Origin: Ruminococcus sp.
GTDB taxonomy: Bacteria > Bacillota_I > Bacilli_A > RF39 > UBA660
Direction of reading: 5' to 3'
DNA: 37,234 bases
Assembly: GCA_023663235.1 (NCBI GenBank)
Contig: JAMPHW010000006.1
Span: 1-37,234, forward strand
Shown: piece by piece, positions 1-37,234 of the stretch
Position numbering within the stretch: position 1 is the first letter of the stretch
How the letters are laid out: every line of letters starts with the position of its first letter
Translations under genes and position numbers: made by a program
Notes under the pieces: model-generated
What the model saw: the letters and a program-made list of their open reading frames with translations, nothing else
What the model was told of the DNA's origin: nothing
Database searches by the model: none

Positions 1-60
1 AACTTAAATATTAGGTTAAGACTTAATATAATAGAATTAGGATACAAGATTAATCCTTAA
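1..60 (+). CDS. C-terminal fragment of an unknown gene (partial)
   Basis: Frame 1 is open from the window edge through 19 codons and stops at TAA 58-60. The end reads ...LRLNIIELGYKINP. An intrinsic terminator follows within 11 nt, as expected for the end of a transcription unit. The fragment is too short to assign a family, and its coding status is inferred only from the open frame and the terminator. Confidence 0.4.
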   Translation, partial: NLNIRLRLNIIELGYKINP

Positions 61-70
61 GTTATACTTT

Positions 71-129
71 AAAAAAATAATACTGATGTTTTATATCATG
101 TATATAAAACTATTACAGTATTTTTTTTC
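71..129 (+). terminator. Intrinsic terminator of the upstream gene
   Basis: An imperfect inverted repeat pairs AATACTG...TTTTATA with TATAAAA...CAGTATT around a short loop and is followed by eight T residues. An A-run precedes the 5' arm, so it could also work in the other direction. Confidence 0.7.
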
Positions 130-158
130 TTTAATTATTGCTTTAAATATAGTATAAT
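130..158 (+). promoter_or_regulatory. Candidate promoter for the pseudopilin-rnr-smpB unit
   Basis: A perfect -10 (TATAAT, 153-158) lies 17 nt after a poor -35 (TTTAAT, 130-135). The predicted start would be about 164-166, so the first gene would have almost no leader. The weak -35 keeps confidence low. Confidence 0.4.
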
Positions 159-164
159 TTATAT

Positions 165-509
165 GTGATAAGTATGAATAAAAAAGGTTTTACTTTAATT
201 GAATTATTATCAACAATTACTATTATGGGGCTAATAGCTACTGTAGCAAGTATTAATATTGTAAAAATATTTGATAATAAAGATAGTGAAACAGAGAATA
301 CTAAACATGATATTATTACTACAGCAGCTTGTCTTTATATTGAATTAGAAAGTAATAGTATTCTAAAAGAGCAGTGTTTAACTGATGGTTGTTTAGTTTC
401 AACGACAACTTTAATTAATGCAGGACTACTATATGAAGAAGATATCGAAAAAGAAGAAATAGTTAAAATATATAAAGATAAACAAGAAAAAAAATGTGTT
501 ATTGAATAA
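165..509 (+). CDS. Type IV pilin-like / pseudopilin protein
   Basis: This 114-aa protein has a class III prepilin signal: a short basic leader ending KKG, then FTLIELLSTITIMG, with the Glu at mature position 5 and a hydrophobic helix. Prepilin peptidase would be expected to cut after the Gly and N-methylate the Phe. The rest is a small, mostly polar domain with four Cys that could form disulfides. The listed start is GTG 165; ATG 174 (MNKKG...) is equally possible, and neither has a clear ribosome site. Only 12 nt separate it from rnr, so co-transcription is likely. No pilus ATPase, platform protein or prepilin peptidase lies nearby, so its assembly partner is elsewhere and its role (competence, secretion or adhesion) is unknown. 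Confidence 0.8.
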   Translation: MISMNKKGFTLIELLSTITIMGLIATVASINIVKIFDNKDSETENTKHDIITTAACLYIELESNSILKEQCLTDGCLVSTTTLINAGLLYEEDIEKEEIVKIYKDKQEKKCVIE

Positions 510-521
510 GAAAGGATTAAT

Positions 522-2633
522 ATGAAGGAACAAATATTAAGTATATTAAAGAATATTCATGAAGCTAAAACACTAATGGAAATTAATGACTTATTAGGTC
601 TTAAAACAGTAGAAGAATTACAAGAATTAACTGCATGCTTAGAAGAATTAGTTAATCTATATATGGTGTTTAAAACTAAAAAGGATAAATATTTATTGAT
701 GGCAAATTGTCCAGGTCTTAGAATCGGAAAATTAACCGTTAATAAAAAAGGATTTGGCTTTTTGATATTAGAAAAAGAAGATGATTTATATATATCAGAA
801 AATAATTTAAACAATGCTATTAATAATGATACTGTATTAGTAGAAATAATAAAAAAAGGTTTAAAACCTGAGGGACGAGTTATAAAAATCATTAAAAGAG
901 ATTTAGAAAATGTTGTTGGAGAAATAATATTTGCTAATAATAAGATGATGGTTAAACCCGATGATGATAAATTAGATTTAAAAATTTATGTAAGTAAAGA
1001 AACTGGTAGTAATTGCGTAGAGGGTCATAAGGTTTTAGTACATTTAACAAAAGATTTAGGAGCTAAAAGCTACATGGCCGATTGTATTAAAATTATTGGT
1101 CATAAAAATGATGCAGGAGTAGATATTTTAAGTATCGCATATAAATATGGAATTGAAAGTGAATTTAATTCGGAAGTTATAGAAGAATTAGATGATATTC
1201 CAAGTGATGTAAGCAAAACTGATTTAATTGATCGTAGAGATTTAACAGATATGGAAATATTTACTATTGATGGAGCAGATACGAAAGATATTGATGATGC
1301 GATTAGTTTAGAATACCATGATAATATATATACTTTAGGAGTACATATTGCGGATGTTAGTCATTATGTAAGAGATAATACAGCCTTAGGAGATACGGCA
1401 TATAACAGAGGTACTAGTTCCTATTTAGCAGATACAGTTATTCCAATGATACCTCATAAACTTTCTAATGGTATTTGTTCTTTAAATGAAAATGTGGTTC
1501 GTTTAACAATGAGTTGTGTTATGGATATTAATACTAGAGGAGAAATTATTAAGTATGATATTTTCCCAAGTTATATTAAATCAAGAAAAAAAATGACTTA
1601 TAAAGAAGTTAATCAAATACTAGAGGGAAAAGAGACGCCAGTTGGTTATGAGCCATTTAAAGATACCCTTTTAAAAATGAATGAACTTGCTAAGATATTG
1701 CGAAAGAAAAAAGTTAACGATGGTTACATTGAGTTTGAAATTGATGAAGCTAAAGTTATTCAAGATGAAAATGGGTGTGCTATAGATATCCAAAAAAGAA
1801 CTAGGGGCGATGGCGAAAACTTAATTGAAGATTTTATGATAGCAGCAAATGTTACTGTAGCTACACATATTGCTAATATGGAGTTACCTTTTATTTATCG
1901 TGTCCATGCTTTACCTAACAGCGAGAAAATAGAAGATTTTATGAATTTAGTTAAAGCTTTAGGTTATACTATTAGGACTAATATAAAAGAAATAACGCCG
2001 AAGACAATGCAAAACTTATTAGACGAATTAAAAGATAAACCTGAGTTTAATATATTATCATCTTTATTACTTCGAAGTATGAAAAAGGCTGAGTACTCTA
2101 AAACAAATATTGGACACTTTGGTTTAGCATGTCTTAATTATACACACTTTACTTCCCCTATTAGGCGATATCCAGATTTAATGGTTCATAGATTATTAAA
2201 AACTTATCTCATTGATAAAGATTTTAGTATGAGTACAATTAAATATTTAGATACATCACTCGTAACAATTGCTGAGCATTCAAGCGAAAGAGAAGTAGCT
2301 AGTGTTAATGCTGAAAGAGATGTTAACGATATGAAAATGGCTGAATATATGGAGAAACATATTGGTGAAGAATATGATGGTATAATTAGTTCTGTTACTA
2401 ATTTTGGTTTCTTTGTAGAACTTGAAAATTTAATTGAAGGTTTAGTTCATATTAACACTTTAAAAGGAGATTATTATAATCATGTTCCTGAACTTTTATC
2501 TCTTATAGGAAAAAGCACAAAAAAAACTTATCGAGTTGGGGATAAAGTAAGAATTAAAGTTATTAATGCTTCTAAAGAAACTGCCTTAATTGATTTCGCT
2601 TTAGTGGAGGAAAAAGATGGAAGTAAAAAATAA
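522..2633 (+). CDS. rnr: Ribonuclease R
   Basis: This 703-aa 3'-to-5' exoribonuclease of the RNB family degrades structured RNA and, with tmRNA-SmpB, the mRNAs of stalled ribosomes. It has an N-terminal winged-helix region (about 1-60), cold-shock/OB domains (about 65-195), the RNB catalytic domain and a C-terminal S1 domain (about 616-697, [16 protein letters not shown]). The metal-binding Asp cluster is intact in [13 protein letters not shown]250, D256, D258, D259. [16 protein letters not shown] and [16 protein letters not shown] are also typical. The ATG follows AAAGGA at a good distance. The gene overlaps smpB by 17 nt, the classical rnr-smpB coupling. Length is slightly below the common 750-800 aa. 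Confidence 0.97.
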
Positions 2634-3042
2634 AAGAGCTTACTTTGACTATAGTATTTTAGAAGAATTAGAGGCTGGTATTGTCTTATCTGGTACTGAA
2701 ATTAAATCAATTAGAAAAGGTTCTGTTGATTTAAAGGATAGTTATGTAACAATTAAAAAGAATGAAGCTTTTATTATTAATATGTACATAGATAAATATG
2801 AAGAAGGAAATATTTTTAACCATGATGAGCGAAGAACAAGAAAGCTTTTATTACATAAAAAAGAAATCTTGAAATTAAAAGAAAAAATTAAAATAGAAGG
2901 ATTAACCCTAGTTCCTTTAAAACTATATTTAAAAAAAGGATATGCTAAAGTATTAATTGGAGTAGCTAAAGGTAAAAAGTTATATGATAAAAGAGCGGCA
3001 TTAAAAGAAAAGGATTTAAAAAGGGAAGCTAGATATTATTAA
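2617..3042 (+). CDS. smpB: SsrA-binding protein SmpB
   Basis: This 141-aa protein binds tmRNA and is required for trans-translation. Family hallmarks are [39 protein letters not shown] and a basic C-terminal tail ending [10 protein letters not shown], which in characterised SmpB enters the mRNA channel. The start lies inside the 3' end of rnr and is preceded by GGAGG within rnr coding sequence, so translation is coupled. A terminator follows immediately. ssrA itself is not in this window. Confidence 0.97.
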
Positions 3043-3045
3043 TTT

Positions 3046-3080
3046 AAAAAAGTATATTATAAAATATACTTTATTTTTTT
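3046..3080 (+). terminator. Bidirectional terminator between smpB and the deformylase gene
   Basis: The stem AAAGTATAT/ATATACTTT has a short AT loop and T-rich tails on both strands. It sits between convergent genes and can serve both. Confidence 0.75.
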
Positions 3081-3084
3081 CTAA

Positions 3085-3672
3085 TTAATTCGTATTACCA
3101 TCTTTTGAAATTACAGTGTATGGATTATTGGCACGATATTCTTTCATTTCTGCTAAAGTCATTTCAAATATTTCTTTTGATTTATCCATGTGTAAAATTC
3201 CATTTAAGTGATCATATTCATGACTAAATACTGTTGCTTCAAATCCCTCAATAGTTTTTCTATTCTTATTACCATTTAAATCAAAGTATTCAATCTCTAT
3301 CATATAGGGTCTTTCGACTATTCCAGCATAATATATTCTTTTATCTTCTTTATGGTATATGCAGCTTGCACACCCCTCTAAAAAGATAGTTTTTCCTTTG
3401 GCACTGATTATAATTGGATTAATATAAATTATCTCTTCATTATAACCATTAGTTACATTATTATCCATATTGGAAGAAGTATTCTTTATATAAATAATTC
3501 TTTTAGGAATGCCTATTTGAACTGGAGCTAAAGCATATACAGAATTATTTTCACAATAATCTTTTAAAGCTTCAATGTATTCCAAGAAATTATCTTTTTT
3601 AAAATCAACTTCAGATGAAATTTGTCTTAAAAAAGTCTCATCTTTTTCAATTGTTTTTCTAGTTAAAGGCAT
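3085..3672 (-). CDS. Divergent peptide deformylase-family metallohydrolase
   Basis: This 195-aa protein belongs to the peptide deformylase family, which removes the N-formyl group from nascent proteins. Motif 2 is EGCAS (Cys101) and motif 3 is HEYDH (His151, Glu152, His155), so the metal ligands and catalytic Glu are present. Motif 1, normally GxGLAAxQIG, reads YALAPVQIG: Gln52 is kept but the leading glycines are lost. The interior also carries an Asn-rich insertion (about 66-79). It is the last gene of a four-gene minus-strand unit, 13 nt after the transglutaminase-like gene. It may be the housekeeping enzyme or a divergent paralogue; the gene symbol is withheld for that reason. Confidence 0.82.
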   Translation of the reverse strand: MPLTRKTIEKDETFLRQISSEVDFKKDNFLEYIEALKDYCENNSVYALAPVQIGIPKRIIYIKNTSSNMDNNVTNGYNEEIIYINPIIISAKGKTIFLEGCASCIYHKEDKRIYYAGIVERPYMIEIEYFDLNGNKNRKTIEGFEATVFSHEYDHLNGILHMDKSKEIFEMTLAEMKEYRANNPYTVISKDGNTN

Positions 3673-3685
3673 TTATTCACCGCTT

Positions 3686-4261
3686 TCACAAATTTATTAA
3701 AATACTATTATCAATATGTTCACGCATTTCATGACCATTTATATGATATTTCGGTTGATTATATTTATAAATATAAAACTTATTATTATCATAGTTTTCC
3801 TTTATAAATTTCTTTGATATAGCATTTTTTATGAACACTCTTTTAAAATCTGTTAATAATTCTAAAATGTTATTATATTTATGAATACCACTATAGAAAC
3901 ATAAGTTATCATTAAACATTGGCTCAAACCAATAAACTTCATCATCATTATAAAAGACTAAAATAGAGTGACTAGGACAACCTTCATTATCATCATAAAA
4001 TAAATAATAAGTTTCGTATTTTAAGGTAGTCATATTTTTGAAGAAACATCTAGCAAGTTCTGTCATATCCCAACAAATACCTATATGACTATTTAATAAT
4101 TCTTTAGGAGACTGCAGAGAATATAATGTAGCATCATTAAATCCTTCATGATTTTTGCCATTTTTATCTATCCAACCATAACTAAAGTTATTTTGCATAT
4201 ATTTAAAAAAGCTTTCAATTGTATTTATTTTATGATCAGCAAAATATTTTTTATAGTCCAT
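3686..4261 (-). CDS. Transglutaminase-like (papain-fold) protein
   Basis: This 191-aa soluble protein has no signal peptide. A plausible Cys-His-acid triad is visible: Cys63 in GICWDMTELAR, His98 in CPSHSILVF and an acidic residue in YWFEPMF (Glu113). This order and spacing match the transglutaminase-like superfamily, whose bacterial members act as proteases, peptide-modifying enzymes or inactive scaffolds. The assignment rests on motif pattern only. The gene sits 2 nt after the DUF1653 gene and 13 nt before the deformylase-like gene, so it is in the same operon. Substrate unknown. Confidence 0.6.
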   Translation of the reverse strand: MDYKKYFADHKINTIESFFKYMQNNFSYGWIDKNGKNHEGFNDATLYSLQSPKELLNSHIGICWDMTELARCFFKNMTTLKYETYYLFYDDNEGCPSHSILVFYNDDEVYWFEPMFNDNLCFYSGIHKYNNILELLTDFKRVFIKNAISKKFIKENYDNNKFYIYKYNQPKYHINGHEMREHIDNSILINL

Positions 4262-4263
4262 AA

Positions 4264-4491
4264 TTATTCTTCTATTTTTTCGAAACGATATTTTTGTTTA
4301 ACATTAGGATACTTTTCTTTATCTACTAAAGATAAAAACATTTCTTCTTTTCTTACCCATATTTCATTACTATCTAAGTGTTCATAAACAACAACTTTCT
4401 CTTCTGTTTCAGAATCTTTAGCTAATAATAAAACTTTAACTAATTGACCTTTAAAATGTCTAAAGATATCTCCTACTTTTACTTCACGCAT
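4264..4491 (-). CDS. DUF1653 family protein
   Basis: This 75-aa protein matches DUF1653: it opens MREVKVGDIFRHFKG, continues with AKDSETEEKVVVYEHL and EIWVRKEEMF, and ends with EKYPNVKQKYRF. These are the family's conserved positions; the function is not established. A longer open frame extends upstream to 4539, but ATG 4491 is preferred because family homology begins there and an AGAGG site lies just upstream. It starts 1 nt after the membrane-protein stop and ends 2 nt before the next gene, so it is translationally linked to both. Confidence 0.85.
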   Translation of the reverse strand: MREVKVGDIFRHFKGQLVKVLLLAKDSETEEKVVVYEHLDSNEIWVRKEEMFLSLVDKEKYPNVKQKYRFEKIEE

Positions 4492-4492
4492 A

Positions 4493-5020
4493 TTAATTAC
4501 CTCTAAAAGCATCAATGAATAACAAAATAGCATTAACAATTAATAACCAACCAATTATTACTAAAACAGCATTGGAAAAGAAAATACTATAAATGCCTAA
4601 AATTATTAACGCAATATTACTAATAGTAGTAACTAAAGCTGTTTTTTTAAATTCACCAAAGCCAAACTGAGTTAGTAATCTACTTACACCCATATAAACT
4701 AAAAAGAAACCTAAAATATATCTTATACTAACTTCAATAGCATTACTTAAAACAATTAATAAGATACCAATAATAATTGAGGTTATAGCAACACCTAAAT
4801 TAAGTCCTTTTACTTGAACTAAATCTTTATTTTGATAATATTCAATAAAAGCTTTTACGCCGTAAACAATGACTAATATTCCTATTATATAAAATAATAA
4901 TTGAACAGCTTGATTACTAAAAAATGCTAAAATAATACCTAATATTAAATACATAACTGCGGTAACAACAGATTTATTATTACCAGTATTTTTCTTAGGT
5001 TTAATAATTTCTGATTTCAT
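4493..5020 (-). CDS. HdeD/DUF308-like integral membrane protein
   Basis: This 175-aa protein has about six hydrophobic helices arranged as repeated two-helix units with glycine-rich segments (LILGIILAFF, ITSIIIGILLIVL, IALIILGIYSIFF). This is the pattern of HdeD/DUF308 membrane proteins; E. coli HdeD is linked to acid resistance, but function here is unknown. Two starts are possible, 5041 and 5020. The second is preferred because GAAAGTAGG lies upstream of it, whereas the first would begin only a few bases after the predicted transcription start. First gene of a four-gene unit. Confidence 0.75.
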   Translation of the reverse strand: MKSEIIKPKKNTGNNKSVVTAVMYLILGIILAFFSNQAVQLLFYIIGILVIVYGVKAFIEYYQNKDLVQVKGLNLGVAITSIIIGILLIVLSNAIEVSIRYILGFFLVYMGVSRLLTQFGFGEFKKTALVTTISNIALIILGIYSIFFSNAVLVIIGWLLIVNAILLFIDAFRGN

Positions 5021-5055
5021 AAAATACCTACTTTCTAACATAATTATATCCTGTT

Positions 5056-5061
5056 ATTATA
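5056..5061 (-). promoter_or_regulatory. -10 element of the HdeD-like operon
   Basis: A perfect TATAAT on the minus strand is placed so that transcription would begin near 5049. No good -35 is visible at 16-18 nt. Confidence 0.4.
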
Positions 5062-5122
5062 GTTTATGCAAGCTTAAAATTTCTTAAATTAAATGCTAAA
5101 TATAGAATTAACTAATTAGATA

Positions 5123-5131
5123 TGTTATAAT
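5123..5131 (+). promoter_or_regulatory. Extended -10 promoter for the 567-aa/164-aa gene pair
   Basis: TGTTATAAT is an extended -10 (TGnTATAAT) 30 nt before the ATG. The -35 is weak (TAGAAT near 5103), which extended -10 promoters tolerate. Confidence 0.6.
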
Positions 5132-5161
5132 GGTATTAGAATAAAATAAGGAGGGCTATAT

Positions 5162-6865
5162 ATGAAAATTGTTGATATTTTAAAAGTACTTCACTCTTTT
5201 AATATTAATTCTAAGTCTTATGGTCCTTCTATTTACCAAAAAGATGATGAAATGGGAATTTGTCTTGATATTAAAGATAATACATTTGGTTTTTTAACAA
5301 GAGCTTTTACTTTTTCGGATATAGATAGTTTAGATGATTTTTTGAAAAAATATTCTTGGTATAAAAAAAATAAAGATCGTTTTAATGTTGAATTAAAATT
5401 TGATAGTTATAGTACTAAGACGCCTAAAATTACTTATTTACATAATGATCATGAACTAACTTTTGATGAAATGATTAATTTAAAAGAGATTATTGAAGTG
5501 AAAAAAGAAAGAGATATTAATGAAGAAACTAAAGCGATATATCTAAGAAATATTGAAGGTTTAACTAACTATCTAATTGAACTTAAAAAAAAGAAATATG
5601 AGCTTAAGTTAGAGAAAAATAATTTAAAAATTGAAGAAAATAATTTGAAGTTTTCTTTACTTGAAGCTTTATCAAAATATTATAATCAACAGAGAGTTTT
5701 AATTAAGAAAAATGTTACTTTAGATAATATTGTTATGAATGATGATAATGCTTTACTGGAAAATAATTTGATTAATATTAAAAGTAAATCTTTGGAAGAT
5801 GTAACAATATATTTAAACTCATTAATTGATATAATAAAACATGAAGAGTTAGACAGAAATTATCTTTTGAATATGTATTCTAATCTAGTTTATAAATATA
5901 ATATAGATATATTAAACAAACAAATTAACTTTGTTAATAATAAGATTGTAGCAGAGCAAAACTTTAATATTCAAGGAAGTGCTATACATAATATAGATGA
6001 AGAATTAAAATCGTTTCTAAAGACTAATATAGCACCTCCTAAGCTTGATATATTCTTAAGAGAAAAAGAAGATTTAATTAATAATAAATTTAGCAGTTTA
6101 ACAGATATTAAAAATGCTTATAATGTAATTAGTGGAACTCGTACTCTTATATTTAGTAAGAGAGTTGAAGCTCCTGCAATTATTAACAGAAAAGTTATTT
6201 TAGACGATTTAAAGGATAATTTTGAAGATAAGACACGTGAAGAAAAAGCAAGTTTAATTTTATACAATTCTTTTTATAAAAATATATGTAATTATATTAT
6301 TGATAATAATTATCCTGACATAACCGATATTAAAAAACATATTGATATTCAATATTATTATGAAGAATTTAGTGAAATAGTTTATAATACAAATAACAAT
6401 CATTATTTAGTTAATTATTTTTCGGTAATAGATTTTAAAAGTGTAGAAAGTTTTATTGCATCTTTAGTAAATATAAGTCATACTTTAGAAAATTCTTTAT
6501 TTAGTTTAATAAGTCCAATTAAAGCTTTTACATTAAAGGATAATAGCACTTATAAATTCTTTACTTTAAATCCTTTAATAGCTGTAAACGAGAAAGTATA
6601 TTTAGTAGATATTCCTTATAGTACACCACTCGTATATATTCCTGAGAAGATTATATTAGATAGTGAGACTAAAGAGTTCTCTTTAATTAAGACAGAAAAT
6701 GTATATTTAAAGGGTAATATAGAAGATGCTAATAATCTAGTTGATGTCCATTATTATCAAAAAAAGACAGAAAATGATACAAAAAATGATATAATAATTA
6801 CAAATGATTTAATCCTAAAAGCAGAAAGTACTTTTCATTTAGGAGTTTTAAAGGATGGTTATTAA
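5162..6865 (+). CDS. Unrecognised 567-aa soluble protein
   Basis: I do not recognise the family. The protein has no signal peptide or membrane helix and is rich in Lys, Asn, Ile and Leu. Residues about 110-175 form a Lys/Glu/Leu-rich heptad-like stretch (EGLTNYLIELKKKKYELKLE) that is probably a coiled coil. The middle (180-430) looks mostly helical, and the C-terminal third (about 430-567) has more alternating hydrophobic, strand-like sequence. The ATG has a strong GGAGGG site and its own extended -10 promoter. The stop overlaps the start of the following membrane-protein gene (TAATG), so the two are co-translated and probably work together, the partner perhaps bringing it to the membrane. 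Codon use matches its neighbours, with no sign of recent transfer. Confidence 0.75.
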   Translation: MKIVDILKVLHSFNINSKSYGPSIYQKDDEMGICLDIKDNTFGFLTRAFTFSDIDSLDDFLKKYSWYKKNKDRFNVELKFDSYSTKTPKITYLHNDHELTFDEMINLKEIIEVKKERDINEETKAIYLRNIEGLTNYLIELKKKKYELKLEKNNLKIEENNLKFSLLEALSKYYNQQRVLIKKNVTLDNIVMNDDNALLENNLINIKSKSLEDVTIYLNSLIDIIKHEELDRNYLLNMYSNLVYKYNIDILNKQINFVNNKIVAEQNFNIQGSAIHNIDEELKSFLKTNIAPPKLDIFLREKEDLINNKFSSLTDIKNAYNVISGTRTLIFSKRVEAPAIINRKVILDDLKDNFEDKTREEKASLILYNSFYKNICNYIIDNNYPDITDIKKHIDIQYYYEEFSEIVYNTNNNHYLVNYFSVIDFKSVESFIASLVNISHTLENSLFSLISPIKAFTLKDNSTYKFFTLNPLIAVNEKVYLVDIPYSTPLVYIPEKIILDSETKEFSLIKTENVYLKGNIEDANNLVDVHYYQKKTENDTKNDIIITNDLILKAESTFHLGVLKDGY

Positions 6866-7359
6866 TGACAGAAGAAATGTTTATTAGAGCTTTAAGTGAT
6901 AATTTAAAATATTTAAAAAAGAAAGTTAGAGAAGAAGAATTAAACAAATATAGGCATCTTAATGATTATAATTTAGATCCAATGGAAATTGCTAACTCTA
7001 TTTATCAAAGTTATGGATTAACATACAGAGTTCATAGAGTTATTAGTTTAAAAGAGGCCGCAGGTACGATTATTGAAGGGCTACAATCGAAAAATAACAA
7101 AGTTATTAAAAATGTATTATTATTTTTTCTGTACTTATTATTATTACTTATTGTTATTAAAATACCTTTTATTTATGTTAGAGATACGATGAGTAGTATT
7201 TTAGGTAATTTATTTAGTGGCGATTTTGCTTATATGATTTGGGGATTATTATTTGAAGCATTGTATGCAGTTGCAACTATTTTAATATTTATTCGTTTAA
7301 TAAAAAATAAAGCTATAGAGATTGAAAAAGAATTAGAAAAAAATGTTAATGAAACTTAA
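6865..7359 (+). CDS. Small two-helix membrane protein with HAAS-like N-terminus
   Basis: In this 164-aa protein the cytoplasmic N-terminal part (MTEEMFIRALSDNLKYL..., DYNLDPMEIANSIYQSYGL) is helical and charged and vaguely resembles the HAAS/DUF1700 domain, which occurs in regulators that pair with transcription factors. Two membrane segments follow (about 83-104 and 123-147), then a charged tail. The ATG overlaps the stop of the 567-aa gene and is preceded by AAGGATGG. Family identity is tentative. The terminator lies across its stop codon. Confidence 0.7.
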   Translation: MTEEMFIRALSDNLKYLKKKVREEELNKYRHLNDYNLDPMEIANSIYQSYGLTYRVHRVISLKEAAGTIIEGLQSKNNKVIKNVLLFFLYLLLLLIVIKIPFIYVRDTMSSILGNLFSGDFAYMIWGLLFEALYAVATILIFIRLIKNKAIEIEKELEKNVNET

Positions 7360-7368
7360 CATTTTTTT
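7337..7368 (+). terminator. Intrinsic terminator overlapping the preceding stop codon
   Basis: A perfect 12-bp stem (AAAAAATGTTAA/TTAACATTTTTT) with loop TGAAAC ends in a T-run. The TAA stop of the preceding gene (7357-7359) is part of the 3' arm. The A-rich 5' arm makes it usable from the minus strand too. Confidence 0.85.
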
Positions 7369-7386
7369 AATATCTTTATTAATAAT

Positions 7387-8814
7387 TTAAGACACAGTAT
7401 AAGGATTATCTATTGTTCCTGAGCCTGATAATTTGACATCAGAGCGAATATTGATTACAGGTCTGATGTTAATATTGCTAGTGTAGAGCCACCAAGGATG
7501 AAGCCAGCCATCTTCATGAACCGCAAATATTAAAGCCTTAATAAATTCAGTTCCAAAACCATATGGAGACATAGTCCAGTATCTTTGGTTTGTATATAAA
7601 TAGTTTCCCGTCGAGCTTACATAACTTACTAAACCAGCGTATGCTGCTTCATCTGCAGTTATCATTCCTATTGGATTGGCTAACGTTGCATTTCCTTGAT
7701 TAGCTTCTGAGTATGTATATAAATCTGAACTATTTAGACATTTTAATGTTGGGGTTACAGTCGTCGAATCTTTTGTTACAGCTTCGCCTTTTGGTCTTAA
7801 TCTTAAATATGCACCGTAATATGTTGCGGTCGTTTTTGTTCCACCACTTCCATCTCCTATATTATATGGTGATGTAGTTGATGGTATAGATGTTGTACTT
7901 GGCGTTCTATCTCCACAAAAGCCTATATCTTTATCTATTAAATTAAAATAACTTGTTCCTAGTTTGATATTAGAATTTTCAAACCATTTATTTAATTCAG
8001 TATATGCATTTGATGGGTAAGTTAAGCCTCTTAATTCTCCGTCTTCCCCATACATATAGCCAACATATCTATTATTATCATAACTGCTATTAAATGCACT
8101 TGCCCCTATCTGTGTCCCTTCTCCAGTTACATTAGGCTCTGTTCCTTGATATATCATTCTGATTGAACCATTTCCATTTACTCTGATTATTCGCCAATAA
8201 TACCCGCCAAACTCTACCCAGTTGTTTGTTGGATTTCCTGCAAAATAATAACTTGTTCCTTCATCATCTTCGGCTTCATATATATCACTATTTGTTTCCG
8301 CATATGGTACATTAAATGATTTTAATTCGGTATTTCTTTCTGCTAAATCAGTATTTGCTATTATTGTTTTACATGCACTTCCACATTTATCTGATATCTT
8401 CTCAAAGTATAATACACATTTATCTCCTTTGGTTAAGTTTGATATTATATGTTCTCCATTTTCATTGGTATATAATTTTGCGTTACTATCTATATTATCT
8501 TTTGTTCCTATATAACAATAGCTATTCTTTTTACTTATGACATATCCCTCACTTGGCATTCTAGTGTCTTTTAATTCGTTATATTTTCTATTATTCTTAA
8601 CTTCTATCCCATTACTATCACTTATATACATGGCTATTGTATTAAAGTCATAGGGACTCGATGTTACTTTACCTTCTGCAAGTTCATAAGTTGCTGTTAC
8701 TCTAAAGTTTGCTTTACTTACTAATAAAATTACTGTAACCGTAAGTACTACTACCATTATTAGACCATACAAAAAAATTTTCTTATTTTCGCTATTTACT
8801 TTTTTAAGTTTCAT
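7387..8814 (-). CDS. Membrane-anchored surface protein with DUF6273-like C-terminal domain
   Basis: This 475-aa protein has a short basic N-terminus, one signal-anchor helix (about 13-33, LYGLIMVVVLTVTVILLV) and a long extracellular region. Residues about 45-150 are a Cys-containing domain (KCGSACK motif); the rest carries GGYYWRIIRVNGNGSIRMIY, YWTMSPYGFG and INIRPVINIRSDVKLSGSG, ending DNPYTV. The W-x-(M/L)-S-P followed by RPV-(I/L)-N pattern is that of DUF6273-type domains common in gut Firmicutes surface proteins. The function is unknown, with adhesion or ligand binding a guess. AAGGAG precedes the ATG and a consensus promoter drives it. It is transcribed divergently from an XRE regulator and stands as a single-gene unit. 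Confidence 0.75.
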   Translation of the reverse strand: MKLKKVNSENKKIFLYGLIMVVVLTVTVILLVSKANFRVTATYELAEGKVTSSPYDFNTIAMYISDSNGIEVKNNRKYNELKDTRMPSEGYVISKKNSYCYIGTKDNIDSNAKLYTNENGEHIISNLTKGDKCVLYFEKISDKCGSACKTIIANTDLAERNTELKSFNVPYAETNSDIYEAEDDEGTSYYFAGNPTNNWVEFGGYYWRIIRVNGNGSIRMIYQGTEPNVTGEGTQIGASAFNSSYDNNRYVGYMYGEDGELRGLTYPSNAYTELNKWFENSNIKLGTSYFNLIDKDIGFCGDRTPSTTSIPSTTSPYNIGDGSGGTKTTATYYGAYLRLRPKGEAVTKDSTTVTPTLKCLNSSDLYTYSEANQGNATLANPIGMITADEAAYAGLVSYVSSTGNYLYTNQRYWTMSPYGFGTEFIKALIFAVHEDGWLHPWWLYTSNINIRPVINIRSDVKLSGSGTIDNPYTVS

Positions 8815-8851
8815 TTTTTATTCTCCTTAAATAAGCAAATCCGGACTACTT

Positions 8852-8863
8852 TAGAAATTTCTA
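8852..8863. promoter_or_regulatory. 12-bp palindrome in the leader of the surface-protein gene
   Basis: TAGAAATTTCTA is a perfect palindrome a few bases downstream of the predicted transcription start (about 8869), a position where a bound repressor would block transcription. The neighbouring XRE regulator makes this a candidate operator, but AT-rich palindromes arise readily by chance. Confidence 0.3.
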
Positions 8864-8875
8864 GCTTATACATTT

Positions 8876-8904
8876 ATTATAATTGTTCATATAATAAAAG
8901 TCAA
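8876..8904 (-). promoter_or_regulatory. Consensus sigma-70/SigA promoter of the surface-protein gene
   Basis: On the minus strand, TTGACT (8904-8899), 17 nt and TATAAT (8881-8876). Predicted start is about 8869, giving a leader of about 55 nt. Confidence 0.85.
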
Positions 8905-8977
8905 TAAATTTCTTGGTATTTTTCTTCTTTTGACTGAGTACAATTTATATCATGAGAAAATATATTTGGTGAATAAT

Positions 8978-9433
8978 ATGATTTATAGCAAAAATTTGAA
9001 AGAACTTAGAGAAAGAAATGGATATACTATAGCTGATTTAGCAAAAATAATAAATGTTGATAAAACAGGATATGGTCATTATGAAAGAGAATATGTCATT
9101 ATTCCAATTAAACATCTAGTTACTTTATGCGATTATTTTAATATATCCATTGATTATATTTTTAATTTTACCGATTTAAAACAGTATAATGAAACTAGAA
9201 ATGGTATTGACAGAAATCTGACTGTTCTAAGATTAAAAGAATTTAGAAAAGAAAACAAATTAACACAAGAAAGACTTGCCAAAGTTATAAATATAAGTAG
9301 CGGAACTATTGCTGGCTATGAAATTGGTCGATACTTAATGGCTACTCCTTTTTTATATACTATTTGTAATAAATACAATATATCTGCTGATTATCTTTTA
9401 GGGAGAATTGACAGTCCTAAATATCTTAAATAA
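8978..9433 (+). CDS. XRE-family regulator with two tandem HTH domains
   Basis: This 151-aa protein is built from two Cro/C1-type helix-turn-helix units. The first (about 5-60) contains LKELRERNGYTIADLAKIIN and ends FNISIDYIF. The second (about 86-148) contains LKEFRKENKLTQERLAKVIN and ends YNISADYLLGR. Each unit keeps the five-helix XRE spacing, so one chain could bind a two-part operator. The open frame extends upstream to TTG 8930; ATG 8978 is preferred because the HTH begins there and GGTGA lies 5 nt upstream. It is divergent from the surface-protein gene, which it may control. No ligand-binding or protease domain is present. Confidence 0.85.
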   Translation: MIYSKNLKELRERNGYTIADLAKIINVDKTGYGHYEREYVIIPIKHLVTLCDYFNISIDYIFNFTDLKQYNETRNGIDRNLTVLRLKEFRKENKLTQERLAKVINISSGTIAGYEIGRYLMATPFLYTICNKYNISADYLLGRIDSPKYLK

Positions 9434-9470
9434 TTAAAATTAGATTATAGTAATTTAAACTTCGTTTCTA

Positions 9471-9499
9471 TGGACACTTGTAAATTTATATTATATAAT
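9471..9499 (+). promoter_or_regulatory. Promoter of the candidate structured RNA
   Basis: TGGACA (9471-9476), exactly 17 nt, then TATAAT (9494-9499). The predicted start (9506-9507) coincides with the first base of the RNA's terminal stem. Confidence 0.75.
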
Positions 9500-9506
9500 T
9501 AACTTA

Positions 9507-9762
9507 GATACATTTGATAGTTAGGTGTTTTAACCCTCAGTCCATTATTTTAATTTTTATTATTTTGGAAAGAGGTGGTCCTATGATTGGAGATTTTAAT
9601 GGATTATATAATCCTGATTGTTATCCTTGTGATACTTTCAAAAATTTACGAAAACAGGTATTAAAAATAAGCACCCACTCACATGAATAGGTGCTTACTC
9701 AAACATATTATTATGGACTGAGAAACATCTAACAGACAAAAGTCAAATGTATCTCTTTTTTT
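9507..9762 (+). ncRNA. Candidate structured RNA with end-pairing stem and internal small ORF
   Basis: The 5' and 3' ends form a long interrupted helix: GATACATTTGA/TCAAATGTATC (11 bp, 9507-9517 with 9743-9753), an asymmetric internal loop, GTTAGGTGTTT/AAACATCTAAC (11 bp with one G-U), a 5-nt bulge, then CTCAGTCCAT/ATGGACTGAG (10 bp). An inner hairpin TAAGCACC/GGTGCTTA lies at 9668-9697. A T-run (9756-9762) follows the closing stem, as in an intrinsic terminator. A near-consensus promoter ends exactly where the stem begins. The interior holds a short ORF with a strong ribosome site. I match it to no known class: it lacks tmRNA features and no reverse transcriptase or transposase is nearby. It lies in the 387-nt gap between the XRE gene and trpS. 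Confidence 0.6.
9583..9690 (+). CDS. 35-codon ORF inside the structured RNA
   Basis: The ATG is preceded by AGAGGTGG at a good distance. The 35-aa peptide begins MIGDFNGLYNPDCYPCD, contains a CxxC and a basic stretch (FKNLRKQ), and ends ISTHSHE. It has no membrane segment, so it does not resemble type I toxins. Its last ten codons form most of the inner hairpin, so translation would open that hairpin. Homology unknown. Confidence 0.45.
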   Translation: MIGDFNGLYNPDCYPCDTFKNLRKQVLKISTHSHE

Positions 9763-9820
9763 ATATCCATTTATATTATATACATAAATTAGGTTAAAAT
9801 GCAAGCTAAAGTATGATTAC

Positions 9821-10861
9821 TTATTCAAAATAATTTATTCCCATAGCTTTTTTAACTTCATTTAAAGTATTATTAGCTGTCTTTCTTGCTTTATTACTAC
9901 CCTCTTCAAGTATTTTATATACTAAATCTAAATGACTCTCATAGTAAGCTCTTTTCTCTCTTATAGGGTTAAGTAATTCTTCTAAGATATTGTACAAGAA
10001 TTTCTTTATTTTAACATCACCTAGACCACCTTTTTGGTAATGTTCTTTTAGCTCATCTAAGTTGTTATATTCAGGTAAATATTTTTGAAAGTGAGTATCA
10101 TTTGCAAAAGCATCTAAATATGTAAATACAGCATTATCTTCCACATTCCCTGGGTCTTCAATCTTTATATGGTTAGGATCTGTATACATGCTCATAACCT
10201 TTTTATAAACGGTTTCACTATCATCAGATAGAAAAATACAATTACCTAATGATTTACTCATTTTATTTTTGCCATCTATTCCTGGTAATCTTTTGCAAGC
10301 ATCATTCTTAGCTAATAAAGCTTCTGGCTCTTTTAAGACATCACCGTAGTAACTATTAAAGGTATGAACTATTTCTTTACATTGTTCTATTAATGGCAAT
10401 TGATCATCACCAACAGGAACTAAATCAGCCCCAAAAGCTGTGATATCAGCAGCTTGACTAATTGGGTAAGTTAAGAATCCTACAGGTATCGCATCACCAA
10501 ATCCTCTTTCATTAATTTCGTTTTTTATAGTTGGATTTCTTTTTAATCTTGATAAAGTAACTAGATTTAGATAATACATATTTAGTTCAGATAATTCAGG
10601 TATTTGAGATTGCACAAACATGGTAGTTTTTTTAGGATCTAAACCAATTGATAGATAGTCTAGAGCTACTTCTTTTAAACTATTTCTTATTTTTTCAGGA
10701 TTACGTGCATTATCTGTTAAAGCTTGTAAGTCAGCGATAAAAACATACTGTTCATATTCTTCATTTTCCTGTAATTCTAAACGTTGTTTTAGACTGCCAA
10801 CATAATGACCTAGATGTAATTTTCCTGTTGGTCTATCCCCTGTTAATATAATTTTTTTCAT
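9821..10861 (-). CDS. trpS: Tryptophan--tRNA ligase
   Basis: This 346-aa class Ic aminoacyl-tRNA synthetase charges tRNA-Trp. The HIGH-like signature is in TGDRPTGKLHLGHYVG near the N-terminus and the KMSKS loop is intact (GKNKMSKSLGN). FLTYPISQAADI and VPVGDDQLPLIE are family-typical, and length is normal. AAAAGGTGA precedes the ATG. The leader is only about 10 nt, so there is no room for a T-box, a frequent controller of synthetase genes in Firmicutes. Transcribed alone. Confidence 0.97.
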   Translation of the reverse strand: MKKIILTGDRPTGKLHLGHYVGSLKQRLELQENEEYEQYVFIADLQALTDNARNPEKIRNSLKEVALDYLSIGLDPKKTTMFVQSQIPELSELNMYYLNLVTLSRLKRNPTIKNEINERGFGDAIPVGFLTYPISQAADITAFGADLVPVGDDQLPLIEQCKEIVHTFNSYYGDVLKEPEALLAKNDACKRLPGIDGKNKMSKSLGNCIFLSDDSETVYKKVMSMYTDPNHIKIEDPGNVEDNAVFTYLDAFANDTHFQKYLPEYNNLDELKEHYQKGGLGDVKIKKFLYNILEELLNPIREKRAYYESHLDLVYKILEEGSNKARKTANNTLNEVKKAMGINYFE

Positions 10862-10878
10862 AAAATCACCTTTTCATT

Positions 10879-10908
10879 ATTATAACACATATAATTATTA
10901 TATTTAAA
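10879..10908 (-). promoter_or_regulatory. Promoter of trpS
   Basis: On the minus strand, TTTAAA, 18 nt, then TATAAT with an upstream TGT that makes an extended -10. Predicted start near 10872. Confidence 0.55.
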
Positions 10909-10954
10909 GCATTTGTAAACTAAATATGTTTTTTTAATATTATTACTTATTTTT

Positions 10955-10963
10955 TGGTATAAT
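10955..10963 (+). promoter_or_regulatory. Extended -10 promoter of the VanY-like gene
   Basis: TGGTATAAT (TGnTATAAT) lies 18 nt before the ATG, with no clear -35. The ribosome site GGAGG lies between it and the start. Confidence 0.5.
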
Positions 10964-10981
10964 TAAATTGGAGGATTAGAT

Positions 10982-12106
10982 ATGTCAAAAAAAGAATTAG
11001 TTAAAGCTTTAACAATCATGGTAATTGTTGTAGTTATTGTTAGTGTATCAATTGTAAGTGTTTTATATTTTCTAAAGAAACCTGATGGTGCTCATGAGTC
11101 TAAATCTTTATATAGTGACAAAGCTGTAGAGGTAATGAAAGAATATAAATTATACGATGAATTAAATAATAATTATTCTAAAACAGTTGAGTTTTTATTA
11201 GAAAGTAAAGATTTTAAAAAAGAATATTTAGATGATTATTATGATATAGAATATGCTAATGTTAATGATTTTGGAAAAGTTATTAATACTCTATTAGATA
11301 AAAAATATAAAAGTACAGAAATAAACTATCTTATTAGTAATCAAATAGAAGATTTAGACATATTATTAGATATGGATTATGTAAATATATTAGATTTTAA
11401 AGATATAAGTAATTTTAGATTAAGTAATTTAGAACGTTATTTAAGTTATAGAGATGAACATCAAGATTATGATTTGGAAACGATTGTTACTTATGTTAAT
11501 ATTGGATTAGACTTAGAAGGATATTCTGAGTATAGTGATTATATGAAAGAAGAAGCTTTTAATGACTTAACAATACTTGTAAATAAATATCATAAGTTAG
11601 CCGATGATTATGAACCTGAGGATTTAGTAAGACTTTCTTATTCAGGCAATACAGATAGATATAGGATGAGAAAAGCTGCTGCTGAGGCCTTTGAAGAATT
11701 AACAAGTGCAGCATTAATAGACAACGTTGTTTTCTATCCTTTTAGTGCATATCGCTCTTTTGAAACACAAAGTGTATTATATAACAGATATAAGGCTAGT
11801 GATGGTGAAAAAGTTGCAGATACTTATTCGGCGAGGCCAGGATTTTCAGAGCATCAATTAGGGTTAGCTGTTGATGTTAGAAGTAGTACTTTATCAGATA
11901 ATTTAACCAAAGAGCATTATGAGTGGATGCTAGATAACTCTTATAAATATGGTTTTATTGTGAGATATCCTAAAGGAAAGCAACATATAACACAGTATAT
12001 AGAAGAACCTTGGCATATACGTTATTTAGGAGTAGAACTTGCTACTAAAGTACATGATAGTGGTCTTACTTATGATGAATATTATGATATTTATATGAGT
12101 AATTAA
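10982..12106 (+). CDS. Membrane-anchored VanY/DacY-type D-alanyl-D-alanine carboxypeptidase
   Basis: This 374-aa protein has one N-terminal membrane anchor (about 9-30), an acidic helical spacer of about 170 residues, and a C-terminal M15B zinc peptidase domain (about 230-365). Zinc ligands are present in the SxHxxGxAxD motif (SEHQLGLAVD: His291, Asp298) and in EPWHIRY (Glu342 catalytic, His345). The enzyme would trim the terminal D-Ala of peptidoglycan stem peptides outside the membrane, which implies this organism makes a wall. No vancomycin-resistance genes are near, so a housekeeping role is likelier. Transcribed alone and closed by a terminator. Confidence 0.92.
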   Translation: MSKKELVKALTIMVIVVVIVSVSIVSVLYFLKKPDGAHESKSLYSDKAVEVMKEYKLYDELNNNYSKTVEFLLESKDFKKEYLDDYYDIEYANVNDFGKVINTLLDKKYKSTEINYLISNQIEDLDILLDMDYVNILDFKDISNFRLSNLERYLSYRDEHQDYDLETIVTYVNIGLDLEGYSEYSDYMKEEAFNDLTILVNKYHKLADDYEPEDLVRLSYSGNTDRYRMRKAAAEAFEELTSAALIDNVVFYPFSAYRSFETQSVLYNRYKASDGEKVADTYSARPGFSEHQLGLAVDVRSSTLSDNLTKEHYEWMLDNSYKYGFIVRYPKGKQHITQYIEEPWHIRYLGVELATKVHDSGLTYDEYYDIYMSN

Positions 12107-12112
12107 GTATTT

Positions 12113-12140
12113 AAAAAGCTCGTTTTGAACGGGCTTTTTT
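12113..12140 (+). terminator. Bidirectional terminator after the VanY-like gene
   Basis: AAAAAGCTCGTT/AACGGGCTTTTTT hairpin with T-runs on both strands, between convergent genes. It also serves the small minus-strand gene ending at 12151. Confidence 0.85.
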
Positions 12141-12150
12141 AGTTTATTAA

Positions 12151-12372
12151 TTATCTACCTCTTACGACATTTTGGGTATTAACTCTAGTTAATTTTACGC
12201 TTAATGTAACAGTCTTTCCGTCTGGATTAGGAGCAATTTCTGGTTCTCCTATACTCCAACCGTATTCTGGAGAGTGCACCTCGGCGATTTGTTCTAAGAC
12301 ATAGGCTATGGCATGTGGTGTATTCTCTACATATGTTTTTACAAAATTTTCTGTATATACTTCTTCATTCAT
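12151..12372 (-). CDS. Small unrecognised protein (73 aa)
   Basis: I do not recognise the family. The protein has an acidic N-terminal helix (VENTPHAIAYVLEQIAEV), then GWSIGEPEIAPNPDGKTVTL, and strand-like sequence ending NVVRGR. It has no signal peptide or membrane helix. Real-gene signs are a strong GGAGG 9 nt before the ATG, an extended -10 upstream and a terminator just downstream. Its neighbours (VanY-like, GDPD) give no clear hint about its role. Confidence 0.65.
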   Translation of the reverse strand: MNEEVYTENFVKTYVENTPHAIAYVLEQIAEVHSPEYGWSIGEPEIAPNPDGKTVTLSVKLTRVNTQNVVRGR

Positions 12373-12391
12373 GATTATACCTCCTATATTA

Positions 12392-12400
12392 ATTATAGCA
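12392..12400 (-). promoter_or_regulatory. Extended -10 promoter of the 73-aa gene
   Basis: On the minus strand the sequence reads TGCTATAAT (TGnTATAAT), about 20 nt upstream of the ATG, with no good -35. Confidence 0.5.
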
Positions 12401-12491
12401 AAGAAAATATTTATATACTTCTAAATATTAGCCTTTTTACAAATAATAGACATTTGATATTTAATAGCATTTATGTCACCATAGTTACATT

Positions 12492-13190
12492 TTACCTTAT
12501 TAAACTTCTTACCAAAGCTGGTTCAGTAGTTATTATCCCATCTGGATTTTTATCAATATAGTTATTTATTCTTCTAGCATTTTCCTTATAAAGGAGTTCC
12601 CAAGTCCATGCGTATTCTCTAGCTTTTGGAAACAGATTTCTAAAGTAAAGATAATTTTCTTTTATTTTTGTCCATTCCCATAGTTCTGATGATAAAGATA
12701 AAAAATCTATTTCGTCAATTAATTTTATATTTTCTTTTTTATATTTATGTACTTTAAATAAATTAACTATTAGTCCTATTTCATCGCATGAAAGTTCATT
12801 TTTATAAGCAAGTAATTGTGATACTAACTGAGAATTGAAACTTTGAAGAGATATTTCTCCATTATAGAATTTAAGAACTTCTAACGCTTTTAATAATCTA
12901 CTAATCATACTATAATTAAATCCATCAAAGTATTTAATTTCAATGAGAATACTAATATTACCATTTAATATTTCTAAAACTTCTTCTAAAGTAATTAAAC
13001 TTGACAATTTTTTATATTCAGTTCTACTAATGATTTTTCTTTCAAATATTGGGCTATGAGTCCATACTAATTTACCATCTTTAGTAAGAACAAAATCCAT
13101 TTCTAATTTTAAACAAGAACTAGATATTAAATAATGTTCTAAAGCTGATGTAGTTTTATTCAAAAATGATGTATGTCCAATTATTTCCAT
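12492..13190 (-). CDS. Divergent glycerophosphodiester phosphodiesterase family protein
   Basis: This 232-aa protein has the GDPD pattern in order: IGH (His6), LEMDFVLTKDGKLV (Glu30, Asp32), THSP (His45), LIEIKYF and a C-terminal PDGIITTEP. GDPDs hydrolyse glycerophosphodiesters to glycerol-3-phosphate and an alcohol. Two usual features differ: HRG is HTS, and the HD after the TKDG strand is HS, so activity may be altered or absent. No signal peptide, so cytoplasmic. AGGAG precedes the ATG and a promoter with 17-nt spacing lies upstream, just past the ribosomal operon terminator. Confidence 0.82.
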   Translation of the reverse strand: MEIIGHTSFLNKTTSALEHYLISSSCLKLEMDFVLTKDGKLVWTHSPIFERKIISRTEYKKLSSLITLEEVLEILNGNISILIEIKYFDGFNYSMISRLLKALEVLKFYNGEISLQSFNSQLVSQLLAYKNELSCDEIGLIVNLFKVHKYKKENIKLIDEIDFLSLSSELWEWTKIKENYLYFRNLFPKAREYAWTWELLYKENARRINNYIDKNPDGIITTEPALVRSLIR

Positions 13191-13213
13191 ACAATTTCTC
13201 CTGACAGGAATTT

Positions 13214-13242
13214 ATTCTATCATTAAAATTGCAAATATACAA
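13214..13242 (-). promoter_or_regulatory. Promoter of the GDPD gene
   Basis: On the minus strand, TTGTAT (13242-13237), 17 nt, TAGAAT (13219-13214). It lies immediately downstream of the ribosomal operon terminator. Confidence 0.55.
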
Positions 13243-13269
13243 TAAAAAACTATCTTAATAAGATAGTTT
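13240..13269 (-). terminator. Terminator of the S10-spc-alpha operon
   Basis: On the minus strand, AAACTATCTT/AAGATAGTTT is a 10-bp perfect stem with a 3-nt loop, followed by a T-run. The rplQ stop codon lies in its 5' arm. It is the only good intrinsic terminator I saw between rpsJ and this point. Confidence 0.85.
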
Positions 13270-13609
13270 AAACTAATTCTAATTTAACTTGTAGAGCATC
13301 ATCACCAACACGTTCTTTTAATTTAGTTATTCTAGTATAACCACCATTGCGTGTTTCATAACGTTTAGCAAGTTCATTAAATACTTTATTAACAGCATCA
13401 GTATCATTATATAAGAATGCTAGAGCTTTTCTTCTATTAACTAATGTGCCTTTTTTTCCATAAGTAATCATTTTATCAACGAATTTTCTAACTTCTTTAG
13501 CTCTAGCTTCAGTTGTTACAACAGATTCATTCATTATAACATCTTTAGTTATATTAGCTAGAACGCTTCTTCTGTGTCTTGATTCTCTACTTAATTTTCT
13601 ATAACTCAT
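13268..13609 (-). CDS. rplQ: 50S ribosomal protein L17
   Basis: This 113-aa protein has the L17 signature (LSRESRHRRSVLANI, TEARAKEVRKFVDKMIT, RRKALAFLYN) and a C-terminus typical of the short bacterial form. Last gene of the operon, preceded by AGGAGG 11 nt after rpoA, and terminated across its own stop codon. Confidence 0.97.
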   Translation of the reverse strand: MSYRKLSRESRHRRSVLANITKDVIMNESVVTTEARAKEVRKFVDKMITYGKKGTLVNRRKALAFLYNDTDAVNKVFNELAKRYETRNGGYTRITKLKERVGDDALQVKLELV

Positions 13610-13620
13610 ATATATCCTCC

Positions 13621-14565
13621 TTAATCACGGAATTTAAGTCCCATTTCAGCAACTTTATCAAGTACTTCTTTAAGTGATTTTTTACCTAAATTACGTATCT
13701 TGGTAACTTCTACTTCTCTTTTAGAAATTAAATCTTGAACAGTATGAATACCAGCTCTTTTTAAACAATTATAAGCTCTTACAGAGAACTCTATTTCTTC
13801 AATAGGAGTTTCTAGAGTTTTTGTAATTGTATCTATTTTCTTTTCTTGCATTAATCCTGTTACATCACTAATTGAATTTAGATCAGCGACAATATTAAAA
13901 TGTTCGATTAGAATTCTTGCAGATAAAGCCATAGCTTCTTCAGGAGTCATACTTCCATTGGTAGTAATTTCCATAGTTAATTTATCATAGTTTTCATTTT
14001 GACCTACACGAGTTGATTCAACTTCATATTTAACAAGTTCGATTGGAGAATAGTTAGAGTCGATTGCAATAACACCAACTTTATTCTCTGCAAATATTTT
14101 TTTATTTTCTTTAGAATCAACATAGCCACTACCATTAGAAATAGTAACTTCCATATCGATTTTGCCACCTTCAACTAAGTTACAAATAACAAGTTCAGGA
14201 TTAATAATTTCAATATCAGAATTCTTTTCAAAATCAGCAGCAGTTACAGGTCCTTCTGTATCTTTGAATAATCTTAAAGTTTTAACTTCTTCAGTATGAT
14301 TTTTTACAACAACATTTTTAAGAGCAAGTACGATACTTGTTACATCTTCAACAATGCCATTTATTTTTTGGAATTCATGTAATACACCTTCAATTTTTAC
14401 TGAAGTAATTGCACTTCCTGGTAAACTAGATAACATAACTCTTCTTATTGCATTTCCAATAGTTGTTCCAAAACCTCTTTCAAGTGGTTCTAACTCAAAT
14501 TTTCCATAATGACTGCTTTCTTGATATTCAGCAATCTTATACTCTGGTTTTTCAAAACTAATCAT
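13621..14565 (-). CDS. rpoA: RNA polymerase subunit alpha
   Basis: This 314-aa protein has the assembly domain in its N-terminal two thirds (LEPLERGFGTTIGNAIRR, MLSSLPGSAITSVKI) and, after a linker, the C-terminal DNA- and activator-binding domain (about 245-314, FSVRAYNCLKRAGIHTV, IRNLGKKSLKEVLDK). It dimerises to start polymerase assembly. Normal length for Firmicutes. It lies between rpsK and rplQ as expected. Confidence 0.98.
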   Translation of the reverse strand: MISFEKPEYKIAEYQESSHYGKFELEPLERGFGTTIGNAIRRVMLSSLPGSAITSVKIEGVLHEFQKINGIVEDVTSIVLALKNVVVKNHTEEVKTLRLFKDTEGPVTAADFEKNSDIEIINPELVICNLVEGGKIDMEVTISNGSGYVDSKENKKIFAENKVGVIAIDSNYSPIELVKYEVESTRVGQNENYDKLTMEITTNGSMTPEEAMALSARILIEHFNIVADLNSISDVTGLMQEKKIDTITKTLETPIEEIEFSVRAYNCLKRAGIHTVQDLISKREVEVTKIRNLGKKSLKEVLDKVAEMGLKFRD

Positions 14566-14590
14566 AAAATAATTTCCTTCTCTCTAATAA

Positions 14591-14974
14591 CTAATTTCTT
14601 GGACGTTTTGGTGGACGACAACCATTATGAGGTACTGGTGTATCATCAGTGATAGACAAAATTTCAAGACCTGCAGCTTGTAGTGCTCTAATAGCAGTTT
14701 CTCTACCGCCACCTAAACCTTTTACAACAACATCAACTTTTTTAACACCTTGTTCTTGTGCTGCTTTAGCAGCTGCATCTGCAGCAATACCTGCTGCAAA
14801 TGGAGTCTTCTTTTTGCTTCCTTTATATCCAATAGTTCCACTTGATGCCCAAGCAATTACACTACCATCTTTTTCAGTGATTGTAACGATTGTGTTATTG
14901 TATGTAGAATGAATATGAGCCACAGCCTCAGGAATATTCTTTTTTACTTTTCTTTTTCTTCTATTATATGCCAT
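14591..14974 (-). CDS. rpsK: 30S ribosomal protein S11
   Basis: This 127-aa protein has typical segments [36 protein letters not shown] and the C-terminal [16 protein letters not shown]. It forms part of the 30S platform near the E site. AGGAGG precedes the ATG, and rpsM lies 11 nt upstream. Confidence 0.98.
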
Positions 14975-14985
14975 AAATTATCCTC

Positions 14986-15360
14986 CTACTTTGTAGCCTT
15001 TTTCTTATTAGCTACTACTTTACCTCTACCCTTACGAGTGTGAGCGTTACGACTAGTTCTTTGCCCTCTTACAGGAAGACCTTTTTTATGTCTAACTCCT
15101 TGATAGCAACCAATTTCCATTTTATTTTTAATACTCATTTGGACATTACGACGTAAATCACCTTCAACAATGTGATTGTCTACTTCTTTACGTAATTTTG
15201 TAATTTCTTCATCTGTTAAATCTTTAACCTTTGTTGCAGGGTTAACGCCTGCATTTTCACAAATTGTTCTACCTAAACTATTACCAATACCATATATTGC
15301 AGTAAGTCCTACAAATATTTGTTTTTCACTTGGTAATTCAATATTTTTAATACGTGCCAT
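14986..15360 (-). CDS. rpsM: 30S ribosomal protein S13
   Basis: This 124-aa protein has LTAIYGIGNSLGRTICENAG near the N-terminus and a basic tail with GLPVRGQRTSRNAHTRKG, the part that contacts P-site tRNA. GGAGG precedes the ATG. Position between rpmJ and rpsK is canonical. Confidence 0.98.
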   Translation of the reverse strand: MARIKNIELPSEKQIFVGLTAIYGIGNSLGRTICENAGVNPATKVKDLTDEEITKLRKEVDNHIVEGDLRRNVQMSIKNKMEIGCYQGVRHKKGLPVRGQRTSRNAHTRKGRGKVVANKKKATK

Positions 15361-15374
15361 AATTACCTCCTTTA

Positions 15375-15488
15375 TTAACCTTGTGTTTGTTTGTGTTTAG
15401 GGTTTTCACAAATAACCATAACTTTACCTTTTCTTCTTATTATTTTACATTTTTTACATATCTTTTTTACTGATGGTCTAACTTTCAT
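15375..15488 (-). CDS. rpmJ: 50S ribosomal protein L36
   Basis: This 37-aa protein begins [20 protein letters not shown] and ends [10 protein letters not shown]. The C-x2-C...C-x4-H zinc ribbon is complete (Cys11, Cys14, Cys27, His32), so this is the zinc-binding form. It lies in its usual place between infA and rpsM, with a good ribosome site (GGAGG). It is short enough to be missed by length filters. Confidence 0.95.
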
Positions 15489-15501
15489 TTTAATTCCTCC
15501 A

Positions 15502-15753
15502 TTATCTTTTGTTCCATGTAATACGCCCACGTGTTAAATCATAAGGCGAAAGCTCTATTGTTACTGTATCACCCGGTAGAATACGAATTTGATTTACTCG
15601 CATTTTACCAGAAACGTAGGCCTCTACAGTAAATCCATTAGGTAGTTCTACTAAGTAATCTCCGCCTTTTAAAACTTCCATTACTTTTCCTTCTACTTCG
15701 ATTTTCTCTTCTTTATTATTTTGATTAACATTATTTTTAAATTTTTTCGCCAT
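15502..15753 (-). CDS. infA: Translation initiation factor IF-1 with N-terminal extension
   Basis: In this 83-aa protein the OB fold is standard ([49 protein letters not shown]). IF-1 is usually about 72 aa and begins directly before IEVEG; here about ten extra polar residues ([13 protein letters not shown]) precede it. The ATG is supported by AGGAG in the end of map, which it overlaps by 17 nt, and no other Met lies before the OB fold. Confidence 0.95.
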
Positions 15754-16504
15754 TGCTAATATCTCCTGTTAAAATTTTATATCCATCTTTTGTAACTGCA
15801 ACTGTATGTTCAAAATGAGCACTTGGAAGACCATCATCAGTTACGATAGTCCATTCATCATCTAACATACATACATCCTTTTTACCTAAATTTAGCATTG
15901 GTTCTATTGCTAAAACCATGCCTTCTTTTAATATTGGTCCTTCATTTTTATTTCCAAAATTGGGAACATCAGGATCTTCATGCATATCTGTACCAATACC
16001 ATGACCTACTAGTTCTTCTACTACTGAAAGATTATGTTTATGAGCAAATGTTTCGATAGCATTTGATATATCACCGATTCTAGCTCCAGGTTTAACTTCT
16101 TTTATACCTTCATATAAAGCTTTTTCAGTATTAAGAACTAAATCTTTAATCTCTTCGGGAACATCACCAATAATATATGTTCTAGCACTATCCGATTCAT
16201 AGCCATTAAGTCTTACTGTAAAATCAATTGAGACTATATCACCATTTTTTATTTTTCTTTTAGATGGTATACCATGAACCACTTCATCATTAATTGAAAT
16301 ACAAATACTTGCAGGAAAGCCTTCATAATTAAGACAAGATGGGATAGCATTATGTGATGTAATAAAGTTATAAGCGATTTTATCTAAATACTCGGTTGTT
16401 ACGCCTACTTTTAGATGTTTTTTTATTTCTTCATGAGCTTGATAGTTTAAGATACCAGCTTCACGCATTAACTCTATTTCACGCTCACTTTTAATACTAA
16501 TCAT
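15737..16504 (-). CDS. map: Methionine aminopeptidase, type I
   Basis: This 255-aa dinuclear-metal enzyme removes the initiator Met after deformylation. Metal ligands are visible: [18 protein letters not shown] (two Asp), [17 protein letters not shown] (His), MVLAIEPML (Glu) and [10 protein letters not shown] (Glu). It overlaps adk upstream by 8 nt and infA downstream by 17 nt. Spc-operon location is the Firmicutes norm. Functionally it pairs with a deformylase; the one in this window is far away and divergent. Confidence 0.97.
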
Positions 16505-17150
16505 TATTCGCCTCTTTAATTACTTCTTCAAGCACCCTATTAAAATCATTATCTACTTTAATTTCTTTTAATATTTGCATATTTTTATAATAATCTAATA
16601 ATGATCTTGCATTATTTAAATATGCATCAAAACGTACTTTGAAAGATTCTTCATTATCATCAGTTCTTTTTATAAGCTCTGTTTTACAATCATCGCAGAC
16701 ATTATCCTCAATAGACTTCATATCTTCAAAATATACATTATAACTACGACCACAATTTGGACAATTTACACGTCCTAGTACTCTTTTTAATGCTAAATCA
16801 TAATCAATATCTAGATATATTGCGATGTTGTTAGTAACTCCTAAGTTTACTAACATTTTATTTAAGTTTTTAGCTTGATTTAAAGTTCTTGGAAACCCAT
16901 CAAGGATAAAAGAGCCATTAGAAAGATTCTTTAGTTTATTTTCCATTAAAGATATCATAACGTCATCACTAACTAAGTCGCCTTTTGCCATAATTTCTTT
17001 AATTTCATTACCAAAGTCACTTCCACTAGCTATCTCTTCTCTTAATAAATCGCCTGTACTTAAATGATTGTAATGATAATTTTTAATTAGATAATCACTA
17101 ATTGTTCCTTTACCCGCAGCGGGAGGGGCGATAAAGATGATATTCTTCAT
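16497..17150 (-). CDS. adk: Adenylate kinase (zinc-type LID, altered P-loop)
   Basis: This 217-aa enzyme converts ATP plus AMP to two ADP. STGDLLREEIA, ILDGFPRTLNQA and the LID region are typical. The LID carries four zinc-ligand Cys (C130, C133, C152, C155), as in many Gram-positive enzymes. The P-loop reads APPAAGKGT (8-16) instead of GPPGAGKGT: two glycines are Ala but the GKGT is kept. Probably still active. Starts 2 nt after the secY stop; AGAGG in the end of secY is the likely ribosome site. Confidence 0.96.
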   Translation of the reverse strand: MKNIIFIAPPAAGKGTISDYLIKNYHYNHLSTGDLLREEIASGSDFGNEIKEIMAKGDLVSDDVMISLMENKLKNLSNGSFILDGFPRTLNQAKNLNKMLVNLGVTNNIAIYLDIDYDLALKRVLGRVNCPNCGRSYNVYFEDMKSIEDNVCDDCKTELIKRTDDNEESFKVRFDAYLNNARSLLDYYKNMQILKEIKVDNDFNRVLEEVIKEANND

Positions 17151-17152
17151 CG

Positions 17153-18415
17153 TTATCTAAACCTCTTCTTTCTTGCTGAGTAACTTCTAGCAGTTAAACT
17201 ACTTTCAATTTGTTTATAAGTTTCTATTGCGACACCAACAACAATTAATATTCCTGTACCACCAATAGTGACACTACTAGGTAGTTTAGTAAATGTTGAT
17301 AATAATACTGGTAAACCAGCTAATATTACTAAGAATACTGATCCAACTAAGGTTAATCTTGATAAAGATTTACTAATATAGTTAGATGTATCTTCGCCTG
17401 GTCTAACACCCGGAATATATCCTCCATTTTTATTTAAATTCTTACTCATTTCTTCTGGATTCATACTTAAGAAAGTATAGAAGTATCCAAAGATAAAAAT
17501 AAGTAATACATATAGAAGAAATCCTACAGGTGATGTATATACTATATAATTATTAACAAAATTAATTGCTGCTTCATTTTTTGTAAGTTGAACAATGGTT
17601 GCTGGTATAGTTGTTAGAACAGATGCAAATATTACAGGCATAACTCCAGCACTATTTATTTTTATTGGTAAGTAAGTAGTTTGAGCACCATATGCACTTG
17701 TTGTTCTATTTGAATATTGGATTGGTATTCTTCTTTCAGCTAACTGAATCCATATTATACCTACAATTATTAGAATATAACTTAGAATAAATACTCCAAA
17801 AAGGGTAATACCTAAACCAGTTTCATAAGCACCTCTAACAAAAGTATTAAAAGCACTCGTAAAGACGTTTGGCATTGACATTAAAATACCAGCCATAATT
17901 AATAATGATTGACCATTACCAATTCCTTTTTGTGATATTTGATCACCCATCCATAATAAGAATGCTGTACCAGCAGTCATTACTAAACTAGTTTTTAGCA
18001 TAACCATAACATCTGGACTTTTTAGATAAAAGACACTTAATGCATAAGCTTGGATAAAGGCAATAATTATACCTAAATACCTTGTTATACGATTAATCTT
18101 TTGTCTTCCAACATAACCTTGTTCTTTTAGCTCTTTAAAATAAGGAATAATATCCATTTGTAATAACTGAGTAATGATACTTGCAGTTATATAGGGACTA
18201 ACGCCTAGTCCAAAGATAGAGAATTGTCTTAAACCTCCACCACTCATTAAGTTAAAGATTTCTAAAAATCCTAACTCTTCTAATACTTGACTAGCCCAAG
18301 GAATGGTAATATTAACACCTAATGCAAAGAAACCTAAACAAAATAAGGTAAAGTATATTCTTTTTCTTAAATCTTTATTTTGTTTACTAAATATTTTGGC
18401 AATTCCTTTAAACAT
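17153..18415 (-). CDS. secY: Protein translocase subunit SecY
   Basis: In this 420-aa, about ten-helix membrane channel protein, landmarks are FFALGVNITIPW (first helix), GLGVSPYITASIITQLLQMD (plug region), the cytoplasmic loop ERRIPIQYSNRT, and NKNGGYIPGVRPGEDT. It is the core of the Sec translocon that exports the many signal-peptide proteins in this window. The start abuts the rplO stop without a gap. Normal length. Confidence 0.98.
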   Translation of the reverse strand: MFKGIAKIFSKQNKDLRKRIYFTLFCLGFFALGVNITIPWASQVLEELGFLEIFNLMSGGGLRQFSIFGLGVSPYITASIITQLLQMDIIPYFKELKEQGYVGRQKINRITRYLGIIIAFIQAYALSVFYLKSPDVMVMLKTSLVMTAGTAFLLWMGDQISQKGIGNGQSLLIMAGILMSMPNVFTSAFNTFVRGAYETGLGITLFGVFILSYILIIVGIIWIQLAERRIPIQYSNRTTSAYGAQTTYLPIKINSAGVMPVIFASVLTTIPATIVQLTKNEAAINFVNNYIVYTSPVGFLLYVLLIFIFGYFYTFLSMNPEEMSKNLNKNGGYIPGVRPGEDTSNYISKSLSRLTLVGSVFLVILAGLPVLLSTFTKLPSSVTIGGTGILIVVGVAIETYKQIESSLTARSYSARKKRFR

Positions 18416-18859
18416 CTAAATCACCTCTGCTTTACCGCCAGCATTTTCTATTTTGGTAACGGCTGCAGATGAAAATCTATTTGCCTTAACAGTTAATTTT
18501 TTGGTAATTTCGCCATTAGCTAATACTTTAACACCACTTAATTGTTTTTTAACTATACCTTTTTCTTTTAATACTTCTGGTGTAATTAAATCACCGTCAT
18601 TAAAATGTTTATCTAGATCGCTTAAATTAATTGTTGCAAACTTTGTTTCAAAACGTTTATTATTAAAACCACGTTTTGGTATTCTTCTATAAATTGGAGT
18701 TTGTCCACCTTGGAACCATGCACTTATGCTTGCTCCACTTCTAGACTTTTGACCATTTTCTCCACGACCAGCAGTTTTGCCAGTTCCACTTCCAGGACCG
18801 CGGCCAACTCTTTTACGCGCCTTTGTTTCGTTTGACGCAGGTAATGTTTCTAACTTCAT
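18416..18859 (-). CDS. rplO: 50S ribosomal protein L15
   Basis: This 147-aa protein begins MKLETLPASNETKARKRVGR and continues with the Gly-rich GPGSGTGKTAGRGENGQKSR and the FQGGQTPIYRRIPKRGF motif. A longer frame runs back into rpsE, but ATG 18859 is preceded by GGAGG and matches the family start. It begins 1 nt after the rpsE stop, leaving no room for rpmD (L30), which normally stands here. Confidence 0.97.
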   Translation of the reverse strand: MKLETLPASNETKARKRVGRGPGSGTGKTAGRGENGQKSRSGASISAWFQGGQTPIYRRIPKRGFNNKRFETKFATINLSDLDKHFNDGDLITPEVLKEKGIVKKQLSGVKVLANGEITKKLTVKANRFSSAAVTKIENAGGKAEVI

Positions 18860-18860
18860 T

Positions 18861-19364
18861 TTATAACTCCTCCACTTTCTTACCACGAAGTGCTGCTACT
18901 TTTGCAGGACTCTTTTGTGATTTTAAAGCTTCAAGTGTTGCTTTAGCAACGTTTATCTTTGTATTTGAGCCTAATGACTTAGAAACGATATCTTTAACAC
19001 CAGCTAATTCAAGAACAGCACGAGCAGCACCACCAGCGATAACTCCAGTACCTTCTTTAGCAGGTTTAATCATAACAACAGCACGACCTACTTTAGCAGT
19101 GGCATCATGAGGAATAGTTCTATTATCCATTAGGGCAACCTTTGTTACGTTTTTATTAGCGGCTTGTAAGGCTTTTTTTATAGCTTCTGGAACTTCGTTA
19201 GCTTTACCAGTACCAATACCTACTAAACCTTTACGATTACCAACGACAACAGTTGCTGAGAATCTAAAGTGTCTACCACCTTTAGTAACCTTTGTTACTC
19301 TACCAATAGAGATTACTTTTTCTTCTAATAAATTCTTTTTAGGTTCTATATTTTTCTTTGGCAT
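18861..19364 (-). CDS. rpsE: 30S ribosomal protein S5
   Basis: This 167-aa protein has a conserved RNA-binding domain ([38 protein letters not shown]) and the C-terminal fold ([19 protein letters not shown]). Located at the mRNA entry side of the 30S and involved in decoding fidelity. Followed directly by rplO. Confidence 0.98.
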
Positions 19365-19380
19365 AATTTATCCTCCCACT

Positions 19381-19737
19381 CTAGAATTCTAATCCGTTTT
19401 CACGTGCAGATGCTGCTAAAGCTTCAACACGTCCATGATATAGGTAGCCACCTCTATCAAATACAACAGATTTAATTTTTGCACTTTTACACTTTTTAGC
19501 AATATCAGCTCCAACTAATTTAGCTGCTTCAATATTGCCACCATTTTTAATATCTAATTCAACACTTGATGAACTAACTAAGGTTTTACCGGTAGTATCA
19601 TCAATTACTTGAACATAGATTTCTTTATTTGAACGAAACACATTTAATCTTGGAACTTCACTAGTACCACTAATTTTATCACGAACTCTAGCGTGACGTC
19701 TTAAACGTGCAACATTACTAGCTTCTTTTTTTATCAT
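19381..19737 (-). CDS. rplR: 50S ribosomal protein L18
   Basis: This 118-aa protein has [37 protein letters not shown] and a C-terminus [16 protein letters not shown]...ENGLEF, all L18-typical. It binds 5S rRNA with L5. Lies between rplF and rpsE. Confidence 0.98.
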
Positions 19738-19757
19738 AATTTCCGACCTTCCTAACC

Positions 19758-20297
19758 TTATTTAGCTGCTTTCTTTCCTTCTTTACGACGTACATATTCG
19801 CCTTTGTAACGGATACCTTTACCTTTATATGGTTCTGGTTCTCTTATTTTACGAATATTAGCCGCAAATTCAGAAACTTTTTGTTTATCAATACCACTAA
19901 TATTAATTTCAGTATTACTTACTGCTTCAGCTTTTAAGCCCTCTGGAACTTCAACGATTACAGGATGAGAGAAACCAGCAGAAACATTGATTTTATTTCC
20001 ATTTACTTGGAAACGATAACCAACACCAACAATTTCTAATCCTTTAGTAAAACCCTCACTTACTCCTTCAATCATATTTGAGATTAAAGAGTTCATAGTT
20101 CCAACATTAACATTAGCTTCTTTACTACTATTTTTAACTTTAGTTTCAACAGTACTTTCATTTATTACTATTTCAACTAATTTGTGTATTTCCCTTGTTA
20201 AAGTTCCTTTAGAACCTTTAACTGTTAAGATATTATCATTTAATACTACCTCTACACCACTAGGTATAGCGATTACTCTATTACCAATTCTACTCAT
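19758..20297 (-). CDS. rplF: 50S ribosomal protein L6
   Basis: This 179-aa protein begins [17 protein letters not shown], with the two similar L6 domains and the C-terminal signature [20 protein letters not shown]. It sits near the sarcin-ricin loop and GTPase centre. Canonical place between rpsH and rplR. Confidence 0.98.
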
Positions 20298-20306
20298 AGA
20301 TATTCC

Positions 20307-20702
20307 TTACCAAATGTAGGCAAGTACTTCGCCTCCTAATCCAGCATTTCTAGCTTCTTTATCAGTCATTAGACCTTGAGAAGTAGAAATTATTGCAATT
20401 CCTAGTCCATTAAGAACACGAGGAATTTCATTAGTTTTAGCATAAACTCTTAAACCTGACTTACTAATTCTTTTTAAGCCAGTGATAACTCTTTCTTTTC
20501 TATCTCCATATTTAAGGGTTAAAGTTAATTTATCACCAGTTATATTCTTTTCATAATTATAATCAGCAATATAACCTTCTTTTTTTAGAATTTCTGCAAT
20601 TCCTAAAGTCATTTTTGTTCCGATTACTTCAACCGTTTCATATTTCATTTGATTTGCATTACGTATTCTTGTAAGCATATCTGCAATTTTATCTTGAACC
20701 AT
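20307..20702 (-). CDS. rpsH: 30S ribosomal protein S8
   Basis: This 131-aa protein has [19 protein letters not shown] at the N-terminus and [20 protein letters not shown] near the end, then [10 protein letters not shown] primary 16S rRNA binder; in E. coli S8 represses the spc operon, but no such control was traced here. Confidence 0.98.
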
Positions 20703-20720
20703 TTCTAAATTCCTCCTTCC

Positions 20721-20906
20721 TTACCAACTTGATTTCTTAACACCAGGTATTTTACCTTCGTTAGCTAGTTCTCTAAAACATATACGACAAATACCAAATT
20801 TACGCATTACACCGTGAGGTCTTCCGCATCTTTCGCATCTTGTATATGCTCTTACTTTAAATTTAGGTGTTCTTTTATTTTTAACAACCATACTTTTTTT
20901 AGCCAT
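20721..20906 (-). CDS. rpsZ: 30S ribosomal protein S14, zinc-binding type Z
   Basis: This 61-aa protein has the short zinc-type form ([20 protein letters not shown], four Cys) followed by [17 protein letters not shown]. The open frame reaches further upstream, but ATG 20906 (MAKKSMV) has AGGAGG before it and matches the family start. It sits between rplE and rpsH. Confidence 0.97.
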
Positions 20907-20919
20907 TAAAGATTCCTCC

Positions 20920-21459
20920 TTAATTCTTGAAAGGCATACCAAATGCCTTTAGTAAAGCAAAAGCTTCTTCATTAGTTTTAGCAGTAGTAACAAATACGAT
21001 ATCCATACCTCTTACTTTAACTACATTATCATACTCTATTTCTGGGAATATTAATTGTTCTTTAATTCCTAAAGTATAATTTCCTTTACCATCAAAAGCT
21101 GTTTTTGAAACGCCTCTAAAGTCTCTTACACGAGGAAGTGATACACGAATTAATTTTTCCATAAATTCATACATTTTTTCTCCTCTTAAAGTTACTTTAA
21201 CACCAATTGCTTGACCTTCTCTTAATTTGAAACCCGCGATTGATTTTTTAGCTTTAGTCACAACAGCATGTTGTCCAGTTATTAATTCTAAGTCTTTAAG
21301 AGCCGCTTCAATAAATTTATGATCACGAGCGCCATCACCACAACCCATATTAATAACTATCTTTTCTAATTTTGGTACTTGCATAATACTTGAATATTTA
21401 AATTCGTCTTTTAAACTTTTAATGATCTTTTCGTCATATAATTTTCTATAATTACTCAT
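20920..21459 (-). CDS. rplE: 50S ribosomal protein L5
   Basis: This 179-aa protein has the typical [37 protein letters not shown] and LIFPEIEYD. It binds 5S rRNA and contacts P-site tRNA. Position and length normal. Confidence 0.98.
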
Positions 21460-21469
21460 AAATATTCAC

Positions 21470-21748
21470 CTACTTATTCTTGCTTTCTTTTTTTGGCTTT
21501 TCAGCCTTTTCTTTTGTAGCTTTTTTATCATCTATTTTTTTAACATTAGATACGTGAATAGGACTTTCTATATCAAAAATTCCACCTTTATCATTTTGGT
21601 TATTTGGTTTAACGTGTTTTTTTACGATATTAATTCCTTCAACAACAACTTTATCTTTACTCTTTAAAGTTTTAATTACTTTTCCACTTTTACCTTTATC
21701 TTTACCAGCGATAACTAAAACTTCATCACCAAGTCTTATTTTCATCAT
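21470..21748 (-). CDS. rplX: 50S ribosomal protein L24
   Basis: This 92-aa protein has a KOW motif at the N-terminus ([20 protein letters not shown]) and the conserved [16 protein letters not shown]. Shorter than the usual ~103 aa and ending in a Lys/Glu-rich tail from about residue 72. Starts at either of two adjacent ATGs (21748 or 21745) behind AGGAGG. Confidence 0.96.
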
Positions 21749-21757
21749 ATTAGCCTC

Positions 21758-22126
21758 CTAAATAACTTCCTTAGCAAGGGAAACTATCTTCATGTAATCA
21801 CGTTCTCTTAGTTCTCTTGCAACAGGTCCTAAAACTCTAGTTCCTGCTGGAGATTTATCGTCTTTTATAATAACACAAGCATTGTCGTCGAATTTAATAT
21901 AACTTCCATCATTTCTTCTAATACCTTCTTTAGTTCTTACGATAACAGCTTTAACAACTTTACCTTTTTTAGTATTAGAGTTAGGTATAGCTTTAACAAC
22001 TGAACCTACAACTACATCACCGATATTAGCATATTTAACTTTAGAGCCACCCATAACACGGATAACTTTAAGTTCTCTAGCTCCTGTATTATCAGCAACT
22101 TTTAATCTTGACTCTTGTTGAACCAT
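21758..22126 (-). CDS. rplN: 50S ribosomal protein L14
   Basis: This 122-aa protein has [20 protein letters not shown] at the start, [15 protein letters not shown] and [19 protein letters not shown] at the end. A highly conserved subunit-interface protein; exact family length. Confidence 0.98.
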
Positions 22127-22136
22127 AGCTTACCTC

Positions 22137-22397
22137 CTATAAAATTACAGCCTTAGAAGTTATTTCTACAAGTTCATATCTTTTAGTTTTTGATAATGGT
22201 CTTGTAGCTCTAATTCTAACTGTATCGCCTACGCCTGCTTCATTTTTTTCATCATGAGCAGTATATTTTTTGGAATATTTAACACGTTTTTTATAAAGTG
22301 GGTCTGTTTTGTAAGTTTCAACTAGTACTGTAATAGTCTTATCATTTTTATTACTTACTACTTTACCTACTAATTCTTGTTTTCTATTTTGTTCCAT
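22137..22397 (-). CDS. rpsQ: 30S ribosomal protein S17
   Basis: This 86-aa OB-fold protein has [40 protein letters not shown] and [20 protein letters not shown]. Its start overlaps the end of rpmC by 14 nt, with AAAGGAGG inside rpmC. Confidence 0.98.
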
Positions 22398-22596
22398 GAG
22401 TTTCCTCCTTTAGTTCTCTTTCACGTATAATTGTCATCATTCTTGCTACGTCTTTTCTAAGTTCTCTAATTTTAGAAGGTTTCTCTAAAGTACCAACAGA
22501 TTGTTTCATACGAAGATTAAAAAGTTCCTTTTTAGCTTCTCTTATTTTTCCTTCTAATTCCTTATCAGAAAGTTCACGTAAATCTTTAATTTTCAA
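22384..22596 (-). CDS. rpmC: 50S ribosomal protein L29 (TTG start)
   Basis: This 70-aa two-helix protein ([40 protein letters not shown]) binds near the exit tunnel. The frame is open to a GTG at 22605, but that GTG sits inside the likely ribosome site AAGGTGA. TTG 22596, 5 nt after it, gives the family-like start MKIKDLREL and is preferred. Confidence 0.95.
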
Positions 22597-23020
22597 GAGA
22601 TTCACCTTCCTTTACCTCTTTTTTTACAAATTTTGTTTTAACTGGTAATTTATGTGAAGCAAGTCTTAAGGCTTCTCTTGCTGTTGCTTCATCAACACCA
22701 CCTATTTCAAACATAATTTTTCCTTCTTTAACAACTGCTACCCAATCATCTACATTACCTTTTCCTGTACCTTGACGAGTTTCAAGTGGTTTTTTAGTAA
22801 TTGCTAAATGAGGGAAGATGTTTATCCAAACTTTACCGCCACGTTTCATATAACGAGTCATAGCGATACGAGCAGCTTCGATTTGTCTTGCACTTATCCA
22901 AGCTCCTTCGGCAGCTCTAAGTCCATATTCGCCAAAGTGAAGTTCAGTATTTCCTCTAGCATGACCATCGTAAGTTAATCTATGTGGTTTTCTATATTTA
23001 GTTCTTTTTGGCATTAACAT
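22586..23020 (-). CDS. rplP: 50S ribosomal protein L16
   Basis: This 144-aa protein begins [14 protein letters not shown], contains [20 protein letters not shown] and [17 protein letters not shown]. Start 23020 is chosen over 23029 because AGGAG lies at proper spacing only for the former and homology begins there. It overlaps the end of rpsC by 23 nt. Located near the A-site tRNA elbow. Confidence 0.97.
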
Positions 23021-23675
23021 GAGATCCATCTCCTCTCGTCATTTTTTTGGCTGGAAGAATTTCATCTTTATAAATCCATACTTTAACACCAATTTTACCA
23101 TAAGTGGTATTTGCTTCAGCTGTAGCATAATCTACGTCAGCTCTAATTGTATGAAGTGGAACAGTGCCTTCTGTATATCCTTCAGTACGAGCCATTTCTG
23201 CTCCTCCAAGTCTTCCAGATACACTTGTTTTAATACCTTTAGCTCCAGCTTTCATAGTATTTCTAATTGCTCTTTTTTGAGCACTTCTGAATGGTGCTCT
23301 AGCTTCGATTTGTGAAGCAATATTTTGGGCTACTAACTTAGCGTTTAAATCAGGATTCTTAACTTCGACAATGTTTACATATACATCTTCACCAACAAGT
23401 TTTTTAATTTCTTTTCTTAAGGCTTCAATATCTTCTCCGCCTTTACCAATTATAACTCCTGGTTTAGCTGTGTTAATTGTAACATCTACTCTTGATTTTT
23501 TACGAGAAATTTCAATAGTAGCTACTGCTGCATCTTTTAATTTTTTTTCAAGATATTCTCTAATTTTGATATCTTTATTTAAAACTTCAGCATAATTTTT
23601 ACCAGCATACCATTTAGATTCCCAATCTTTATTAACTCCAAGTCTAAAGCCTATTGGATTAACTTTCTGACCCAT
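22998..23675 (-). CDS. rpsC: 30S ribosomal protein S3
   Basis: This 225-aa protein begins [18 protein letters not shown], has the KH domain ([20 protein letters not shown]) and the C-terminal [13 protein letters not shown]. Part of the mRNA entry tunnel. The start overlaps the rplV stop by one base (TAATG). Confidence 0.98.
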
Positions 23676-24025
23676 TATGCTTCCTCCTTAACTTTACCGT
23701 CACTAACTTTAACAGTTATATGACTAGTTCTTTTATCTCTTCTATCAACATTACCTTTGCTACCAAACTTAATTCTTTTATAGATAGCTCCAGGATTAAC
23801 ATAGCATTCACTTATTACTAAATCTTCGATATTTGCTCCATTATTATTAGTAGCATTAGCAATTGCACTATTTAATACTTTAAGGATTAATCTTGAAGCT
23901 TTAGTGTTAGTGTTTTCTAAAATACCTTGAGCTGTTTGTACATCTTTACCACGAATTAAATCCATAGTCATTCTTGCTTTTCTAGGGGCAATCATAGCAC
24001 CTTTATGTATTGCATAAGTTTCCAT
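23675..24025 (-). CDS. rplV: 50S ribosomal protein L22
   Basis: This 116-aa protein has [20 protein letters not shown] and, in the tunnel hairpin, [21 protein letters not shown]. The usual Arg/Gly-rich hairpin (RxxPRARGRA) is replaced by a more divergent sequence, which may matter for macrolide response. Length normal. Confidence 0.97.
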
Positions 24026-24034
24026 TTTTACCTC

Positions 24035-24298
24035 CTACTTTTGACCTGCATGTCCACCAAACTTACGAGTCATAGCGAACTCTCCAAGTTTGTGACCTAC
24101 CATATCCTCTGTAATATATACAGGAATAAACTCTTTACCATTATGAACGGCTATTGTATGTCCGACAAAATCGGGATAAATAGTTGAACGACGAGACCAA
24201 GTTTTAATAACTTCTTTTTTATTATTTTTATTTAATTCTTGAACCTTTTTAAGTAATCTATCAAATACATAAGGTCCCTTTTTTAAACTTCGTGCCAT
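24035..24298 (-). CDS. rpsS: 30S ribosomal protein S19
   Basis: This 87-aa protein begins [19 protein letters not shown], contains [20 protein letters not shown] and ends [15 protein letters not shown]. Forms a complex with S13 in the 30S head. Confidence 0.98.
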
Positions 24299-24306
24299 AA
24301 TTCCTC

Positions 24307-25137
24307 CTATTTTTTCTTTCTACTAACAATTAACTTGCTAGAAGCTTTTTTATTTTTTCTTGTTTTATATCCAAGAGCAGGTTTACCCCAAGGAGTCATT
24401 GGACTCTTTCTACCAACTGGGGTACGTCCTTCTCCACCACCATGAGGGTGGTCGTTAGGGTTCATAACACTACCTCTATTAGTAGGTCTTACACCCATAT
24501 GACGTTTTCTTCCAGCTTTACCTAGATTAACAAGTTCATAGTCTTCATTACCAACAACACCAATAGTTGCGATACAAGTTCCTAAAACTTTTCTAGTTTC
24601 ACCAGATTGTAATCTTAAGATAACATATTTGCCATCACGTCCAAGTATTTGAGCACTAGCTCCAGCACTACGAGCAAGTTCTGCTCCTTTACCAGGCTTA
24701 AGTTCAACACAATGAACTACTGTACCAACAGGAATGTTTTCTAGTGGTAGAGCGTTACCGATTTTAATATCAGCCTCTGGACCGTTTTCAATAATCATTC
24801 CTACTTCTAAACCTTTAGGTGCAATAATATATCTTTTTTCACCATCACGATAGTTAATTAAAGCAATATTTGCACTTCTATTTGGATCGTATTCAATTGT
24901 AGCAACTCTACCAGTAATTCCAACTTTATTTCTTTTATAATCAATAAGACGGTATTTTCTTTTAGCGCCGCCACCAATATGACGAACTGTCATTTTACCT
25001 TGATTGTTTCTACCACCAGTTTTAGTTTTACTTTTTAATAAACTTTTAGTAGGAGTACTAGTTGTTAACTCTTCATTTCTTAAAGTACTCATTCCACGAC
25101 GTCCATTAGTCGTTGGTTTATATTTCTTTATTGCCAT
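24307..25137 (-). CDS. rplB: 50S ribosomal protein L2
   Basis: This 276-aa protein has [34 protein letters not shown]-like core and the C-terminal [18 protein letters not shown]. The histidine in this last segment is the one studied in peptidyl transfer. Full family length. Confidence 0.98.
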
Positions 25138-25148
25138 GAAATTTCCTC

Positions 25149-25427
25149 CTATAATTCTATTTTAGAGTCTTTATCAAGGGTAACAATAGCTTTTTTATAA
25201 GTTTTTGTCATTCCTGGATATTTTCCAACTCTTCTTTTCTTTGGTTTTGTATTTAATGTGTTTACACTTATAACTTTTACACTAAAAGCTCTTTCAACAG
25301 CTGTTTTAATTTGATCTTTAGTAGCAGTCTTAGCTACTTTAAAAGTGTATACATTATCATTTTGCATTTTAAGTGCACTTTTTTCTGTTATAACTGGTGC
25401 ATATATAATATCAGTATAATCTTTCAT
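25149..25427 (-). CDS. rplW: 50S ribosomal protein L23
   Basis: This 92-aa protein has [37 protein letters not shown] and [20 protein letters not shown]. It forms the docking site for trigger factor and SRP at the tunnel exit. Its start overlaps the rplD stop by one base. Confidence 0.98.
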
Positions 25428-26047
25428 TATTTAAGTGCCTCCTCAATATCTTTAATCGCTTCTTCATCACATACAAGAGTGTTTGCGTTTACTAAATCTA
25501 AAGCGTTTATTTCATTACTCATTAAAGCATAAGCATAACCTAGGTTTCTTGTTGCCATGAATAAGTCTTCATTTTCTTCTTTAGTTACAAATAATACTTT
25601 TCCTTGTAGTTCTAAAGCTTCAATTAATTTTTTAACTTCTTTAGTTTTTAAACTATCTAATTTAATATTATCTAATACAACTAATTCTTTATCTTGAGCT
25701 TTATGGCTTAAAGCGCTTTTTAAAGCTAGAACTCTTTCTTTCTTATTAATATCGAAAGTATAATTACGAGGAGTTACACCACCAGCAATTCCGCCTCCAC
25801 GCCATTGAGTAGCACGGATACTACCTTGACGAGCTCTACCTGTTCCTTTTTGTCTCCAAGGTTTTCTACCGCCACCTGATACTTCACTACGAGTTTTAGT
25901 TTTAGCAGTACCTTGTCTTAAAGAGTCAAGTTGTAATCTAATCATTTTCTTTAAAACTAAATCATTAGCTTCTATATTCCATACGGTGTCTTTTAAAGTT
26001 AAATCTTTAACTTTTTCACCTGTCATATTTTTTACTGTTATTTTCAT
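25427..26047 (-). CDS. rplD: 50S ribosomal protein L4
   Basis: This 206-aa protein has the extended loop SEVSGGGRKPWRQKGTGRAR lining the exit tunnel and RGGGIAGGVTPRNYTFDINK-like sequence. In E. coli L4 represses the S10 operon through its leader; whether it binds the leader seen here is unknown. Confidence 0.98.
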   Translation of the reverse strand: MKITVKNMTGEKVKDLTLKDTVWNIEANDLVLKKMIRLQLDSLRQGTAKTKTRSEVSGGGRKPWRQKGTGRARQGSIRATQWRGGGIAGGVTPRNYTFDINKKERVLALKSALSHKAQDKELVVLDNIKLDSLKTKEVKKLIEALELQGKVLFVTKEENEDLFMATRNLGYAYALMSNEINALDLVNANTLVCDEEAIKDIEEALK

Positions 26048-26067
26048 AATATTTCCTTTCTAGAAAA

Positions 26068-26859
26068 CTAATTGTTTTCTTCTCCTGGATTATCATTTGG
26101 TTCATTAGTATCAGCAATTTCTTCTGTAGTTTCAATAGTAGTTTCTGCTGTTTCAGTATTTTCTACTTCTACAGGTTCTTCTATAACTTCATCAACTATA
26201 TCTTCATAAGTTATAACTTCTTTGGCATTTGCCTTTCTACTATTTTTAACAGCTGATTTAATTAATACTAATGAATTTTTTGCTCCTGGAATATTTCCAC
26301 TAACTAAGATATAATTTTCGTTTTCATTTACTTCAATTACTTCTAAGTTTTGAATGGTAACTGTTTCAACTCCCATATGTCCAGAAAGTATTTTACCTTT
26401 TAAGACTCTTTTTGGAAGCATAGTTCCCATTGAACCAGGTCTTCTGTGATATCTTGATCCATGAGTTTCTGGTCCTCTTGATTGATTATTACGTTTAATT
26501 ACACCAGTAAAACCTTTACCTTTACTAGTTCCAGTAACATCAATTACTTCTCCTACTTCAAATATAGATGCGCCAAGATTATCACCAACATTATAAGTTC
26601 CCTCATAATCTCTGATTTCTTTTAAGTAGCGCTTAGGAGTGGTATTTGCTTTTTTTGCTCTTCCCATTTCTGGTTTAGTAGCATGTTTTTCTTTTTTCTC
26701 TAAATAGCCAAGTTGGATAGCATTGTAACCATCAGTTTCAACTGTTTTTACTTGCATTACAACGTTTGGTGTGATTTCTACTACTGTAACTGGTATTAAT
26801 TTACCATCTTTAGTAAAAACTTGAGTCATCCCAACTTTGCGTCCTAAGATTCCTTTCAT
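26068..26859 (-). CDS. rplC: 50S ribosomal protein L3 with acidic C-terminal tail
   Basis: In this 263-aa protein the core is standard ([63 protein letters not shown]) and ends near residue 209, the usual bacterial length. About 54 further residues follow, rich in Glu, Thr and Asp and almost free of Lys/Arg ([20 protein letters not shown]). The tail is in frame with no stop between, and its codon use is like the rest. Its function is unknown. Confidence 0.97.
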
Positions 26860-26876
26860 TTTTAATCCTCTCTTTT

Positions 26877-27185
26877 CTATAATTTTATATCAATGTCTAC
26901 GCCACTAGGTAAATCTAAGTGTGTTAACGCATCAATAGTTTCTTTACTTGGGTTTTTAATATCGATAAGTCTTTTATGTGTACGCATTTCAAATTGTTCA
27001 CGAGCATCTTTATATTTATGAACCGCTCTTAGTACTGTGTACTTTTGAATTTCTGTAGGAAGTGGTACTGGACCTGATACTTCTCCACCCGTTCTTTTAA
27101 CTGTTTCAATAATCTTTGCAGCTGCTGTATCAAGTAATCTATGATCAAAAGCTTTAAGATTAATTCTAACTTTAGTATTTGACAT
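26877..27185 (-). CDS. rpsJ: 30S ribosomal protein S10
   Basis: This 102-aa protein has [38 protein letters not shown] and [19 protein letters not shown]. Also the transcription factor NusE in characterised bacteria. First gene of the operon, with AAAGGAGG before the ATG and a structured leader upstream. Confidence 0.98.
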
Positions 27186-27313
27186 TTATATGTCCTCCTT
27201 TCGCCTATATCTAGTATAGACTTGCTCCGTAAACGAATTCCCTAATACAAGAGGCATTTGGAACAACCTCACCGAGCGTATCAGCAACCTCGCACATCTA
27301 AGCCAGTCATACG
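27186..27313 (-). promoter_or_regulatory. S10 operon leader, probable autoregulatory RNA
   Basis: This ~128-nt untranslated leader lies between the predicted start and rpsJ. It is clearly less AT-rich than other gaps. A long-range helix can form between GACUGGCU (27308-27301) and AGCAAGUC (27226-27219) with one mismatch, enclosing smaller hairpins CGAG/CUCG and GAGG/CCUC. A further CUAUA/UAUAG hairpin lies just before the ribosome site. Ribosomal-protein leaders of this operon are controlled by L4 in E. coli; the ligand here is unknown. Confidence 0.6.
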
Positions 27314-27319
27314 AAATAG

Positions 27320-27348
27320 ATTATAACAGTATATTCTATGCTAGTCAA
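27320..27348 (-). promoter_or_regulatory. Promoter of the S10-spc-alpha operon
   Basis: On the minus strand, TTGACT (27348-27343), 17 nt, TATAAT (27325-27320): one mismatch from consensus, fitting a strongly expressed operon. Confidence 0.9.
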
Positions 27349-27417
27349 GTATAAATTGAACAAAAACCTATAATTTTTTGACATTTTTTATACAAAGCTT
27401 TTTTGATAAATTAACAT

Positions 27418-27444
27418 AAGAAAAACACTGGAAATTCAGTGTTT
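27418..27444 (-). terminator. Terminator of typA
   Basis: On the minus strand, AAACACTG/CAGTGTTT (8-bp stem, loop AATTTC) followed by a T-run, 27 nt after the typA stop. Confidence 0.9.
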
Positions 27445-27470
27445 GGTTTTTATTTATTATTTCACAATAA

Positions 27471-29273
27471 TTATCTATTAACTTTAAATCTCTCGTTAGG
27501 ATCTAATATTATTTTTCTTAATCTAATATCACTTGGAGTTACTTCAACATATTCATCATCTTCAATAAACTCTAAGGCTTCTTCTAAAGTAAACTTTTTA
27601 GGTTTAGTTAGATTTATTGCTTCATCACTACCACTTGCTCTAGTATTAGTTAAGTTTTTATTTTTACATGGATTAACATTTAAATCATTATTTCGATTAT
27701 GAATACCAATTATCATACCAATATAGACTTCAGTAGCTGGCTCGATGATTAAAGTTCCTCTTTCTTCTAGGTTCCATAAAGAATATCCTAAAGCTTTACC
27801 ATTTTCCATAGATACTAATACACCATTTTTTCTTCTAGTTATTGAGCCAACATAAGGTTTATAAGTATCGAAACTTCTAACCATTATACCTTCACCTTTG
27901 GTATTGGTAATAAAAGCACTACGATAACCAATTAAGCCTCTTGTTGGAGCTGAGAACTCTAAATGAACAAAATTATCAGCACTATTATTAATAACTTCTA
28001 AAGTTGCTTTTCTCTCTTGCAAATCATTGATAACTGTTCCTGAATAATCACTAGGCACATTAATAATCACACGTTCAAACGGTTCATATTTTTTACCATC
28101 TTTTTCTTCTAATAAAACTTCTGGTTTAGAAACAGACAATTCGTATCCTTCTCTACGCATATTTTCAAGTAATATTGATAAATGTAATTCACCACGGCCA
28201 CTTACTTTATATCCATCTGCATTTTCTAACTCTTCAACTTGTAAACCAACATTAGTTTCTAGCTCTTTTTCAAGCCTTTCTTTTAAGTGTCTAGTAGTTA
28301 AGAACTTACCGCTTTTACCAGCGAATGGAGATGAATTAACTAAGAAGTTCATTGATAGAGTTGGTTTTTCAATTATAATTGGAGGTAATGGGTCAATTAC
28401 ATCTTTTTCACATATAGTGTCTCCAATAGAAATATCACTACAACCAGCGATAGTTACAATATCACCATAATAAGCGATATCTTTTTCGACTTTTTTAATA
28501 CCTTCATTAACGAATAATTTACTTATTTTGAAACTTTCTATTTTGCCATCGTTTTTAACTAAAGATACATTTTCACCATTTTTTATTTTTCCTTTAGTGA
28601 TTCTTCCAATACCAAGGCGCCCTATATAATCATCATAGCCTAAGTTAGATATTTGAAGTTGTAGGGCATCATTTTCATTTCCTTTAAATGGTTCAACTTG
28701 TTCTACAATTGTTTCTAATAAAGGTGCAATACTATCCCCTAAATTATCTACATCTTTGGAACATATTCCTTTTTTAGCAACGCCATATATAATAGGGAAA
28801 TCAAGTTGTTCATCAGTAGCATTTAATTCCATAAATAAATTAAATGTCATATCAACAACTTCTAAAGGTCTAGCATCATTTTTATCTATTTTATTAATGA
28901 ATAAAATAGGTTTTAAGTTTTGTTCTAAAGCTTTATTTAAAACAAATCTTGTTTGAGGCATTGGTCCTTCGGCACTATCAACTAATAGTATTACAGTATC
29001 TACAGTTTTGATAACTCTTTCTACTTCACTCGAAAAATCAGCATGACCAGGAGTATCAACGATATTAATTTTATAATCTTTATATCTTATGGCACAGTTT
29101 TTAGAATAGATAGTAATGCCTCTTTCTCTTTCAATATCATTACTATCCATTACACATTCTTGTTTTTCTTCATGATTACCAAAAACACCATTTTGGTCTA
29201 ATAATGCATCAACAAGAGTACTTTTTCCAGCATCAACATGGGCAACCACAGCGATATTTATGATTTTTTCCAT
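27471..29273 (-). CDS. typA: Translational GTPase TypA/BipA
   Basis: In this 600-aa ribosome-associated GTPase of the EF-G-like group, motifs are G1 AHVDAGKST (11-19), the switch region ERERGITI, G3 DTPGHADF, G4 NKID, and the C-terminal TypA domain with GRGELHLSILLENMRREGYE, APTRGLIGYRSAF and RKNGVLVSMENGKA. It aids 50S assembly and stress adaptation in studied species. The frame is open to 29336, but ATG 29273 matches the family start and follows a modest GAAGTTGAG ribosome site. Single-gene unit. Confidence 0.97.
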   Translation of the reverse strand: MEKIINIAVVAHVDAGKSTLVDALLDQNGVFGNHEEKQECVMDSNDIERERGITIYSKNCAIRYKDYKINIVDTPGHADFSSEVERVIKTVDTVILLVDSAEGPMPQTRFVLNKALEQNLKPILFINKIDKNDARPLEVVDMTFNLFMELNATDEQLDFPIIYGVAKKGICSKDVDNLGDSIAPLLETIVEQVEPFKGNENDALQLQISNLGYDDYIGRLGIGRITKGKIKNGENVSLVKNDGKIESFKISKLFVNEGIKKVEKDIAYYGDIVTIAGCSDISIGDTICEKDVIDPLPPIIIEKPTLSMNFLVNSSPFAGKSGKFLTTRHLKERLEKELETNVGLQVEELENADGYKVSGRGELHLSILLENMRREGYELSVSKPEVLLEEKDGKKYEPFERVIINVPSDYSGTVINDLQERKATLEVINNSADNFVHLEFSAPTRGLIGYRSAFITNTKGEGIMVRSFDTYKPYVGSITRRKNGVLVSMENGKALGYSLWNLEERGTLIIEPATEVYIGMIIGIHNRNNDLNVNPCKNKNLTNTRASGSDEAINLTKPKKFTLEEALEFIEDDEYVEVTPSDIRLRKIILDPNERFKVNR

Positions 29274-29402
29274 AAACTCAACTTCTTTCTTTTTTTCAAA
29301 CAGAAATAGTTTATCACAAATTTTATAATTTAACAAGTATAATAAAACGCTATGTTATTTACGATATATATTTTATAAATTTATTTATATTTATATAGGC
29401 AT

Positions 29403-29430
29403 TTTAAAATCAGAGATTTACTCTGATTTT
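29403..29430 (-). terminator. Hairpin terminator overlapping the Rpn-family stop codon
   Basis: AAAATCAGAG/CTCTGATTTT is a perfect 10-bp stem with a 5-nt loop that contains part of the stop codon. The T-run is short (TTTT, in the stem itself). Confidence 0.6.
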
Positions 29431-30260
29431 ATACTTTTGTCTATCTTTTCTATTTCTTCTAGAGATAACTTAGTAATTTTACTAATTAAAGATATATCAA
29501 GCTCTTCTTCAAGCATTGATTTAGCTATTTCTTTTATTTCTGTTTCATGTTGACTTTCGATTAGTCTATCTCTCGATGTATAATCTTGTACCCATTCTTC
29601 ACTTGAAAAATCTTTCATATCTTTAACCACTTCTCCTATTAAACTATCTTTTTTGGCTAACTTATCTAGTTCTTCTTCACTTTCAGCACTTAGAATTTCT
29701 AACCATAATTTTAGTCTCTCACTAATATTAGTATATCTAAATTTATCTTTATCGTCAATATCTATGATGTAAATTTTAAATAGGTCTGGTGATATTCTAT
29801 CATTCATGTTTTCTTCATTTATGATAGTATATTTTCTAATAGGACTTAGTTTATTATTATGTACTCTATCATCTTTTACAAAATTTATTTGATGAGCTTT
29901 TCTTGCTAAGTCATATTTTTCACCTATCTTTAAAGATTTATTTCCTAGTACTTTTGATATATATAATAAACTTTTCTTTTCGGCATTAACATCATAATTA
30001 TTATACATTTCTAAATTTATTAAATCACCATTTTCTAGTTCTACTAAAACGTCCATTTCAAAATTTTTTTCTTTAATAGTTTCACTATTAAATTTAACAC
30101 TATTAAGAACTTTTAAGTTTTTTAGACTACCACTTTCTAAGTTATAAAAGCTTTCTAATAAGTCAGCGACATATTTAATATGATTATCAGTCCCAAAAAT
30201 AAATTTAAAGACTAAGTCATTAGATAAAAAGACAAGTTTAGTTTGTTCTTTTGTTGTCAT
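29418..30260 (-). CDS. Rpn/PD-(D/E)XK nuclease family ('putative transposase') protein
   Basis: This 280-aa protein follows the Rpn/PF12784 layout: FLSNDLVFKFIFGTDNH at the N-terminus, then the nuclease core FEMDVLVELENGDLINLEM with Asp70 and Glu84. The usual E-x-Q/K third catalytic position is Tyr86. Then ISPDLFKIYIIDID and a C-terminal helical tail (KEIAKSMLEEELDISLISKI, KLSLEEIEKID). Family members are DNA nucleases linked to RecA-independent recombination and possibly phage defence; despite the name they are not classical transposases. No terminal repeats flank it. A paralogue is cut by the right window edge. Confidence 0.85.
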   Translation of the reverse strand: MTTKEQTKLVFLSNDLVFKFIFGTDNHIKYVADLLESFYNLESGSLKNLKVLNSVKFNSETIKEKNFEMDVLVELENGDLINLEMYNNYDVNAEKKSLLYISKVLGNKSLKIGEKYDLARKAHQINFVKDDRVHNNKLSPIRKYTIINEENMNDRISPDLFKIYIIDIDDKDKFRYTNISERLKLWLEILSAESEEELDKLAKKDSLIGEVVKDMKDFSSEEWVQDYTSRDRLIESQHETEIKEIAKSMLEEELDISLISKITKLSLEEIEKIDKSIKSE

Positions 30261-30275
30261 ATTTCCTCCTTTCTA

Positions 30276-30297
30276 ATTTTCTTGAAATTAAGAAAAT
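30276..30297 (-). repeat. Hairpin in the 5' leader of the Rpn-family gene
   Basis: ATTTTCTT/AAGAAAAT, 8-bp perfect stem with loop GAAATT, lies directly before the ribosome site GGAGG. It could influence translation; purely structural observation. Confidence 0.35.
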
Positions 30298-30379
30298 GAC
30301 TATAATATATCACAGGAAAGATGCGAAATTTGTCGAGGATTGTCAGGCGACTAAAAATTTTTAACATTTAATAAAAACT

Positions 30380-30406
30380 AAAAACCTATCACATGGATAG
30401 GCTTTA
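30380..30406 (-). terminator. Terminator of the SipW-type secreted protein gene
   Basis: On the minus strand, AAAGCCTATC, loop CATGT, GATAGGTTTTT with T-run. It lies 49 nt after the stop. Confidence 0.85.
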
Positions 30407-30454
30407 AAGTTTTAATTAAAAAATAGTTATTTTTAATTGTGTGGCTGTTAGCAA

Positions 30455-31186
30455 TTAAGCTGTTTGTTTAACTGAACTTAAATTGTCAACACCAGTGATT
30501 GAAGCATTAATTGCTTTACCTTGGTCATCTGATTGGTCAACTGTATCACTATTAGGATAGTCAATAACTAAATAATAGTAAGTAGTTGTATTTGTATTAG
30601 TTGACAATTCTTGGCTTGGTTGCTTATCAGTAGTTTCATTAGTCTGAGTTACTGTTACAGCAGCACCGTCAGTAGAAGCTGCTACTTTTCCACTAGCTAT
30701 TTTAGTACCATAAGTATTTTCTCCAGTACAAGTATATTTAGAACGAGTTTCACCTGCTGGTATGCTACTATCATCAGCATTTGTTAATTGTTGTAATGAA
30801 CAATTTTTGGCATTTGTAATTTCACTACTAGACTTATATAAAGTATAGCTTAATTCTGTCTTTGTGGAATTTGAAATTGAATATGTTACTCTATATGTTA
30901 AGTCATACTCATTAGTATCTGAGCTTTCTGCTTTTGTAGCTACTACTTTAGCTCCAACATAAGCAAAGCCTCCTGGATAATCTAATTGTCTTACAAATGG
31001 AGTAGCGGTTGGACTTAGTGTTAAAGTTGCGCCATTAGCGCTAGCTGCAGTATTTCCTGTTGTGCTACCTCCTTGACCAGTACTAGTTGTTGTTGCAGTA
31101 AAGTACGCAAATGTTGCACCAACAACGGCAACTAATAGAGTAGCTACTGCGATTACTGTTAATAGAATTGTATTTTTTCTTTCCAT
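30455..31186 (-). CDS. Secreted protein with SipW-type signal peptide (TasA/camelysin-like)
   Basis: This 243-aa protein begins MERKNTILLTVIAVATLLVA, then VVGATFAYFTATTT: a signal ending in the A-(T/Y)-F/Y-A-Y-F-(S/T) pattern seen in proteins processed by SipW-type signal peptidases. The mature part is Thr/Ser/Asn-rich, strand-like, with a single pair of Cys and little charge, fitting an extracellular fibre or surface protein. The frame opens further upstream (31246), but ATG 31186 is preceded by AAAGGA and starts the signal. No SipW gene is in the window. No clear promoter was found upstream. Confidence 0.72.
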   Translation of the reverse strand: MERKNTILLTVIAVATLLVAVVGATFAYFTATTTSTGQGGSTTGNTAASANGATLTLSPTATPFVRQLDYPGGFAYVGAKVVATKAESSDTNEYDLTYRVTYSISNSTKTELSYTLYKSSSEITNAKNCSLQQLTNADDSSIPAGETRSKYTCTGENTYGTKIASGKVAASTDGAAVTVTQTNETTDKQPSQELSTNTNTTTYYYLVIDYPNSDTVDQSDDQGKAINASITGVDNLSSVKQTA

Positions 31187-31469
31187 AACTATTTCCTTTC
31201 TCCTCTCTACTATAAAGATAATAACAAAAAAAGGGTTATAATGCAAGTAGTAAAAATGTATTTATAAAAAAAGTGTTAATTATTTTTAAACAATTATAGT
31301 TTTTATTTAGCAAACTTAGTACATGATATTTTTTAATTTGTGAAGTAATGCTTAATTATCTTTATATATAATAAATTATATTGTAGAATTGCTCTTTTCT
31401 TCATATAATATATTATACATTTTCTAGTGATAATTGGATTATAAATTAAGATAGTATTATTTGTTACTT
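31187..31469. other. AT-rich intergenic stretch
   Basis: The ~320-nt gap between the SipW-type gene and the cohesin gene holds the leader of the former (ribosome site near 31190-31205) and, at its far end, the terminator of the latter. The middle is extremely AT-rich, with many TATA-like words on the minus strand but no convincing -35/-10 pair, hairpin or ORF with a ribosome site. Confidence 0.5.
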
Positions 31470-31507
31470 AAAAAAATCCTGTTAGATTTTTTCTAATAGG
31501 ACTTTTT
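31470..31507 (-). terminator. Terminator of the dockerin-cohesin operon
   Basis: On the minus strand, AGTCCTATTAGA, A-rich loop, TCTAACAGGAT, then seven T: a strong stem (one mismatch) with its 5' arm touching the stop codon region. Confidence 0.9.
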
Positions 31508-33080
31508 ATTTCTTTTTCTTCCTTTTCTTAGATTTCTTTTCATCTTCAAATAAGTCATATACTTCTTCGTCATCATCTAAGACTTTTTTTATTTCATTAT
31601 TAGGGTCGACTTTTATTTTGTTTACTTCAACCTCTTCTTTTGGTTCTTTTTCTTTATTTTTGTCTTCTACTTTTTTAACTTCTGTCTTGTTATTTGTTTT
31701 CTTTTCTTCATTAGTTATTTTTTTTACTTCATCAACTACATCATTAAGTTTTCTTGTAGCTTCTAGTTTAGCTTCTTGTTTTTCAATAAATTTATTCATT
31801 TTCTTTTGCTTTTTCTTACTACTATGTAGAAGACTTAAAATAATGATAAGCATGATTATTAACGTTGCAGTAAAGGCTATTATTATATAAGAATAATTCT
31901 TAATTGTTGTGGTCATTTCATTCATATATGTCTCATCATATAAAATAGCACTATTATTTTCAGTATCATATAAATAAATATTCGTTTCACCATCTTCAAG
32001 ATTTTGAGCATTTATAATTACAAAATGACTATCTTTAGAATATTTATAGACTTCAACTTCTTCATCGTTAATAGTAGTTGTTGTTTTAATTAAATTTAAT
32101 GTACTTGTAAAAGGTACTGGTATTAACATATAATTTTTTAAACTCATCTCGTTATATGGTAAATATTCATCATTATTATATATAAATAAACCAATATTAC
32201 CACTTGTATCTTTTAATCCTACTAAAGTAAGACTAGCAGATGTATTTTCAAAAGCAGGTATAGAGAAACTATCAATATCAACAGTTGTTTCACTAAACGT
32301 TGCTGGAGCAGTTAAAAGAGAAGCATTTTTAACAACAATATAATCTTTATTATTTACAGTAACATTAATAGGATTTTGATCTTCAACATTAACAAGCAAA
32401 TTATAAGTTTTTTGATCACCATTTTGAGCAGTGATGACAATAGGAAGTGTATTTAAACCTTCTGTTACTTGGGCCTCACCAGCACCACTTACAGAGGCAG
32501 TCTCATCATTTACTGTAGCTTTTATATTAACAGTATTAGTACCAGTTGGAACATTAATACTATACTCTAATGTGTCTTTATCGAAAGCTTTGTCAAGTTC
32601 AAAGCCTTCAACAGTTAAATCCTTTAAATTATTATCTTTGCTATAACTAGCTTCTAATTCTTCTTGAGTCATAATAGTTATTTTTTTATTAGACTTTGTA
32701 ATAGACATACCACTTGTATCATAAGCATAGACATCGTAACTTCCAATAGTTAAACTAGTAGTACCACTTTTTAAGGCACGAAATTTTAAGGTATAACTTT
32801 TACTTTTAGTAGAGCCATTACCATAGTTAACAAAATAAGTTCCATTATTTTCGGCATTAGAAGAGGTTAATTTTAAGAAGTTTGAATCATAGTTTAAATC
32901 GAATTCCCAAGCGCCTAAGGCACTGCCACTTGATAAAGTTACAGTTACAGTTACAGTATTTCCAACAACAACAGTAGAAGACGACGTTATGGAGATTTTA
33001 CCTGATGCAGCACTAGCACTTACAGGAAAAGCAATTATTCCCAAGATAAAGGTTAATAAAACAAAGATTTTTTTAAACAT
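31506..33080 (-). CDS. Membrane-anchored cohesin-domain protein
   Basis: This 524-aa protein has a signal peptide (about 1-25, ending ASA), a cohesin-like domain (about 27-138: ITSSSTVVVGNTVTVTVTLS, ALGAWEFDLNYDSNFLKL, LKFRALKSGTTSLTIG), a cadherin-like beta-sandwich (about 150-232: LKDLTVEGFELDKAFDKDTL, ending YNLLVNVE), an unassigned extracellular region, one membrane helix (about 397-418) and a highly charged Lys/Glu cytoplasmic tail ending KKSKKRKKKK. ATG 33080 is chosen because AGGAGG is correctly spaced for it and too close to the upstream ATG (33086). It lies 14 nt after a gene whose product carries a dockerin, the known binding partner of cohesins. Confidence 0.85.
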   Translation of the reverse strand: MFKKIFVLLTFILGIIAFPVSASAASGKISITSSSTVVVGNTVTVTVTLSSGSALGAWEFDLNYDSNFLKLTSSNAENNGTYFVNYGNGSTKSKSYTLKFRALKSGTTSLTIGSYDVYAYDTSGMSITKSNKKITIMTQEELEASYSKDNNLKDLTVEGFELDKAFDKDTLEYSINVPTGTNTVNIKATVNDETASVSGAGEAQVTEGLNTLPIVITAQNGDQKTYNLLVNVEDQNPINVTVNNKDYIVVKNASLLTAPATFSETTVDIDSFSIPAFENTSASLTLVGLKDTSGNIGLFIYNNDEYLPYNEMSLKNYMLIPVPFTSTLNLIKTTTTINDEEVEVYKYSKDSHFVIINAQNLEDGETNIYLYDTENNSAILYDETYMNEMTTTIKNYSYIIIAFTATLIIMLIIILSLLHSSKKKQKKMNKFIEKQEAKLEATRKLNDVVDEVKKITNEEKKTNNKTEVKKVEDKNKEKEPKEEVEVNKIKVDPNNEIKKVLDDDEEVYDLFEDEKKSKKRKKKK

Positions 33081-33094
33081 ATACATTCCTCCTT

Positions 33095-34843
33095 TTATCC
33101 TTGTGATATGGTTTCAGCTTTTAAGATATGACGTTGAATTAATAATAAATCTAGAACATTTACAACTCCATCATGATTTATATCAGCGGCTTTATTATAA
33201 GAGTTAATTAAATTTGTAGACTTTAAGATATGACGTTGGATTAATAATAAGTCTAAGGCATTTACATTGCCATCACCTGATGGGTCACCATAAATTAGAC
33301 ATTCATAGGTATTAGTACTAGAACCAGTAATCGTTATTTTATAACCAGTTCCAAGTTTACCGTTAGTCACTGTATTTCCTTTAGCGTTTTTTACAGTTAC
33401 TTTATTAGAACCAGCGACACCTTCTAAATTACTTATTAAATCTTCTACTTTAGTTTCAGGATTAATGTTTGTTAAATAATTTCCATTATATTTATAACCA
33501 CTACTTGTAATAATTGATGCTGGTGAAAGGTTAGAAACATCAGAATTTGAAGCTCCACTATTATCAGCACCATTATTAATATTATCACTAGCACTTGTTG
33601 GAAGTTCAGTATAGGCTGGCATGTTTTCGTATACAGGAATACTAAACGAAAAACTGGAATTTAGTGAATCACTATTTTTATAAGAGTTATAAGCGGTTGA
33701 AGCTTCACCATAAGGAGCTCTGATATTAGTCATATATTGGTGTGTATAAATAGAATTAGTATTACTAGGAGCAACGTTAAACTTTTGTAAATAACGAGTA
33801 TTTTGACCAACTTGAATATAATTTTTACTAATACTAGAAATACCACCTTTTATAGCGTTATTTAGACCCTTCCAATTATTATTTTGAGCTGACTCTAAAC
33901 CACAGACAGTAGTTCCTTTGGTTGCAGCACAAGCATCACTTACACCATAATTATAAAAATTATAATAATTTTCGAATCCTGGATAAACCCCACTATAAAG
34001 ATTATATAAAGAATTGCTAGTGCCTATTTCTTGAAGGATTCTTGATGATATAAAGGTTGGACTAACATTTAATTCCTTTCCTACATCATTAATAACAGTA
34101 CTTAAATTACTACCATGATATTGATAGAAAGCAGCATTTTTTAAAACTGAACTTACAGCATCAGTATAGACATCTGATAAGCTATCCATATAAGATAACG
34201 TCTCAAACATAAAGATATATTTTTCATCTAAGAAATTTCTTGGGTCAATATAATATCTAACTGCTCCAAAACTGGCTGGTTTCCAAATACTACTTGAAGA
34301 ATAGGCGCTTTTACAAGTAGAATCATAATAATTAGAGTCATAAGTTTCAATGTAACTTTTACCACACTTACTTTCTTGAGTTACAACAACATTAAAATCT
34401 AAGCCTGTACTTATAGCTTCAAAATTCCAGTTAGAATGTTTGCTTTGAAGTTTACATAAAGGTACAAAGTAAGAACTAGTAAAGCCTTTTATTTGTAGAT
34501 TAACTTCACAAGTATTAGTCGGAGACACATTATCATTATTATTAGAACTACCATCATAGTAACGAACGTGTTCACTGCAAACATAAGCACTAGAACCATT
34601 ATAATTTATTTCATACCAACCACTTGGGCAACCACCACTTGTATCAGAAATAATTGTATCGTTTTTTAAATAATATTTGGAACCTAATTTACCAGTAGTA
34701 TATTTACCATAACTAGTATCAGGACCTTTACGGATATTTAAAGCGTCTTGGAAGATAACATAAGAAGTAGCATAACTATTTAAAATATGACAAAAAAAGA
34801 CAAAAGTAAAAAGTAAAAAATATTTAATAAAACTTTTCTTCAT
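33095..34843 (-). CDS. SH3-glucosaminidase peptidoglycan hydrolase with C-terminal dockerin
   Basis: This 582-aa protein has a signal peptide (about 1-25), a bacterial SH3 domain (about 28-95, ALNIRKGPDTSYGKY), a linker domain with NWNFEAISTGLDFNVVV, and an N-acetylglucosaminidase domain (about 185-360: YYIDPRNFLDEKYIFMFETL, ILQEIGTSNSLYN with probable catalytic Glu272). A Ser/Asn-rich linker (about 410-436), an Ig-like module (about 437-518) and a type I dockerin (519-582) follow. Both dockerin calcium loops are complete: D520/S522/D524/N528/D531 and D554/N556/D558/N562/D565, each followed by LDLLLIQRHILK. AGGAGG precedes the ATG. First gene of the operon with the cohesin protein. Cellulosomal dockerins usually sit on polysaccharide-degrading enzymes; here the cargo is a wall hydrolase. 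Confidence 0.9.
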   Translation of the reverse strand: MKKSFIKYFLLFTFVFFCHILNSYATSYVIFQDALNIRKGPDTSYGKYTTGKLGSKYYLKNDTIISDTSGGCPSGWYEINYNGSSAYVCSEHVRYYDGSSNNNDNVSPTNTCEVNLQIKGFTSSYFVPLCKLQSKHSNWNFEAISTGLDFNVVVTQESKCGKSYIETYDSNYYDSTCKSAYSSSSIWKPASFGAVRYYIDPRNFLDEKYIFMFETLSYMDSLSDVYTDAVSSVLKNAAFYQYHGSNLSTVINDVGKELNVSPTFISSRILQEIGTSNSLYNLYSGVYPGFENYYNFYNYGVSDACAATKGTTVCGLESAQNNNWKGLNNAIKGGISSISKNYIQVGQNTRYLQKFNVAPSNTNSIYTHQYMTNIRAPYGEASTAYNSYKNSDSLNSSFSFSIPVYENMPAYTELPTSASDNINNGADNSGASNSDVSNLSPASIITSSGYKYNGNYLTNINPETKVEDLISNLEGVAGSNKVTVKNAKGNTVTNGKLGTGYKITITGSSTNTYECLIYGDPSGDGNVNALDLLLIQRHILKSTNLINSYNKAADINHDGVVNVLDLLLIQRHILKAETISQG

Positions 34844-34868
34844 GTTTACCTCCTAACTATACATAATA

Positions 34869-34897
34869 ATTATATAATAAATAAAGAGTTATAACAA
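34869..34897 (-). promoter_or_regulatory. Promoter of the dockerin-cohesin operon
   Basis: On the minus strand, TTGTTA (34897-34892), 17 nt, TATAAT (34874-34869). Short leader before AGGAGG. Confidence 0.65.
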
Positions 34898-34979
34898 CAT
34901 AAGGAAGAAATTTTTCAGTAAATATTATGTAAAGCATAAAAAAACTAGAAAATATAGGTGACTTATTATATAATAGATA

Positions 34980-34988
34980 TGTTATACT
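34980..34988 (+). promoter_or_regulatory. Extended -10 promoter of the LCP gene
   Basis: TGTTATACT (TGn plus TATACT) lies 20 nt before the GTG start. A -35-like GTGACT lies 19 nt upstream of the hexamer. Confidence 0.45.
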
Positions 34989-35008
34989 AAAAATAAAGAG
35001 GTGGACTA

Positions 35009-36973
35009 GTGGATAAATTATTTAAGAAACTTAAAAAGGTTAATAAAATATTTTTAATTATTTATATTATGACTTTTATTTTATATACAGTAAACTACAG
35101 TTTACTATTTAGAAACATAATAAATTTAGAGGGAGTAGAAAATTTAATTAGGTTTATAATACTTGGTTTATTCTTCACTTGGCTTATTATATACTTTTTA
35201 TGGAATTTAGTTAACTTAATATTAAAAAGACATGTGACAATTGCTGTTACAACAGCGGTTACAATGATACTGATAGTTTTGTTTATTTTTGTTAATTATT
35301 ATGTAGGTATATTATATAAAGGAATGAGCAACTTAAGAGAAAATGAGTATGTTACTTATACATCTAATTTAGTAGCTTTTAAAAACAGTAACATTGATAA
35401 AAATAGCAAATTAGGAATGATTAATAGCACTGATGATATAGAAGGTAATGTTTTAGCTAAAGAATTAATTGATAAAGAAAAGTTAGATGAAAATGATATT
35501 ATAAGTTATAGCAGTTATTATGAAATGATATACGCTTTGTTCAATAAAGAAGTCGAGGGAATATTTTTAAATAGCAATTATCTAAGCATATTTAGCGAAG
35601 AAGAATTTAATGAACTTAAAAATACAGAGATTATTTATAGTTTCAGTAAAAAGCTTAAAAACCAAGATAATAATATAACAAGTAATAAAAGTTTAACGGA
35701 ACCAATCACAATCTTATTAATGGGTGTAGATAGTGAGGGTAATGGATTAGAAAACAGTTCATCATTTAATGGTGATACATTAATGCTTATTACATTTAAT
35801 CCTAAAACGCTTAATGCAACAATGTTTTCAATACCAAGAGACACATATGTGCCTATAGCTTGCAATAACAATAGATACAGCAAGATTAACTCATCGGCAG
35901 CTTATGGAACTAATTGTGTGATAGATACAATAGAAAACTTAACAGGTATTGATATAGATTACTATGTTAAAATAAACTTTAAGGGCGTAGTTGATTTAGT
36001 AGAAGCATTGGATGGTATTGATGTTGATGTAGAAGTTCCAGACTATCAATATTATTATAATACATATAACGGTAGAGTTTGCGAGCAAGACTCATTAAGA
36101 CAATTTGGAGATAATTTAATATGTATGGATACAGGATATCAACATTTAAACGGAGAACAAACTTTAGCTTATGCAAGATGCAGACATGCTTATTTACAAA
36201 GTGATATTGCAAGAAATAAACATCAACAACAAATAATAGAGGCGATTGCAAGAAAACTTGCTAACCCTTCAAATTTATATAAATTAGATGAATTATTAGG
36301 TGCTATAACTAATAATTTAGCTACTAATATGACACAAAAGCAAATGTTATCTTTCTATGATGTATTAAAGAATATGATTTCTAAGTCATTTAAAGATGGA
36401 GATTTAGTATCTATCCAAAAGACTTACTTAGAGTATTATAATTTACCAGTTAGATTAAGTAATAACGGAACTATTGTAGCAGCGATTGGTTATTATCCTG
36501 ACTCTTTAAAAGCTATAGTAGATTTAATGAAAGTAAACTTAGAATTAGAAGAAAAAGAAAGTATAAAATCATTTAGTTTTGATGCTAACAAAGATTATCA
36601 GACTAAAGTAGTTGGTCAAGGTATTACAACAGGAGAAAAGTTAGAAACTGTACCTAATTTTATAGGTCTTAGTGTTAGTGAAGCTGAGACTTGGGCTTTA
36701 AATCATAATATAGAATTACATATTGAATTTGTAACAAGTGAGAGTGAATTTTACAATGAAGGAGTAATGCCTGGTTTAATTGCTAATCAAAGTGTTAATA
36801 ATGCAGTACTTATTAACAATGTTACAGATTTAACAATTTATATTAATAAAAATTCTAGTAATAACAATACAGATAATAATAACGATGACGATAATGATAA
36901 TCAAAACATTATAGATGATCCACTAGATATGTTTTTACCAAGTTTAAGCGATAATAATAATGAAGAGGAATGA
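35009..36973 (+). CDS. LytR-CpsA-Psr (LCP) family protein with PASTA domain
   Basis: In this 654-aa protein, three N-terminal membrane helices (about 13-34, 46-70, 76-100) lead to an extracellular region of about 130 residues of unclear fold, then the LCP domain (about 231-440). LCP landmarks are ITILLMGVD, NGDTLMLITFNP, ATMFSIPRDTYVPI, KINSSAAYG and LAYARCRHAYLQSDIARNK, with the Arg/Asp residues that bind the polyprenyl-pyrophosphate donor. A PASTA-like domain (about 545-615, VPNFIGLSVSEAETWA) and an Asn/Asp-rich tail follow. LCP enzymes attach wall polymers to peptidoglycan. GTG start behind AGAGGTGG; TGA stop. Divergent from the dockerin-cohesin operon. Confidence 0.93.
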   Translation: MDKLFKKLKKVNKIFLIIYIMTFILYTVNYSLLFRNIINLEGVENLIRFIILGLFFTWLIIYFLWNLVNLILKRHVTIAVTTAVTMILIVLFIFVNYYVGILYKGMSNLRENEYVTYTSNLVAFKNSNIDKNSKLGMINSTDDIEGNVLAKELIDKEKLDENDIISYSSYYEMIYALFNKEVEGIFLNSNYLSIFSEEEFNELKNTEIIYSFSKKLKNQDNNITSNKSLTEPITILLMGVDSEGNGLENSSSFNGDTLMLITFNPKTLNATMFSIPRDTYVPIACNNNRYSKINSSAAYGTNCVIDTIENLTGIDIDYYVKINFKGVVDLVEALDGIDVDVEVPDYQYYYNTYNGRVCEQDSLRQFGDNLICMDTGYQHLNGEQTLAYARCRHAYLQSDIARNKHQQQIIEAIARKLANPSNLYKLDELLGAITNNLATNMTQKQMLSFYDVLKNMISKSFKDGDLVSIQKTYLEYYNLPVRLSNNGTIVAAIGYYPDSLKAIVDLMKVNLELEEKESIKSFSFDANKDYQTKVVGQGITTGEKLETVPNFIGLSVSEAETWALNHNIELHIEFVTSESEFYNEGVMPGLIANQSVNNAVLINNVTDLTIYINKNSSNNNTDNNNDDDNDNQNIIDDPLDMFLPSLSDNNNEEE

Positions 36974-37020
36974 GATTAATCATTTCTTTTTTATATTATT
37001 ATAATATAGTAAAATTAGAT

Positions 37021-37051
37021 ATTAAAAAAACAGATTATTCTTTTTCTGTCT
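37021..37051 (-). terminator. Weak candidate terminator of the right-edge Rpn-family gene
   Basis: On the minus strand, ACAGA, a 10-nt loop that includes the stop codon, TCTGT, then a T-run. The 5-bp stem is short. Confidence 0.4.
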
Positions 37052-37234
37052 CTTTAGATATCTTTTTTATTTCCTCTTTTGATAAACCTGTAGAATTTAT
37101 TATAACATCTTCTGGAATGTTTGCTAGTAATAGATTTTTGGCTATTTCAATATCACGTTCTTTTCGCCCTTCTTCTTTTCCATCATTAGTTCCTAGTTCA
37201 TAGGCTTCCCTATCTTTAAAGGCTTCTAAATCAT
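37035..37234 (-). CDS. C-terminus of a second Rpn-family nuclease gene (partial)
   Basis: The minus-strand frame is open from the window edge to TAA at 37037-37035. The 65 residues visible (DLEAFKDREAYELGTNDGKE..., IAKNLLLANIPEDVIINSTG, LSKEEIKKISKE) match the helical tail of Rpn/PD-(D/E)XK 'transposase' proteins: a Gly/Glu-rich repeat, then an IA-x-LL...TGLS-x-EEI motif. The complete copy at 29418-30260 ends in a related helix (IAKSMLEE..., LSLEEIEKI). The catalytic part lies outside the window. Confidence 0.8.
   Translation of the reverse strand, partial: DLEAFKDREAYELGTNDGKEEGRKERDIEIAKNLLLANIPEDVIINSTGLSKEEIKKISKETEKE

Follow-up and report, generated by a model that had tools for sequence, protein, structure and literature searches.

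A predicted type I toxin-antitoxin family with an overlapping leader frame and pairing mRNA ends in uncultured gut Bacilli

The locus and its two genes

The window, i.e., the whole stretch of 37,234 nt that was analysed, contains a compact locus with genes on both strands, which lies directly behind a co-oriented regulator gene and is followed by trpS on the minus strand (Table 1). Here, the plus strand would give rise to a toxin mRNA of ~255 nt with two overlapping reading frames and the minus strand to an antisense RNA of ~105 nt, placed over the last ~100 nt of the mRNA. The open reading frames and their phases, the promoters, the terminators, the complementarities and the covariation described below were read directly from the sequence. 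An earlier note had described the region as a candidate RNA of about 250 nt with its own promoter, a helix joining both ends and an internal ORF.

Table 1. Features of the predicted toxin-antitoxin locus and the gene upstream of it.
Feature	Positions	Strand	Details and basis
Double-HTH XRE-type regulator gene	8930–9433	+	Directly upstream, co-oriented; frequent neighbour in the genus
Toxin-mRNA promoter	9471–9499	+	TGGACA-17-TATAAT; 11/12 consensus; −10 kept in relatives
Predicted toxin mRNA, ~257 nt	9506–9762	+	Promoter spacing, fold, T-run
5′ arm	9506–9545	+	P1 9506–9518, P2 9520–9530, P3 9536–9545; MFE fold, covariation, P3-SD pairing
Leader SD region	9566–9577	+	TGGAAAGAGGTG; SD core GAGGTG 9572–9577; can pair with P3 5′ strand
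Overlapping leader ORF, 35 aa	9583–9690	+	Peptide sequence not conserved, phase conserved
Predicted toxin ORF, 21 aa	9599–9664	+	MDYIILIVILVILSKIYENRY; SD GGAG 9589–9592; hydrophobic peptide conserved across 61 loci
Predicted antisense RNA antitoxin, ~105 nt	9663–9768	−	Promoter/terminator signals, conservation
Antisense terminator hairpin	9668–9697	−	Minus-strand T-run 9667–9663
3′ arm	9713–9754	+	P3 9713–9722, P2 9723–9733, P1 9742–9754; MFE fold, covariation
T-run (T7), presumed toxin-mRNA 3′ end	9756–9762	+	Follows the 3′ arm in 56/61 loci
Antisense promoter	9775–9804	−	TTGCAT-18-TATAAT; strongest conserved block among copies

The near-consensus promoter reported in the earlier note was confirmed, and its −10 element is shared by the relatives, with TATAAT in 39 of 53 loci and at least five of the six bases in 48 of 53. 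A start at the helix's first base, which had been proposed as well, turned out to be a trait of the whole family, as the −10 element usually lies 5–6 nt ahead of the helix and the MFE fold of the window copy begins at this base. The T-run after the helix was found as claimed. Promoter spacing, fold and T-run thus support a discrete predicted transcript of ~255 nt. The plus strand folds with a z-score of −3.7 (equal stability in 0 of 200 shuffles); the minus strand, which likewise outperforms its shuffles, reaches −4.8 and is better than the plus strand.

Within the mRNA, the ORF with a strong ribosome site that had been noted before is indeed present and its phase is kept, but the conserved product is encoded in the +1 frame relative to it, namely by the ORF for MDYIILIVILVILSKIYENRY. 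A hydrophobic ORF of 19–30 aa, mostly 19–24 aa, with its stop ~10 nt ahead of the antisense terminator is found in 61 loci, and peptides of the relatives include MDILYLIVILIILSKIYEKKD, MEYLVIALLLILAMCKFLNKD, MEYLIILVVILVLIARITN and MELVVIFITIVFYTILVLKNKD. Among similar pairs, substitutions are distributed over the first, second and third codon position of this frame at 32, 15 and 53%, with synonymous changes making up 242 of 490 codon differences, compared with 37 of 488 in the leader frame. This bias toward the third position together with the excess of synonymous changes reveals that the toxin frame is the frame under selection. Its product appears to be a small hydrophobic membrane peptide and is a predicted toxin. 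None of the models in Pfam and NCBIfam matched the peptide, peptides of this length being hard for profiles. One diverged subfamily (L050, L051) encodes a 30-aa peptide, MTTKTFVIKVLKLIAIILFLLTILVIAIKK, and keeps the layout, with leader starts that are shorter or in-frame.

The leader was picked at each locus as the upstream ATG with the best Shine-Dalgarno sequence, irrespective of its frame. Nevertheless, the offset between leader and toxin start equals 1 mod 3 in 47 of 50 loci, spread over ten lengths (4, 10, 13, 16, 19, 22, 25, 28, 31, and 34 nt), and solely the leaders of L055, L073, and L085 are out of phase. In the conserved phase the leader covers the toxin ORF completely or almost completely. 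Conservation of the leader peptide was looked for among the relatives and was absent. Since the phase is conserved, the leader ORF is probably translated, and we infer from this pattern that its translation matters and couples to that of the toxin. In the predicted folds, opening the toxin ribosome-binding site costs 6.4 kcal/mol in the closed RNA and 6.7 kcal/mol without the 3′ arm. It is therefore costly in either fold, which would suit a need for leader coupling.

The strongest conserved block among the copies lies outside the right arm, beyond the interval of the earlier note, and represents the promoter of the minus-strand gene. The predicted antisense RNA starts near GGATATAAAAAAAGAGATAC and ends with a hairpin followed by T's at 9668–9663; promoter and terminator are both conserved among the relatives. 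The internal 8-bp hairpin noted previously exists, but it belongs to this minus-strand gene as its terminator. An A-run ahead of the hairpin, which is the T-run of the antisense RNA, is present in 35 of 54 loci, as opposed to a sense T-run after it in 2 of 54, and the hairpin is thus strand-specific. Due to this, the sense RNA is expected to extend beyond the hairpin to the T-run that follows the 3′ arm. The 5′ part of the antisense RNA repeats the 5′ arm of the mRNA and is complementary to its 3′ arm.

Copies and distribution

The host genome (1.5 Mb in 53 contigs) harbors five full copies of 69–100% identity as well as several partial copies, which stop at contig ends or gaps. Runs of N lie within two further copies (L033, L034) and are probably assembly gaps caused by the repeats. 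The matches between the copies continue past the interval of the earlier note at both ends.

The antisense alignment gave no consensus pairs in RNAalifold, and the search model of the antisense gene (R1) was therefore made from sequence only. R1 matched 17 of the 36 genomes in the genus; at the family level the count was 57 of 291 genomes, representing 43 of 150 genera, and at the order level 92 of 385. Outside the family the matches were at most borderline and unconvincing places, and the toxin locus was present in none of the four that were inspected. Two matches (L049, L058) were dropped as they lie within other genes, i.e., recA-like and miaB-like coding sequences. Orphan antisense copies persist without a toxin; an antitoxin half that outlasts its toxin half is compatible with a toxin-antitoxin pair, in a search that, being based on the antisense gene, favours such cases.

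An independent pattern, built solely on the 5′ arm, yielded 25 loci, most of which carry a toxin of the family. They comprise 23 stretches in named genomes, all of them MAGs of uncultured Bacilli, Bacillales, Firmicutes, Tenericutes or Mycoplasma and many from the 'Lapin' series, and two viral contigs (L133, L134), which bear genes for phage head, scaffold and tail proteins in addition to the toxin unit. In L133 the unit adjoins an HNH endonuclease gene. Among annotated phages and plasmids, no DNA match was found. At six loci (L070, L054, L037, L081, L093, L130), the unit or its antisense half is repeated in tandem within a few hundred bases.

Pairing ends and a proposed leader switch

In the MFE fold of the window copy, the ends of the mRNA are joined by P1 with 13 bp, P2 with 11 bp and P3 with 10 bp, interrupted by one 8-nt asymmetric loop and one 5-nt bulge. 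The earlier note had the three segments, the loop and the bulge right and had given P1 11 bp. In a sequence-only alignment of 39 loci, 89.8% of the helix cells are paired, and both sides have changed in 24 of the 33 pairs, counts that are taken over loci akin to one another and do not equal independent events. The compensatory changes, which had been asked for as a check, are present in all three helices. The number of doubly changed cells was 115 versus 32 in shuffles (0 of 500 as high), sliding of the partner abolished the signal, and the mean pairing energy of the arms was −40.8 kcal/mol for cognate and −29.5 kcal/mol for swapped, non-cognate arms; here, the arms had been found by pairing ahead of the alignment, a mild bias toward structure that the shuffle and swap controls share in part.

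The P3 5′ strand (ACCTCAGTCCA in close relatives) is complementary to two regions, namely the 3′ arm (TGGACTGAG) and the SD region of the leader (TGGAAAGAGGT). Furthermore, in a subfamily with CTCTATTC or similar as P3, the leader region has GAATAGAGG or a close variant. The P3-SD pairing reached −11.8 for cognate partners versus −9.4, and none of 5000 permutations was as good. Averaged over whole ribosome sites, end pairing was without effect on the unpaired probability (leader 0.31 vs. 0.29). Its effect shows up solely in the cost of opening the SD core, for which deletion and shuffled-arm controls were added. This cost was 3.4 kcal/mol in the closed RNA and 6.8 kcal/mol without the 3′ arm, the increase occurring in 39 of 40 loci, whereas it was 2.6 kcal/mol without both arms and 3.4 kcal/mol with a shuffled 5′ arm. 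The window's own copy displays a weak to modest effect (2.1 to 3.3 kcal/mol). These opening costs suggest that the 5′ arm masks the leader unless it is held by the 3′ arm. A hok-like masking of the toxin by end pairing had been the initial hypothesis; it was abandoned since the closed RNA opens the leader SD more cheaply.

On this basis the following mechanism can be proposed. On the nascent mRNA, the P3 5′ strand would act as an anti-Shine-Dalgarno sequence masking the leader. Once the 3′ arm has been made, the ends would pair, the anti-SD would be captured and the leader would open (ON), and for the toxin start to become accessible, translation of the leader would probably be required, like that of Mok for Hok. 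If the antisense RNA pairs with the 3′ arm first, the anti-SD would be left free and the leader would stay masked (OFF). As the antisense RNA opens with the 5′-arm sequence and can base-pair with the 3′ arm, its binding should keep the mRNA masked, and the resulting duplex of ~100 bp would be offered to RNase III. That end pairing is the ON state is predicted from equilibrium folds, which ignore kinetics and proteins, and we give this polarity about even odds. The full arrangement, an antitoxin acting by mimicry that copies the 5′ arm and competes for the 3′ arm so that the displaced 5′ arm becomes an anti-SD on a phase-locked leader, with closure as ON, has in our view slightly less than an even chance.

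The opposite polarity would make the end-paired mRNA inert, to be activated by 3′ trimming, with the antisense RNA acting on the trimmed form. Regulation in hok and AapA is known to follow this scheme, the full-length mRNA with paired ends being inert in both (PMC4147584; PMC6733600), and the ON polarity proposed for the present family may be wrong for this reason. Paired ends may also protect the mRNA from exonucleases. However, the 3′ arm pairs with the anti-SD and not with the SD, its removal raises the cost at the leader SD in nearly all loci and leaves the toxin ribosome-binding site nearly unchanged, and the antisense RNA covers the same 3′ region that trimming would take away. We therefore consider the opposite polarity rather unlikely, though it is the most serious competitor of the ON polarity. 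If true, a switch in which end pairing is ON would reverse the rule known from hok and AapA.

Known systems, rival readings and genomic surroundings

By its anatomy, we are confident that the locus belongs to the chromosomal type I toxin-antitoxin systems: a short hydrophobic ORF is under coding selection, and a complementary antisense gene has its own promoter and terminator, as judged from signals and conservation. For the whole explanation, i.e., a type I system with a leader and an end-pairing switch, we estimate a probability of roughly 0.85. A search of open-access publications found no description of the family. It would add a large type I family absent from Rfam, Pfam, and NCBIfam, hosted by a lineage of small-genome uncultured gut Bacilli.

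The hok/Sok system of plasmid R1 with its mok leader shares the small membrane toxin, the overlapping leader in another frame, the pairing mRNA ends and the cis antisense RNA (PMC4147584). In contrast, the antisense RNA described here covers the 3′ end of the mRNA, away from the leader start at 9583, end pairing is predicted to open and not to close the leader, the toxin is mostly 19–24 aa long and has no detected sequence relation to Hok, and the hosts are Bacilli. AapA/IsoA of Helicobacter has in common the multicopy chromosomal loci, the long-distance 5′-3′ interaction and an upstream anti-SD that, on the nascent mRNA, can sequester the SD in a hairpin. There, the AapA 3′ end masks the toxin SD (OFF), and the text consulted mentions no leader ORF (PMC6733600), whereas in the present family the 3′ arm pairs with the 5′ arm, captures the anti-SD and leaves the toxin site nearly as costly as before. 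The nearest precedent for the antisense effect is SR4 of Bacillus subtilis, whose binding to the bsrG mRNA 3′ end extends the masking of the SD (PMC6562991). bsrG/SR4 and txpA/RatA share the Bacilli host and an antisense RNA overlapping the 3′ end of the toxin mRNA by ~100 nt. The text consulted mentions no leader ORF for them, and a further difference is that the 5′ end of the antisense RNA copies the 5′ arm of the mRNA, that is the masking strand, in the family described here.

Ldr/Rdl with ldrX resembles the present loci in a proposed leader ORF controlling a small hydrophobic toxin and in tandem copies; its antisense RNA, on the other hand, is placed over the 5′ UTR. The toxin matched neither the Fst and Ldr profiles of Pfam and NCBIfam nor Ibs or any other toxin family in Pfam. 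The Ibs/Sib toxins are very short (18–19 aa), hydrophobic and encoded in repeated copies, as here, and we know of no leader or end-pairing switch for them. By the tests available, the family thus falls outside hok, AapA, Fst/Ldr and Ibs, and its regulatory arrangement may well be new, a view to which we give about the same weight as to its contrary. With dozens of natural mok-like leaders, in which the frame is kept and the peptide is not, leader coupling becomes comparable across variants.

Many single-helix small membrane proteins are regulators, and since we infer the toxicity of the peptide from its sequence, it might likewise be a small membrane regulator restrained by a cis antisense RNA. 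The strict partnership with the antisense gene, the tandem and multicopy arrays, the orphan antisense copies and the phage contigs are marks of type I systems, which makes this reading improbable. Far less probable still is a MITE or another small mobile element, whose terminal inverted repeats fold as RNA by chance. The earlier note had named multiple mobile copies as an argument against its RNA, and many copies are indeed found, five of them full ones in the host genome, and inverted repeats flank an internal region; yet the conserved unit extends beyond both arms into two promoters, so that the inverted repeats are not outermost, the arms covary locus by locus, and a codon-selected ORF lies inside. 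As to a 6S-like or other stand-alone regulatory RNA, which the interrupted rod closing the ends had brought to mind, we give it hardly any weight. The coding selection and the dedicated antisense gene contradict it and point to a toxin mRNA instead, and no credible Rfam match, 6S RNA included, was obtained for the window RNA or its relatives at the gathering threshold or at E up to 10, in line with the earlier statement that none could be matched.

Regarding the surroundings of this probable toxin-antitoxin locus, a homologue of the XRE regulator lies ahead of the toxin unit at 10 of the 61 loci, most of them from the genus, and the gene was rejected as a core part because it is present in just these. 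It may repress the toxin promoter. Positions 12492–27185 carry a long run of small, tightly packed minus-strand ORFs with one weak PmgS-like head-morphogenesis match, possibly a prophage or another mobile element. The 621-aa ORF at 27471–29336 strongly matches a phage-family model named translation elongation factor (E = 4.7e-127), and its product could be of the ribosome-protection type or an ordinary factor. At 31506–34843, two large proteins are encoded with cadherin-like, dockerin type I and bacterial SH3 domains, which suggests a cell-surface assembly.

Follow-up and report, generated by a model that had tools for sequence, protein, structure and literature searches.

A conserved two-gene module of Bacilli pairs a dockerin-bearing peptidoglycan hydrolase with a membrane-anchored cohesin protein, and is likely a membrane-tethered complex

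A two-gene operon from a member of the class Bacilli encodes a secreted, SagB-like glucosaminidase that ends in a complete type I dockerin and, directly behind it, a membrane-anchored protein with an N-terminal cohesin. We found that this pair has been conserved as a module in several Bacilli families, and that the dockerin co-diverges specifically with the N-terminal domain of the anchor. The two genes are likely to form a dedicated membrane-tethered peptidoglycan hydrolase complex, of which the binding and the physiological role are inferred.

The source genome measures 1.5 Mb and is 94% complete, and Candidatus Caccenecus avistercoris is among its close relatives. The features of interest within the window, that is, the whole stretch of DNA analysed (37,234 nt), are listed below with the basis of each assignment in brackets.

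35009..36973, plus strand: divergent LytR-CpsA-Psr gene (Pfam scan and neighbour survey)
34869..34897, minus strand: promoter-like TTGTTA-17-TATAAT ahead of gene 1 (by consensus alone; 34 such matches, 26.7 expected)
33095..34843, minus strand: gene 1, secreted SagB-like glucosaminidase with a C-terminal dockerin, 582 aa (ORF and domain matches)
34766..34843, minus strand: gene 1 signal peptide, residues 1-26 (translation read by eye, no signal-peptide predictor)
34565..34747, minus strand: gene 1 bacterial SH3_3 domain, residues 33-93 (PF08239, 28.3 bits, cut-off 27)
33581..34525, minus strand: gene 1 SagB/GH73-like glucosaminidase core, residues 107-421 (NCBIfam, PDB profile search, ortholog conservation)
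33122..33292, minus strand: gene 1 type I dockerin, residues 518-574 (Dockerin_1, PF00404)
33088..33094, minus strand: gene 2 ribosome binding site, perfect AAGGAGG (7 bases ahead of ATG 33080)
31506..33080, minus strand: gene 2, membrane-anchored cohesin protein, 524 aa from ATG 33080 (ORF, domain matches, ribosome binding site)
32664..33011, minus strand: gene 2 cohesin, residues 26-141 in the 526-aa numbering (PF00963 above cut-off and predicted fold)
32388..32627, minus strand: gene 2 cadherin-like beta-sandwich, residues 154-233 (PF12733, 40.4 bits, cut-off 24.2)
31932..32369, minus strand: gene 2 second beta-rich domain, unnamed, residues about 240-385 (model all strand, mostly pLDDT 83-94)
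31824..31889, minus strand: gene 2 single membrane helix, residues about 400-421 (modelled helix 386-427 and hydrophobicity by eye)
31509..31823, minus strand: gene 2 charged cytoplasmic tail (conserved KQEAKxEATRKLND and a C-terminal VYDLFEDE-type motif)
31477..31501, no strand assigned: 25-nt hairpin just 3' of the gene 2 stop, possible terminator (given by the tool on the plus strand)

The C-terminus of gene 1 is a complete type I dockerin. It was matched by PF00404 over the entire model (positions 1-57 of 57; E 6.2e-17, 62.6 bits, cut-off 22.9), and is built from two near-symmetric repeats, ALDLLLIQRHIL and VLDLLLIQRHIL. The two calcium loops, DPSGDGNVNALD and DINHDGVVNVLD, were read directly and have every ligand in place. 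No Pfam match was found for the glucosaminidase core. It was recognised by the NCBIfam SagB model NF052642 (E 6.6e-12) at 45 bits, far under the cut-off of 425; gene 1 is a relative of SagB and, by the NCBI cut-off, not an ortholog. A PDB search with a profile of 27 orthologs returned Staphylococcus aureus SagB (6u0o_B, E 1.7e-13; residues 171-412 of gene 1) as the best solved relative of the core, followed by other GH73-type autolysins. Glu272 is invariant among the orthologs and its QEIG motif aligns with LLETG of SagB, so that the profile match and this alignment together fulfil the criterion for a GH73-like core with a catalytic Glu.

Gene 2 comprises a signal peptide, the cohesin, the cadherin-like domain, a second beta domain that is kept in all anchors, one membrane helix and a charged tail. 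Its longest ORF begins at 33086, from which the 526-aa numbering derives; the ATG at 33080, which leaves a gap of 14 nt to gene 1, is preferred because AAGGAGG sits 7 bases before it. As a terminator, the hairpin behind the gene is weak (one found against 0.9 expected by chance), and an Rfam search found no RNA element. By Pfam the N-terminal domain is a true cohesin: PF00963 scored 31.0 and 33.5 bits in two scans (cut-off 24.1). It was absent from the full-length hmmscan of the anchor and was recovered with the N-terminal 150 residues alone, a loss probably due to the HMMER composition filter. Its jelly-roll fold is predicted, from the ectodomain as modelled by AlphaFold (mean pLDDT 88), and there are no binding data. 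When residues 26-141 of this model were compared with solved structures, the first 25 rows were all cohesin-containing entries, the best, at Z 13.4, being 1g1k_A (2.0 Å over 114 residues, 28% identity) and 2vo8 from Clostridium perfringens. Because cohesins were matched only weakly (E 0.12) when the anchor profile was searched against PDB sequences, the claim rests on Pfam and on the fold prediction.

These results bear on the original prediction, which had been made from the sequence alone. It had described two genes at 31506-34843 as one operon, and both ORFs were indeed found there on the minus strand. An SH3-glucosaminidase with a complete type I dockerin and intact calcium loops was confirmed by Pfam, NCBIfam, the PDB profile and direct reading of the loops, and the predicted spacing of 14 nt holds with ATG 33080 behind its AAGGAGG. 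The parts assigned to gene 2 (signal peptide, cohesin-like domain, beta-sandwich, membrane helix and charged tail) also held, and the check set in advance, that its 27-138 region should adopt a cohesin fold, was passed by the model of residues 26-141.

Several Bacilli families share the pair as a conserved module. Within the genus, the hydrolase was matched in 35/36 genomes and the anchor in 36/36, the anchor match of one genome (G018) being limited to the repeat domain; where both genes were whole on one contig, they were adjacent. Across Bacilli, the anchor profile was found in 59 of 395 genomes, mainly in the source family and in families f13 and f19; classes outside Bacilli were hardly sampled in this survey. 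A dockerin-terminated gene immediately precedes 92 of 100 anchor genes, the interval ranging from -17 to 30 nt, and three of the eight exceptions are at or near contig ends. The other five were a reversed gene order with a dockerin protein of unassigned function (locus L181), a partial anchor-profile match within the cargo protein itself (L172), two short anchors (L138 and L140) and an anchor whose glucosaminidase-like neighbour has no dockerin (L175), the last three being taken up below.

In the 193 genomes of the source family, both genes were found in 124, neither in 59, the hydrolase only in nine, and the anchor only in one, where the gene is at a contig edge; these counts come from two match lists compared by hand. 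Since penicillin-binding transpeptidases are present in 193/193 of these genomes (five matches in the source genome, which makes peptidoglycan), absence of the module does not mean absence of the wall. For the same reason, a tie between module and wall presence, which we had considered, proved uninformative. Fifty-nine walled genomes do without the module, which is not essential to the clade. The commonest neighbour of the module is the LytR-CpsA-Psr gene (45 of 92 loci, in 37 of them divergent and directly upstream), a member of a family that couples polymers to the wall.

The dockerin and the anchor are constant, and a wall hydrolase is their usual, exchangeable load. The SagB-like glucosaminidase is the cargo throughout the source family, and most f13 and f19 cargoes are PF01832 glucosaminidases that are built differently; a GH25 lysozyme was found there once (L122). 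One of these three kinds of wall hydrolase is the cargo at nearly all loci, the few others being a metallo-beta-lactamase-fold protein, found once (L127), and the unassigned protein of L181.

Co-divergence provides the most specific link between the two proteins. Distances between anchor N-terminal domains correlated with those between dockerins (r 0.80), and a partial r of 0.60 remained when the rest of the anchor and the enzyme were held constant. In contrast, the partial r of the dockerin was -0.01 with the rest of the anchor and 0.07 with its own enzyme, and, given the N-domain, 0.02 and -0.01 with the cadherin-like and second domains. The permutation version gave 0/2000 against 636/2000. 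As the r values are inflated by related genomes, a tree-based count of switches is the fairer figure. Unsupervised clustering divided the anchor N-domains into two main sets, cohesin-like (64) and Ig-like (27), and at least five switches of type were placed on supported branches of a tree built from the rest of the anchor. The dockerin recognition segments are DLLxxQK-like with cohesin-like N-domains and DYVxIKN-like with Ig-like ones. N-domain type equalled dockerin type in 81/81 classifiable pairs (58 + 23) without a mismatch; the dockerin classes were named after the data had been inspected. In 5/5 independent pairs the dockerin differed in the same way (p 0.0625, the minimum attainable with five pairs). 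The dockerin thus co-diverges specifically with the N-terminal domain of the anchor.

The Ig-like set is the least certain part of this picture. In some lineages the anchor N-domain is Ig-like, without a recognisable cohesin. The model of one such variant (L117; pLDDT 90) had as its top structural matches Ig-like domains of the Big_2, intimin and S-layer type, and the cohesin entry 2w1n appeared solely through an alignment spanning two domains. In a profile comparison, the variant scored about 95% with the cohesin-type set and 0.05% with a cadherin-like control, a link that may be inflated by a shared signal-peptide end. We read the domain as either a remodelled cohesin or a replaced module that would have retained the docking role, for which there are no binding data. 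A rule by which cohesin binds dockerin does not directly explain these lineages.

In the mechanism that we propose, the glucosaminidase would be exported by its signal peptide, and the cohesin at the N-terminus of its co-translated partner would receive the C-terminal dockerin, probably with the help of calcium. A single helix would hold the anchor in the membrane, and the anchor's cadherin-like and second beta domains would serve as a spacer or short stalk. Kept near the membrane in this way, the enzyme may cut emerging glycan strands of new wall, much as SagB does when scaffolded by SpdC in Staphylococcus aureus. Confidence differs between these steps. Physical binding of dockerin and cohesin is highly probable, being inferred from the domains, the operon, the joint absence and the co-divergence; its calcium dependence is likewise inferred. 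That the net result is tethering rather than inhibition is a probable inference, the effect on activity also being inferred. A SagB-like role on nascent strands, inferred by analogy, could as readily prove wrong as right. The tether is supported by two loci (L138 and L140) at which the anchor is short, without its N-terminal domain, and a dockerin gene is likewise missing from the vicinity. Against it, locus L175 has a cohesin anchor, yet the adjoining glucosaminidase-like protein has no dockerin.

The original prediction had proposed that the pair positions or inhibits a murein hydrolase. This reading is supported, with inhibition the less likely of two inferred roles. Under inhibition, the anchor would be an immunity-like partner that sequesters a potentially lethal autolysin until its release. 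Tight operon linkage and joint absence would suit an antagonist pair as well, and the N-domain keeps some correlation with the enzyme (partial r 0.425). However, the dockerin is a module of its own, apart from the catalytic core, and it is with the dockerin that the N-domain co-diverges most strongly. Moreover, the dockerin persists while the cargo changes to GH25 or others, which an active-site inhibitor would hardly tolerate. We therefore regard inhibition as unlikely.

Also unlikely is a larger surface scaffold, in which one cohesin anchor would take several dockerin proteins as a simple cellulosome-like system. In its favour, four dockerin matches and three cohesins were found in the source genome beyond the pair itself, which bears out the original suggestion of dockerin proteins elsewhere in the genome and adds cohesins to it. 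Besides the glucosaminidase, dockerins are borne by two giant repeat proteins and by two small ones of non-enzymatic look (judged by eye only, without a domain scan), and each of the four cohesin matches lies on a separate ORF. However, the recognition segments of the extra dockerins differ (TNDNVKVSNHIL as opposed to ALDLLLIQRHIL), and these dockerins adjoin cohesins of a different type; in one case a 2272-aa cadherin-repeat dockerin protein is followed directly by a 900-aa cohesin protein. The extra modules may form a second, orthogonal pair, an inference that we offer only as a possibility. Each anchor has a single cohesin, and 10 of the 19 good-quality genus genomes contain exactly one dockerin and one cohesin, which indicates a dedicated pair rather than a hub.

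It is very unlikely that the hydrolase binds the anchor through another domain, such as the cadherin-like stalk, and that the cohesin-like domain has a different ligand. For this reading, the cadherin-like and following domains are common to all anchors, and the N-domain is variable in type and even non-cohesin by fold. However, dockerin divergence was not tracked by either of these domains once the N-domain had been accounted for, and the anchors short of just the N-domain are also those without a dockerin neighbour. A cellulosome is not supported, given single-cohesin anchors and a wall-hydrolase cargo, and a scaffoldin with several cohesins is lacking, many relatives having one cohesin in all. 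Chance or a composition artefact is ruled out by the presence of the pair in nearly every genus genome and at 92 of 100 anchor loci.

The dedicated tether is accordingly the reading that we prefer, and the co-occurrence of the two genes in relatives, which the original prediction had made a condition, was met in the genus, at the 100 anchor loci and in the 193 family genomes. Its remark that the cargo is a wall hydrolase agrees with the relatives, whose cargo is mostly wall hydrolases. Cohesin and dockerin are familiar from textbooks as components of the machinery that degrades cellulose. If the tether is real, a conserved one-to-one pair would place this docking device in core envelope biology without a visible cellulosome, and would suggest how reduced Bacilli bring an enzyme that cuts glycan strands to the membrane. 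The pairs that have co-diverged in nature, with at least five switches, amount to a ready library of candidate orthogonal docking modules and a source of possible non-cohesin dockerin receptors. A bolder reading can be put forward, which as a joint claim we hold to be slightly more doubtful than credible. Cohesin-dockerin docking would be the common means by which a large clade of gut Bacilli with walls and reduced genomes holds a SagB-like glucosaminidase at the membrane, in place of an SpdC-type scaffold, and in several sublineages an Ig-like domain, cohesin-derived or substituted, would receive a matching changed dockerin as a new class of receptor without a cohesin fold.

Finally, three known systems invite comparison. 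In S. aureus, SagB cuts nascent strands with SpdC, an integral membrane protein resembling CAAX proteases, as its scaffold, and SagB is associated with the membrane in its own right (PMC10581084). The likeness lies in a glucosaminidase of the same fold family, a dedicated membrane partner and a proposed action on nascent glycan. However, the enzyme of gene 1 has a signal peptide and would be held by a single-pass protein through dockerin and cohesin, and the pair does not qualify as a member of the SagB-SpdC system: gene 1 stays under the NCBI SagB cut-off, and gene 2 has one predicted membrane helix and beta domains instead of a multi-pass architecture. Surface-bound scaffoldins of the OlpA/OlpC type resemble gene 2 in carrying one type I cohesin, and the OlpA and OlpC cohesins match its fold. 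Such scaffoldins are wall-attached and take plant-polysaccharide enzymes or other scaffoldins, whereas gene 2 has a membrane helix, is tied to one partner in its operon and comes without a visible cellulosome. The C. perfringens GH84C and GH33 proteins (2w1n, 2vo8, 2jh2) also have non-cellulosomal cohesins and dockerins, and are among the closest solved cohesin folds. In those systems, both partners are glycoside hydrolases secreted to attack glycans of the host, whereas in the present module a wall hydrolase is paired with a membrane anchor. In the open-licence literature searched, we came across no description of a wall hydrolase that carries a dockerin and has a cohesin in the membrane as its partner. 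Cohesin-dockerin pairs outside cellulosomes were already known, most prominently from C. perfringens, and what is probably new, as far as that literature goes, is the use of such a pair to carry a wall hydrolase on a membrane anchor.

The genome that holds the window has a second series in which a dockerin gene is followed by cohesin genes (L039; contig C13, 163-15434), and the features there and close by are as follows:

Contig C13, within 163-15434: dockerin protein of 2272 aa, with cadherin repeats and the dockerin at its C-terminus.
Contig C13, after the 2272-aa protein: cohesin proteins of 900 aa and 402 aa.
Contig C13, close by: a further cohesin protein, of 282 aa, as well as a sortase-like gene.

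The recognition segment of this dockerin is unlike that of the window's dockerin. Another locus of the same genome (L040; contig C8, 121-19482) encodes three proteins in tandem, namely a giant of 5643 aa with cadherin repeats and a pair of small ones; each gave a C-terminal dockerin match, one of them under the cut-off.

In the upstream (cargo) gene of 13 loci (L056, L059, L060, L116-L119, L150, L154, L161, L171, L173 and L174, some of which are near-copies of one another), the glucosaminidase core appears to be circularly permuted, apparently naturally, with the match to the last 90-120 positions preceding that to the first 200. Gene order is reversed at L181 (422-4595), where an Ig-type anchor precedes a 978-aa protein with a dockerin of the DYVKIKN type. 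Judged by eye, the latter is no wall hydrolase, and it could be a metallopeptidase. Anchor-like genes lacking both an N-terminal docking domain and a dockerin gene were found at L138 (5349-6395) and L140 (5021-6001), each near a metA-like gene.

Two further features belong to the window itself:

31509-31560, minus strand: conserved VYDLFEDE motif at the cytoplasmic C-terminus of the anchor.
30455-31246, downstream of the module: 263-aa protein, either secreted or located at the cell surface.

The motif is almost limited to the window's own genus, and may bind a cytoplasmic partner. For the 263-aa protein, a Pfam scan found no confident family match; its hydrophobic start, ending in ATFAYFTA, resembles that of SipW/TasA-type proteins.
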